Source: Lycium barbarum (taxonomy: Eukaryota; Streptophyta; Magnoliopsida; Solanales; Solanaceae). Taken from it: 64,000 bases of DNA. The stretch lies in the NCBI RefSeq assembly GCF_019175385.1, contig NC_083341.1, positions 88,190,321 to 88,254,320 on the forward strand. The letters are read 5' to 3'. Below the pieces are notes generated by a model that had not been told where the DNA came from, searched no databases, and worked only from the letters and a program-made list of their open reading frames with translations. Made by a program: the position numbers and the translations under genes. Shown in pieces: positions 1 through 64,000 of the stretch (position 1 is the first letter of the stretch; each line of letters opens with the position of its first letter).

Positions 1-968
1 GCAACTGGAGAGTGGACCTTTTCAAAGACGAACAGCAGATTTTCTGTGGATGATGATATTTGGAGCTTTGACATTGTTGGTATGTAGATGCTGAAGAACA
101 TTTAGAGAGTAAATTACCCAAGAGGCCAAGACATGAGCCTGTTTTAGCTGTGACCTCATACTTTTTCCCCTTGCTATCCTATTTACAGTTCTACTGGTTA
201 TTTTACAGTGAATATGGTGTTTGATTCCTTTGATACGCATAAAACCAATCTTTCATTTTTTCAATTTGTTGTTTCGCTGTAGGCTTTATCTGCAATCCCA
301 TTCTTCTGGTCCCCGTTCTTGGGTATCTCACTGGTTTTCATGCTTCTGTATGTCTGGAGTAGAGAATTCCCAACTGCTAATATCAACATTTATGGTCTTG
401 TGACCTTAAAGGTATGCTTCTGTGCTTTCATTTAGATATTTCAAGCCTCTCTGGTTCGTATGTTCTTTATCTTAATTGTCCATTGGTGAAAAGCTTCTTC
501 CTATGCGACTTGCAGGCATTTTACTTGCCTTGGGCCATGCTGGGTTTAGATGTTATTTTTGGTTCACCAATTTTGCCAGATCTCTTGGGGATCATTGCTG
601 GACATCTCTATTACTTCTTAACCGTGTTGCATCCACTTGCCACTGGGAAGAACTTGCTGAAGACACCAATGTGGGTGTATCCTTTTGATTGCAGTTTGAC
701 CAATGGTCATCTAGATGTTCTTTTAACTTGCTATTTGAAATCACCATATTAGTATCTTTTCACAGAGCAGCACCAGAGAGGTCATTGCAGTTGAATGCTT
801 CATAGACCTAAATTTTATTTTGTTGTCTCCGTGTGACCTATAGGTCACGGGTTCGAGTCGTGGAAGGAGCCACTAATGCTTGCATTAGGGTAGGTTGTCT
901 ACATCACACCCTTGAGGTGCAGCCCTTCCCCGAACTTTGCTAACGCGGGATGCTTTGTGCATCGGGCT

Positions 969-999
<31 letters not shown>

Positions 1000-1368
1000 T
1001 GTCCTTGGCTAATCTGGATTTTATTTCTGATTTCCACCTTAGAAAATCTTAACAAGAGGAGGTTAAGAAAATGCTCATTTTTTCTGCACTTAAGAAATGA
1101 ATATATTTTTTTCTGCAAATTTCTTTAACTGGTGATGCATAGACATAAACTGGTTATGCGTTGGAGGATTGGTGCACCAGCTGCTACTCCTGCACAACCT
1201 GATAATTCTGGTGCAACTTTCAGAGGGAGATCTTATAGGGTTGGTGGAGCAACAGCTTATCCTGCACAACCTGATAGGGGTTCTGGTGTAGCAACAACGA
1301 ACCCTGTGCAACCTGATAACGGTTCTGGTGTAGCATTCAGAGGGAGATCATATCGTCTTGGTGGGTGA
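1..1368 (+). CDS. Derlin-like ER-associated degradation protein, 3' part (four exons in window)
   Basis: The gene enters from the left edge. Exons read 1-79, 283-411, 516-676 and 1143-1368, with GT/AG introns (donors at 80, 412, 677; acceptors ending 282, 515, 1142) and one open frame across all junctions. The protein contains TADFLWMMIFGALTLL, FFWSPFLGISLVFMLLYVWS, FYLPWAMLGLDVIFG, GHLYYFLTVLHPLATGK and LKTPMWVHKLV, the conserved membrane core of plant Derlin-1. Derlins are rhomboid-like ER membrane proteins that act in retrotranslocation of misfolded proteins and bind CDC48/p97 through a C-terminal SHP-type box. Here the tail has two FRGRSYR-(V/L)-GG boxes separated by three (A/V)QPD units, ending at TGA 1366-1368. 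The start codon and first exons lie outside the window. Identification is confident; the paralogue is not determined. Confidence 0.93.
829..998 (+). mobile_element. 5'-truncated tRNA-derived SINE in Derlin intron 3
   Basis: The sequence has a pol III box B-like motif (GGTTCGAGTC, about 850-859). It is followed by the conserved body and 3' module that I associate with Solanaceae SINEs (motifs CACTAATGCTTGCATTAGGG, ACATCACACCCTTGAGGTGC and GCGGGATGCTTTGTGCA). No box A is visible, so the 5' end is truncated or diverged. The usual GGGCTGCCC-type end has become a long C run. It sits in sense orientation in intron 3. The family is recalled, not searched. Confidence 0.7.
969..996 (+). repeat. Homopolymer (C)28
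   Basis: An uninterrupted run of 28 C at the 3' end of the SINE, inside the Derlin intron. The true length may be uncertain because long G/C homopolymers are prone to sequencing error. Confidence 0.9.
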
Positions 1369-1973
1369 ATTACTACATTTTCCACTCCCAACCAGTATCC
1401 TAAGTCGACAGTGAATTGTTAACGCAAGGCAAGGGAGTCTTTTGTTTTTGTTTTTAACTATAAAATGTTGACAGGTGTAATTCTGCCGATGGCAGGTTGA
1501 AACGTAGATGAATGCATAACCATCAGTAATCAACCCCCTCCCTGAAGAAAAACTAATTGTGTAGATTCGTTTCTTTCTAAATTTTCCTGGTAGAAGATTT
1601 TACGGGATAATTGAAAACAGATTATGTCAATCCGTTGGAAAAGCAAGGATGATGGGTGAAATTTTTTCTTTTAGATATTTGCTAATTTTCCATGGTAAGA
1701 CTGACCGTAGATGCTTTGGTAGTTAAGCATCTGTTGGAGTCATATATTCCTTGCTTCTACCACCCGATATGGCTATATATATCGGAAAATAAAAAACAAA
1801 AAATAAAAAATTTAATTTGGAACCAGAAGTGAAACATTAAAGGGTCATTTGGTTTAGAGACTAATTATGACTATCAGTGTAGAATTAATAATGCAAGGAT
1901 TATAATTTACAGATTAATAATGAATGGATGGATAGTGGATGAAGAGATTGTAATATAAGAATCAATAATGAAA
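1369..1973. other. Derlin 3' flank / 3' UTR region, no gene
   Basis: Sequence after the Derlin stop. An A-rich block lies at about 1786-1812. I cannot place the polyadenylation site. No coding or RNA gene is seen. Confidence 0.6.
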
Positions 1974-2711
1974 CGAAAAGGGTCAAATATACCCCTTGTT
2001 ATACTTTGGGTATAACGAGTTCAAATATACCCCTTCTCCGTTAAGTTGTGCAAAGTGGACATATATTCACATATGACATTGGCATTTTGGTGAGGCGGAC
2101 GCCACGTGGCATGCCACCTCACACCCCCAACCCATTTTAATTCCTCCCCTCACATCATCACTATGCCCAAAGGGGGCGCCCGTAGCGGAGCAGCCGGTGG
2201 CAGAGTGAATTTCGACGGCCAGGGTAGGTTCGGAAGTAGTCATATCGACGATGACAGCGCCTTGACGGAAGCATGCCACACAAGGACCTAACTAAAGGAC
2301 AACCGCACGTAGCTTCTTCAACAACGGCCTTTAAATAAACACATGGTTTCAATCTTTAATAAGAAACTCTAGGCTAAGGCGGATTTGTACCTAATTAATC
2401 TTAGTGATGAATCAGAAAAATTGCAAGTTGACAGTCCAACGTAGATCTATTTATTCAAGACAATGAGTATTGGACGGGTTAATGGAGGCAGCGGCGGTAG
2501 TTGGGGCTGTGAGGTGGCATGTCACGTGGCCTCCACATCATCAAAATGCTAATGTCATGTGTGAATACATGTCCACTTTGGACAACTTAACGGAGGAGGG
2601 ATGTATTTAGCCCCAAAGTATAACGGTAGGGGCATATTTTGATCCAAAGTATAACGAGAGGTATATTTAGCCCTTTTCTAATAGTACAGAGTTAAATTTG
2701 ACCCTTTTTCG
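1974..2711. mobile_element. Mutator-type MITE with long terminal inverted repeats
   Basis: The element starts CGAAAAGGGTCAAAT and ends with its imperfect complement (TTGACCCTTTTTCG). Inverted arms of roughly 100 bp include paired blocks around CCGTTAAGTTG and its complement. It is flanked by a perfect 9-bp duplication, ATAATGAAA (1965-1973 and 2712-2720), the length expected for Mutator-like transposition. There is no transposase. The short ORFs inside are products of the inverted repeat. Confidence 0.85.
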
Positions 2712-2720
2712 ATAATGAAA

Positions 2721-4580
2721 TGATTGTAGAATGCATGAATTATTTCATGTCGGGTGTTTAGTTATGATATATTACATATTAGTATAATAGTTTGAAATAA
2801 TTATTTACTTTTTAAACAAAATAAAAAATTATTTCTATTTCATGGCAGTTTTAAATGTATTACTAATATCCGTATTACTTTTTCACAATTTATCTCGTAG
2901 AAAGTAACACATAAATTCTCGCATAACTTTGCGTATATTATTTATAAGGCGGAAAAAAGGTGCAACAAAGTGTTTTTAATTAATGTTAATGATATTTATG
3001 TGTGTGATTAAACCTCCTAAATCCAACCAAACATTTTATAAGTATGGTTGATTTTTATGCAAGTATTAGCTCTTCCAATACCAAGGGGTTGTTTGGTTTG
3101 GGTTTTGGAAAATTTAATCCCCACATACAAATTAGCATTAAATTAAAGGTAAATTATAATTAAAAAGTTTGGTTTGTTTTGGAGAATATTATATCTCCGC
3201 ATAGAAATCAGAATTCGCTGATATTTGGTTGCTTGTTTTTGTTTGGATTTGAAAATATCTTATAAGTAATATATGCATAAGTTACGTGGAAACTTATGTA
3301 TTATTTAATGCGAATAGTAGTAATATATGGATTAAAAATATTTAAATGACAAAATTAACCCACATAATCATAAGTACATTTTTATTTTGTTTAAGATGTA
3401 GTCAAATATTTTTGAATTATATATTGTATACTAATTTATAATATGTCAAACTAACAATTAAATAGGAAATAATCTCCGCATTACAATTCCTGTATTACTA
3501 ATTTTTGCATTATTAATTTTTGCATTACTAATCTATGTGTAGCTTGCTACCCCCAAACCCCTAAAATCACTGGAGATTTGTAACCAAACTCGCTTAGTGA
3601 TGCACTTTCTTTGTAGTCCGTCCCAAAAAAAAAAATTAGAAATAATATAACTTAATTTTTTTTTCTTTTATATTTAATGAAATGATTTATAACTACACAA
3701 ATATTTATGAATTGTTTTAGATCATGAATTTTAAAAGTGTTCCTTTCTTTCTCAAACTACGTATCAAATGAAATTATATCACATATATTGAGATCAAAAA
3801 AGTACTAAATTGTCAAAATAAAAGGCAGATGTTACTTATCTAAACTTTTTGGTACCATTGGTGATTGGGGGCAAATCGATGTCACAAAATTGGGAAAATG
3901 ACATTTCAGCAACCAAGTCATCTGTTTCCACGTGAAATTGTTCACATGTAGGCCAGTACTTGGTTTTATCTTATCTTATTATTATTTTTTTCTATTTTTC
4001 CATCCAATGTGATACAAAATGTTTAAGCTCTACTCCTCAATGTTGTTGTTGAAGGCTCAAACACAATAAATGATCTTCATAAGAAGTGAGGGCAGGACTG
4101 ACCTGTGCCACAATGTGGCTTTTTGTTGAGCATGAATTCCAACCATTTTGGCCTATGATGGAAAATTACATATGCCTACTATTTTTTCTTTTTAAAAAAA
4201 GAAGAGAATTCCAACCATTTTGTCATTGTTTAGTCTTTATTTGCCTTTCAAGATGTGGACAATAAAAAATTCCCACAACATCCCCCCCAAGGAAGATCTA
4301 CTTCCAAATCCATTTAACTTTTTATGCGTTATTTTGAATTGTGTAGTAGAGTAGTATTATATAAGGCTTGAATAAAATATTTATAAACTACTCCCTTCAT
4401 AAGTGAGTTTAATAAAAGAAAAATCACATTAAAAGTACTCTTATACAAATTCAATACTTAAACGAATTTGATTTTCTCCAATTATTTATAGAATAATATT
4501 CTTATAAGCATATAATATTATCAAATATTTTTGACATTCCAAATACATAACGTATACATATTACTCCTTCGGATCACATT
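2721..4580. other. AT-rich intergenic DNA with MITE remnants
   Basis: No gene is visible. Possible decayed MITE ends occur near 3083-3100 (GGGGTTGTTTGGTTTGGG) and 3549-3565 (CCCCCAAACCCCT). A Stowaway-like string (AGTCCGTCCCAAAAAAA) lies near 3615. None could be delimited. Confidence 0.5.
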
Positions 4581-4585
4581 GTATT

Positions 4586-5324
4586 TGTATACGGTAAAAA
4601 CCAGATATATGCAAGACCGGTGAGACCGGTGAGACCGGGGACTAGAGATAAGAAGAGACAGGCATGGTCACCGAGTCTTCCCTTAGAACTGATGGAATTG
4701 CACCGGCTGCGGCTGACCTGAGAAAAGTGAAGCAAATTTGTTTGGTCCAGTATCTCCGGATCAAACTCCGCATCACAGCCAGTTCGGTTTCTCCATGACC
4801 AAGTTGATCGTGGCCATTGGTCCGGTTTCTCCATGACCAGGTTGATCGTGGTCGTTGGTCCGGTTTCAGCATGACCGAGTTGATCGTGGCCGTTAGTCCG
4901 GTTAATCACATTGTACCGACAACCGTACGACCCAACCTTATCCTTTTAGGGTTTACTTTATTCTAAAAAGGCTTTATGTTGTATGCAAGGCCCATAAGGC
5001 AAAACTATAAATAGGAGGCATGTCCCTACTTTTAAGGGTTAGATTTTTGGGATCTAAAGCATTGTAATAGCAAATCAAAATATCATTTTTCTCTTTAGCC
5101 CGAATCAGGTGGAATAATATTGTCTTTAGCTTACTCTTCTAACATCATTTACTTGATCATCCATAGCAACGTATTTATTCAAGTTATTAACGCATATATT
5201 CGTATATACAAACCATTGCACACGAATCCATATATATATTCCAAACCAAAATAGATTAAAGTTTGCCCACATATCCTATACCTCACTTACAAATTCAATT
5301 GATTACCTAAATTCGGGGTAAATA
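4586..5324 (+). repeat. Left LTR of the Tat-type element
   Basis: 739 bp, starting TGTATACGG. It carries GAGACCGGT microrepeats and three tandem units of about 42 bp (about 4780-4905) around TCCGGTTTCTCCATGACC. Relative to the right LTR it lacks a block of roughly 42 bp after GGTTAATCA. Confidence 0.92.
5006..5013 (+). promoter_or_regulatory. Putative TATA box in left LTR
   Basis: TATAAATA in the second half of the LTR, conserved at the same place in the right LTR (25344-25351). It is the likely pol II core promoter of the element. Inferred from motif and conservation only. Confidence 0.6.
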
Positions 5325-5327
5325 GTT

Positions 5328-5345
5328 TGGCGCCCACCATGGGGC
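5328..5345 (+). promoter_or_regulatory. Primer-binding site of the Tat-type element
   Basis: TGGCGCCCACCATGGGGC begins three bases after the left LTR, in the position of a tRNA primer-binding site. The donor tRNA was not identified. Confidence 0.75.
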
Positions 5346-5434
5346 TAGGATAATAGTGGTTTTTGATCTTGGCTTCTATCTCTTACCCGTTAAGATTGAA
5401 AAAATCTTTGTTCGTCTCTGTGAAAACGGACAAA

Positions 5435-5921
5435 ATGGCAAACAGTGGACAATCTGATCACGTTAACAACAACGAGATTGTGGCCGAAAATAAGAACAGT
5501 GGGCTACGAGGCTCACCAGCAGATCCCATCGACCCAAACTCCGTTGATTCGAGGGAGGGCCTCAACCGGCAGAACATCGTGAACCAGGAAAATGCCGCCT
5601 AGCCGGCCACTGATCCCTTAAATACTCATAATTCAATTACTTTGTCCCGGGCACAAGGCCGGAAAGTGCCGGACACCCTGGATGATATTAACTTGTGTTT
5701 AATTTTTGAAACGTTGCAGGAACAGAGAGCAGCTATTGCCGAGCAAGGAGTCGCAATAGCCCAGTTGCAAAGCAAAAATGATGAAATGGCCCGGAGAGAA
5801 CGAAAGGTGTTGCCAAACCCAGAAGGGACGAAACACGGATGATCGAGAGTAATGGGTCCGGAGCTGGTTCATCCACCGAGGTTCTGAGAATGCTCGAAAC
5901 ATTGGCAAAGCGGGTAGACTC
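5435..5921 (+). pseudogene. gag, N-terminal part (split by insertion)
   Basis: An ATG at 5435 opens a frame beginning MANSGQSDHVNNN. It is broken by TAG 5600-5602, resumes in the same frame (RKVPDTLDDINL, then a coiled-coil-like LQEQRAAIAEQGVAIAQLQ) and shifts near 5800-5840. It continues in another frame to LAKRVDS at 5921, where a nested LTR element interrupts it. The frame continues at 15652. Gag would form the capsid. N-terminal Gag of Tat elements is poorly conserved, so assignment rests on position and on continuity across the insertion. Confidence 0.75.
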
Positions 5922-7587
5922 TGTTGACACCTAATTTTGGCTCGACGTGCTTAAAATTAACGTTTTGGGGGGGGGGGGGCTGATTCGTTAAAGAGCACGA
6001 AATACATTTTTTTACACATTTTTACATTTTTTTCAACAATTTATTGATGATTATCCTCATTTTAGGAATTTTCTCAATTTATTGTCATTTTTTCAAGAAT
6101 CATTATTTTGCACATGTACAGCGTAATATTATCATTTTTTGTGCAATTAATAATTGTTTCTTAATTTTATAGCAATACATTTTCATATCATAGACATTAA
6201 AGTTTATATTTTATACTTGCGTTATTATTTATACATGTATTAATTAACTATATGTTAGTACAGTCTGACAGTGCAGAGAAAATCGGAGTAATTAATTTTT
6301 TCAACGCAGAGTAAAATCCGATCAAGTCAAGGTTTTATCATTTTTTTAAAAAAAAAAGGGGATTAAGGTAAGCATTGAGGAGACAAAAGGGTGCAATCTT
6401 CTATTCTTTGGACAAAACAGGGGCCATTTTGCATTATAAGAAAAGGAGGGGGTATTCATCTTCTACATAATACACACACACTTAATTTTCAGATTTTTAA
6501 CTCTCTTCCAACAAAAGAAACCCTAAACATTTTCCCTCCTCTCATATTTTTTTCCCACAGCCGCCGCTGCCCACCACCACAAAACCAGCCCTTTTCCTCG
6601 CGAATCCCCTTCACTCCCGAACCTCCAGCAGCCTCCGGTGAACTCCAACCACCACAACACCACCAAAACAATCCCCACTTCATCTTCTTCGCTGCTCCGG
6701 CGAGGAGCTTCAAGCTCCGGTGAACCGGAGCAGCCAGCGAGCAACCACACCACCCTTCACCATTTTTTCTGCTCTTTTTCCTCCCTTTTCTCTTTATTAT
6801 AGTTTCTAGCTAGAGCCACTCCATTTTTCTCTTCAGTTTCAAAGGCTCACTTTTTCCTTGTTTCTTGTTTCAAGAGTTTCGTTTAGTTTCAAGATTTTCA
6901 CACAAAAACTAGCCCACTTGTGCTTCAGAATAATCTGGGGCTTTAGAGAAAATCTTGATGCTAAACTTACTATTTTTCATCTTTGAAATTCATGTCCGCA
7001 ATTCTGAGTGAACTCTTACTTTCTGATTTTATAATAATAAATTCCACATATAGGCGCAGGACCCATTTGGTGCAATCTTTCTCTGTTGTCTTCCTCTACT
7101 GGTTCTACTACATCTCACAAAATCAAATCAATTATGCTCCTTAATTAATTCTCATCTAAATAACTATTTCTATTATTACATACACATAGATATAAATATT
7201 CATATTACTCTTTATTTGCTCACCAAAATCACTATTCTGAGGTCCTGCTAATTTTGCAATTATTGTACCACTATTGTACCTAAGTTTTGGTCATAAAAAA
7301 ATATTTGGTCATGGCATCATCAAGTGGGACATCATCAGGGTCAGGTTCAGGGTCATATACAATTCGAAAGACAGTTTGGCCGATGAAGAAATTTCCGTCG
7401 ATTTCCAAGGCCTTCCATGTACAAAGACGGATTTTTATTTTAAGTTTATTTATTATTTTTTAATTCATCCGATAATTATTTATTTTCTTACTAACATTTT
7501 TTATTAAGTCTCATGCAGGTATCTGAAGTTATTTTTTGGAAGATGGCACTCAAAGAAGTTCAAATAGCTTCTTAAATTCTTTGTTTA

Positions 7588-7621
<34 letters not shown>

Positions 7622-8415
7622 TTACATTCTTAAATTATGCAAGCATAAAATATAGTGAAACTTTACTTTTTAGGGTGTAGGCTAGTGGTATTTATTTATG
7701 ATCTGCTTAGGTGATTTAAATTTTATGTGTTTTAGATAAATTAATATTAGACAGTTATTATTTTTGTAGTTAATATTCTGATAGTTATCATGTTTCGCTA
7801 GAGTTTTAATTCAATAGCTTAGCACACTTAAGTGAATAAATAGGGTGATTTGCCTCAATATTTAGGCTTTAGAATGTACTCTCATAATTAATTGATTAGG
7901 CGTACATACTTAACTAGTTAAATTAGTTAACTCACTTCGAGTGCAAAATAATTTCATATCCATTTTCTTTTTATACCTTTGTCACATACCCAAGTTTCTA
8001 AGTTGCACATAACCTTTTTAAAAAAAAGTAATTATTATATCACATATGTAAAAAATACATATTGCACGATTATTTATGTGAATAGTCATATTAGTTATTC
8101 TTTAGTCTAAATTCTACTAATTTTTGTAAGTAATAATCAAGCCTTTTTACACATCCCTCGAATAGTTAAATTGGTCCAGCCGGGAACCACATTTTTGGAT
8201 TCTGAAGGATGCCTAACACCTTTCCTTCGGAATAATTTGAACCCTTACCTAGAATCTCACTTATTTTCGTAGACCATGTTAAGCTGCATATATTAATAAT
8301 TTATAGGTACCCTAGTATACCTTAAATGCTAGGTGGCGACTCTGTACATAATTAATTATTTCAGAGCTCCATAAGTTGTGCTTTGTTTAGCCTCGGGTAA
8401 AAATGAGGTGCAACA
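5922..8415 (+). repeat. Left LTR of nested element
   Basis: 2494 bp with a G13 run, a (TA)n/T-tract at about 7588-7623 and a 110-codon open frame (6391-6723) that is also present in the other LTR. A TGGCGACTCTG string at about 8334 copies the start of the primer-binding site just downstream of the LTR. Confidence 0.92.
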
Positions 8416-8418
8416 ACA

Positions 8419-8436
8419 TGGCGACTCTGCTGGGGA
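8419..8436 (+). promoter_or_regulatory. Primer-binding site of nested element
   Basis: TGGCGACTCTGCTGGGGA lies three bases after the left LTR, the expected position of a tRNA primer-binding site. The tRNA was not identified. Confidence 0.75.
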
Positions 8437-11400
8437 CACTTAGGTTCTAACCATATGGACTCAATTTGTTATTCGAGGTTTGTTATCTTTATTTGAATTT
8501 TTCCTTTATTTTACTTGCCTGTATTTATTCGTCATGTATATACTTTCCCTTGTTCCCTTATTTGTTTACGTACATATCTGCGTTTAATTTCATACACTGT
8601 ATTATTGCCTTTTTTACTAGCAAGTTTTATTTACCATACTCATTTTTTACTTTATTGTAAATTATGCATATTGCTTTTACTGTTTCTCTTTAATTGCTAT
8701 CTTTTTGTGGTTTTATATTAATATTCATACGTGTTATCGGTTTATATAAATTGGCATTCCGTTCATATTTCCTCCACTTCTGGAAAACTCACACTATCAC
8801 ACGTACACGCGAGGTGTGTTTTGCGCACCCGTGATTTTTTTTTTCGTAAAATCCAAATTTTAGGAGAGTTGGCGTATGCGCGGGGTGCCCGAGTAACGGG
8901 GACCGCGTAGCCTTCTCACTCGAGTAGTCCGCTCGGGAGCCTTGTGTCATTGGAAAACCAACTCTTAGAATTCCTAGGTTACTGTACATTCCATTTTGCA
9001 GTTGTTTTTAGCTAGGTTGAATTTTATCCTTTATTTCGAACATTCTTTTCATTTTTCACATACTCTTTATTTGTTACATGTTTTGTTTTTAAATAAATAT
9101 TGTGTTATTTGCTTTGCACTGCCTTAGCACTTTATCTAATTATTTTTAGTTGACTCGTGTTGAACCCTGCATTTTGTTAAAAAAATAAAAAAAAATCAAT
9201 CATGCATTTTATACCCTATCAGCGAGAACTACGCACACCTGATTCTCTTCTTTGATGAGATACGTAGGCAGCCCTTTTGGGTTCGGTATTCATTATTAAA
9301 AAAAAATCACAAAAACAAATCCTTTATTTTGAAAAATCACAAAAATATTTTATTTCTTTCTATCCTATCTAAACGAACTACGCGCACCTGATTCTCATCA
9401 AAGATGAGATACGTAGGCAACCCTTTTTGGGTTCGGTACCCCCATTCAAAAAATACAATTTTTTTTTTTTTTAGATTCATATCTTTGACTTGGTTGGTAC
9501 CAACACAGTTAGAATGTGCATAGGAAAGAAACAAGTAACAATCAATATGATGGAGAGGACTGACTTCGTGGTAAACTATAGATTCTTTTGGTACCTCTCA
9601 TTCACACTTTAATTGACACTTGAAAAATTCTTTTGCATGCTTGTAAGACAAGAACAAAACAAACCTCATTGTTTCATGTGCATTGTGTGGTGAGCTTTAT
9701 ATAACGTTCAATTGCATTGCATTGTGATTTAGAATTTGGCCTGAATGTCTGTTGAGGCGAAATTATGAGTAACACTCAGCATAGAAAAGGATCGTAGGCC
9801 TTCTTTGACCCGTTTGAGCCTTTCTAGCCTACCAAATGACGTTATCCCTAGCATTCCCCCTTTGAGCCTAAAGCTTTTTCTTTGACAACCACATCATAAG
9901 CCTATACCGTTTCTGAGTGCTTACATGCACTATCTCTCTCTTGGCCCAACCTCCCTGAGCGCACTAAAAACGTGCAACCGCGGATAGAAATCTGAGCTGA
10001 AGCTTCAAAAAAAAAAAAAAAGGGATTCGACCGTCCCAGAAAAACAAAGGCTAAGAACGACCTCCAAAGCAAGAAAGAGCCCACAAAAAAAAAAAAAAAA
10101 CTTAGTCATTCTGAATCTTGGACATACAACCCGTTATTTCTTTTTATTTTTTTCACACTCAGGCATACAACCTGGAATTACTATCAAGACCTCGGGCATG
10201 CAACCCAGGTCAATTCCCTTAATCCCCACAGAGTTTCGGGCATGCAACCCTAAACTAAAAAAAAAAAAAAAAAAAAAAAACGGGCTTTAACTTGCAAAAG
10301 AGGTCGCACAAGTACAAAAGAAAGGGACAATAAAACAAAGTGTCTGAGCACAGACATAGTGCAACGCTTAGGGAACGATTAGTCACTCCTTACCCAAATA
10401 ATATCCTACCCTTTTCCCAAGCCTACATTACAACACCATAACAAGCCCTACGGGATTCTATGCTAAGGTTTCTCTCATTAGTGGATACTTACATGACGGC
10501 CAAGCTTATGGTATTACAATTGCAAGCATTGAACATCTTTTTGAGTTTGAGTGTACTTCTCTAGATGTCTCAAAGTTCAAAAATACTGAATATGTGTGAA
10601 AAGGGACTTTCTTTCTGGTGAGGGCACTTGAAACATGAGGATAGGTATAGTTTATAATCCTTGTTTGAAGCAAAATGAACCAATCTTGTCGATCTTTAGG
10701 TATGTCTGAGGTACCACTTGAAGCTGTAGAAATTACCAATAAGTCGATCTTGGTTTGTTGGACGATAAATAATGGTGAATTCTTATGCACAATACTAATT
10801 GTTCGTACCAATTGAAGTTGAGGCATGTTATATAAATCATTGTTATTAAAAAAAAAAATCATTTTGCTAGATTTTGCTCTCATGATTTTGCTATTTTTCT
10901 TGATTTTGTTTTTTATTGTTGCACAGTAAATATAGTTCAATGTTGTTGTGTTGTTACTAACTCTACGATGTATCGACATCTGGTCTTACCATGAAAGATC
11001 CTCGTATTTCTCCGCTGAAGCATGAAATTGGGAGAACATTTTTGAGTAAAAAAAAAAACCGCAAGTGCACATCGCATTTCGCGGGAAGTATGCGAATTTT
11101 TGTTTGTTTTCTAAACTGGGACAAAATTTTTGAGGGGGCCCTCAAAAATTCCACCAATGGCGCATTTCGAGAGAAAAGGCACGGGCTCGGCCAGCCCCAC
11201 AGTAGGACATTGCATTGGCTCGTTCAGCCCCACAATAGGACATCGAGGGCGTCATAGTCTAAAGGCATCATTCTTATCGCCTAAAGGCACCATTTCATGG
11301 CCCAAGGATCTTACCTTCTGCACTTCATTCGCGCCGAAGCAAAGGCGTTACCTTCCACACCTGCATTACATTATCACTTTCAAATGCCATGTAGAGGCAA

Positions 11401-11499
11401 CATCATTGTTCGCAAAAGTACCGCATTTTAGGCTTGTCCGCCTTTAATTGGACATTTTAGGCTAGTCCGCCTTTAATAGGACATTTTAGGCGCACCGCC

Positions 11500-12480
11500 T
11501 TTCATATGTCGCATGGGCTGTGCACCGCCCTTTGAATTTTCTGCATAAGGCTGCGCACCGCCTTTCATATGTTGCATGGGCTGCGCACCGCCCTTTTGTA
11601 ATTTTTGCATGGGCTGCGCACCGCCCCTTTGTAATTTTTCCATAAGGCTGAGCACCGCCCTTTGTAATTTCTGCATAAGGCTGAGCACCGCCTTTCATAC
11701 GATGCACGGGCTGCGCACCGCCCTTCGCATCGCTTTCATATGTTACATGGGTCATGCACCGCCCTTTGTAATTTCTGCATAAGGCTGTGCACCGCCTTTC
11801 ATATGATGCATGGGCTGCGGCACCGCCCTTTGCATCGCTTTCATATATTACATGGGCCATGCACCGCCCTTTGTAATTTCTGCATAAGGCTGAGCACCGC
11901 CTTTCATATGATGCACGGGTTGCGCACCGCCCTTCGCATCGCTTTCATATGTTACATGGACCATGCACCGCCCTTTGTAATTTCTGCATAAGGCTGAGCA
12001 CCGCCTTTCATACGATCCACGGGCTGCGCACCGCCCTTCGCATCGCTTTCATATGTTACATGGGCCATGCACCGCCTTTTGTAATTTCTGCATAAGGCTG
12101 AGCATCGCCTTTCATACGATGCACGGGCTGCGCACCGCCCTTCGCATCGCTTTCATATGTTACATGGGCCATGCACCGCCCTTTGTAATTTCTGCATAAG
12201 GCTGAGCACCGTCTTTCATACGATGCACGGGTTGCGCACCGCCCTTCGCATCGCTTCATATGTTACATGGGTCATGCACCGCCCTTTGTAATTTCTGCAT
12301 AAGGTTGAGCACCGCCTTTCATATGATGCACGGGCTGCGCACCGCCCTTCGCATCGCTTTCATATGTTACATGGGCCATGCACCGCCCTTTGTAATTTCT
12401 GCATAAGGCTGAGCACCGCCTTTCATATGTTGCACGGGCCGCGCACCGCCCTTTGAAAATTTCTGCATAAGACATCGCAC
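11500..12480 (+). repeat. Tandem array, ~104-bp unit, about 8 copies
   Basis: Units recur at about 11701, 11805, 11910, 12014, 12118, 12222, 12325 and 12429. Each contains several GCACCGCC(C) motifs separated by variable strings such as TTCGCATCGC and TTTGTAATTTCTGCATAAGG. Simpler, shorter forms lie at 11500-11700. The open frames found here on both strands are by-products of the repeat. Confidence 0.92.
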
Positions 12481-13133
12481 CGCATCTGCCTTGTTTTATT
12501 ATTGTTTTCTTAATGCCCCTGCGTATGCTCGCAGCCGCATTGCACCGCACCTGCATTTCTTTATTATTTTCAAATGCCCCTGCGTATGCTCGCAGCCGCA
12601 TTGCACTGAACCTGCATGCTTCGCCGAAGCAAAGGCGTTACATAGCACGACCGTTCTTCATCCTACACTTGCTAGGACCATTCTAACAACACTGGGGCAA
12701 AATTTTGATTGGACGATCAAAATTTGCCACAGCATCCATTAGTTATCACCTTTCGAACTACATTGACCTAATTCTCTTGATTGACGAGATATGTAGGAAG
12801 TTCTATGCAGAGTTCGGTCACATCGGGACGAGAATCATTCTTTCCCCAGCAAGTATGCAATCTTGCACCGTCCCAGTATCTCGTAGCTCGATATTGGGGG
12901 CAATTTTGGAAGCGACGATGAGGGTGTACGAACATTTTTTTTCAGCCCTGAACAATCCTTCCCATTTTATCATTTATCTATTCATGGCAACCCTACCTAC
13001 AGACTGAGAGTATTGTCAAAGCTCTACCAACGTCTGGCCTCTTTCTCCGTACATATTCTTTTAACAATTCTTTGTCGAGCCAAAATAGGCTACATGTCAA
13101 CGTCTTCGTCCGAAAACTCTTTCATCGTCTCCG

Positions 13134-13150
13134 GTCGAAGGGGGACAAGT
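13134..13150 (+). promoter_or_regulatory. Polypurine tract of nested element
   Basis: GGTCGAAGGGGGACAAG(T) immediately precedes the right LTR, the position of the plus-strand primer. Confidence 0.7.
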
Positions 13151-14815
13151 TGTTGACACCTAATTTTGGCTCGACGTGCTTAAAATTAACGTTTGGGGGG
13201 GGGGGGGGGGCTGATTCGTTAAAGAGCACGAAATACATTTTTTTACACATTTTTACATTTTTTTCAACAATTTATTGATGATTATCCTTATTTTAGGAAT
13301 TTTCTCAATTTATTGTCATTTTTTCAAGAATCATTATTTTGCACATGTACAGCGTAATATTATCATTTTTTGTGCAATTAATAATTGTTTCTTAATTTTA
13401 TAGCAATACATTTTCATATCATAGACATTAAAGTTTATATTTTATACTTGCGTTATTATTTATACATGTATTAATTAACTATATGTTAGTACAGTCTGAC
13501 AGTGCAGAGAAAATCGGAGTAATTAATTTTTTCAACGCAGAGTAAAATCCGATCAAGTCAAGGTTTTATCATTTTTTTTAAAAAAAAAGGGGATTAAGGT
13601 AAGCATTGAGGAGACAAAAGGGTGCAATCTTCTATTCTTTGGACAAAACAGGGGCCATTTTGCATTATAAGAAAAGGAGGGGGTATTCATCTTCTACATA
13701 ATACACACACACTTAATTTTCAGATTTTTAACTCTCTTCCAACAAAAGAAACCCTAAACATTTTCCCTCCTCTCATATTTTTTTCCCACAGCCGCCGCTG
13801 CCCACCACCACAAAACCAGCCCTTTTCCTCGCGAATCCCCTTCACTCCCGAACCTCCAGCAGCCTCCGGTGAACTCCAACCACCACAACACCACCAAAAC
13901 AATCCCCACTTCATCTTCTTCGCTGCTCCGGCGAGGAGCTTCAAGCTCCGGTGAACCGGAGCAGCCAGCGAGCAACCACACCACCCTTCACCATTTTTTC
14001 TGCTCTTTTTCCTCCCTTTTCTCTTTATTATAGTTTCTAGCTAGAGCCACTCCATTTTTCTCTTCAGTTTCAAAGGCTCACTTTTTCCTTGTTTCTTGTT
14101 TCAAGAGTTTCGTTTAGTTTCAAGATTTTCACACAAAAACTAGCCCACTTGTGCTTCAGAATAATCTGGGGCTTTAGAGAAAATCTTGATGCTAAACTTA
14201 CTATTTTTCATCTTTGAAATTCATGTCCGCAATTCTGAGTGAACTCTTACTTTCTGATTTTATAATAATAAATTCCACATATAGGCGCAGGACCCATTTG
14301 GTGCAATCTTTCTCTGTTGTCTTCCTCTACTGGTTCTACTACATCTCACAAAATCAAATCAATTATGCTCCTTAATTAATTCTCATCTAAATAACTATTT
14401 CTATTATTACATACACATAGATATAAATATTCATATTACTCTTTATTTGCTCACCAAAATCACTATTCTGGGGTCCTGCTAATTTTGCAATTATTGTACC
14501 ACTATTGTACCTAAGTTTTGGTCATAAAAAAATATTTGGTCATGGCATCATCAAGTGGGACATCATCAGGGTCAGGTTCAGGGTCATATACAATTCGAAA
14601 GACAGTTTGGCCGATGAAGAAATTTCCGTCGATTTCCAAGGCCTTCCATGTACAAAGACGGATTTTTATTTTAAGTTTATTTATTATTTTTTAATTCATC
14701 CGATAATTATTTATTTTCTTACTAACATTTTTTATTAAGTCTCATGCAGGTATCTGAAGTTATTTTTTGGAAGATGGCACTCAAAGAAGTTCAAATAGCT
14801 TCTTAAATTCTTTGT

Positions 14816-14855
<40 letters not shown>

Positions 14856-15646
14856 ACATTCTTAAATTATGCAAGCATAAAATATAGTGAAACTTTACTT
14901 TTTAGGGTGTAGGCTAGTGGTATTTATTTATGATCTGCTTAGGTGATTTAAATTTTATGTGTTTTAGATAAATTAATATTAGACAGTTATTATTTTTGTA
15001 GTTAATATTCTGATAGTTATCATGTTTCGCTAGAGTTTTAATTCAATAGCTTAGCACACTTAAGTGAATAAATTGGGTGATTTGTCTCAATATTTAGGCT
15101 TTAGAATGTACTCTCATAATTAATTGATTAGGCGTACATACTTAACTAGTTAAATTAGTTAACTCACTTCGAGTGCAAAATAATTTCATGTCCATTTTCT
15201 TTTTATACCTTTGTCACATACCCAAGTTTCTAAGTTGCACATAACCTTTTTTAAAAAAAGTAATTATTATATCACATATGTAAAAAATACATATTGCACG
15301 ATTATTTATGTGAATAGTCATATTAGTTATTCTTTAGTCTAAATTCTACTAATTTTTGTAAGTAATAATCAAGCCTTTTTACACATCCCTCGAATAGTTA
15401 AATTGGTCCAGCCGGGAACCACATTTTTGGATTCTGAAGGATGCCTAACACCTACCCTTCGGAATAATTTGAACCCTTACCTAGAATCTCACTTATTTTC
15501 GTAGACCATGTTAAGTTGCATATATTAATAATTTATAGGTACCCTAGTATACCTTAAATGCTAGGTGGCGACTCTGTACATAATTAATTATTTCAGAGCT
15601 CCATAAGTTGTGCTTTGTTTAGCCTTGGTAAAAATAAGGTGCAACA
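13151..15646 (+). repeat. Right LTR of nested element
   Basis: 2496 bp, nearly identical to 5922-8415. Differences seen are homopolymer/TA-run lengths and about ten substitutions, several of them in the last 300 bp. Confidence 0.92.
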
Positions 15647-15651
15647 GACTC

Positions 15652-17511
15652 AACTGAAAAGAGGGTGGAAACATATAACTCTCGGGTGGATCAGATCCCG
15701 GGGGCTCCGCCTATTCTGAAAGGACCGGATTTGAAGAGGTACATTCAAAGGCCTTTTCCTCCGAGTGCGGCTCCGAAATTGATCCGAAGAGGTTCAAAAT
15801 GCCGGATATCCAGAAATATGACGGCACAACGGACCCGCAGGAACACGTGACTTCATACACCTGTGTCATAAAAGGCAATGACGTCGAAGAGGATGAAATT
15901 GAATCCGTGTTGTTGAAAAAGTTTGGGGAAACTCTGTCGAAGGGAGCATTGACTTGGTACGACCATCTGCCTGAGCATTCAATCACTTCTTTCGAAATGC
16001 TTGTGGATACGTTCATAAAAGCTCATGCCGGTGCCAAAATGGTGCAGGCCCGTAAGGCGGATATTTTCCGTATAGCCTAAAGGGATGATGAGTTATTACG
16101 TGAATTTGTCAACCGGTTCCAAAGGGAACGGATGGAGCTCCCTCCTGTTCCGGAGGAATGGGCTGCGCAAGCTTTTACTAAAAGGCTTAATCCTCGAAGC
16201 TCGACGACCTCGTTCAAGCTAAAAGAAAACTTGCTAGAATACGAGGCTGTGACCTGGGCTGATGTTCATAACAGGTATGAATCAAAGATCCGGGTAAAGG
16301 ATGACCAACTTGAGCTCCTCCCGGGACCTGTAAATATGAGCAAAAGCTTTGAGAGATCGAGGAAAAATTATGAGCCGGAGTCAAGACCATCGAGGGAAAG
16401 GTACAGGCCGTACTTTCATTCAGAAAAGCCAAGCTTCAGGTCGGAAAAATCAAGGGTTGGTCCCAGCCAGTTCTCCGGTAGGGATGATAAACGGACCGAG
16501 CGGCCGTCGAACAGTCGAGGTCTGTCATTTAGAAGTGATGCCGGGAGCTCAGCTACCAATAGAGACCTGCCGAGGATATCGGAGTACAACTTCAGTATCA
16601 ATACCTCAGATCTCGTCTCGGCCATAGACCGTATCGCAGAAGCAAGATGGCCGAGACCATTGAGATCAGATCCCGATCAGCGGGACCTGAACGTGATATG
16701 TGAATACCCCGGAACCCATGGGCACAGAACTGAAGACTGTCGCCAATTGAGAGAGGAGGTGGCCCGGTTACTGAAAAATGGTCACCTTCGTGAATTCCTG
16801 AGTGAGCGAGCTAAAGGCCACTACAAGGAAAGGGAGTCAAACAAACGGGCTGAACCGGTGGAACCTCAGCATGTAATCAACATGATAATCGGGGGTATGG
16901 ATGCGCCTCGAGGCCCGGTGATGAAACGGACAAAGTTTTCCATTGTACGTGAGAAGCGCAGCCGGGATTACATGCCCGAAGGTTCCATCTCCTTCAACAA
17001 CGAGGATGCAGAAGGCATCATTCAACCGCACAATGATGCTTTGGTAATTTCTATTATTATTTTCAAATCACAAGTCAAGCGTATTTTGATTGACCCAGGT
17101 AGCTCAGCCAATATCATCCGGTGGAGAGTAGTCGAACAACTGAGACTACTCGATCAGATCGTACCTGTAACTCGAGTACTCAGCAGGTTTAATATGGCGA
17201 GTGAAACTACAAATGGGGAGATTTCTTTGCCGGTCAATATTGACGGCACCATTCAGCAGACGGTGTTCTATGTCATCGAAGGAGACATGAAGTATAATGC
17301 TTTGCTCGGTAGACCATGGATACATAGCATGAGGGTTGTCCTATCGACATTACATCAGCTGTTGAAATTCCCAACACCGGAGGGGGTGAAAACCATCCGA
17401 GGAGAACAGCCCGCTGCAAGGGAGATGTTTGCGGTTGAGGAAGCGCCACTCATTCCCCAAAAAAGGGATCCGAAAGAGGACGAGCCAATCAGTGGCAAGA
17501 ACTCTAAATAG
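15652..17511 (+). pseudogene. gag (C-terminal part) and protease of the Tat-type element
   Basis: The frame continues from 5921 after removal of the nested element. A 1-nt loss near 15783 shifts it into the frame used by the rest of pol. The motif MPDIQKYDGTTDPQEHVTSY marks the Gag retrotransposon core, with TAA at 16078-16080 inside it. A zinc-knuckle-like segment (CEYPGTHGHRTEDC, about 16700-16740) follows. The aspartic protease active site is ILIDPGSSANII, Asp codon 17092-17094. The Pro after Asp is, from memory, usual in this lineage. The frame ends at TAG 17509-17511 before RT. The product would be capsid plus polyprotein-processing protease. Confidence 0.88.
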
Positions 17512-19143
17512 CAACTAAAGTGTATGGGTTCGACAGCGGAGCAGCAGGGGTCGGACCCGGGGTATGAAGAAGATGATTTCGGTGTACCTAGATCTTTAGT
17601 CTTATCGGATGACTCGGATGAAACCAAGTCTACAGTGGAGGAGCTGGAGCAAGTCATCTTGTTTGAATATCTACTGAATAGAAAGGTATACCTGGGCACG
17701 GAGTTAACCTCGGAGCTCAGGAACAAGTTAATTAAGTTTCTTAAAGCTAACGCCGATTGCTTCGCATGGTCCCATATAGATATGACAGGTGTGCCACCGG
17801 AAGTAACAACTCACAAGCTCAGCCTCGACGGGAGATTTCCCCCGGTGAAGCAGAAGCGGAGGCCTATGGCAGAACCGAAGCATGCCTTCGTAAAGGATGA
17901 GGTAACAAAGCTTTTGAAAATAGGCTCTATTCGGGAGGTAAAATACCCGGATTGGCTGGCTAACGTAGTGGTGGTGCCGAAAAAAGGTAATAAATTTAGA
18001 ATGTGCGTTGATTATAAGGATTTAAACAAAGCATGCCCGAAGGATTCATTTCTGATGCCTCACATCGATAGAATGATCGATGCGACGGTCGGGCATGAGA
18101 TGTTGAGTTTTCTCGACGCTTACTCCGGGTACAACCAAATCTGGATGCACCCGGAGGATCAAGAGAAAACATCCTTTATTACCCGGTACGGGACTTACTG
18201 TTACAATGTCATGCCCTTCGAATTAAAAAATGTCGGTGCAACTTACCAACACCTAGTTAATGGGATGTTCGAAGAACAGATAGGAAAAACAATGGAAGTT
18301 TATATTGATGACATAGTTGTCAAGTCCCTGGAAACAGAAGACCATTTAAAACATTTGCAGGAAACCTTCGATGTGCTCTGTATATACAACATGAAGCTTA
18401 ACCCGGAGAAATGTGCCTTCGGTGTCCGGTCGGGCAAGTTCTTGGGTTTCATGGTGTCCAACCGAGGGATTGAAATTAACCCAGACAAGATCAAAGCAAT
18501 CAAGGATATTGAAGTGGTAAATAACGTCAAAGGAGTGCAAAGACTCACCGGAAGGATAGCAGCGTTGAGTCGATTCATATCGAGGTCTTCGGATAAAAGC
18601 CACCGTTTCTTCTCCTTATTAAGGAAGAAGAATGACTTCGTTTGGACACCGGAATGTCAAAAAGCATTGCAAGAGTTAAAAAGGTACTTGTCTAGCCCAC
18701 CTCTACTGCACACACCGAAAGCGGACGAACAATTGTTTCTCTATCTTGTCGTATCCGAGGTAGCAGTAAGTGGTGTTTTGGTCTAAGAAGAATCAGGTAC
18801 GCAATTCCCTATATATTATGTGAGTAGAACTTTAGGGGATGCGGAGACCCATTATCCCCACCTTGAAAAGTTAGCATTGGCATTGGTAAGTGCTTCTAGA
18901 AAACTCAAACCCTACTTCCAATGCCATCCGATATGCGTAGTGACTACTTACCCTCCAAAGAACATCATGCATAAACCGGAATTATCGGGTAGACTAACTA
19001 AATGGGCCGTAGAGGTTAGCGGATATGATATCGAATTTAAGCCTCGGACGGCCATTAAGTCCCAAATTTTGGCCGATTTCGTGGCAGATTTCACTCTGGC
19101 CATGATCCCCGAGGTTGAGAAAGAACTTCTGCTAACCTCGGGA
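17512..19143 (+). pseudogene. Reverse transcriptase and first RNase H of the Tat-type element
   Basis: RT motifs run in order from about 17850: VVVVPKKGNKFRMCVDYKDLN, FLDAYSGYNQIWM, and the catalytic YIDD at 18301-18312, then FLGFMVSNRGIEINPDKI. The first RNase H/connection follows (YYVSRTLGDAETHYPHLEKL to ILADFVADF), interrupted by TAA 18784-18786. It is in the same frame as the upstream gag/protease and downstream integrase. RT copies the element RNA to DNA in cytoplasmic particles. The active-site residues are intact but the polyprotein is not. Confidence 0.93.
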
Positions 19144-19560
19144 AGAGCTTCGGGTATTTGGTCGTTACACACGGATGGGGACTCAAACCTTAGAGGTTCC
19201 GGGCTAGGAATCGTCCTTAGAACTCCCGCCGGAGATGCCATTCGACAATCCATTAGAACTATTAAATTGACTAACAATGAAGACGAGTATGAGGCTATGA
19301 TTGCAGGTTTGGAATTAGCTCGGAGTATGGGGACTGAAATAATCGAAGAAAAATGCGACTCTCTTTTGGTCGTTAACCAGGTGAATGGCGTCTTCGAGGT
19401 TAAAGACGAACGGATGCAAAGGTATCTGGAAAAAATCCAAGTGATACTGCACTGATTTAAAGAATGGACCATGCAGCATGTACACAGGGAGCAGAACAGC
19501 GAAGCCGATGCATTGGCCAATTTGGGCTCTTCAGTCAAAGGGGAAGAAATTAACCCCGGC
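19144..19560 (+). pseudogene. Second (archaeal-type) RNase H of the Tat-type element
   Basis: Contains LHTDGDSNLRGSGLGIVL (first catalytic Asp), NNEDEYEAMIAGLELA (Glu), CDSLLVVNQVNG (Asp) and, after TGA 19453-19455, EQNSEADALANLGS (final Asp). A second RNase H behind the gypsy RNase H is the defining acquisition of the Tat lineage. It would remove template RNA during reverse transcription. Confidence 0.88.
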
Positions 19561-20853
19561 ACCATGGTACAGTTAATGAATTCGACGATAGAAACCGGGC
19601 ATGCTAAAATAAACACGATGGGTCTAACATGGGATTGGCGCAACAAGTACGTCGACTACTTGCAGGATGAAAAGCTCCCAAGTGACCTAAAAGAATCACG
19701 GTCATTGAGGACAAAAGCAACACGATTCTGCTTAGTGGACGGCCAATTGTATCGACGGTCCTTCTTCAGGCCCTTGGCCAAATGTTTGGGTCCCGGAGAA
19801 ATCGAGTATGTTATGAGAGAAGTCCACGAGGGGACCTATGGAAACCACTCCGGTGCAGAAGCATTAGTCTAAAAAATTATCAGAGCCGGTTATTATTGGA
19901 ACCGGATGGAGGAAGATTCGAAGAATTTTGTCCGAAAATGTGATGGGTGTCAAAGACATGCCCCAATGATTCACCAACCGGGGGAGTTGCTACACTCGGT
20001 GATGTCACCTTGGCCCTTCATGAAGTGGGGAATGGACATTGTTGGTCCACTGCTATGGGCACCAGGTAAGACCCGTTTTATTTTGTTTATGACTGACTAT
20101 TTCTCTAAATGGGTTGAAGCGCAGGCCTTCGAAAAGATTAGGGAAAAGGAAGTTATTTACTTTATATGGGACCACATTATCTGTCGTTTCGGCATCCCGG
20201 CCGAGATAACTTGTGATAACGGTCCTCAGTTCATTGGCAGCAAAGTCAATAATTTCCTCGAGGGGTTGAAAATCAAGAAAATTGTATCAACTCCGTATCA
20301 CTCGAGTGCAAACGGACAGGCAGAATCCAAAAATAAAACAATAATTCAAAATCTAAGGAACAGACTTGAAACATAGAAGCATCACTGGAGGGAGGTGCTC
20401 CCAGAGGTATTCTGGGCTTACAGAACCACAACAAAATCAAGCACGGGAGAAACACCTTTCTCGTTGGTCTACGGGGCTGAAGCCCTCATCCCCGTAGAAG
20501 TTAGCGAACCGAGTCTCCGGTTCAGATACGCCACAGGTGAATCAAAGGAGGAGGCCATGGCCATAAAACTCGACCTCACGGATGAACTTCGTGAAAATGC
20601 GTTGGTCCGAATTGCAGCCCAGAAACAGAGAATGGAAAGGCACTACAACCGGATGGCCAATTTTCGACATTTCCAACTTGGGGACTTGGTGCTTCGAAAA
20701 GTTACTTTGAACACCAAGAATCCCAACGATGGTAAGTTGGGTCCGAACTGGGAAGGGTCGTACAAGATAACCGGAATAACGGGTAAATGTCGTATCAGCT
20801 GGAATCCATGGAAGGACAACGGTTGCGCAATAACTAGAACGTGGCACATTTGA
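19561..20853 (+). pseudogene. Integrase of the Tat-type element
   Basis: An H2C2 zinc-binding region (HEGTYGNH ... CDGCQRH) is broken by TAA 19870-19872. The catalytic core has Asp 20035-20037 (MDIVGP), Asp 20215-20217 (TCDNGPQF) and Glu 20323-20325 (GQAESKNKT). The second Asp and the Glu are 35 residues apart, as in DDE integrases. TAG 20374-20376 interrupts before the C-terminal DNA-binding part (WAYRTTTKSSTGETPF and FQLGDLVLRKV). The end is degenerate. No chromodomain is seen, as expected for Tat. Confidence 0.92.
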
Positions 20854-21993
20854 AGAGATACTACTGCTAAGGTATGGACACTTGCCCTTGTGCTTATATT
20901 TTGCTAATCTTTCTTTTTTGCAGGAATTCGAGTACCAGATGAAGTTAGATGTTAGGTCTGAAAACACGTGTTGCACTCTTTTCCTTAGTACGGTTTTGTC
21001 CCAAATTAGGTTTTCCGACAAGGTTTTTAACAAGGCAACAAGTACAACGTGTTACTTGATAAAAACGAATGTAAGTATCCGAAAATTCGGGGGTACCATA
21101 CAAGTGGGACTGGATAGTGCTTACCCGATCATACAGCTCGGATAAACACTAGGGGACTACTATACCCACATCGAGGCTTACCCTGGTAAACAGAAAACGA
21201 AACAACTCAACAAAGCAGAGCGCCATTAGGTCCTCGAAATTTTATTTCTCACCTTCGTCCAAAATCGGAACTTCTGTATTAGGTTTCGATGTAAGGACCA
21301 AACGATCAGAATGAATCGTGTCCATGTAGCATTTGCTACGGCAAAAACAGAAGGAAACAGACGAAATTCTCATATCATGTACGTACAAATACTTGCAATA
21401 CAAAGATTATTGAAAATTCAGATTATTGCATTTCGGATATGTCTTCTTGTTAAACACCCTACCCTGGTGATTACCGCCGAATTTCGGCATCGCTTTATTT
21501 AGATACCCTACACCGGGTACTACAGTCGAAATTCGATAAAGGCAATAAGGTCACATTGAACCGAGCCAAAATCTTTAACACCCTCGAATGGGGACTGCTA
21601 TATCATAATTTGCTAAGGCTGGGATTCAGGTGTCCGAACCTAATCCATGATGAATGAACTGGCGAAAAAATATCGGCCCTAAAATGCCTAATGTGATTCG
21701 TAGACGTCTGAATTCACAGAGCATAATTAAGTCCCATGGGCAAACAACTTGATCAAATCCCCGGACAAATAATACCGGAAAAAGTGTAATGTCGATAACG
21801 AGGCATAACCCGAAAAAATATCTCCGAGCAAAAGTCATAATAAACACAGATCAAAGAATAAAGAAAATCAACAAGGAAAATGCGCATTCCATATATGTAA
21901 GGTTTTTTACACCTGAAATTCCTACAAAGATTTAAAAAAAAAAAACAAGCCAAAAAGGCAAAGGAAAAATAAAGGCTAAGTACAGGCCCTGAT
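20854..21993 (+). other. Non-coding region between integrase and antisense ORF
   Basis: No convincing frame on either strand. Part of the long 3' non-coding region typical of Tat elements. Confidence 0.7.
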
Positions 21994-24286
21994 CTATCTG
22001 GTACAGCTGGAACCAGAACGCTCGAATACTGTCTGCTCGGAATCCTCAGAATCGGTATCAAGGGCTCTCTTGGCTTCCTCCTCGGTCTTTTTGGCTTCGA
22101 GTATCAGGGTCGGGAGGTCCCCAAAACCTTGCTGAGCTTGCTCGAGGGTGGCCCTCCGGGACTTCCACCGCTCATACTCCGCCGCAATTGTAGTATGGGC
22201 CTCGGCAGCCTCCACGTTCCTATGGGATTCTGCCAAGTCAACCTCAGCCTGGGCCAGTTTGTCCACCAATTCGGATCTCTCAACATCGAGGATTCTTTAA
22301 ACTTGAGTAGCCAACTCGAGCTTAGCCTTCAGGAGGTCATTGGCCTCGGCTGTCTCCTCGAATTTGGTTTTGAGCTCTTCGCATATTCGGGCCCTATCCT
22401 CGGCTTTCTGCTCGAATACCCTCAACTGGTCCTTGTACTCGGCATTCTCGGATTCGAGCCACTAATGCCTCTCGACCATGTTCACGACATCAGTCTTGAC
22501 CGAGTCAAGCTCCCCCCGGAGTTGAGAGATAGTGGCTTCGAGCTCACCAAGCCTCGAAGAAAAACGAGCATTATCTTGGCTAAGGCCTACCTTGTTCGTT
22601 TCCAGAAGCCGGTTCTTCTCGACCATCCCAGCCAACTCATCCTTTAACCGAAGGTTTTCGGCCTTCACTGCTTCGAGCTCGGTTCAATTGATCCTCCTTC
22701 ACTTGCAAAAGGTGCTGGAACTTCTCCGTTTCCCGACCCTGGGCGTCCAGCTGGCCCCTAAGGTCGTCAACGTCTTACTGAACACGGATGAAGGCTTCAT
22801 TGACGAGCAGTTGATCGTGGCCGTTGGTCCGGTTTCTCCATGACCTTTACCTTTATGAACCCGGACCTTCTAATCCTTTGCATGGGGGTCTCCTCGGATG
22901 AAGCATCACCTGAAATGTCAACATATTCAATCGACCTTAGAGGAGTTGGGTAAAGAACTTCTTCCCCACTTGTGTGCAATGCCGGAGCTGACGGTCCTTC
23001 CCCGGCTGAAGGAAGTGGTGGTATCCTCCTCTGGAATAGAAGCAACGGAAGGGGTCACACCGACCCTCCGAACGAGGAAATCGGGCTCTGTTTCATCTCT
23101 TAGAGTCCGAACGACGCTTCTTGCCCTCTTCTTCGGTTTCTACCCTTTGTCCGAGGGCTTTCTCCGCCTTTTGTTGGCAACAGCAATGATACGGGATGTA
23201 CCTGCTGAATCAAATTCAGGAGCCGGCGCAGCTAGCTCGGCTGCTGGCTCCGGTCTGTGCTCCACCGGACCCTTGGGTAAACCTAAATAACGAAGAAGTT
23301 ATGAAAAAGGGGAAAGGAAAAGATAGAAAATGCGATAAATTCCGACCCAAGCATAGTATTACCGTGGTTTTGAGCGACCCATCAGCCACGCGACAGGTGT
23401 CCCCGTGTCCGTGCTTCATGGGTGTGTTGGTTAAAGAGAGCACCAACCCATTCATTCATGTTCCGGACAGCCGGAGGTATCCATGCCACGGCCGGTATAA
23501 AGAAGGGAAGAAATCGTGTTAATACGAAAGGGAAAGCGTCTGACAAAGCATTCAAGTGTAACTATTAAAAGAATTGAGAAACTTACGATTATCATTCCAC
23601 CTCTCCGGAAAGGGCATATAGTTGGTTGGAATAATGTCCACGGTCCTTACCCGGACGTAGCGTTCTAGCCAACCTCAGTCTCTGTCTTCATCCATCTTCG
23701 AAAAGATCGGGTTCCGACTTCTCTTGGCGAGCTTTATCACACCCCCTCGGAACAACCTCGGGGAATATAACCGGATGAAGTGAGCCATCGTAAACTCCTT
23801 CTTTACGTCGTTGGCCAACAGCCGGAGGCAGGCCACGGTCCTCCAGACTATCGGACCAATTTGAGCCAGGGTCACATTATATGTCCGGCACATATCCAAA
23901 ATAACCGGGTCGATCGGGGGGTCGAACTTGAGTGTAAAAGGATAGGTGTAAACGTACAGGAAGCCCTCCCGATGATCGGTGATCGATTCATCGGGCCCGG
24001 GGGCAAACACTTGCACCGAACAGTTGTCCCATCTGCAGTCAGCCCGTACTTGATCGAGTTTGTCCTCGATAATGGACGATGGATATCGCCTTACATCGAA
24101 CCCTCTATCAGCAACCGGAGAAGGATTCTCAACTTCAAACTCTTTGTTATAGTTAGGTTTGGACGGTACTATGTCCAAAGCAGTGGGCTCAACGATGGTT
24201 TTTTCCTTGGGTTGTGAAGTTGGCTCGGTTCCTTGAGAAGAAACCGAGGGAACATCCTGGGAGGTGGTTTCGGTGTTGGCAGATAT
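21994..24286 (-). pseudogene. Antisense extra ORF of the Tat-type element (coiled-coil protein)
   Basis: Read on -, exon 1 runs 24286 to 23587 and ends at a GTAAGT donor (23586-23581). A middle exon ends at 23363 before GTAATA. A third part from about 23282 (after TTATTTAG) runs to TGA at 21994. The N-terminal part (HREGFLYVYTYPFTLKFDPP, WRTVACLRLLANDVKKEFT) resembles Pfam Transposase_28, the putative plant gypsy-type domain. The C-terminal third is heptad-rich coiled coil (about 22680-22000). Breaks include TGA at 23675-23677 and 23382-23384, several later stops, and ATA where a start ATG would be expected (24284-24286). Extra antisense ORFs downstream of pol are documented in Tat elements; their function is unknown. 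Confidence 0.78.
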
Positions 24287-24863
24287 TTGAATTAGATAAT
24301 GGAAAAGGAGATTCGGTGAACTTGATAAGGGAGAAGGAACAAGTTACAAAAAATAATAAGAGTGAAGAAGCAGTTGAGAGAAAATTTCAAAATGGCAAAG
24401 TGAGAAAATAAGCAAAGTAGCACTTTCAGTCAAAAGAACAACAGTAGAGAAGTTGACAAAGTTGGTCTTTTTATGATCGAAACAAATAGGAAGGGGGATG
24501 ATCACGATCAAAGAAGAAAAATGGAGAGAAGAATGATCAGTGAGTGAAAGAAGTAAAGAATGAGAAGTGAAAATGGTAAAATGAGGGGGTTAAAAGCCTT
24601 ATATAGGCATGAGGGACCGAGACGGTTACAAAGCCCAGCCAACCGGGGGATGCCACGTGTCCCACAATTAATGAGACGTGATTTGAAACGACGTGCGTTA
24701 CGGCGGTTACCAAAGTTGGCCGTTCGAGATGAGACACGTGGCTGATGGCAGAGGGACGTGATATAATTGTTCCCGCCAAAATGAAAAGATAAGGACGAGC
24801 TTATGAAACAGCCGGTTTGGTGACTCATCCACTTCGCGTTACTCCAGTAAAACTACGGTCCAG

Positions 24864-24880
24864 GAAGTGTGGGGACTATC
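24864..24880 (+). promoter_or_regulatory. Polypurine tract of the Tat-type element
   Basis: The purine-rich GGAAGTGTGGGGACTATC abuts the right LTR, in the plus-strand priming position. Confidence 0.65.
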
Positions 24881-25662
24881 TGTATACGGTAAAAACCGGA
24901 TATATGCAAGACCGGTGAGACCGGGGACCGGAGATAAGAAGAGACAGGCATGGTCACCGAGTCTTCCCTTAGAACTGATGGAATTGCACCGGCTGCGGCT
25001 GACCTGAGAAAAGTGAAGCAAATCCGTTTGGTCCGGTATCTCCGGACCAAACTCCGCATCACAGCCAATTCGGTTTCTCCATGACCAAGTTGATCGTGGC
25101 CGTTGGTCCGGTTTCTCCATGACCAAGTTGATCGTGGCCGTTGGTCCGGTTTCAGCATGACCGAGTTGATCGTGGCCGTTAGTCCGGTTAATCAGTTACG
25201 AAATCGCCACGCGTCAACATAGTTCTGTCACATTGTATCGACAACCGTACGGGTGTCAGACCGTACGACCCAACCTTATCCTTTTAGGGTTCACTTTATT
25301 CTAAAAAGGCTTTATGTTGTATGCAAGGCCCATAAGACAAAACTATAAATATGAGGCATGTCCCTACTTTTAAGGGTTAGATTTTTGGGATCTAAAGCAT
25401 TGTAATAGCAAATCAAAATATCATTTTTCTCTTTAGCCCGAATCAGGTGGAATAATATTGTCTTTAGCTTACTCTTCTAACATCATTTACTTGATCATCC
25501 ATAGCAATGTATTTATTCAAGTTATTAACGCATATATTCGTATATACAAACCATTGCACACGAATCCATATATATATTCCAAACCAAAATAGATTAAAGT
25601 TTGCCCACATATCCTATACCTCACTTACAAATTCAATTGATTACCTAAATTCGGGGTAAACA
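24881..25662 (+). repeat. Right LTR of the Tat-type element
   Basis: 782 bp with the three tandem U3 units, TATAAATA at 25344-25351 and the terminal GGGTAAACA. It keeps a block missing from the left LTR. Confidence 0.92.
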
Positions 25663-25794
25663 GTATTTCTTTTAATTTCTTCAAAAAGACATTTAATAGT
25701 CTTATTTAATTAAAAATATTTTTCTAAACTACGCTACGTATTTTGTTTAACATTTCACTTAATTAACACGCCACTAGTTGGAGTTAAGCCCGTC

Positions 25795-25970
25795 AACCGG
25801 TTCGGGTTAACCGGTTAAAATCGGTAACCGGACCGGTAAAATCGGAACCGGAACAAATGGGACCGGTTAATCGGTTTCGGTCAACCGTTTAATAAATACC
25901 GGTTCGGTTTCGATTTTTTTGGAACCGGGACCGGTAAAACCAGAAATGGACCGGTAAAACCGGTCAAATT
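25795..25970 (+). repeat. Left subterminal ACCGG repeats of hAT
   Basis: More than a dozen ACCGG/CCGGT motifs in both orientations in 175 bp. They probably are transposase-binding sites, by analogy with subterminal repeats of Ac. The analogy is inference. Confidence 0.75.
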
Positions 25971-26489
25971 AAAAAAATATATAAAAAAAAATGTAGCCGT
26001 TGGGTTGTGGGTTGGACCGTTGGCCAACGGTCCATTTGCAAAAATGGTCGTAGCCAAACGGTTCCAAACCCCCATTTTGGCCCGCCCAACCCCCCGAACC
26101 TTTTTTTAACACTTTAACCCATCCCGCACCCCTATATAAACCCCTCTCCATTTCCATTTTAATCCACACCAATTCACTCCTCTCTTTCTCTCAATCTCTC
26201 AATTATAGTTACTTTGCAACAATTAGCTACTTTAAATTTCTCTCAAATAAATATTATAAAGTATTATTATAGTTTCAATTATTAATTTTGCAATTATAAT
26301 ATTGTTGGTGGAGTTGGTGATTTTGCAACAATCTAAAGTAGCTTTGGTGGATTTGCAATTCTAGCCGCCTTCACCTTGTTGGAAATTAGTCCGGGAATTT
26401 GGTACCTTCGTTCTAACTCTATCTTTATTTTTCGCAATTTAATTTGTTGCAATTTATTTTCTTGTGATTTAAATTAATTCTATTTATTA

Positions 26490-28779
26490 ATGGCGAAGAG
26501 ATTTAAACGTGGTGCCGGTAGTAGTGGTATTGTTAGGGGTGGGTTTAATGAGGAAACATTTGTGGAAGAAACGCCTAATTTAGGTATTAATGTTGGTGGA
26601 AATAATCCACTTTTAGATCATGAGGTAATGCAACAATATTATACCGACACTTTTAATGAAATTGGTGATGATGATGATGATGTTGAAACACAAGCCCCCG
26701 AAAATCCCATAGGAGATACAGGTCCTGCACAATCACATACACAAGATAAACCGCCTAGAACTCGTAAGCCAACCGCTAAAATTTAAAATTTTATGACTAA
26801 GGATAAGGAAAGCCAAACAGCTAAATGTAACATATGTAAACAAGTATTTGCTTTTAGGCAAGGAACTAGTAAGGATGGTGGAATAGATACACTAAATAGT
26901 CATATGAGAAAGAAACATATGGATGTTTGGGGAGAGCAAACGGGTTCACATGTAGGGGGGTATTCAAATGACGATAGACCCACGAACCGGTAAAAATTTG
27001 AAGTATGACAAGAAAAAAGAGCGTGTAGAAATAGCTAAAATGGTAGCTTATGATTGTTTACCATTTTCCTTTCCTTCGGGTTTGGGGTTTATTACTTACA
27101 TTCAACGTTGTTATAATCCGTTATTTGAGGGTATTCCTAAAAGTATTTGTAGAGCAGATGTTATAGATTTGTATAAAAAAAATATAGATTTTATTTGCTC
27201 CATGTATTTAATTATTTAAATTGTAATGTTTCTCTTACCGCTGATTTGGGTCTTAGTCTTAACAAGTTAGATTTTTTTGCTATTACATGTCATTGGATTG
27301 ATGATAATTGGATTATGCAAAAAAGAATTATAACTTTTTTATATGATGAAGGGAAAGGTCGTCACGATGGAAATTTTTTAGCGGATTCAATGTCTACTAT
27401 TATGAGATTTTTTAACATTTATAGAAAAACACTTTGTATTGCTTTAGATAATGCTTCTAATAATAGAGAGGCGGTTGATCTTTTAAAAAGGGAATTAAAC
27501 CGCTAAAAAATATTTTTCATGTGAGATGTAGTTGTCACATTTTAAACTTAATTGTTAAATATAGTCTTGTGTGTTTTGAAGATTCTATTAAAAAAATTAA
27601 AGATGCGGTTGCGTTTCTTTTTTGTAATGCTAATAGGGGAAGACTTAGAGATTTTAAGAATTCTTGTGTGGAAAATAACCTTAGACCTAGATAAATTCAA
27701 GTAGAAATTGAGACTAGGTGGAACTACACTTACATTATGCTACAATAAGCATATGAGTATAGGATTGCCATACAACAAGTTCACAACAAATATAATATTA
27801 ATAATGATGATTGGTTAAATTTTACGGATTGGGAAGGTGATAAGGAATGTGTTGAACTCTTAGAAAATTTTTATAATGCAACTCTTGTTTTTTCTAAACA
27901 ATTCTATCCCACTGTAACCGGAATTTTAGCCTACTTAGCGGAAATAACTAGAGTTTTACAAGAGTATAAAAATAAATTTGGTTATCAAGCGGCTATTTTT
28001 AATATGACAACAAAATTTAAGAAGTATTTTTTTCCCATCCCAACTTTATTTATATTGGGTTCTCTTTTAAATCCTTGTTTAAAAATGTCTTATACTAGAG
28101 CATTGATTGGTCAAATTTATACATTTTTAGAAATTGAAGAGGGAGTTGAACCATCTTTAGCTGACGCCGAGCTCGCGATTGATGCCGAGTTTGGAAAATT
28201 TTTTAGTCATTATTCTAATTTGGAAGAAAATGCTACACCCGTTGCTCCACGCCCTATTACTTCTCAAAGTAGCAAAAAAGTCTTGTCGGGTTTGTCGCAT
28301 TTAAAAGTTTTACATTCACATCCAACTCCTTCTCATAATGCAAACTTTGATGAATATCGTTTTTATTTTATGCAGCCAAATGTGGATATCAAGGAACTAG
28401 ATGATTTGGACGTCTTAGCATGGTGGAAGAAATACAAGGCAAGTTATCCGATACTTTCAAGAATGGCTTGAGATATCTTTACGGTTCAAATATCAACCGT
28501 GGCTTCGGAGAGTGCATTTAGCCAAGGAAGACAACAAATTAGAGACCATAGAAACAAATTGGAGACCATAGACACTCACTATCCGAATTTAGCTTGCAAG
28601 TACTAGTATGCATTCGCGATTGGATTAGATCGGAGCGACACAACCCAAACTTAGAAGAGGTGGAAGGCGAAGAGGAAGAGATTGAAGATTTGATAGCAAG
28701 TGGAGCGGACCAAATGGAAGACTTTGAAGATATCTCCATGGCCGAATATGATATGGGGGAAAAGAAATTAACCAAATGA
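26490..28779 (+). pseudogene. hAT transposase, degenerate
   Basis: It starts MAKRFKRGAGS at 26490. A BED-type zinc finger (CNIC ... HMRKKH, about 26829-26915) follows TAA 26784-26786. The RNase-H-fold core appears in pieces in shifting frames (ADLGLSLNKLDFFAITCHWI, FLYDEGKGRHDGNFLADSMS, LCIALDNASNN, about 27195-27506). The hAT C-terminal dimerisation region (LDVLAWWKKYKASYPILSRM then TVQISTVASESAFSQGRQQI) lies at 28400-28530 with a TGA between the two parts. A short duplication of GAGACCATAGA (28541-28572) shifts the frame before the acidic tail. It would excise and reinsert the element if intact; here it cannot. Confidence 0.9.
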
Positions 28780-29179
28780 TTAACAATTGGTGATTTTATT
28801 ATTCTACTATTTCTTTGCAACTCATGTATTATTTGCAAGTTAAAAAAACCTACAACTTGCAAATAAATGTTATCCAAGAATGAATAAAATATATGGCTCA
28901 TTGAGCTTTCTTCTATTTACTTGTGTTCATATTGTTACTTATATTAAGTTAGGAATCTACCTAAAATTTACTTATAATATACATCTACTTAAATTAAAAA
29001 CTAGAAAGTTATATACTTGAAAAATAACTAAAATATACTAAGAATATACTTATAATATAAATATACTTAATTTATAAAATATGAATTTATAAACTTAGAA
29101 AAAAATTAAGCTATAAATAACTTAAGTTATAGTATACATATAAATTAAACATATATTTATAAGTATATATAGTATATAA

Positions 29180-29289
29180 CTTAAATATATATATATATAT
29201 ATATAAGTTATATAACCTAAGTATATTGATATATATAAGTATATTCTTAGTATATTTTAGGTATATGTAGTATAACTTAAGCATATAAC

Positions 29290-29360
<71 letters not shown>

Positions 29361-29500
29361 GTATATGCTGTATTGCTGTTAGTTAGTAAATATATAAACT
29401 TTACTTATAAACTTATATAACATATGTAAATATACCTACAATATACTAATAAATACTATAATATATATATACTATATATAAAAAAAAAAAAAAAAAAAGA
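29180..29500. repeat. AT microsatellite and AT-rich block inside hAT
   Basis: A long (TA)n run at about 29294-29356, flanked by further TATA-rich sequence and an A18 run near 29482. Confidence 0.9.
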
Positions 29501-29512
29501 GGTTTGGACATG

Positions 29513-29632
29513 TTAGAACCGGACCGGTCCGGTTTCATTTTTTTAACCGGTGGCCGGTTCTGATTTTTTAACCGGAAATCGGCCGGTTTATTAACCGGTT
29601 ACCGATCCGGTCCGGTTCGAACCGGTTAACAG
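29513..29632 (+). repeat. Right subterminal ACCGG repeats of hAT
   Basis: Repeated ACCGG/CCGGTT motifs mirror the left end, leading into the right terminal inverted repeat. Confidence 0.75.
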
Positions 29633-29769
29633 GCTTAGTTGGAGTAGCAAGGTTGACTTGAAAAAATAGTAAATGCCTATCTGCTTTTCTAACGCGTCAA
29701 ATATTTGGAAACAAATCCGAGTTGTCATGAAAATGCCTAATCTTTGAGACAGGACAAAAGAGTGACTTA

Positions 29770-30033
29770 GAACCTGTTTGGATGGGCTTGTGTCTATAAG
29801 CTGCAAACAGCTTATAAGTTAAAAAAAAATAAGTTGGGGGTAGTCTAACTTATTTTTTTTGGCTTATAAGCTGTTTTCAGCTTATAAGCTGCTTTAGATA
29901 AGCTAAGTCAAATGGGCCCAATTATTTTTTTGAGCTTATTTTAAGCACAAAATGACTTTAAGCTGGTCAGCCAAACACCCAAAAAAGCTGAAAACAGCTT
30001 ATAAGCAACTTATAAGTCAATCCAAACGGGCTC
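29770..30033. mobile_element. Tourist-like (PIF/Harbinger-type) MITE
   Basis: 264 bp with inverted ends GA(A/G)CC(T/C)GTTTGGAT, flanked by TTA on both sides (29767-29769 and 30034-30036). The interior has many TTATAAGCTG/CAGCTTATAA inverted units. The 3-bp TTA target points to PIF/Harbinger. Confidence 0.8.
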
Positions 30034-30221
30034 TTAATAATAAATAAGGAAATGAAAAAGCAATGAAGAGAAATAAATTTAGAAGGTATAAGTCATAACT
30101 TCCCGGTGCTCTAATTAAGACAGACCCCACAACCAGCTTTACAACATTAAACATTGGTGAGGGTGCTCAATTGTCACTCAGAAAATACCAACCCAAAAAA
30201 GAGTGAAGAAAAAATATACCA

Positions 30222-31445
30222 TTAATTAGAAGGAGGTGATGAAATACTAGTAGATTTTTCATCACCAATTATTGTTCCACAAACAAGAGGCTTAACTGTA
30301 GGTACCCTAAGACAACTAAGACTACCACCAGGAATCACAGAACACTCAGGTTGAGGCCTTTGCATTTGCCTTCCAGGAATACAATTCAATGAGAAATCAA
30401 TTCCAACATTTCTTAAGGGAAGTTTGTCACAATCTTGACTCAACTCAGTGAAGAAATTATAAGCAACAGTCAAATTCACAAGGCTTCTTATTGAACAAAC
30501 CAAGTCAGGCAACTCTCCAGTCAACTTGTTATGTGCCAAGTTAAGTACTTCAATGCCACTCAAGCAAGAAATTGTATCTGGCAAATGTCCCATTAGTGAA
30601 TTGGCACTCACATCAAGAACTTGCAAATCTGTCCACATTCCCACACCTTCTGGTATACAACCATTTAACTGGTTGTTTAGGAACAAAATCTCTTTAATTC
30701 TTGGACCCATGTACCCCAAACTAAAAGGAATACTCCCACTAAACTTGTTATTAGCAAAATTAATAACTGAAGCAGGAGAATTCCCTAAACTCTGTGGCAA
30801 CTCACCATCAAACTGGTTATTATTAAGAAAGATAGCATCAAGTTTTTTGTTGAAGAGATCTTCAGGAATTGGCCCTGAGAAACTATTGTATCTAAGATCT
30901 AAATAAACAAGATTAGGGATGTATAGAACTGTAGCAGGGAAAGGACCAGAGAAATGGTTGTTACTAAGGTCTAACTCAACAAGAGATGACAAATCTTTAA
31001 ATGTTTGTGGGATTGTGCCTGAAAATCTGTTGGTATTAAGGTGAAGGAGAGACATTTGTGTTAAGAAAGACAGTTCTTTAACAAGAGTGCCTTGAAGATT
31101 TGCATGATTGAGATCTATACCTGTAACAACAGGGTCAGTTGGGTTGCCCATGTAATCTTGAGAGTGTGAACAAAAGATACCTTTGTAAGTGCACACATTT
31201 GGACCAACCCAATTGTTCAAGATTCCCAATGGGTCATCAGTTATTACAGATTTCCATGTTTGAAGAGCAGTATAAGCTGAATTTTGGCTAGAAGGAACTC
31301 CACCTGGACCTGAAGTGTTAATCCCTCCACCAAACCAAACACCTCCAGTCCCACCACCTATGCCAACACCAACACCAACACCAGCACTAGCAACTTCAGT
31401 AACTATGATTTGAAGGAGCAAAACAAGAAGAAAACTTCTCCCCAT
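30222..31445 (-). CDS. Secreted leucine-rich-repeat protein, extensin-less LRX-like (At4g06744-like)
   Basis: A single uninterrupted 407-codon frame. Residues 1-21 form a signal peptide (MGRSFLLVLLLQIIVTEVAS). A glycine-rich segment follows (22-49), then an LRR N-terminal cap with paired Cys (NNWVGPNVCTYKGIFC), about nine plant-type LRRs (VELDLSNNHFSGPFP, LVYLDLRYNSFSGPIPEDLF, VLNLAHNKLTGELP) and a C-terminal cap with Cys (NCIPGRQMQRPQPEC). The LRR part resembles leucine-rich repeat extensins, but the protein stops soon after, with no SPPPP tail, as in the uncharacterised At4g06744 group. It is probably exported to the cell wall. The start sits in AAAAATGG. The gene looks intact; ligand and role are unknown. 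Confidence 0.92.
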   Translation of the reverse strand: MGRSFLLVLLLQIIVTEVASAGVGVGVGIGGGTGGVWFGGGINTSGPGGVPSSQNSAYTALQTWKSVITDDPLGILNNWVGPNVCTYKGIFCSHSQDYMGNPTDPVVTGIDLNHANLQGTLVKELSFLTQMSLLHLNTNRFSGTIPQTFKDLSSLVELDLSNNHFSGPFPATVLYIPNLVYLDLRYNSFSGPIPEDLFNKKLDAIFLNNNQFDGELPQSLGNSPASVINFANNKFSGSIPFSLGYMGPRIKEILFLNNQLNGCIPEGVGMWTDLQVLDVSANSLMGHLPDTISCLSGIEVLNLAHNKLTGELPDLVCSIRSLVNLTVAYNFFTELSQDCDKLPLRNVGIDFSLNCIPGRQMQRPQPECSVIPGGSLSCLRVPTVKPLVCGTIIGDEKSTSISSPPSN

Positions 31446-31670
31446 TTTTAAGGTGAATGGTCAAAAGAAGTTTTTTTTTTTTTTTTTTTTATGGACTTTT
31501 TCTTGTAAGGTTGTGCAAAATAAGATTGTAGCATTGATGAGAGACGATGTGGGGATTAATTGCTGGTTCTTCAATGAGGTTTATTGCATCTCTAGCTAAG
31601 TTATTATAATATGGTCTTACACTGACTCCCTCCGTCCTAAAATAACTGTGGGTTAAGCTTAAAAAAATTA
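31446..31670 (-). promoter_or_regulatory. Upstream region of the LRR gene
   Basis: Leader/promoter side of the LRR gene. A T20 run (31471-31490) would be an A-tract in the 5' leader. A possible TATA-like string (ATATTATAATA on -) lies near 31603-31613. A Stowaway-like end (CTCCCTCCGTCCTAAAATAA) at 31628 and a MITE at 31671 limit the promoter to about 200 bp of unique DNA. Assignments are tentative. Confidence 0.4.
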
Positions 31671-32136
31671 CGGAAAAGGGCCAAAATTACCCCTCAACTT
31701 TAGAAAATAGTTCATTTATACCCTTCGTTATATTTTAGGATCAATTATATCGTTACCGTTATACTATGAGGTCAATTATACCCTTATGTCTAACAGCTGC
31801 GACTCAAAATTATTTTCCCCTCAAATAATTTTTTACCCACTAAAATAACTCAACCCGACCCGAATTTTTTTTTCCAACCAAGGAGTAATGGGTTGGGTCG
31901 TATCAGTTTGGCTGGAAAAAAATATCGGGTCGAGTTGGGTTATTTTAGTGGATAAAAAATTATTTGAGGGGAAAATAATTTTGAAGGGCTAGGATGATGT
32001 CACGTGGCATCTGTTAGACATAAGGGTATAACTGATCCCATAGTATAACGGTAAGGGTATAATTGGCCCTAAAGTATAACGAAGGGTATGGATGAACTAT
32101 TTCCCAAAATTCAGGGGTAATTTTGGCCCTTTTCCG
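31671..32136. mobile_element. Mutator-type MITE with long inverted arms
   Basis: 466 bp, starting CGGAAAAGGGCCAAAATTA and ending with its complement. It is flanked by the 9-bp duplication AAAAAATTA (31662-31670 and 32137-32145). Inverted arms extend to the AACAGCTG/CTGTTAGAC region. Its arms carry the same kinds of CCCTTCGTTATA / TATAACGAAGGG blocks as the 1974-2711 element. Confidence 0.85.
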
Positions 32137-32218
32137 AAAAAATTATCCCAAAATAATTGTTGCTTTAGGAATTCAACACAATAATTAGTAGAGTAATTAT
32201 TTTAATTATACCCTTATA

Positions 32219-32612
32219 CTCCCTCCGGATTAAAAAAAAAAAAACCACTTAGCCTTTTTTTTTGGCAAAAAAAAATGTCCACTTATTAAATCAAGAAACA
32301 ATTAATCTTATCTTTCCAGATTCGCCCCTATTAAGCGTTATGTGATCAAATTTCAATGCCTATTTAATTAGGATAGCTTAGTCAATTACATATTTTTTTC
32401 TTGGAGTGAGTAGTTTCTTAAGGGGATGTGTAAATGACTAAGTGATTTTTTTTTTTTTTTTATCCAGAAGGAGTTTTAAAGAACTACTTATATTTAGTAG
32501 TGCTCAATTCGAAATAAAATCTAATAAATATGAGCAACTTAGTAAATGACACCTTGTTTTTAGTGTTTTTTTTAAATTGAGGTGAAAAAAGCTTATTTTG
32601 GGACGATCGAAC
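32219..32612. mobile_element. Probable Stowaway-type MITE, degenerate
   Basis: The left end CTCCCTCCGGATTAAAA follows TA (32217-32218). A diverged right end (TTATTTTGGGACGATCGAAC) is followed by TA (32613-32614), which is also the left TA of the next MITE. Right-end similarity is weak. Confidence 0.4.
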
Positions 32613-32614
32613 TA

Positions 32615-32930
32615 CTTCCTCCGTTCACTTTTACTTGTCCAGTATTTTAAAAATAGATTTTTATCTTTACTTGTCATTTTTAGCATATTAAGATTAGACA
32701 ATTTATTTTTTCTTATTTTACCCATAGTCACTTTTAGCATATCAAGATAAGATAATTTATTTTTTCCTATTTTACCCATAGTATTAATTACTCACTTCAA
32801 ATCATTTTTGAAATCCAATTAAAATATGTACCAATTAATATGGGTACATTGGTCAATTATATACTTTATTTATTATTTCTTAAACAATGTGAAAAGTCCA
32901 AAGTGGATAAGTAAAAGTAAACGAAGAGAG
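32615..32930. mobile_element. Stowaway-type MITE
   Basis: 316 bp, ends CTTCCTCCGTTCACTTTTAC and GTAAAAGTAAACGAAGAGAG, flanked by TA (32613-32614 and 32931-32932). The interior contains a direct duplication of about 55 bp around TTATTTTTTC(C)TATTTTACCC. Confidence 0.75.
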
Positions 32931-32977
32931 TATATTATTTCTGTATTTATTTCACTCAGCATTACAATTATTATTAA

Positions 32978-33230
32978 GGGGTCGTTTGGTAGACGGTATT
33001 AGCTGGGATATCCCAGTATTAACTGTGTGATTAATTTTATATTATATTTGATAGAAGGTATAAATTTATCCTTATACCAAATAAAGTATAAAGTGTATCT
33101 CAAACTTAAAGATAGAATATTCATCTTATCTCATTAATCCTGGAATTATTTTATCCTGTCTCTTAAATGGAATAAATTAATTCCAAAATTATAATCATGG
33201 CATAAATCTGTTTACATACCAAACGACCAC
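32978..33230. mobile_element. Tourist-like MITE
   Basis: 253 bp, ends GGGGTCGTTTGGTA and TACCAAACGACCAC, flanked by TAA (32975-32977 and 33231-33233). The interior is rich in TATCC/GGATA and TTATCC motifs. A related copy lies at about 33911-34117. Confidence 0.75.
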
Positions 33231-33311
33231 TAAAAGCTTTCCTTGTGTACATAAGTTGTCTTGTCATTGATGAGCAACTGTTCATGAAATGAAGTTATGG
33301 TCTGACATTAA

Positions 33312-33587
33312 GGGCCGTTTGGTGATAAAAATTGTGAGTATTCCAAGGAAGTAGTTTTTGTTTTCAAACTAAAAATGGTATTCGAAAATTTAAATTGTTT
33401 TTTGTCATGAATATAAATTAGATTTTTCTTGGAATTTTTGTGAGTGATTTGAAGTGAAAAAAATGAAACAATTTTGATGTTTTCAAATTCTGAAAAACTT
33501 CAAAATTTTCAAAATTTGATGGCAAAATATGATTTCCGTAATTCAACTCAGGAAAAAATAAATAAATATTCACGGCCAAACGACCAC
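33312..33587. mobile_element. Tourist-like MITE, different family
   Basis: 276 bp, ends GGGCCGTTTGG and CGGCCAAACGACCAC, flanked by TAA (33309-33311 and 33588-33590). The AT-rich interior has AAAATTTTCAAAATTT-type inverted strings. Confidence 0.7.
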
Positions 33588-33910
33588 TAAAATTTCTAGA
33601 AAGAAGGGATTGTTTTTCTTCTCATAGGATTGTTGCTTGTAAAATAATTTACTTTTAACAAAAAGTGGGTGAAAATAGGTGATATCATTATGATTCCTAA
33701 TGATTGCGAGACAATGGACTCGTTCAAATGATAACGGTGAGCAGGTGAAGCCATGTTGATCATTTTCCTTTTTGTTTATCAAATAATGTTACTGTTTAAC
33801 CTAAGTTCAAAAAATAGAAGAAAAGCTTCTTTCTACTTATTATTATGATTCTGGACGCGTGATATTCACGACTAGTAGTTGGTGGGTACAATGGTGGAGA
33901 CACATTTACC

Positions 33911-34117
33911 ACCGTATCGTTTGGTACACCGTATAAATTGGGATAAATTTATACTTTCTATCAGATAAAGTATAAAATAAAGTCCATAGTTAAAGATGGG
34001 ATATCCCACCTTATCCTATTAACTTTGGAATTATTTTATCCCACCCTTTAGATGGGATAAATTAGTCTCAGGATTATAATACTGGGATAATTTTATCTGC
34101 GTACCAAACGATCATAG
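33911..34117. mobile_element. Tourist-like MITE, diverged relative of 32978-33230
   Basis: Inner end ATCGTTTGGTAC at 33916 pairs with GTACCAAACGAT ending near 34112. Internal GGGATAAATTTATAC and GGGATATCCCA strings match the 32978 element. Exact termini and target duplication are unclear. Confidence 0.55.
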
Positions 34118-34271
34118 TAATGGAGCTGTAAATATGATATTTCTTCTGAAAAGATTTTTCTTTTAAAAGTGTGTTTGAAAATAGGCTAGGTATAAGCAGT
34201 CCCTTAAATTTGTTCCCAATTTTCATTTTAACTTATCAACGGACCCTTTTTTATATTATTCATTATAATTT

Positions 34272-34756
34272 GGCTTAACGCATATGCGGTCCCCTAGATT
34301 TGTCCTTTTTTTTTTTTCCATTTTGACACCTCAACTAAGTGTTGTTCCTATTGGACCCCTGAACTCGTCCTCAAGTGTGTCTATCAAACCCCCTAAATCT
34401 GATTTTTGTTAGACACATAAATTAAATTGGAAAAATGAAGGTGGAGTAATATTTTAGACATGTGGTAAACTATTCTTTAGGTACATGAATGTGTCGGTTT
34501 CTGCTGGTCCTGCTCTTTCATTGCCAGCTTAATTAAGAACTACTCTTTTTCCCCTCTTAGTTGCTGCTAATCTTAGCTAAAAGATGACATAATTAAATTA
34601 GAATATATATTAGCATGTTGCTACATTGAAGATGGAAGTAGGATTGTGTTTGATAGACACGCTTGAGAACGAGTTCTGCGGTTCAATAGGAACAACACTT
34701 AGTTAAAATGTCAAAATGAAAAAAGGATAAATTGGGGGCCACATATGCATTAAGCC
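34272..34756. mobile_element. Mutator-type MITE with ~110-bp inverted arms
   Basis: 485 bp, ends GGCTTAACGCATATG and CATATGCATTAAGCC. It is flanked by the perfect 9-bp duplication TTATAATTT (34263-34271 and 34757-34765). The arms align along about 110 bp, including AACTAAGTGTTGTTCCTATT and its complement. Confidence 0.85.
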
Positions 34757-34765
34757 TTATAATTT

Positions 34766-35633
34766 TAACAAATATGTACCTATTAAACACAAAATGACCA
34801 CTAACCAAAAAATATAGCACATGAAACTCACGCACAGATATTGTGGCAAAATGACAAATGAAACCATGAAATGTGAAGTATGAACTCAAAAAATTATTAA
34901 AAATCAAATTTTGAATTAAAACAAAAAAAGAAAAACTAAAACATGACATACCAATATAATTCACTCTACTTTTCTTTTTTCTTTTTTTATTTCTCTTTTA
35001 TCATATTTTTCTTGCCGAGGAAATGAGATTTTTTGCCCTCTCATAATTTGAATAGATGAAAATAGCCTTTATGTGTTTTTTTCCACATCTCGGATGTGTA
35101 AAAAATAAATCTCACTTCCAAAAGGGTTATAACATTTTAAAAAAAAAAGTGTGTAAAGAATCAAAAAATCATTTGCTGCTTTTGTTTTAAAAATCCTTAT
35201 GTGAAAAGTTTCACTGAAAGAGAAGAAGAAAGGGAAACATTTTTTGAAAAGCAAAAATAAATGAGGAAAAAGAAAAGAAAATGTTATTACCTAAAATAAA
35301 AAATAAAATATTACAACATGAGATACACGTACGCTTAACAGCAAGCGCATATCACTTTTTGTGTAGATATACAAGATTTGAAATACAAAATATAGAAAAC
35401 TAAATCAAAATCTAAGACTCAAATCTTTTCATTGTTGTCTTGGATCCACAATTAATCCTACGGATCCTTAGGATTGGTATATTCTTTTCTATCTTGTAGT
35501 TTGTAGTTTTCCTGAATCAACACATCAGCGTAAGGTATTTAATACGTACATATTTGTTAAGATTGTAGTGTCTAATAGAAAAAAAGGTCAATAGAGGTGT
35601 TAAAGTAAAAAATGCGAATTTTAGACTGAAATA
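34766..35633. other. AT-rich intergenic DNA
   Basis: No gene, RNA or delimited repeat recognised. Confidence 0.5.
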
Positions 35634-35925
35634 TCTATATATATATAAAAAAAGAGGTATAAGTAATGTGGTTAAGCCAAGTGACAAGCTAATAACAAGT
35701 CACTTGGCAATTTTAAGACAAAGCTAATGAGAATTAGGACAAAGCAAATTTAAAACATAATTTTTGAAATATCTATATCTATATATATAAAATAGGAGAG
35801 GTACAAGCAACGTGGTTAAGCCAAGTGGCAAGCTAATAACAAGCCACTTGGCAATTTTAAGACAAAGTTAATGAGAATTAGGACAAAACTAATTTAAAAG
35901 ATAAATATGAAAATTAATAGATAAA
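35632..35925 (+). repeat. Tandem duplication of a Helitron-like 5' terminus (~144-bp unit)
   Basis: Two units begin GAAATATCTATAT at about 35630 and 35767. Each continues through GTGGTTAAGCCAAGTG to GAGAATTAGGACAAA. Each contains the inverted pair CCAAGTG(G/A)CA / AAG(C/T)CACTTGG. Starting with TC after an A, with an AT-rich run, recalls the 5' ends of plant Helitrons. No CTRR-plus-hairpin 3' end was found, so this is unproven. Confidence 0.5.
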
Positions 35926-36159
35926 CTCTTTGAATTTTAATTGGCACATATCATTTTAAAATTGAAAGATAACACGTTTTACATTGAAATATGAAAATGC
36001 TTTATATTCTAAACATCAAGATAACTAATTACTTATTTTCAAAAAATGGAACATATATACATGAAAGTTATCAACATTTAAATATTTATGTAGTAAGTAA
36101 ATTTTAATTTAAATCGAATACTTATCTAGAATCTGCATTTACAATTTAAAATAAACTAT

Positions 36160-36450
36160 GTTCCATGTGATCCAAAACTCTTATGATGAGCTTGATCCAA
36201 ATAAACAACCTTATCCAAGCTTTTGAATTTAAAAGCAAAATTCCAAATTTTAACTGTGTAGTTAAAAATTTGGAATTGAATTTTGGATCTCCGGGCAATC
36301 TGCAAAACATTTAAAATATACTTCGTGCTATCCAAAATAACTTATAAGGAGTTTGATCCAAATCAAACTCAATATTTATGTAATCTTTTAAATTCAAAAA
36401 CAAAATTTCAAATTTTAACCGTGTGGTTAAAATTTTGAATTGATAAAGTA
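36160..36450 (+). repeat. Diverged tandem duplication (~177-bp unit)
   Basis: Two units share TTTGATCCAAAT(C/A)AA, TTTTGAATTTAAAA-type, AAATTTTAAC(T/C)GTGT and TTAAAA(A)TTTTGAATTG strings. It is AT-rich and non-coding. It could belong to the same element as 35632-35925. Confidence 0.5.
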
Positions 36451-37267
36451 AAACCCCAAGCCTATCTGCATTTAGGTTTTTAAAATGTTAAAATATAAAG
36501 CTAAAAGTTTTTGTTGGGAAGCATAAGGGGGGACCTATATATAGATTGTATGCTGCACATTAGTCATATAGTCACTCTCAATGCACTCATCCAATATATC
36601 AGTCTATTGTCAAAGACCAAGAAACACCGCAATCTCCCGTACTTACCTTGCAAAGTTTAGAAAAAGACCATTTACTAAGGTTAGATGTTTTTTTCACCTT
36701 TATGTTTTCTTTTTGGATTTTTTAACCGAATTATAATTGAAATATTGAATCAGAAAGCTCTATGAATAAATATATGAAAATTTAAATATACAACTATCTT
36801 ACAAGAAAATCAGTTTTCATATCTTTGACGGGTAATAGTGCATGACTTTAAATTGGGCTCTCGAGTCTTGATGAAGAAATGCCTACAAATCCAAAAGTCT
36901 TTATGATTGGAAGACGAAAAAGGTATATTGATCTTTTTACTTTTTTTTAAAAAAAAATTCATCAGTCAAATATTATGGTATTCATAAGATTTATTTATGA
37001 TAGACAATCAACTATTTTGCCAATAGGAAGAAGCAAGATTAAAGGTGCTACTCAGGAAGGCAAGACATATTGAAGGTAATTTGGCCCTAAAAATTGGTAA
37101 TCTCTATTTTTATGCATTTCAAGTTGTTGATCCTTTTTTTCTTCTCATTATTGCACATTTTTAAAGATGTGAATTGGGACTACTGAGACTAGAAACGATA
37201 AATTAACCAGGGTGAAAAGGTATTGTATAATCCTACCTGGCAAATATTGTAAATCCTTTCAGACTTA
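36451..37267. other. Intergenic DNA, nothing recognised
   Basis: AT-rich, no credible ORF or repeat end. Confidence 0.5.
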
Positions 37268-37542
37268 GTAGGCGTTTGGCCATGAAAATCAAATATTTCA
37301 CTTTATTTGGAATTTTAAAGTTGGAGTTGAAGATGGAGTTGTGTTTGGTTATAGTTTTTGCAAAGAATATTTAGTTGTTTGAATGTACTGAAAGTGAAAA
37401 CTGAATTTTAGGTGTTTTTCAAATTCCAAAAACTACTTCAAGTTGTATTTGCAATTTTCATGGCAAAATGCTGATTTTCAAATAAAATGAAAAAAAAAAT
37501 TCCAAAAAAAAATGAATATTTCTCATGGCCAAATAGGTCCTT
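37268..37542. mobile_element. Probable MITE (GCGTTTGGCCATGA ends)
   Basis: Left end TAGGCGTTTGGCCATGAAAA and right end TCATGGCCAAATAGGTCCTTA form an imperfect inverted repeat about 275 bp apart around an AT-rich interior. The target duplication is not clear. Confidence 0.6.
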
Positions 37543-37693
37543 AATTCTACAGGTGTGTATTTGAATTATTTTCACAAGATGAAAAGGTACCACATAATCC
37601 ATTATCCATTTACTATTAGTTCTACATATATGTATGACTTTCTTATATTAAGGAATTTGTATGTATGTAAACATCAAGTTTTTAAATCGTTTT

Positions 37694-40294
37694 TGTCACA
37701 CCCTAATCTTGATAGGGCATGATGGGCACCCGACCCCATACTCAGGGCCGAGCGAACCCCTTTAACTCTCGCTATGTTCATAACCTCACGGGACTCTTAA
37801 GTTACGAAATGAGATGCATAATAAAAACTTGTCAAAACCATTCTTTTCGTCGTTCTCAAGTCAAGTAAAATCTGTAATCATATGGAATTTGTAACATAAA
37901 GCATAATGGTACGTCGGCTTGTAGCGCCGCTTACAAGACTGACATCCTATACACGTGACTCTGTCTGCAAAGTCTCTAACATCAATCAAGATACCATAAC
38001 ATGAATACTCTGACTCGGCAACACTCTAGAAGGAAATGGAGCTCGACATTCCAGCTGGTACATCTCCTAACAATGTCCTCTACTCATCTGCATACACCTG
38101 CGAGGCATGAAACGCAGCCCCCGAAGAAAGGGGGTCAGTACAAAATATGTACTGAGTATGTAAAGTATGAAACACGGTAAACAGAGCCATAATCGGAACA
38201 AGAAACACAATAAAGTAAGTACACTATCCAGAATACCAAATGCTTACTTTTTAAAACACAAATCATGCATGTCGATGGGATATGCCCTATCCGGCCCATT
38301 ATGGGACTCGGTGGACAAAACATGGTCGCCACCCCGTCATTGGCGCCATAACACATCATACTCCAGAATAAGGAATAACTCCGTAACACACCATACTCCA
38401 GAACACATCATACTCCAGAACACATCATACTCCAGAGTGTATATACATATAACGTGTCCCGGCCCTCTTTTGAGGGACTCGGTGAACAATGCAGTGAAAC
38501 GGCGCACGATAACATATCCTGGCCCGGGAATCAGTGAAAGACATATTGAGGCCTGCACGAGCAGAGTAGTGAGAAACTATATGCATATAAATCAATTTTC
38601 AAAACTCGATAGGTAAGTACACTAATCGACACTTGAAGGATCATAAACACGTTTCGAGTCAATCCGAGTTAGCACCAGAAAGTTATGGACGTTATTCATT
38701 ACAGAAACCTTTATGAACGTTTCAGAGCAATCCGAGTTAGCATATGAAAGTTATGGACGTTATTCATTATAGAAACCTCTATGAACGTTTCAAAACAATC
38801 CGAGACCGTCTATGAAAGTTAAGGGCATTAATCCTTATAGAACCCTTTTTAGGAACAGAATCTCTTTATGCTTTGCTCGTTATTCCATCATACAATAAAC
38901 TCGGCCATACTAAGCATGCTTATGTCAAGAAGTGAATAAGAATCATAAATAAGCTCGGAATTTAGGAATAGAGTTACCCCAAGGTACAGGTTATAACTTA
39001 CTTAGCTCTAAGACATGCCAAAAGAAAGAAAGGGTAAGCCTTACGTACCTTGTCCGCTTCCTAGGCTAATCCGAATTTAAGTCTCGACTTTCCCAAAATC
39101 TACAACAACGTCAGAAGATAGCAAACATTAGCTTTAGGTATTCAGGAATCCAATTCCAAGCTAGCAATTCACCTACAGAAATTTGGGCAGCATCTCCCCT
39201 ATAAACTCAACCCACCCCGAGAATTCAACTCGGCCAAATCATCAACAACAATACCATCAATCATACTTTCAACTTCAACAATTAATTCAAAATGCATACT
39301 AACGTTAGCAACCCTTCCTACATAATTCGACGACATTCCATTTACATCCCAATTAACCATAACAACCCAACTTACAATCTTCCAAACTCAATAAGAACAA
39401 CAACAACACATCCCTCGCTTCCAAGCTTATGAATTATACCAACAACCACACATTAACAACATCATTCATACAAATATAAGGAAACCATGCTAGTGTCACA
39501 TTAACTTCTTCAACAATCCCACAACGATTACAACTTCGTTTCAAGCCATCAAACCTTCATTTTTATCATGGAATCCACAACCACAACAATCAAAATATTA
39601 AATAAAATCAATTCACCACATCTTACCAACATAGCCCCTATTCGGCCACAACCAACACACATATATTTCATGAATTTCATCCATTTCTACATACTACAAC
39701 ACTCACAAACCATCCCTAACACATAGAAAAGGAGATTAAATTTTACCTTTATCCTTTAACTTCTCAACTTGGCTAGGGTTCACAACTTGCACCATGAATG
39801 CTTTGCTTGCTCCAACAACTACTCCACGTTAATAAGGGTCTTCCAATTGGTTGAAATGCTAGAAGAAAATTATTTTTCCTGATCAATTTCTATGGCATCA
39901 ATTTTCCTCTAGCCATGGCCGAATGCTCCCCTATTATTCTTTCTTGAAGTTTCTTGAATTTGTAAAGATGAATAATGTCTTGCTATGTAAGCACTTGTCC
40001 ATATATATAACTAGCCCCAACAAATAAAAAGGTGGACACATGCCCCCACTCATGGCTTGAGTTAATTGGCCAAGCCATGGGTGGGTCCCACACATGCCAC
40101 ACGGCCATAGTGGCTTCATGACCATATTTTTTTGAATTTTTTTCCCTTTTTACCCCTAGCCTTTCTCAATATTTCCATACAATTAATAACCAACTTGTGT
40201 ATTAAAATAAAATCGAAAAGAAATTAATAGCCTTGCCCTTAACTTATCGCGATTATCTTGAAACATCCGAATGTGCAAAATACGGGATACAACA
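37694..40294 (-). repeat. Gypsy (chromovirus-type) LTR, minus orientation, arm 1 of inverted pair
   Basis: Read on -, it starts TGTTGTATCCCG directly after a polypurine tract (40295-40308) and ends GGGTGTGACA at 37694. It is nearly identical to the complement of 41489-44082. Three tandem units of about 63 bp (38640-38830, CAATCCGAGTTAGCA.. ATGGACGTTATTCATTA) and repeated ACTCCAGAACACATCAT strings (38390-38435) lie inside. The ORFs at 38135-38616 are LTR sequence, not genes. Confidence 0.9.
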
Positions 40295-40439
40295 TCCTCC
40301 CCCCTTTAGAACATTCGTCCTCGAATGTTGAACTGGTCTCATGGGGTCTTATAACACTTCGGGGGGATCTCTTTTATAGCTATCACATACAGTTCATTCA
40401 TCAATCAACATATCTGCTTTAGAAATTTAGATTACCTGT

Positions 40440-41475
40440 AGGCATAGGAAATAAATAAGGATACTTCTTCTTCACCTCATCCTCGGCTTCCTAGGTCATC
40501 TTCTCTCTGTTATTGTTTCGTCACAATACCTTTATAGAAGTCACGTTTTTGGTACGTAACCTTTTTACCTGACGATCCAGTATAGCTGTAGGTTGTTCCT
40601 CGTAAGATAGCTCCTCTGTCACCTAGATATCATTTAGGGGAAACACTCTGGAAAGGTCCCCAATGTATTTACGAAGCATAGACACGAGACTGGATGCACT
40701 GCTTCTAAATCAGATGGTAACTCTAATTCATAGGCGACCTTGCCAACCCTACGGACAATTTGATAAGGTCCAATATTCCTTGGACTGAGCTTTCCCTTCC
40801 TGGCAAATCTCATTATATCCTTCATGGGTGACACTTTCAGAATTACCAAATCGCCAACCTGGAACTCTAAGTGTCGACGTCGATTATCGCCATATGATTT
40901 CTGCCGACTCTGGGCTGCCAGTAACCGTTCCTGCATGAGTTTCACTCTATCAACTGCCTGCTGAATTATATCTGGACCGATTAACTTAGTTTCGTCAACA
41001 TCGAACCAACCGGTCGGTGACCTGCACTTCCTGCCATACAGGGCCTCATACGGCGCCATCTGGATGCCAGAATGGTAATTATTATTATAAGCAAACTCAA
41101 TAAGTGGTAAATGATCATCCCAGCTACCCTTGCAGTCAATAACACAGGCCCGCAGCATATCTTCTAGTGTCTGAATAGTACGCTCGGCCTGTCTCTCAGA
41201 CTGCGGTGCTAAGACTTACTTGGGTCCCCAATCCTTCTTGAAATGATCTCCAAATGTCATATATATGTTCTTATGCTCAGGTATTATAATCTTCATCCCC
41301 AATCCTTGTATAACTCTGCTCTCCCTTGAGCTTATACTAAGCCATCCACCGTCTTGATAACGGGAAATTTTCCAAGGTGTAACATCCTTCCTTAACTCTT
41401 TCATTGCTTCCAGTCAGTTTCTTCCACTTCTTTGTCCTCATGTACATGGTCGGAAATTAACTAACACCCCACTCT
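40440..41475 (-). pseudogene. Integrase C-terminal/chromodomain fragment between inverted LTRs
   Basis: The best frame (41158 to 40634) includes WDDHLPLIEFAYNNNYHSGI, APYEALYGRKCRSPTGWF, FQVGDLVILKVSP and the GPY/F-type SPRNIGPYQIVRRVGKVAYEL, all typical of chromovirus integrase. Beyond it, in broken frames to 40440, LDRQVKRLRTKN and KKKYPYLF recall the linker/chromodomain end of Tekay/Del elements. Short remnants of earlier pol occur at 41216-41404. The fragment belongs to the minus-strand element whose 3' LTR is 37694-40294. gag, RT and most of integrase are missing. Confidence 0.85.
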
Positions 41476-44082
41476 CATTTTGCACATTATTTTGCACATT
41501 CGGATGTTTCAAGATAATCGCGATAAGTTAAGGGCAAGGCTATTAATTTCTTTTCGATTTTATTTTAATACACAAGTTGGTTATTAATGGTATGGAAATA
41601 TTGAGAAAGGCTATGGGTAAAAAGGAAAAAAAAATCAAAAAAATATGGTCATGAAGCCACTATGGCCGTGTGGCATGTGTGGGACCCACCCATGGCTTGG
41701 CCAATTAACTCAAGCCATGAGTGGGGGCATGTGTCCACCTTTTTATTTTTTGGGGCTAATTATATATATGGACAAGTGCTTACATAGCAAGACATTATTC
41801 ATCTTTACAAATTCAAGAAACTTCAAGAAAGAAAAATAGGGGAGCATTCGGCCATGGCTAGAGGAAAATTGATGCCATAGAAATTGATCAAGAAAAATAA
41901 TTTTCTTCAAGCATTTCAACCAATTGGAAGGCCCTTATTAACGTGGATTAGTTGTTGGAGCAAGCAAAGCATTCATGGTGCAAGTTGTGAACCCTAGCCA
42001 AGTTGAGAAGTTAAAGGATAAATGTAAGATTTAATCTCCTTTTCTATGTGTTAGGGATGGTTTGTGAGTGTTGTAGTATGTAGAAATGGATGAAATTCAT
42101 GAAATATGTGTGTGTTGGTTGTGGCCGAATAAGGGCTATGTTGGTAAGATATGGTGAATTGATTTTATTTAATATTTTGATTGTTGTGGTTGTGGATTCC
42201 ATGATAAAAATGAAGGTTTGATGGCTTGAAACGAAGTTGTAATCGTTGTGGGATTGTTGAAGAAGTTAATGTGACACTAGCATGGTTTCCTTATATTTGT
42301 ATGAATGATGTTGTTAATGTGTGGTTGTTGGTATAATTCATAAGCTTAGAAGCGAGGGATGTGTTGTTGTTGTTGTTGTTCTTATTGAGTTTGGAAGATT
42401 GTAAGTTGGGTTGTTGTGGTTAATTGGGATGTAAATGGAATGTCGCCGAATTATGTAGGAAGGGTTGCTAACGTTAGTATGCATTTTGAATTAATTGTTG
42501 AAGTTGAAAGTATGATTGATGGTATTGTTGTTGATGATTTGGCCGAGTTGAATTCTCGGGGTGGGTTGAATTTATAGGGGAGATGCTGCCCAAATTCCTG
42601 TAGGTGAATTGCTAGCTTGGAATCAGATTCCTGAATACCTAAAGCTAATGTTTGCTATCTTCTGACGTTGTTGTAGATTTTGGGAAAGTCGAGACTTAAA
42701 TTCGGATTAGCCTAGGAAGCGGACAAGGTACGTAAGGCTTACCCTTTCTTTCTTTTGGCATGTCCTAGAGCTAAGTAAGTTATAACCTGTACCTTGGGGT
42801 AACTCTATTCCTAAATTCCGAGCTTATTTATGATTCTTATTCACTTCTTGACATAAGCATGCTTAGTATGGCCGAGTTTATTGTATGATGGAATAACGAG
42901 CAAAGCATAAAGAGATTCTGTTCCTAAAAAGGGTTCTATAAGGATTAATGCCCTTAACTTTCATAGACGGTCTCGGATTGTTTTGAAACGTTCATAGAGG
43001 TTTCTATAATGAATAACGTCCATAACTTTCATATGCTAACTCGGATTGCCCTGAAACGTTCATAAAGGTTTCTGTAATGAATAACGTCCATAACTTTCTG
43101 GTGCTAACTCGGATTGACTCGAAACGTGTTTATGATCCTTCAAGTGTCGATTAGTGTACTTACCTATCGAGTCTTGAAAATTGATTTATATGCATATAGT
43201 TTCTCACTACTCTGCTCGTGCAGGCCTCAATATGTCTTTCACTGAGTCCCGAGCCAGGATATGTTATCGTGCGCCGTTTCACTGCATTGTTCACCGAGTC
43301 CCTCAAAAGAGGGCCGGGACACGTTATATGTATATATACTCTGGAGTATGATGTGTTCTGGAGTATGATGTGTTCTGGAGTATGGTGTGTTACAGAGTTA
43401 TTCCCTATTCTGGAGTATGATGTGTTATGGCGCCAATGACGGGGTGGCGACCATGTTTTGTCCACCGAGTCCCATAATGGGCTGGATAGGACATATCCCA
43501 TCGACATGCATGATTTGTGTTTTAAAAAGTAAGCATTTGGTATTCTGGATAGTGTACTTACTTTATTGTGTTTCTTGTTCCGATTATGGCTCTGTTTACC
43601 GTATTTCATGCTTTACATACTGAGTACATATTCCGTACTGACCCCCTTTCTTCGGGGGCTGTGTTTCATGCCACGCAGGTGTATGCAGATGAGTAGAGGA
43701 CATTGCTAGGAGATGTACCAGTTGGATTGGCGAGCTCCATTTCCTTCTGGAGTGTTGCCGAGTCAGAGTATTCATGTTATGGTATCTTGAATGATGTTAG
43801 AGACTTTGCAGACAGAGTCACGTGTATAGGATGTCAGTCTTGTAAGCGGCGCTACAAGCCGACGTACCATTATGCTTTATGTTACAAATTAGATATGATT
43901 ATAGATTTTACTTGACTTGAGAACGACGAAAAGAATGGTTTTGACAAGTTTTTATTATGCATCTCATTTCGTAACTTAAGAGTCCCGTGTGGTTATGAAC
44001 ATAGCGAGAGTTAAAGGGGTTCGCTCGGCCCTGAGTATGGGATCGGGTGCCCATCATGCCCTATCAAGATTAGGGTGTGACA
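41476..44082 (+). repeat. Gypsy LTR, plus orientation, arm 2 of inverted pair
   Basis: Complement of the 37694-40294 LTR with few differences. The first bases (TGTTGTATCCCG) are missing and replaced by two copies of ATTTTGCACATT. It ends GGGTGTGACA at 44082, followed by a primer-binding site, so it acts as a 5' LTR for the sequence to its right. Confidence 0.9.
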
Positions 44083-44085
44083 AAG

Positions 44086-44097
44086 TGGTATCAGAGC
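44086..44097 (+). promoter_or_regulatory. Primer-binding site (initiator tRNA-Met type), element A
   Basis: TGGTATCAGAGC starts four bases after the LTR end and matches the usual tRNA-iMet primer-binding site of plant LTR elements. Confidence 0.92.
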
Positions 44098-45009
44098 GGT
44101 TCGTCGTAGGGGTTGTCTGCAAAGTCGTGTCTAGTAGAGTCCTGTTTATGGGTGTGAAGCCGGCCACATTTATAAACAGGAGGCTGCAGGGCATCTAGGG
44201 ATCATTGACCTTCTTTCTGTCTTAGATCGTGCGATAGAGGCAAGTCATAGGAAATGAGATTCCTTATACTAACCTTTGATCTCAGCAGAAGCACAGTATC
44301 GACGGGAGAAAGTGAGTAATGATACGGGAAGTCACAGAGGTAAGTTTTGATATTTTCATTCTTTTACCTTAAATTGGGGGCCCTGGGTGGCTGGGATATG
44401 TCGTATACATATGTATGCCCTGTGAGGCATTGTTGGTATTTGCTGCGTGCAGATTTTGAATGGTAAGAATTGTAAAGAAGACTCTTCCAGAATTTTTTTA
44501 AAATCAGGTCGTTTAGTTAGGTGCACCTAACAGGAAGAAACGTGGAAAGGAAATATCGTAAATAGACAATAAGTGGGATGTGTTGTTTTAGAGGAGTTAT
44601 GGATTTGGCATGGCATGAAGAACGATTGCGAGAAAGACGATTAGTAGTCCGAAGGATTAAAATGGGTTACATTTGAGGTTTAGTAGGAGCAAGGCCTATT
44701 GGGGGATTCAAGGAAAGTCGACAAATGAGTTCTGCTGTAGATTATTATATAAGAGTGGCGAGCGGAAGTCCAAAGAGGTGGATAATTGAGTATTTATAAG
44801 TAACGGCGACGAAGGTGTGTTCGCTACCATTAGGAACCCGGGAATCCACGATGAAAGGTAGCCATACACACAGGTGAAAGGTGAATATCGGGGATTGAAG
44901 GGGGCTAAAATAGTAATTTTTAAGGAGAAAGACGTGTTACGAGAATGTCTCGGAATCTGTAAGACTTCAACTTGCTCCAGATCATGTAATGAAGGTCGTG
45001 CGGAGAGGT

Positions 45010-45117
45010 GGATGCGATTATTCCGGTATTAATGCACTGGATTTCATCGAAGTTTTAAGGTTAAGCGTGCTAAGGTGAGAGAAATATTAGGATGGGTGAC
45101 CCCCCCTCCGGGAAGTG
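45010..45117 (+). ncRNA. 5S rRNA-derived sequence inside element A
   Basis: It follows the plant 5S rRNA gene along nearly its whole length: GGATGCGATTATTCC, TAATGCACTGGAT, then GTTAAGCGTGCT (45060-45071) and TTAGGATGGGTGACC (45087-45101), ending GGGAAGT. The last two strings are the A-box and C-box blocks of the 5S internal promoter and are unchanged. The middle is diverged and C bases are inserted after GGGTGACC. It is a pseudogene copy, but the promoter blocks remain. Described from memory of the 5S consensus. Confidence 0.85.
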
Positions 45118-45228
45118 TACTAAAAGTCCTATAGATTTAGACATAAGAGGCAAAGGAGAAGCTAGAGTAGCCTAAGGGAAATTAGAGTATACGGAATGGT
45201 TGGAAACCTTAAGGAGGTCGCGTAGGAC

Positions 45229-45233
45229 GAGGC
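45229..45233 (+). other. Probable target duplication of the minus-strand cluster
   Basis: GAGGC here and AAGGC at 56460-56464 flank the 45234-56459 cluster. Four of five bases match. Confidence 0.6.
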
Positions 45234-45929
45234 TGTCACACCCTAATTCCACTAGGGTGTGATGGGCACCTGGCCTCACATCCGGAGCCGAGCGAACCCA
45301 CAGACCTTTGGGACACACAAAATCTTATTAGACTTTTAAATCAAATAAAGATAAAATACATAGTAAACTTTCAAAATATTCTTTTTCGATGCTTTCCGAA
45401 TCAAACAGAATCTGTGATCATACAGAATTATTTACATTATACAGAATGACATATCGGCTGATGAAGCCGCTTACACAACCGACATACTATACCTACGACT
45501 CTGTCTGCAAAGTCTCTAACATCAATCCCGAAGAAAGCATACATACAAACTCTGACTCGGCAGCACTCCAAAAGCAAATGGAGCTTGCCAACTCTGTTGG
45601 AACATCCTCTATAATAACTTCACATCGCCTGGGTGTACTTACGCGGCATGAAACGCATCCTCCGAAGAAAAGGGGATCAGTACGGAATATGTACTGAGTA
45701 TGTAAAGCATAAGGTACAATAAACAGAGTCATAATCTGAACAGGGGATACAGAAAAATAAGTGTAGTAACCGGAGTATAAAAAATGCTTGCTCATAAAAC
45801 ACAGGTAATGCATGTCAGAACATATGCCATATCCGGCCCCATTATGGGACACGGTGAACAGAAAGTGGTCGCCACCCCGTCACTGGCGCCACAACACAGC
45901 ATACTCCAGAGTAGGGAATAGCTCCGTAA
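45234..45929 (-). repeat. Truncated LTR of the minus-strand cluster
   Basis: Starts TGTCACACCC (the LTR 3' end read on -) and matches the first ~700 bp of the LTR at 46023, breaking after GCTCCGTAA. The remaining ~2.2 kb of this LTR is absent. Confidence 0.88.
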
Positions 45930-46022
45930 AATAAATGGTACAAGTGTCACACCATAAACAGGACTCTACCGGACATGACTTTGCAGACGACCCCTAGGAC
46001 AAACCTTGCTCTGATACCACTT
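45930..46022 (-). other. Short leader remnant with primer-binding site between two LTRs
   Basis: About 75 bp match the leader next to the other LTR (53.49-53.57 kb). The tRNA-Met primer-binding site, read on -, is at 46008-46019. The first ~18 bases (AATAAATGGTACAAGTGT) recur exactly at 56696-56713 in the internal region of element A. Confidence 0.8.
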
Positions 46023-48914
46023 TGTCACACCCTAATTCCACTAGGGTGTGATGGAAACCCGGCCCCACATCCAGAGCCGAGCGACCCCACAGACCTTTGG
46101 GACACACAAAATCTTATTAGACTTTTAAATCAAATAAAGACAAAATACATAGTAAACTTTCAAAATATTCTTTTTCGATGCTTTTCGAATCAAACAGAAT
46201 CTGTGATCATACAAAATTATTTACATTATACAGAATGACATATCGGCTGATGAAGCCGCTTACACAACCGACATACTATACCCACGACTCTGTCTGCAAA
46301 GTCTCTAACATCAATCCCGAAGAAAGCATACATACAAACTCTGACTCGGCAGCACTCCAGGAGCAAATGGAGCTTGCCAACTCTGCTGGAACATCCTCTA
46401 TAATAACTTCACACCGCCTGGGTGTACCTGCGCGGCATGAAACGCAGCCCCCGAAGAAAAGGGGGTCAGTACGGAATATGTACTGAGTATGTAAAACATA
46501 AGGTACAATAAACAGAGTCATAATCTGAACAGGGGATACAGAAAATAAGTGTAGTAACCGGAGTATCAAAAATGCTTGCTCATAAAACATAGGTAATGCA
46601 TGTCAGAACATATGTCATATCCGGCCCCATTATGGGACACGGTGACCAGAAAGTGGTCGCCACCCCGTCACTGGCGCCACAACACAGCATACTCCAGAGT
46701 AGGGAATAGCTCCGTAACATATCATATCATATCAGAATGTGCACATATCAAACATATCAGATGGCCATATCATATCATATCATCACATTTCAGAATATGT
46801 GTACATGGCACAGCATACTCCACAACCCATGTACATGTATACCTGCCCCCTCACATCGAGGCACGACGAACAATGCAGTGGAATACGCGTGATAACATAT
46901 CCTGGCCCGGGCTCAGTGAAGGAAGCATTGAGGCATCCACGAGTAGAGTAGTGAGAAACTATATGCATCATAAAACATTTACAAAGACTCGATAGAATAG
47001 TCCGAACGATAGGTCATTAGAAAAGAAATCAGACGATAGTCATAGTACGTACCTTTCGGATGTTACGACGGATTATGTCAAAGTAAAAATGCTGAGATTA
47101 TTTGTACATATCAAAATATCGTAGGATTCAATAGAATAGTTAAAACAACTATCGTTTAGTAGTCGGAATAATAACCAAAAGTTTCTTTTAATCATAGTAC
47201 GGAAAATAGGTCAAGTAGAAAATACAAGAAGGTTTCGGAAATTGTGGGGCCACCTCGGGTCAAGTCGAGATGGCGCACATAAATTACAGACATTAGGCCT
47301 TATGGAGGCGTCAACGAAAGTTTCGGGGCATTCCGATTCTCTTTGTGAAAGTTATGAACGTTTTATGACGCAAGACCCTTTTTGGAGTAAAAAGGTGCTT
47401 AAACACATTTTTTTCCAACAAAACCTAATTCAATTACATTGAATGAATAAGGGTCAAAATTAAGCTCGGATTTTAAGGAGTAGAGTTATCCCCGAGGTCC
47501 GTATCATGGCCTATCATAACTAGGACATGCCAAAGAAAGAAAAAGTAGAGCTTTACATACCTTACTCGCTTCTTACGCTAATCCAAACTCGAGTTCCGAA
47601 CTTCCCAAAATCTACAATTGGTCAAAATACCAGACATTAACCATAAGCATTTAGGTATTCAATCTTAAGTAACACTTATCTACAGAAATTTGGGCAGCAT
47701 CTCCCCTATAAATTCACCAACCCCGAGAATTCAACTCGGCCAAAACATCAACAACAATACCAAGAATAGTATTAACAACATCAACCATCCATTTAAAATG
47801 CATTCTAACATAAGTAATCTTCTTTTCTACATAGTTCATCAATATTCAATTCAACTTCGTACATTCGAACCAATATCAACGCTTACATATTCATTTACTA
47901 ACTCAAGATCGTTCCAACATGATTCAAGAATATTTTAAACAATCTACACAATATTCCAACATTTCCACCGAAACCATACTTCGCCCGAAAACTCACCAAC
48001 TTCCCTAGGAACAATTTTAATGCATTTCTTGCTTCCAAATTCATGAACTATCCCAACAACACACATTCTAACAACATTATTCTCACGATTAAAGAAACGA
48101 CACTAACATTACATCGGCTTCCAAATCATCCCATAATAATTCCAACATCAATTTAAGTTATCAAATTCTCATTTCCATCACAAAATACATAACCACATCA
48201 ACTAACCTCCCACCTTCACACACACACACACACACGGCCACATGCACATACATACAACCACCATACAAACTTCCATATTTTCATGAATTCTATCCATTTC
48301 TACATACTACAACATAAACAAACCCTTCATAACATATAAAAAGGGATTAAATCTTACCTTTTCTTCCTAGCTTCTCCACTTGGCTAGAATCTACAACTTG
48401 CATGAATATATGTTTTTCTTGCTCCAGTAATCACTTCATCTTACTAAGGACCTTCCAATTAGTAGGAAATAATTTTTGAGCAATTTTTTTCTCAAGGTTC
48501 TTGTTAAATTCTCCATGGCCGAATGACCTTCAATGTTGTAGCCTTCTTTTTCTTCTTCTATTTTCTTGAACATTCCAAGAGATAAAATGAAATAATACAT
48601 GGTCCATCTCTTTATTTATTTCTTGAATTAAAATTTTCATGGGCCTTGGGCCATCTTGCCATATGGCCGGCCACCTCTTGGGCTTCTTTCTTATTTTTGT
48701 TTTATTTTCAAGCCCAATTATTCCATGGCTAATTGTAATTCATGAAAACTAATTTTTCCCAATTTCCAATTTTTCCCTTAGCCTTCCTCAATATTTCAAC
48801 ACCCATAACTCTTATAAACAACTTATGTACTAAACAAGGTTAAAATGTAGGCTTGCACTCAACCTCTCGCAATTATCTTGAATTTTCCGAATGCGCGAAA
48901 TGCGGGATATAACA
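46023..48914 (-). repeat. Full LTR of the minus-strand cluster (shared middle LTR)
   Basis: 2892 bp; read on - it starts TGTTATATCCCGCATTTCG and ends GGGTGTGACA. It has primer-binding-site sequence on its left and a polypurine tract (48915-48930) on its right, so it served as LTR for internal regions on both sides. Almost identical to 53569-56459. Confidence 0.92.
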
Positions 48915-48930
48915 TCCTCACCCCCTTTAA
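48915..48930 (-). promoter_or_regulatory. Polypurine tract of element C
   Basis: Read on -, TTAAAGGGGGTGAGGA directly precedes the 3' LTR start TGTTATATCC. Confidence 0.8.
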
Positions 48931-49039
48931 AACATTCGCCCTCGAATGTTAAACTAGCCTTATCGGAACTTATGAGCGTTTTGGGGGAGTTTCTTTTTAT
49001 GGTTATCATATACAATTCGTTCATTCACCAATACAGCCA

Positions 49040-49660
49040 AGTAAGGAATTTTTGAGTACCTGTGGGTATAGGAAATAGGTAGGTCATTCCTTCTTTGTCT
49101 CCTCTTCAATTTCTTCCTATTATTGTTCCGTCATAATGGTTTAACGGATGCCACATCTTTATTACGCAATCTCCTCACCTGACGATCCGATATGGCTATT
49201 GGCTGTACCTCGTAGGACAATTCCTTTGTCCCCTGGATGTCTTTCACGGGAAATATTCTGGAAGGGTCACTAACGCATTTGTAAAGCATTGGATGTACCG
49301 CCTCCAGGTTAGATGGTAGGTCCAATTTATAGGAAATCTTGCCTACCTTACGAACGATTTGATAAGGTCCCATATATCTCGGCTAAGCTTTCCTTTTTCT
49401 AACGAATCTCATAACACCCTTCACATGTGACACCTTTAGAAGTACCCAATCATCGACTTGGACTCTTAATGTCGACGTCGGTCGTCTGCGTATAATGTAT
49501 GTCGACTCTGGGCTGTTAATAGCCGTTCCCGAATGAGTTTCACCTTGTCAACTGTCCGTCAAGTTATATCCGTGCCAAGTAACCTAGCCTTGTCACTATT
49601 AAACCAGCCAAGTAATGGCGCACACCTCTTGCCATACAGAGCCTTATACGGTGTCTTCTA
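49040..49660 (-). pseudogene. Integrase tail and chromodomain-linker remnant of element C
   Basis: The frame 49373-49131 reads MGPYQIVRKVGKISYKLDLP (GPY/F module), then a degenerate linker ending SDRQVRRLRNKDVASVKPL, after which stops interrupt a chromodomain-like end (to about 49050). Upstream traces (VSHVKGVMRFVRKRK, stop, PRYMG) show in-frame decay. It is the same module as the fragment at 40440-41158. Confidence 0.82.
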
Positions 49661-52600
49661 AATGCTAGAACGACGACTATTATTACCAGTAACTCAACAG
49701 ATGGCAAGTGTCCATTCTTGCTGCCTTTGATAACACGCTTAGCATGTCCGTCAGTTACAAGCTAATGCTGTGCTAAGACTTATTTGTGTCCTCAATTCCT
49801 TCCGAAAAGATTTCCAGAATTTACTATACACTATGCCCTCTGTCCGATATAATAGATGTGGAAATCTTGTGAAATCTCACTACCTCCTGGAGGTGCAACT
49901 TTACTTAGTCCTGATCGTCCTGCTTAAATCATTCCATAATTTCCTTAATTTAACTTGTCATACCTTAGATTTATTACCTCGTGTCACTCTTGTACCTTTA
50001 ATTCAAATTCTTCTATTGCCCTTTCTCCGCGGTTTTGCTCTTAACTTTGTGTCACTCATTAGGTCATAATCTTTACTAGGACATGTGAAAATATGCACGT
50101 TAGCTCAAGAAAATACCTTCGCGACGTTTCACCACTCTCTACGCTTTTCCTTGACTTCTCTCAGTTATCTTACAATCAGTATCGGGAGGGGTCTTTGATT
50201 CAACCCTGATTAATTTCTACTTGCCCTTAGTACCGACTCTATCTTGGTAACTTGATTTAAACCATCTCTGCATTTTGTTTTCTATATCGCATCCAAAATA
50301 TCATAACTATATTGTTATTATTGAATCCTTACTTCTCCTTATCAAGTTCTCACTCACTTGGCTTGCTTAACGTACAAATATTCATAAGTTGCATAACCAT
50401 TCTCGCATATTCGTATAAAGTGTATTCAATCTCAGACATATTCTTTTCCTCTCCTGGTTTATTCTGTTCTACACATCCCGTTCATACCAAAGTTCGTTTG
50501 TTCTATCATGTTGTATCCCGTTTTCCTTGGTCACTTATAAGTCGTACTATCATTAACGAATAACTCTATAGCCAACATCTTGACCTTTAATCCACATACT
50601 ATTGCTATGCTTTGTAACATCCTCTTAAGTTACTTGTTATCATTCTCCTGTCATATCCCTCCTTCAGGGTGTTCCCATTGCATTATCTATTTATTTTCCG
50701 TTCCATGTCTCCATTTAAAGTTTTCAAACTCATATGATTCTTTTCCAATATATATAGCGTACCGCACCATATCCCCGACTCATAGCCAATTAGTTACGCC
50801 CACTTTGCGTGCTTCCTTTGGTACTCTTTTCATTCTTTGCCCTCTATGTCGGCTTCACGGTACATCCATTGTCAATTTGTTTCTACTCCTTCCATGTCTC
50901 CTTTTGATGCGCCGACATATTTCGGACTCTGGTCCCGAGCTAATAAATTTCCCTTTCTGGCGTTCGATCATGTTATGATTCCCTTTTGGCCTAATATCAT
51001 ACGTTCTCCCCCCTTTAAGGGGCTCCTTGTGTGTCAACAGTCTTCGAGTACTTTAGGCTACGATAATTACCTCATTCCTCGTCCATGTTTCTAATTCTGA
51101 GCATAACATATCAAGACTTCTTACCATAAGTTTTCATTTTTTTTTTTTAACCATATCATCATTTATCAATATTCCTTTACCTTCCTATCTACTATTCATC
51201 CTCGCGAACATTTAGTTCATTTGCTCGTAAGTCTCCTTAACTGTACGCTCGTATTGCAGCCGTGCATCCATACTTTTTGAGAGTCCACTACCTTTGCTCT
51301 AAGCACAAAGTCCATACAGTTTACACTCTCTCTATCTTTACTCATTGAGCTTTTAATTATGCTTATGACACTATGATCTATCAATCTCCCTAGCTCGTTC
51401 CTTGTACTTCATTCCATTTCCTCCAAAATCAAAACTGTCGAACTTCGCATGAATTCTTATTCCATATCATTAATATCCTAGTCAACAGTGTCAACCCATT
51501 ACACTTGTTCTTTCCTTGGTGTGTAACCGGGTTCCCATCGCTAATTCGTCAAAGTATCCCTCTCACTTCTATGATTAAAGATTTCCAATGGTTTTATTTC
51601 CAAAGGTTTTTCTCTTCCTTGGACTATCCCATTAGTATATTTTTCCTGCTTTCCTCATTAACCTTTCTTGGGTTCCTTCCTCCTCGAACACTTTTCTGCT
51701 TTTGCCATTTGTGGCATCGACTCTGAAGTTTACGAAATTTTCACTTTAAGCTGGCAAATCTGTTTCACCTCTAGATCATCCTTTCAGGAGAACACTTTTA
51801 CGTCCGAGATGATCACATTAACGCGACTGCATATTGTCCCTTTGTATGCCAAATCTCCTGTCATCGTCACAAGGCTTTATCGTTCTTTTTCTTACTTCAC
51901 ATTATTTGTCGTAGTCACTATTTCTTTAGTCCCACTTTTTGAAATTGGTTCTCGAACCTCACACATTCCTCCTTTGCTCCATATGACCGCATCTTATCCT
52001 TTTCATATTCCTATCTTTGAATTTGTATTCAAATAGTCTCGTACTTTGCCGGTAATTTCTCTCGAGCTTCCCTTGCCGGGATTCCTTACCTTTTTCCGAC
52101 ATTTTGGTCTCTTGTCCTCCATCTACGCACTCTCTTTCTTTTTCAAATATCGTTGCATTATAACCTTTCCAGTCTTAGCCTGTAATGAAAATAATAACAA
52201 CTTGCCTTATAGCACTTGCACCATTTATTTCTGTTGTCGTTTAAGCTTCGGTGCCCTTACTCAATTAATGTCTTCCACACCGTAGTACCGGCTGTTGAGA
52301 CTCACATGTCCGCCGATACGATCACATATGGGATGTCGTACGCATTCATACATACATATATATAATTATTACCAACTAACCCACAAAATACCTCCAAACG
52401 CTATTCAAGCCTATCCTAATTCCAGAGCTGTGGCGTACTTTCTGTCTCTCCTCTAGTCTAGCCTGTCGCGTGCTGTGTGGCCTTTCATGGTCTCCAACCA
52501 TCCCGTATACTCTAATTTCACTCAGACTATCCTAGCTTTTCATTTGTCTCTTATGGCTAAATCTTTGGGATTTCTTGCTTACTTCCCAGGGGTCACCCAT

Positions 52601-53553
52601 CCTAAAATTGCTCCCCCCTTAGCACGCTTAACCTCGAAACTTTGGTGGAATCCGATGCCTTAATACCGATATAATCGCATCCGCTTTCTCATATGGCCTT
52701 TATTACATGATTTGAGGCCAGTCAAAATCTTACAGGTTCCGAGGCATTTTCGTATTACGCCCTTCTTTGTACAATTACTATTTTACCCCTTTTCACGTAT
52801 GTGTATGATTATTGCATGTCCTGGGCTTCCAGATTACTGATGGTGGCGGACATACCTTCGTCGCCATTACCTATAAGTACTCAGGTATCCGTATGTCCAG
52901 ATTTCCTCTTACCATCCGTACATACTAATCTACAGCAAAACTGATTGTTAACTTTTTCTGAATCATCCAACAAACCTTGTTCTTACTAACCTCAAATTTT
53001 TTATCCCTTTTAACTCTTCGGACTGTTAATCATCTTTCTTACAATCGTTCTTCACGTCGTGCCCAAATCTGTAGCTTTTCTAAGATGTCACATCCCACTT
53101 ATCGTCTATTTACGATGTTTCCATTCCATGCGTCTTCCTGTTAGATATACCTAGTTAAATGACCACATTTTGAAAAATTTGACCGAGTCTCCTTTACCAT
53201 CTTTATTATGCAAAATCTGTACGCCACAATTATCAACAATACCTTACAGAGCATACAGCTATATAACACATTCCAGTCATCCTGAACTTTCAATTTCAAA
53301 TAACGGAACAAATACATCAAGACTTACTTTTATGACTTTCCCTGTCATCCCCTACCTTCTCCCGTCTTATGTAAAGCTCATATAAGGAATTTCAATTTCC
53401 TATGACTTAGCTCTATCGCACGATCTAAGACAGCAAGAAGGTCAACAATCCCTAGATGCCCCGTAGCCTCCTGTTTATAAATGTGGCGCACTTCACACCA
53501 TAAACAGGACTCTACCGGACACGACTTTGCAGACGACCCCTAGGACAAACCTT
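49661..53553 (-). other. Non-coding internal region of element C
   Basis: Many short frames occur but none resembles gag, protease, RT or RNase H. It aligns by eye, as complement, with element A's internal halves. One shared block (51030-50800) has GGGGGGAGAACGTATGAT and GGGAAATTTATTAGCTCGGG. It contains the second 5S-derived segment. Confidence 0.82.
52581..52682 (-). ncRNA. 5S rRNA-derived sequence inside element C
   Basis: Read on -, it starts GGATGCGATTATATCGGTAT. It contains GTTAAGCGTGCTAAGG and TTAGGATGGGTGACC and ends CCCTGGGAAGT. The A-box and C-box blocks of the 5S promoter are intact and the middle is diverged. It lies about 0.89 kb inside the 5' LTR, the same place as the copy in element A (about 0.93 kb). 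Confidence 0.85.
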
Positions 53554-53565
53554 GCTCTGATACCA
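53554..53565 (-). promoter_or_regulatory. Primer-binding site of element C
   Basis: Read on -, TGGTATCAGAGC lies just inside the 5' LTR end, matching the tRNA-iMet type. Confidence 0.92.
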
Positions 53566-53568
53566 CTT

Positions 53569-56459
53569 TGTCACACCCTAATTCCACTAGGGTGTGATGG
53601 ACACCCAGCCCCACATCCGGAGCCGAGCGAACCCACAGACCTTTGGGACACACAAAATCTTATTAGACTTTTAAATCAAATAAAGATAAAATACATAGTA
53701 AACTTTCAAAATATTCTTTTTCGATGCTTTCCGAATCAAACAGAATCTGTGATCATACAAAATTATTTACATTATACAGAATGACATATCGGCTGATGAA
53801 GCCGCTTACACAACCGACATACTATACCCACGACTCTGTCTGCAAAGTCTCTAACATCAATCCCGAAGAAAGCATATATACAAACTCTGACTCGGCAGCA
53901 CTCCAGGAGCAAATGGAGCTTGCCAACTCTGCTGGAACATCCTCTATAATAACTTCACATCGCCTGGGTGTACCTGCGCGGCATGAAACGCAGCCCCCGA
54001 AGAAAAGGGGGTCAGTACGGAATATGTACTGAGTATGTAAAGCATAAGGTACAATAAACAGAGTCATAATCTGAACAGGGGATACAGAAAATAAGTGTAG
54101 TAACCGGAGTATCAAAAATGCTTGCTCATAAAACATAGGTAATGCATGTCAGAACATATGTCATATCCGGCCCCATTATGGGACACGGTGACCAGAAAGT
54201 GGTCGCCACCCCGTCACTGGCGCCACAACACAGCATACTCCAGAGTAGGGAATAGCTCCGTAACATATCATATCATATGAGAATGTGCACATATCAAACA
54301 TATCAGATGGCCATATCATATCATATCATCACATTTCAGAATATGTGTACATGGCACAGCATACTCCACAACCCATGTACATGTATACCTGCCCCCTCAC
54401 ATCGAGGCACGGCGAACAATGCAGTGGAATACGCATGATAACATATCCTGGCCCGGGCTCAGTGAAGGAAGCATTGAGGCATCCACGAGTAGAGTAGTGA
54501 GAAACTATATGCATCATAAAACATTTACAAAGACTCGATAGAATAGTCCGAACGATAGGTCATTAGAAAAGAAATCAGACGATAGTCATAGTACGTACCT
54601 TTCGGATGTTACGACGGATTATGTCAAAGTAAAAATGCTGAGATTATTTGTACATATCAAAATATCGTAGGATTCAATAGAATAGTTAAAACAACTATCG
54701 TTTAGTAGTCGGAATAATAACCAAAAGTTTCTTTTAATCATAGTACGGAAAATAGGTCAAGTAGAAAATACAAGAAGGTTTCGGAAATTGTGGGGCCACC
54801 TCGGGTCAAGTCGAGATGGCGCACATAAATTACAGACATTAGGCCTTATGGAGGCGTCAACGAAAGTTTCGGGGCATTCCGATTCTCTTTGTGAAAGTTA
54901 TGAACGTTTTATGACGCAAGACCCTTTTTGGAGTAAAAAGGTGCTTAAACACATTTTTTTTCCAACAAAACCTAATTCAATTACATTGAATGAATAAGGG
55001 TCAAAATTAAGCTCGAATTTTAAGGAGTAGAGTTATCCCCGAGGTCCGTATCATGGCCTATCATAACTAGGACATGCCAAAGAAAGAAAAAGTAGAGCTT
55101 TACATACCTTACTCGCTTCTTACGCTAATCCAAACTCGAGTTCCGAACTTCCCAAAATCTACAATTGGTCAAAATACCAGACATTAACCATAAGCATTTA
55201 GGTATTCAATCTTAAGTTACACTTATCTACAGAAATTTGGGCAGCATCTCCCCTATAAATTCACCAACCCCGAGAATTCAACTCGGCCAAAACATCAACA
55301 ACAATACCAAGAATAATACTAACAACATCAACCATCCATTTAAAATGCATTCTAACATAAGTAATCTTCTTTTCTACATAGTTCATCAATATTTAATTCA
55401 ACTTCGTACATTCGAACCAATATCAACGCTTACATATTCATTTACTAACTCAAGATCGTTCCAACATGATTCAAGAATATTTTAAACAATCTACACAATA
55501 TTCCAACATTTTCACCGAAACCATACTTCACCCGAAAACTCCCCAACTTCCCTAGGAACAATTTTAATGCATTTCTTGCTTCCAAATTCATGAACTATCC
55601 CAACAACACACACTCTAACAACATTATTCTCACGATTAATGAAACGACACTAACATTACATCGGCTTCCAAATCAGCCCATAATAATTCCAACATCAATT
55701 TAAGTTATCAAATTCTCATTTCCATCACAAAATACATAACCACATCAACTAACCTCCCACCTTCACACACACACACACACACACGGCCACATGCACATAC
55801 ATACAACCACCATACAAACTTCCATATTTTCATGAATTCTATCCATTTCTACATACTACAACATAAACAAACCCTTCATAACATATAAAAAGGGATTAAA
55901 TCTTACCTTTTCTTCCTAGCTTCTCCACTTGGCTAGAATCTACAACTTGCATGAATATATGTTTTTCTTGCTCCAATAATCACTTTATCTTACTAAGGAC
56001 CTTCCAATTAGTAGGAAATAATTTTTGAGCAATTTTTTTCTCAAGGTTGTTAAATTCTCCATTGCCGAATGGCCTTCAATGTTGTAGCCTTCTTTTTCTT
56101 CTTCTATTTTCTTGAACATTCCAAGAGATAAAATGAAATAATACATGGGCCATCTCTTTATTTATTTCTTGAATTAAAATTTTCATGGGCCTTGGGCCAT
56201 CTTTCCATATGGCCGGCCACCTCTTGGGCTTCTTTCTTATTTTTTTTTATTTTCAAGCCCAATTATTCCATGGCTAATTGTAATTCATGAAAACTAATTT
56301 TTCCCAATTTCCAATTTTGCCCTTAGCCTTCCTCAATATTTCCACACCCATAACTCTTATAAACAACTTATGTACTAAACAAGGTTAAAATGTAGGCTTG
56401 CACTCAACCTCCCGCAATTATCTTGAATTTTCCGAATGCGCGAAATGCGGGATATAACA
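53569..56459 (-). repeat. 5' LTR of element C
   Basis: 2891 bp, read on - from TGTTATATCCCG (56459) to GGGTGTGACA (53569). It contains a (CA)n run near 55765 and ATCATATCAT microrepeats near 54265-54330. Confidence 0.92.
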
Positions 56460-58728
56460 AAGGCGGACTAGATCGGTGAAGAGAAGGAAGGTGCTTCACG
56501 GCTCTAGAACTAGGATGAGGTTGAATAGCATTTGGAAATATTTTGTAAGCGAGATGGTAGTAAGTATATATATATATGTATGCATATGGTATCCTATTTA
56601 TGACTGCATCGATGGACATGTGTATCCCAGCAACCGGTGTTACGGTATGGAAGGCATCAATCGAGCAAGGGTACCGAAGTTCAAGTGACAACAAAAATAA
56701 ATGGTACAAGTGTTACAAGGTAAGTTGATGTTATTTTTACTACATGTTATGATTGGAAAGTTCTAATACAACGATATTTGGAAAAGAAAAAGAGTGAGTA
56801 TAAGGAAGCTAAGGAGGTCAAATGTCGGAAAAAGGGGAAAAGTAAGAAACCTCAGTGAGTGAAGCCTCCGAGAGGCTCGATTATAAAGGAAATAGAATGA
56901 AGTGTAAGGAACGTGCATGGAAGATCACTCGGCCGAAGCATCATAAAGATAGATAAAAGTTCGATGAACGAAGGTTGAGAGAGTATAGACTGTAAGAACT
57001 CTATGCTAAGATCAAAAGTAGCAGGACGCTCGTAAAACATGGATGCACAGCTGCAACACAAACGCGTAGTTAAGAAGAATTACGAGTAAGTGAGCTAAAT
57101 GGGTGAAAGGACTAATAGTGGATGGAATATTAACAAGAATGACGATATAGACGCAAATGAAAGAAAAACTTATGTTAAGAAGTTTTCGATATGTTATGCG
57201 CAGAGTTGGAAAGAAAGACGAGGAGTAAGGTATAATCGAAGACTTCATAAAAGGACATAGTGAATCTCGACGTCCCCATGAACTTGTGAGTCCAGGACAC
57301 CGCTAGTCACAAAAGACAGAGGTATGGAAAGACGAAAAAGAAGGCATCGGAATTGGATACCCTTATAAGTATTCTAGTTAAATACGAGAGTGTAAGTAGC
57401 AAGAAGATAGACAGGCCAGACCATACGATGACGAAACCCCGGCCTTAAGAAGATAGTGAAGGGCGGTAGATAATTATCGAAGACGAGGGTACTCGAAGAC
57501 TATTGGCGTATAATGATCTCCTTAATAAGGGGGGAAGAACATGTTATATTAGACTTAAAAGGAATCGCGACATTTTCAAGGTCCAAAGGAGGAAAATTTA
57601 TTATTTCGGGGCCAGAGTTCAAAACATATCGGCATATCAGGAGGATACCTGAAAGAAGTAGAAACGAATTGACAATAAGTGTACCATGAGGCAGACGTGA
57701 GGAGAAAGTATGGAAGACACCTTAAGAGAATGTTTCATGCCGACATGAACAATGATATGTTAGACCATGATTTGAATACCTCATATCGGGCAAATTTGCG
57801 CCGTACCTAAGTACGCAGCGACATGTCTTAAAGGGGTAATGAAAAGAGCAAGAAAGGTCTTTAAGCTAAATTCACAAAGGATAATGAGAGGATGACAAAA
57901 TTCAAAGGATATTTCGGATGACAACGACTATTATAATGAAAGTACCAACGATTGGTAGTCTGGAAATTTTTGAAGGAAAAGAAAGAACGCTGCTCCTATG
58001 AACGGAAATAAAATAGTTCACCGGATATTAAGAAAATATTTCGTGGACCATTAATTATACTGAACATGAGAGTATACGCTATATAATTATATGAACCATC
58101 AACGTGAAGCTATGCCCAATTATAATCGTAAGAAGTCCAGAACCGGAGAGCCAACAAGGACTAACGATTGACGAAATGATCGCCAATACAAAGAAATCAA
58201 AGACGGGTATACTGGTGTCGAGAAATGTGAGGGAATAAAATAAGGAAAAAGTTGCAGCAAGAGCTCAAAGATGTCGCGAGCTAAGAAATTAATTGAACTC
58301 GGATCATAAGTGGCCATAAGTGTGATTGGACTACGAAGGATAATAAATGGCGAAGAAACATTACGTATATATGTTTTTGGATATTGACATAACTGGCTTT
58401 GGAAAGGAACCTAACCATTATGCTCATTAGCGACAAAGTCATGATTGGATAAATATTTTGAATACAAGGTTAAAAGGGATAGTGACAAAGACGTAAAGGA
58501 ACGGGGAGTCGAACTAATGAACTACAGGGAGTCGATGCAGTGTACGTCTAAGATCAACAGGTACAAAAAGGATAGCCTGAGGTGGTACCGAAAAAGATAA
58601 ACACAAAGAGTATACTGTATATAAGCAAGGTAAATTCCCACTAGCGAGGAAACAAGGAGCGAGAAAAAAAAAGAATACTAAAAGGCCGATGAATGGTTAT
58701 AGCATGGTAAGCAAGACTACAACACTGT
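56460..58728 (+). other. Internal region of element A, 3' part
   Basis: Continues element A after the inserted cluster. Homologous, by eye, to the complement of about 52.44-50.3 kb (shared TTGAATAGC(A/G)TTTGGA, AATAAATGGT(A/G)CAAGTG and GTAGAAAC(G/A)AATTGACAAT strings). No protein frame on either strand. Confidence 0.78.
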
Positions 58729-58814
58729 AGACATAACGAGAGTTAAAGGGGTTCGCTCGGCTCTGAGTATGGGGTCGGGTGCCCATCATGCCCTATCAAG
58801 ATTAGGGTGTGACA
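58729..58814 (+). repeat. 3' LTR end fragment of element A
   Basis: The last ~86 bp of the 41476-44082 LTR type (CGAGAGTTAAAGGGGTTCGC to GGGTGTGACA). The rest of this LTR is deleted. The five bases after it (GTTTA) resemble GTTTT before 37694. Confidence 0.85.
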
Positions 58815-60373
58815 GTTTATTGCAATGAGTTCTTAGAATCTAAATTAGACTAAGGAAATATAAATTTGAAAGACTAAGGTATACAGTTTACTGTCAACAG
58901 AGAAGTCTTTAGAAAATTTACATTGTTATTAAGCATTTAGATTAAAACTTATAAGCTAAAAGGACATACTCCAATACTCTCTAATCCAGAATCTTATAGA
59001 AGGTGGGATAGTTTTGTAGTTCATAAATGGTTCACTTAAAATGTTTGATTAATGAAGTATTTAATAATAGCAATTCACATGAAGTGAAAAAATGATTATC
59101 CATCCATAAGATGTAAATGGACAGGTCCAATTGTATAAAATAATATCATATTAATTTTTAGATTCTATTCACTCTTATCCAAGTTTTTTGTAGGACTACC
59201 TGTATAGCCATATCTGTTTAGGATAAGGATAACAATAAACTTTTTAAATTTGAAAAAATAAACGAATTAATAGGTATTTGTACTTATTTGTTTTCCATAT
59301 TTCTTTTAATAAAACGTAACGAAGAAAATTAAACAAGTAACGTTGGCAAGACTTAGGAGTCTTTACAACTTGAAAATAGCAACAAAAATTCAAAACAAAT
59401 ACCGGAAAACCACAACGCGGGCCATATGGTTGTGGCAGGCCAACGAAGAACTCTTTGCAATTACTCCAAGTAAGACTGGGACTCTTTAGAACGTGAAAAG
59501 AGCAAAAGATATATTCAAATATTCAAATTCACCCTTTTTACGGAGAATTATCAATTAGAAGACTCATATATATGTATAGTCAGATCAATTTGAAAATATT
59601 TCAGTACACAATAGACCAAATATTTATTGCAAAATATAGCTACGAAAAGTGACACGAAGTATAACTGGTACTAGATCAAGAGAAGGCAGACAATCCATTT
59701 TTGTATTACTTCTAAATGTATCTACAGTTATCTTAATTTTTCTGCATTGTATGAGTATTGTTCATCTCGCATCCTTGAATCTATGAAAAATATTTCTACA
59801 AGTACTTGCAGTGCGGCTGTTGATGTGGTTTTGTTGAAGTTGTTGCTGTGTTTTTCTAAGGTGCTTATCCATTTTTTTTTTCTTTTCAGGTGCCACAAGT
59901 ATCTACATGGATTTGGTAGAATATGTGGCTAATTGTTTTATAATTTTTTAAAGATAAGTATTAAAATTTATTTTGTATTACCAAAGTAATACAACTAAAA
60001 TTTATTTGGTATATGTGAAGTAATATTTTGATAATTTGAAAGGAATATTTATAACATTAAGAAATAATTTTTTTATCAATACATTATTTTGAATTTCAAT
60101 TGAGAGATTAACGTTTTGAAATTTGAATTTGAAAACAAATTTGGAAAGATAAAGTTTTTGAATCAACTTTGTAGGGGGGTAAAGAATATGTAAGGATATC
60201 GATACATTTGAATCTGATCTTTCCTCTATAAAAAGAATTTAATTACTACATTCCTTGCCTTCTCTTCATTATTTGAATCCCATTTTCTCATAAGTGTGAC
60301 ATTTAAGGATGCAAAAACTTTCATATTGTTTTATCGTTATGTCATTTCTCTGTTACTTATATACGAAGTAATA
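58815..60373. other. AT-rich intergenic DNA
   Basis: No credible gene. The short frame at 59747-59932 has no recognisable features. Confidence 0.5.
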
Positions 60374-60528
60374 CAACAACAACAACAACAACAACCCAGT
60401 GAAATCCCACAACGTGGGGTCTGGGGAGGGTAGAGTGTACGCAGACCTTACTCCTACCAAGGTAGGACGGCTGTTTCCGGGAGACCCTCGGCTCAATAAA
60501 CACATAAAAAGAGGTCAGATAAGGCTAA
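60374..60528 (-). mobile_element. SINE-like retroposon with (TTG)n tail
   Basis: 155 bp; on - it runs from the AGCCTTATC side through TGAGCCGAGGGTCTCCCGG and GGTCTGCGTACACTCTACCC to a (TTG)n tail (60374-60396 as CAACAACAA). It is flanked by the 9-bp duplication GAAGTAATA (60365-60373 and 60529-60537). TTG tails are known from tobacco TS SINEs; the family match is from memory. Confidence 0.8.
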
Positions 60529-60624
60529 GAAGTAATATGTATTGCAATTATATGCAGATGGAGATATATATTTTTTGAGCTACAATTACAAACGGAGAAT
60601 CATCAAAATATTAATAAGGTACGA

Positions 60625-63179
60625 TGTTATACCTCGGAAAAATCTTCCGTTGGTACGCAAGTGAACGAACTAGCGAAATACGAGTATCGGGTTAACGATG
60701 ACTTAAGGGAATTTTGGGAAAGAGTTATAACGTCCCTTAGATTGGTATTGAAGTGTTAAACAAGTGTTAAGAAGGTTCCATGAGGATCGGAGATCAAACG
60801 AAGTGGCGAAACTAAGTTCAGTGACTGATGAGTTCTACGGCTCATTATACGGACCGTATAATGTTATACGGACCGTATAGTGGACCGTAAAACCATCACA
60901 GTGAAGGTTGGTTGCTGGTGGAATTTTACGGTCAGTTATACGGACCGTATAAAATTTATACGGACCGTATAACTAACCGTCGAATGGTTACAGTGAAAGG
61001 TTGCTCACTGGTAACGTTTTACGGTCAGTTATACGGACCGTAAAACTGTTTTACGGACCGTATAACGGACCGTCAAGTAGTCACAGTGAAGGGGTGCTGG
61101 GCAGACCCATTTCACGGTCTATTATACGGACCGTATAACCATTATACGGACCGTATAATGGACTGTATAATGGAACCCGACAGTTCAGTGATGATTTAAT
61201 AAATAAAGACCAAGTTCATGAAAATCATTTCCACATTTCCTCTCTCTCTCTAAAACATCTCTCTACAACTTTTGTACAAGTTTTCAAGGGTATTAATCCA
61301 TCAACCACATTAAACAAGTAAATCCAAGGTAGAAACCCATCAAGGATCATCTAAAGTCAAGAAACCCAAATGGAGAAAAACTAGGGTTTTACTCAAAGTG
61401 GAGTATTATCAACAAAAGCTTGTCCCTAAAACTTCTAAGGTAAGATTCATGATTTTTATATCATGTTTACGGTATTGGAGAATTAAAATGCATGGATTGT
61501 AGAAAACATGGTCCACTAGGGCATGAATGATGAATAGTGACGTTTTTGAGACATAGTTTGAATTGAATCATGATTGTTGTTGTATTGTGATATGAGTGTG
61601 TTATAAATGACGTTAAGATCATGAAATAGACATTGTATATGGATGAACGAAGTTGGGTGTTGTGACCATAAATAGGGACAAATGGAAGTGAATTGAGAAT
61701 GTGGATAATGTAGATGATTAATGGCCATGGAAATGATATTATAAATGTGTTGTTGACGTTTGGGGGTTGAATTATGATATGGACAAATGTTGTATAGATA
61801 AAGGAGATGCTGTCCAAATTTCTCTAGTTCTAGCCACGTGCACTAGTTATCGATACTAATGATAGTATGGCCTTAATGAAGGTAGAAACGTGAGCATCGA
61901 AGGAGTACGTGCAAGTGTAGAATAATTCGACAAAGAGGTATGTAAGGCTAACCCTTCTTTCATGAGGCATGGTTCTTTGGCCAAACTCCTAATCCCTCTA
62001 TATGAGCATGTTGACTACAAATGTTTCACATTCCGAGCTCATAAGCTCACTATCCTTGATTGGTACTACGAATGCGCTACGCACCTCAGGTGACGAGTAA
62101 GACTACGATATAGAAGTAACAATAACGATAATGATAGTAATGATGATGGTGATAATAATGATGCTAAAGGTGCCTACGGGCTGTTATACTCATACGTGCC
62201 TATGAAGGGCTATAATGAAACCCCGAGCATATAACGCCGGGTAGAATATATGTGTATGAATATGTATAGAATATGTATACGATTACGAAACGCGCGCACA
62301 CATCTGCAGATGGTACGGATAACCCTGAAGCCTTGGTAGGGCCAGGTATGAGTAACATTGAGCCTTGGTTGGCCAAGTATGTATATGAAATACTGATCCA
62401 ATGAGGTCGGGTACGCTATGTAAATGCCATGTATACGAAATGACTATGTATGTATATATTATGTAAAAGAATGTGATGAGACTATGTATAAGAATACGAA
62501 TAAGGACATGTACACTAATACGAGCACAAGCATGGTACGAGTTTTATTATGGGGCACGAATGACGATGTGAGTAAGTAAGCGACATGATGATGATGATGA
62601 TGATATTATTGTCTCCCCTCCTATGCTATTCCATATATTGTTCATTATGTTGTATATCAATGTTAATCATGCTTTACATACTCAGTACATTCTTCGTACT
62701 GACGTCCTTTTGTTTGTGGACGTTGCGTCATGCCCGCAGGTGCACAGGGAGACAAACTTGACCCATAGCTGCCTATTTGAAGATTTCATAGAGAGCTCCA
62801 TTTCCTTCGGAGCCATATCTTTTGGGTACTCATTCTTTTGTGTATATAATTATGGGCATAGCGGGGTCCTGTCCCGCTCATGATATGTCATACTCTTAGA
62901 GGCTCATAGTCATGTGTATGTGGGTAGAGATGTTTGGCCATGTCGGCCTATGTTTTGTATATCTTTTGTTGGCCTCGTCGGCCTTGTATATTTGACATGG
63001 CATAGATGCCCATGATATGTTAATTGATGATGGTCGTCCAATGGGACTAGCTTGATTAATGATTTAAAATGCATGAAATGAATTATGGTTCACCTAGATG
63101 TTATGATATGCATGATAAGGGGGTGCCCGGGTGGGGTAGCACCGGGTGCTCGTCGTGGCCCCCTAGTCGGGTCGTGACA
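60625..63179 (+). mobile_element. Solo gypsy LTR
   Basis: 2555 bp, starts TGTTATACCTCGG and ends GGGTCGTGACA, flanked by the perfect duplication TACGA (60620-60624 and 63180-63184). No internal region is present, so it is the product of LTR-LTR recombination. It shares with the 37-56 kb LTRs a block near 62670-62750 (CTTTACATACT(C/G)AGTACAT .. GTACTGA .. GCAGGTG), so it belongs to a related lineage. Confidence 0.92.
60838..61165 (+). repeat. Tandem palindromes in U3 of the solo LTR
   Basis: Eight copies of the odd palindrome (TAT)ACGG-A-CCGT(ATA), mostly as pairs, within four units of about 92 bp linked by CACAGTGAAGG-type strings. Not coding. Confidence 0.88.
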
Positions 63180-63184
63180 TACGA

Positions 63185-64000
63185 TAACCTAGAATATATT
63201 TGTTTGTTCACTTGAAAAAAGAATTCAATTATCCTAATCAGGTATATATATCCCTTCATTTATTACTTCTCCTCTCGCTTCTTCCTTTATTTTTCTTCTT
63301 TTTTGTAAAGAGGGTGCGGTGGTTGGGGTGGGAGGTGCGGGTACGAGAGGGTTGAGCGAGGGGATATAAAACCTAAAGTAAGACAACATTCCTATAATAA
63401 AGTCCGTTGATAAATTTTTGTACGGAAACTAAAAATTAAAAGATTAATATCCTTGATCCTCATTTTAGATTTGTTAGCGTATACGTTTGATTCGAACTTG
63501 CATATCATTTATATATCTGATATTGTGATCTTTTGTTACAATGGTTGGGGAGAGAATTGCATATACGAGAGGGTTGAGCATGACATGAAGCTAAACAACA
63601 ATCCTGTTGTAAAGTGTACCGATAATTTTTTGTATGAAAATTAATAGTTAAAAGATTAATTTCCTTGAACCTCATTTTAAGTTTGTTAGCGAATAAGTTT
63701 GATTTGAAGTTACATATCTTTTATATATCTGATATTGTGATATTTTGCGGAAATTAGCAATTTTTCATCATTTTTTTCTCTAATTTACTGAACTAATACC
63801 AATGGTAGAAAACAACTGTTATCATAGACATAATTTTTTTAAAAAAATATATAAATGGTAAGTTAAATACTTAAAGAATGTTAAAAAAAAATTGTTATAT
63901 CAACCGACTTGTGCGATTGATATTGATGCTATTTGTTTGCTCATATGCAACTTAAATAAGACCCTGATCTTTGAATTTTTATAGATTGTATCCTTAACTA
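63185..64000. other. Intergenic DNA with a ~222-bp tandem duplication
   Basis: Two diverged copies start ACGAGAGGGTTGAGC at 63343 and 63565. They share TTAAAAGATTAAT, CCTCATTTTA, GTTTGTTAGCG and TATATATCTGATATTGTGAT. No coding potential recognised; it runs to the window edge. Confidence 0.7.

Follow-up and report, generated by a model that had tools for sequence, protein, structure and literature searches.

The window, by which we mean the whole 64,000-nucleotide stretch of Lycium barbarum DNA that was analyzed, contains two nested long terminal repeat (LTR) retrotransposons, called here elements A and B, each with a segment derived from 5S rRNA in its leader. The features are listed below with the kind of evidence on which each was placed.

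40634..41215, minus strand: integrase fragment adjoining element A (PF24626, E value 1.7e-18)
41488..44082, plus strand: 5′ LTR of element A, about the first 12 bases missing, ending in GGGTGTGACA (self-BLAST, sequence)
44086..44097, plus strand: primer binding site TGGTATCAGAGC of element A (sequence)
44086..45233, plus strand: leader of element A, as far as the point where element B is inserted (alignment with the leader of B)
45010..45116, plus strand: 5S rRNA-derived segment, copy A (5S positions 1 to 104; 69 of 92 ungapped matches; RF00001, 27.6 bits)
45059..45070, plus strand: A box GGTTAAGCGTGC, intact (fits the box A consensus in the available text of PMC7215508)
45089..45101, plus strand: C box AGGATGGGTGACC, intact (begins 18 bases past the A box)
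45234..46022, minus strand: tandem remnant of element B, an extra LTR fragment (45234-45933) plus 76 leader bases (45947-46022) (self-BLAST)
46023..48914, minus strand: 3′ LTR of element B (self-BLAST, junction sequence)
48915-48928, minus strand: polypurine tract of element B (junction sequence)
49134..49382, minus strand: integrase end remnant in element B (PF24626, E value 2.2e-10)
52441..53553, minus strand: leader of element B (alignments)
52581..52682, minus strand: 5S rRNA-derived segment, copy B, of another subfamily (70 of 92 ungapped matches; RF00001, 29.2 bits)
53554..53565, minus strand: primer binding site of element B (sequence)
53569..56459, minus strand: 5′ LTR of element B (self-BLAST)
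56460..57715, plus strand: element A continued past the insertion of element B (self-BLAST, junction sequence)

Element B was nested within the leader of element A, with a 5-base target duplication (GAGGC/AAGGC) equal at four of five positions, and the region between its LTRs spanned 4.65 kb. The 5′ and 3′ LTRs of B were 98.65% identical over a 2,971-column match that included 76 leader bases. Copy A of the 5S segment started 928 bases downstream of the LTR end, past the primer binding site, and the position in an LTR-element leader that an earlier, sequence-only reading had assigned to it was thereby confirmed. The best-conserved part of the two leaders was the first 200 bases (44086-44285), in which 172 of 194 positions were identical. 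By eye, that part of element A also contained a 10-base inverted repeat, TCCTGTTTAT/ATAAACAGGA, around GCCGGC that could be a dimerisation or packaging signal. Moreover, two LTRs of one subfamily (37692-40294 and 41488-44082; 97.8% identical) lay in inverted orientation on either side of an integrase fragment, an arrangement that looks like a fused or self-integrated product.

Other features were seen elsewhere in the window. A second, young LTR element was bounded by LTRs at 5922-8415 and 13151-15646 that were 99.3% identical, and protease, RT, RNase H, and integrase frames at 16081-20853 are a candidate part of it. A gene for a leucine-rich-repeat extensin-like (LRX-like) protein, 86 to 89% identical to Solanum proteins, lay at 30222-31460 on the minus strand. 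A unit of about 104 bases was repeated in tandem at 11486-12483, where an open frame contained many Cys and Arg residues, and a MIR2863-like hairpin at 31823-31965 scored 57.8 bits, under the family cutoff of 94.

Both leader segments were evident in an ungapped scan of the window with 92 bases of plant 5S, which gave 69 matches at 45010 on the plus strand and 70 at 52682 on the minus strand. The next best position on either strand gave 41 matches (mean, 22.6; standard deviation, about 4.1), a gap by which a chance match was rejected, and the scan found no third 5S segment in the window, LTRs included. Full-length alignment to RF00001 gave 27.6 bits for copy A (45010-45135; E value of 0.029 for an 11-kb stretch searched with all 4,227 families and 0.17 for the whole window) and 29.2 bits for copy B (52682-52562, minus strand; E values of 0.011 and 0.062, respectively). 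Both scores are lower than the RF00001 gathering score of 38, and at the gathering threshold RF00001 had zero matches in the window. Taken alone, the RF00001 scores came close to overturning the 5S identification that the sequence-only reading had made, and it was the ungapped comparison that upheld it. We conclude from the gap in the ungapped scan that 5S homology is far above chance, despite the subthreshold RF00001 scores.

The host 5S gene, read from an array in the same genome, gave the same picture as plant 5S. In the least diverged class of leader copies (L084, L087, and L111), the 5S part started sharply at position 1 and stopped at about position 104. Neither the 5S fold nor the 3′ end of a functional 5S rRNA gene was found in the window copies: the scores were below the gathering score, the fold was unstable, and homology was gone past about position 104.

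Both window copies had exact A and C boxes separated by the 18-base spacing of the 5S gene, and the box pattern had 2 matches in the window, with 0 expected. Host gene, copy A, and copy B were all equal at 24 of 25 box sites versus 40 of the 67 other sites within the first 92 (P = 3e-4), in agreement with the original impression of unchanged promoter blocks in an otherwise diverged sequence. When the two leaders were compared with each other, identity was 85% inside the 5S part (84/99) and 73% outside it (589/803, first 200 bases excluded). The published C box corresponds to 5S positions 80 to 89 (PMC3409069), and constraint in the leader copies extended past it to position 102. Conservation of the boxes as codons of a peptide was rejected, as site counts indicate that third positions are equally frozen.

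The carrier had been described from the sequence as a large gypsy-type element, a description corrected here to a nonautonomous gypsy derivative. The only coding remains recognized in A and B were broken integrase-end pieces (PF24626). No gag-pol coding region was found, the integrase end being the sole match in the pieces scanned (for B, all 7 pieces on the list; for A past the insertion, 4 of 29), and PF00385 had no match in the broken fragments beside the PF24626 end. Among plant relatives of the integrase fragment at 40634..41215, some had the chromodomain PF00385. Open frames in the 40 leader loci sampled reached 197 amino acids at most, and none of the 10 loci scanned from that sample had a retroelement domain. 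Element B, with its LTR pair, primer binding site, polypurine tract, and long noncoding interior, has the makeup of a LARD. The LTRs of A and B ended in GGGTGTGACA with GGG at −8 to −10, the type A U5 end described for Del elements in the accessible portion of PMC4029996. Thus, the broken integrase-end pieces as sole coding remains, together with the PF24626 integrase end and the type A LTR end, make the carrier look like a nonautonomous gypsy derivative with Del/Tekay hallmarks. The tRNA-Met primer binding site is a further likeness to Del/Tekay chromoviruses and the LARDs derived from them, whereas gag and pol are missing or broken here and 5S rRNA goes unmentioned in that portion of PMC4029996.

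The host genome (1.67 Gb; a single genome) was searched for further copies. A leader motif located just past the primer binding site had 4,480 exact occurrences, and the exact box pair had 8,358 occurrences, real 5S genes counted in; the reversed control gave 0 in each case. The 100 box pairs listed were all on one chromosome, where none of the 47 scored 5S genes among the matches listed was located, and by eye the gene's own spacer was present in 0 of them. Leaders were then sampled without regard to 5S by fetching 40 of the first 45 among 100 listed leader-motif places, with five close tandem neighbors skipped. A 5S segment was present in 29 of the 40, with scores of 22 to 86, and the 11 leaders without one scored 13.5 or less, shuffled loci reaching 16 at most. 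All but one of the 29 segments reached position 101 to 102, the exception (L093) holding positions 1 to 42 only, and 26 lay 450 to 915 bases past the leader motif, with L084, L087, and L098 farther away. Relatives of each window copy gave a similar result: the segment was present in 37 of the 39 nearest matches listed for the A group, for which the 484 bases preceding the 5S part served as the query, and in all 20 loci fetched from 39 nonself matches for the B group, picked by the upstream flank.

Six loci (L108 to L113) from five other spacer classes each contained a single box pair and no primer binding site in the 2.2 kb fetched. Outside the 5S part, four of them (L110 to L113) matched the window leaders, and the match of L109 extended 39 bases beyond that part; for L108, similarity to the window leaders was confined to the 5S part, yet it matched L113 over 1.1 kb. 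Because loci of the other spacer classes match either the window leaders or L113, the superfamily is probably wider than 4,480 copies. Leader motifs were also seen at regular steps on one strand of G000 C1, every about 5.7 kb at 25.247-25.264 Mb and every about 4.4 kb at 47.245-47.263 Mb, and these are tandem arrays, like the extra LTR behind B. The box and leader patterns had no exact match in viral contigs or GTDB genomes, collections that by design are without plant genomes. Moreover, no relative of the integrase was confirmed in viral contigs, plasmids and phages gave no match to the leader, and a protein search with pseudo-translations of both leaders scored 0 of 74 candidates.

Selection on the boxes was assessed in 86 copies that were not picked by their boxes, on a tree built from flanks only and with changes assigned by parsimony. 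The 86, out of several thousand, were taken by listing order on one chromosome and as nearest neighbors of both window copies; thirteen loci without 5S were dropped by score, L084 and L087 were omitted from the tree because their 5S part lies more than 2 kb from the motif, and the box-picked L108 to L113 were omitted from the main count. Internal-branch changes per site were 0.00 in the A box, 0.15 in the C box, and 0.10 in 5S positions 93 to 102. Elsewhere, the rates were 1.31 in 5S positions 1 to 49, 1.33 in the middle (62 to 79), 1.24 in the upstream flank, and 1.81 in the downstream flank, such that the 5′ half of the 5S part evolves at the flank rate. The ratio of internal to terminal changes was 2:37 in the 25 box sites versus 374:758 in the flanks, 5S positions 1 to 49, and the middle (P = 7e-5), and versus 88:195 in 5S positions 1 to 49 and 62 to 79 alone (P = 2.4e-4). 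When the sample was cut to its smallest, the two window copies and 27 leader-motif copies (29 sequences), P was 0.029. In 20 random half-samples of 45, boxes differed from the rest of the 5S part at a one-sided P of <0.05 in 14 (median, 0.026), with internal rates per site of 0.05 and 0.69, respectively. The weaker figures from the smallest set and the half-samples are points against the favored reading. When a mask of the two boxes was slid over 240 placements, a count as low as 2 internal changes appeared only at 5S starts 50 and 51, and the lowest count among the 88 placements wholly outside the 5S part was 21.

Both the excess conservation of the boxes across family copies and the selected role that the sequence-only reading had suggested for them are supported by the internal-branch counts. 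Within the A subfamily alone, pairwise differences per site (two interrupted copies included) were 0.13 in the A box, 0.06 in the C box, 0.13 in 5S positions 1 to 49 and the downstream flank, and 0.06 to 0.07 in the upstream flank. The A box was therefore no less variable than most other parts of that subfamily, which counts against conservation and is expected if dead copies drift. In the region between the boxes, counted with the six box-picked loci included, positions 70 to 72 and 74 to 76 were without internal change, and positions 63 to 65, 67 to 69, 73, and 77 to 79 varied. A block at about −31 to −11 upstream of the 5S part was moderately conserved and contains CACGTGATAAAG in the least diverged class. 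Because box changes are scarce on internal branches and present on terminal branches, we conclude that the boxes are under purifying selection during element activity and that this selection is relaxed after insertion. What the analysis shows is 5S homology, the place of the segment in the leader, a large number of copies, and selection acting on the boxes.

One way in which the boxes could be selected is as binding sites. We favor, with moderate confidence, the reading that a captured 5S fragment has had its control region kept by selection and that the boxes most likely act at the DNA level as sites for TFIIIA (TFIIIC). The bound factor and the effect of its binding are what we infer. A spacer of 9 bases was present in 4 of the 86 copies (L053, L061, L065, and L102), all of one subfamily and all four with both boxes intact, and in 6 of the 100 box pairs listed from the genome search; such a spacer should disturb the classical TFIIIA contact and counts against docking. 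Constraint past the published C box and the A-box variability of the A subfamily are further points against it.

Selection on the boxes could also indicate a working pol III promoter that makes short transcripts, about 300 bases to a T4 run, of use to the element as, for instance, a decoy or regulator. Consistent with such transcripts, both boxes are retained along with part of the intermediate element, 80 of 86 copies have the 18-base spacing, and a T4 run about 300 bases downstream is common to both window copies. However, T4 runs within the 5S body were as frequent as in shuffled sequences (24 of 86 copies versus 20.0 ± 4.2) and were present in both window copies, and a TATA box was not readable in the upstream stretch of either A or B. 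Moreover, by the logic of LTR replication, a pol III transcript that starts at the 5S +1 lacks R, U5, and the primer binding site and is useless as a genome for retrotransposition. For that reason the leader 5S is not the promoter of the genomic RNA, unlike in Cassandra, where the 5S control region serves as the element promoter. The pol III transcription raised as a possibility by the sequence-only reading thus gained no support, and we regard a pol III promoter serving the element as unlikely.

Less probable again is that the conserved bases act in the element RNA rather than in DNA, in packaging, export, or a protein-binding hairpin. The segment is in the sense orientation relative to the element, and positions 93 to 102, past the classical C box, are also constrained, as an RNA role would allow. 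No stable fold was found in either window copy (z = +0.74 for both), each copy retained 15 of 17 5S base pairs, no more than chance predicts (P = 0.59 and 0.45), and the pairing partners in the 5′ half change at the flank rate. A selected 5S RNA structure was rejected on the unstable fold and the flank-rate 5′ half. We conclude that a selected 5S RNA or a productive pol III transcript is unsupported, given a 5′ half that changes as fast as the flanks, the lack of a conserved fold, and T4 runs as common as in shuffled sequences.

Cassandra is a TRIM reportedly described by Kalendar in 2008. In the available text of PMC10853983 and PMC7215508, Cassandra is an LTR retrotransposon with a 5S-derived A box, intermediate element, and C box and no coding capacity. 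The leaders described here share its tRNA-Met primer binding site TGGTATCAGAGC, their box pair and spacing match, both window copies fit its A and C box consensus (PMC7215508, available text), and the variable stretches between the boxes are close to MotIE and MotC (PMC10853983, available text). Cassandra carries 5S in the LTR and is shorter than 1 kb, whereas in both A and B the segment is in the internal leader past the primer binding site, the LTRs are 2.6 to 2.9 kb, and the internal region of B is 4.65 kb. The contrast with Cassandra that was drawn from the sequence alone therefore holds, as the LTRs were without 5S in the ungapped scan. Ajax, reported from two nemerteans, and Helenus / TRIMp3, with Helenus carrying tRNA sequence, are likewise nonautonomous LTR elements with a small-RNA-gene promoter, but that promoter is in the LTR and the elements are short (PMC10886601, in part). 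The 5S-bearing elements among these, Cassandra and Ajax, are both very short with 5S in the LTR, as far as the accessible parts of PMC10886601 and PMC10853983 describe them. A literature search of titles and abstracts, mostly outside subscription papers and preprints, yielded, among the matches listed, no LTR element with 5S in its leader or internal region. In the literature examined, 5S control regions are known from the LTRs of tiny TRIMs; here such a region is internal, past the primer binding site of large LTR elements, and is under selection in several subfamilies.

An inserted Cassandra could itself have brought the segment, such that Cassandra's own selected boxes would explain the pattern with no selection in the gypsy element. 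The same primer binding site and box pattern in Cassandra (PMC7215508 and PMC10853983, each in part) fit that origin. As an explanation of the pattern we consider this very improbable, as box changes are also missing on branches that postdate the superfamily split, by which time the leader already contained the segment, and the six loci of the other spacer classes are superfamily leaders or linked to them, none Cassandra-like in layout. Simply as the source of the segment, Cassandra may still account for it. The latter loci had been considered as Cassandra candidates and were rejected by that layout. Finally, a passive relic, with survival of the boxes owed to chance, to low mutability, or to the alignment, would fit the fewer terminal changes in the C box (1.0 versus 1.9 to 3.3 per site in other parts) and the undiminished A-box diversity of the A subfamily, but we give it hardly any weight, as the internal-to-terminal ratio controls for mutability and yet differs, and the CpG within the A box had 8 terminal-branch changes and one internal-branch change (six box-picked loci included).

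The docking-site reading can be put as a sequence of events. A 5S fragment, from position 1 to about 104, would have entered, long ago, the untranslated leader of a lineage bearing Del/Tekay hallmarks, and after capture that lineage would have become a large, mostly noncoding superfamily of LTR retrotransposons. The internal control region, comprising the A box, the C box, and the adjacent 3′ bases, would be kept while elements are active and would decay in dead copies, and the 5′ half of the 5S part, needed only for the RNA fold, would be free to drift. The boxes would hold TFIIIA, and TFIIIC through TFIIIA, in the leader about 0.5 to 0.9 kb past the primer site. The effect of docking there would be on chromatin, on nuclear position, or on output by pol II, and would not come through a functional pol III RNA.

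A partial precedent is available in mouse, in which 5S pseudogenes keep their internal boxes beyond the rest of the sequence and some are located at the nucleolus and bind TFIIIC, although TFIIIC binding tracked nucleolar position poorly (PMC3261910, in the text available). Those pseudogenes differ in being dispersed, mammalian, and outside any LTR element.

We propose tentatively that selection maintains thousands of TFIIIA-type (type 1 pol III) control regions in the superfamily as docking sites, through which the element's chromatin, nuclear position, or output by pol II would be steered, and not for 5S RNA or a pol III genome. The leader control regions may outnumber the host's real 5S genes. 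As the selected region lies past the primer binding site, a control region kept as a genome promoter becomes separable from one kept as a binding site, and the thousands of natural variants, the 9-base deletion between the boxes included, offer material for testing TFIIIA and TFIIIC sites in a mobile element. In practical terms, these leaders may be caught when 5S genes, pseudogenes, or Cassandra are annotated in such genomes.
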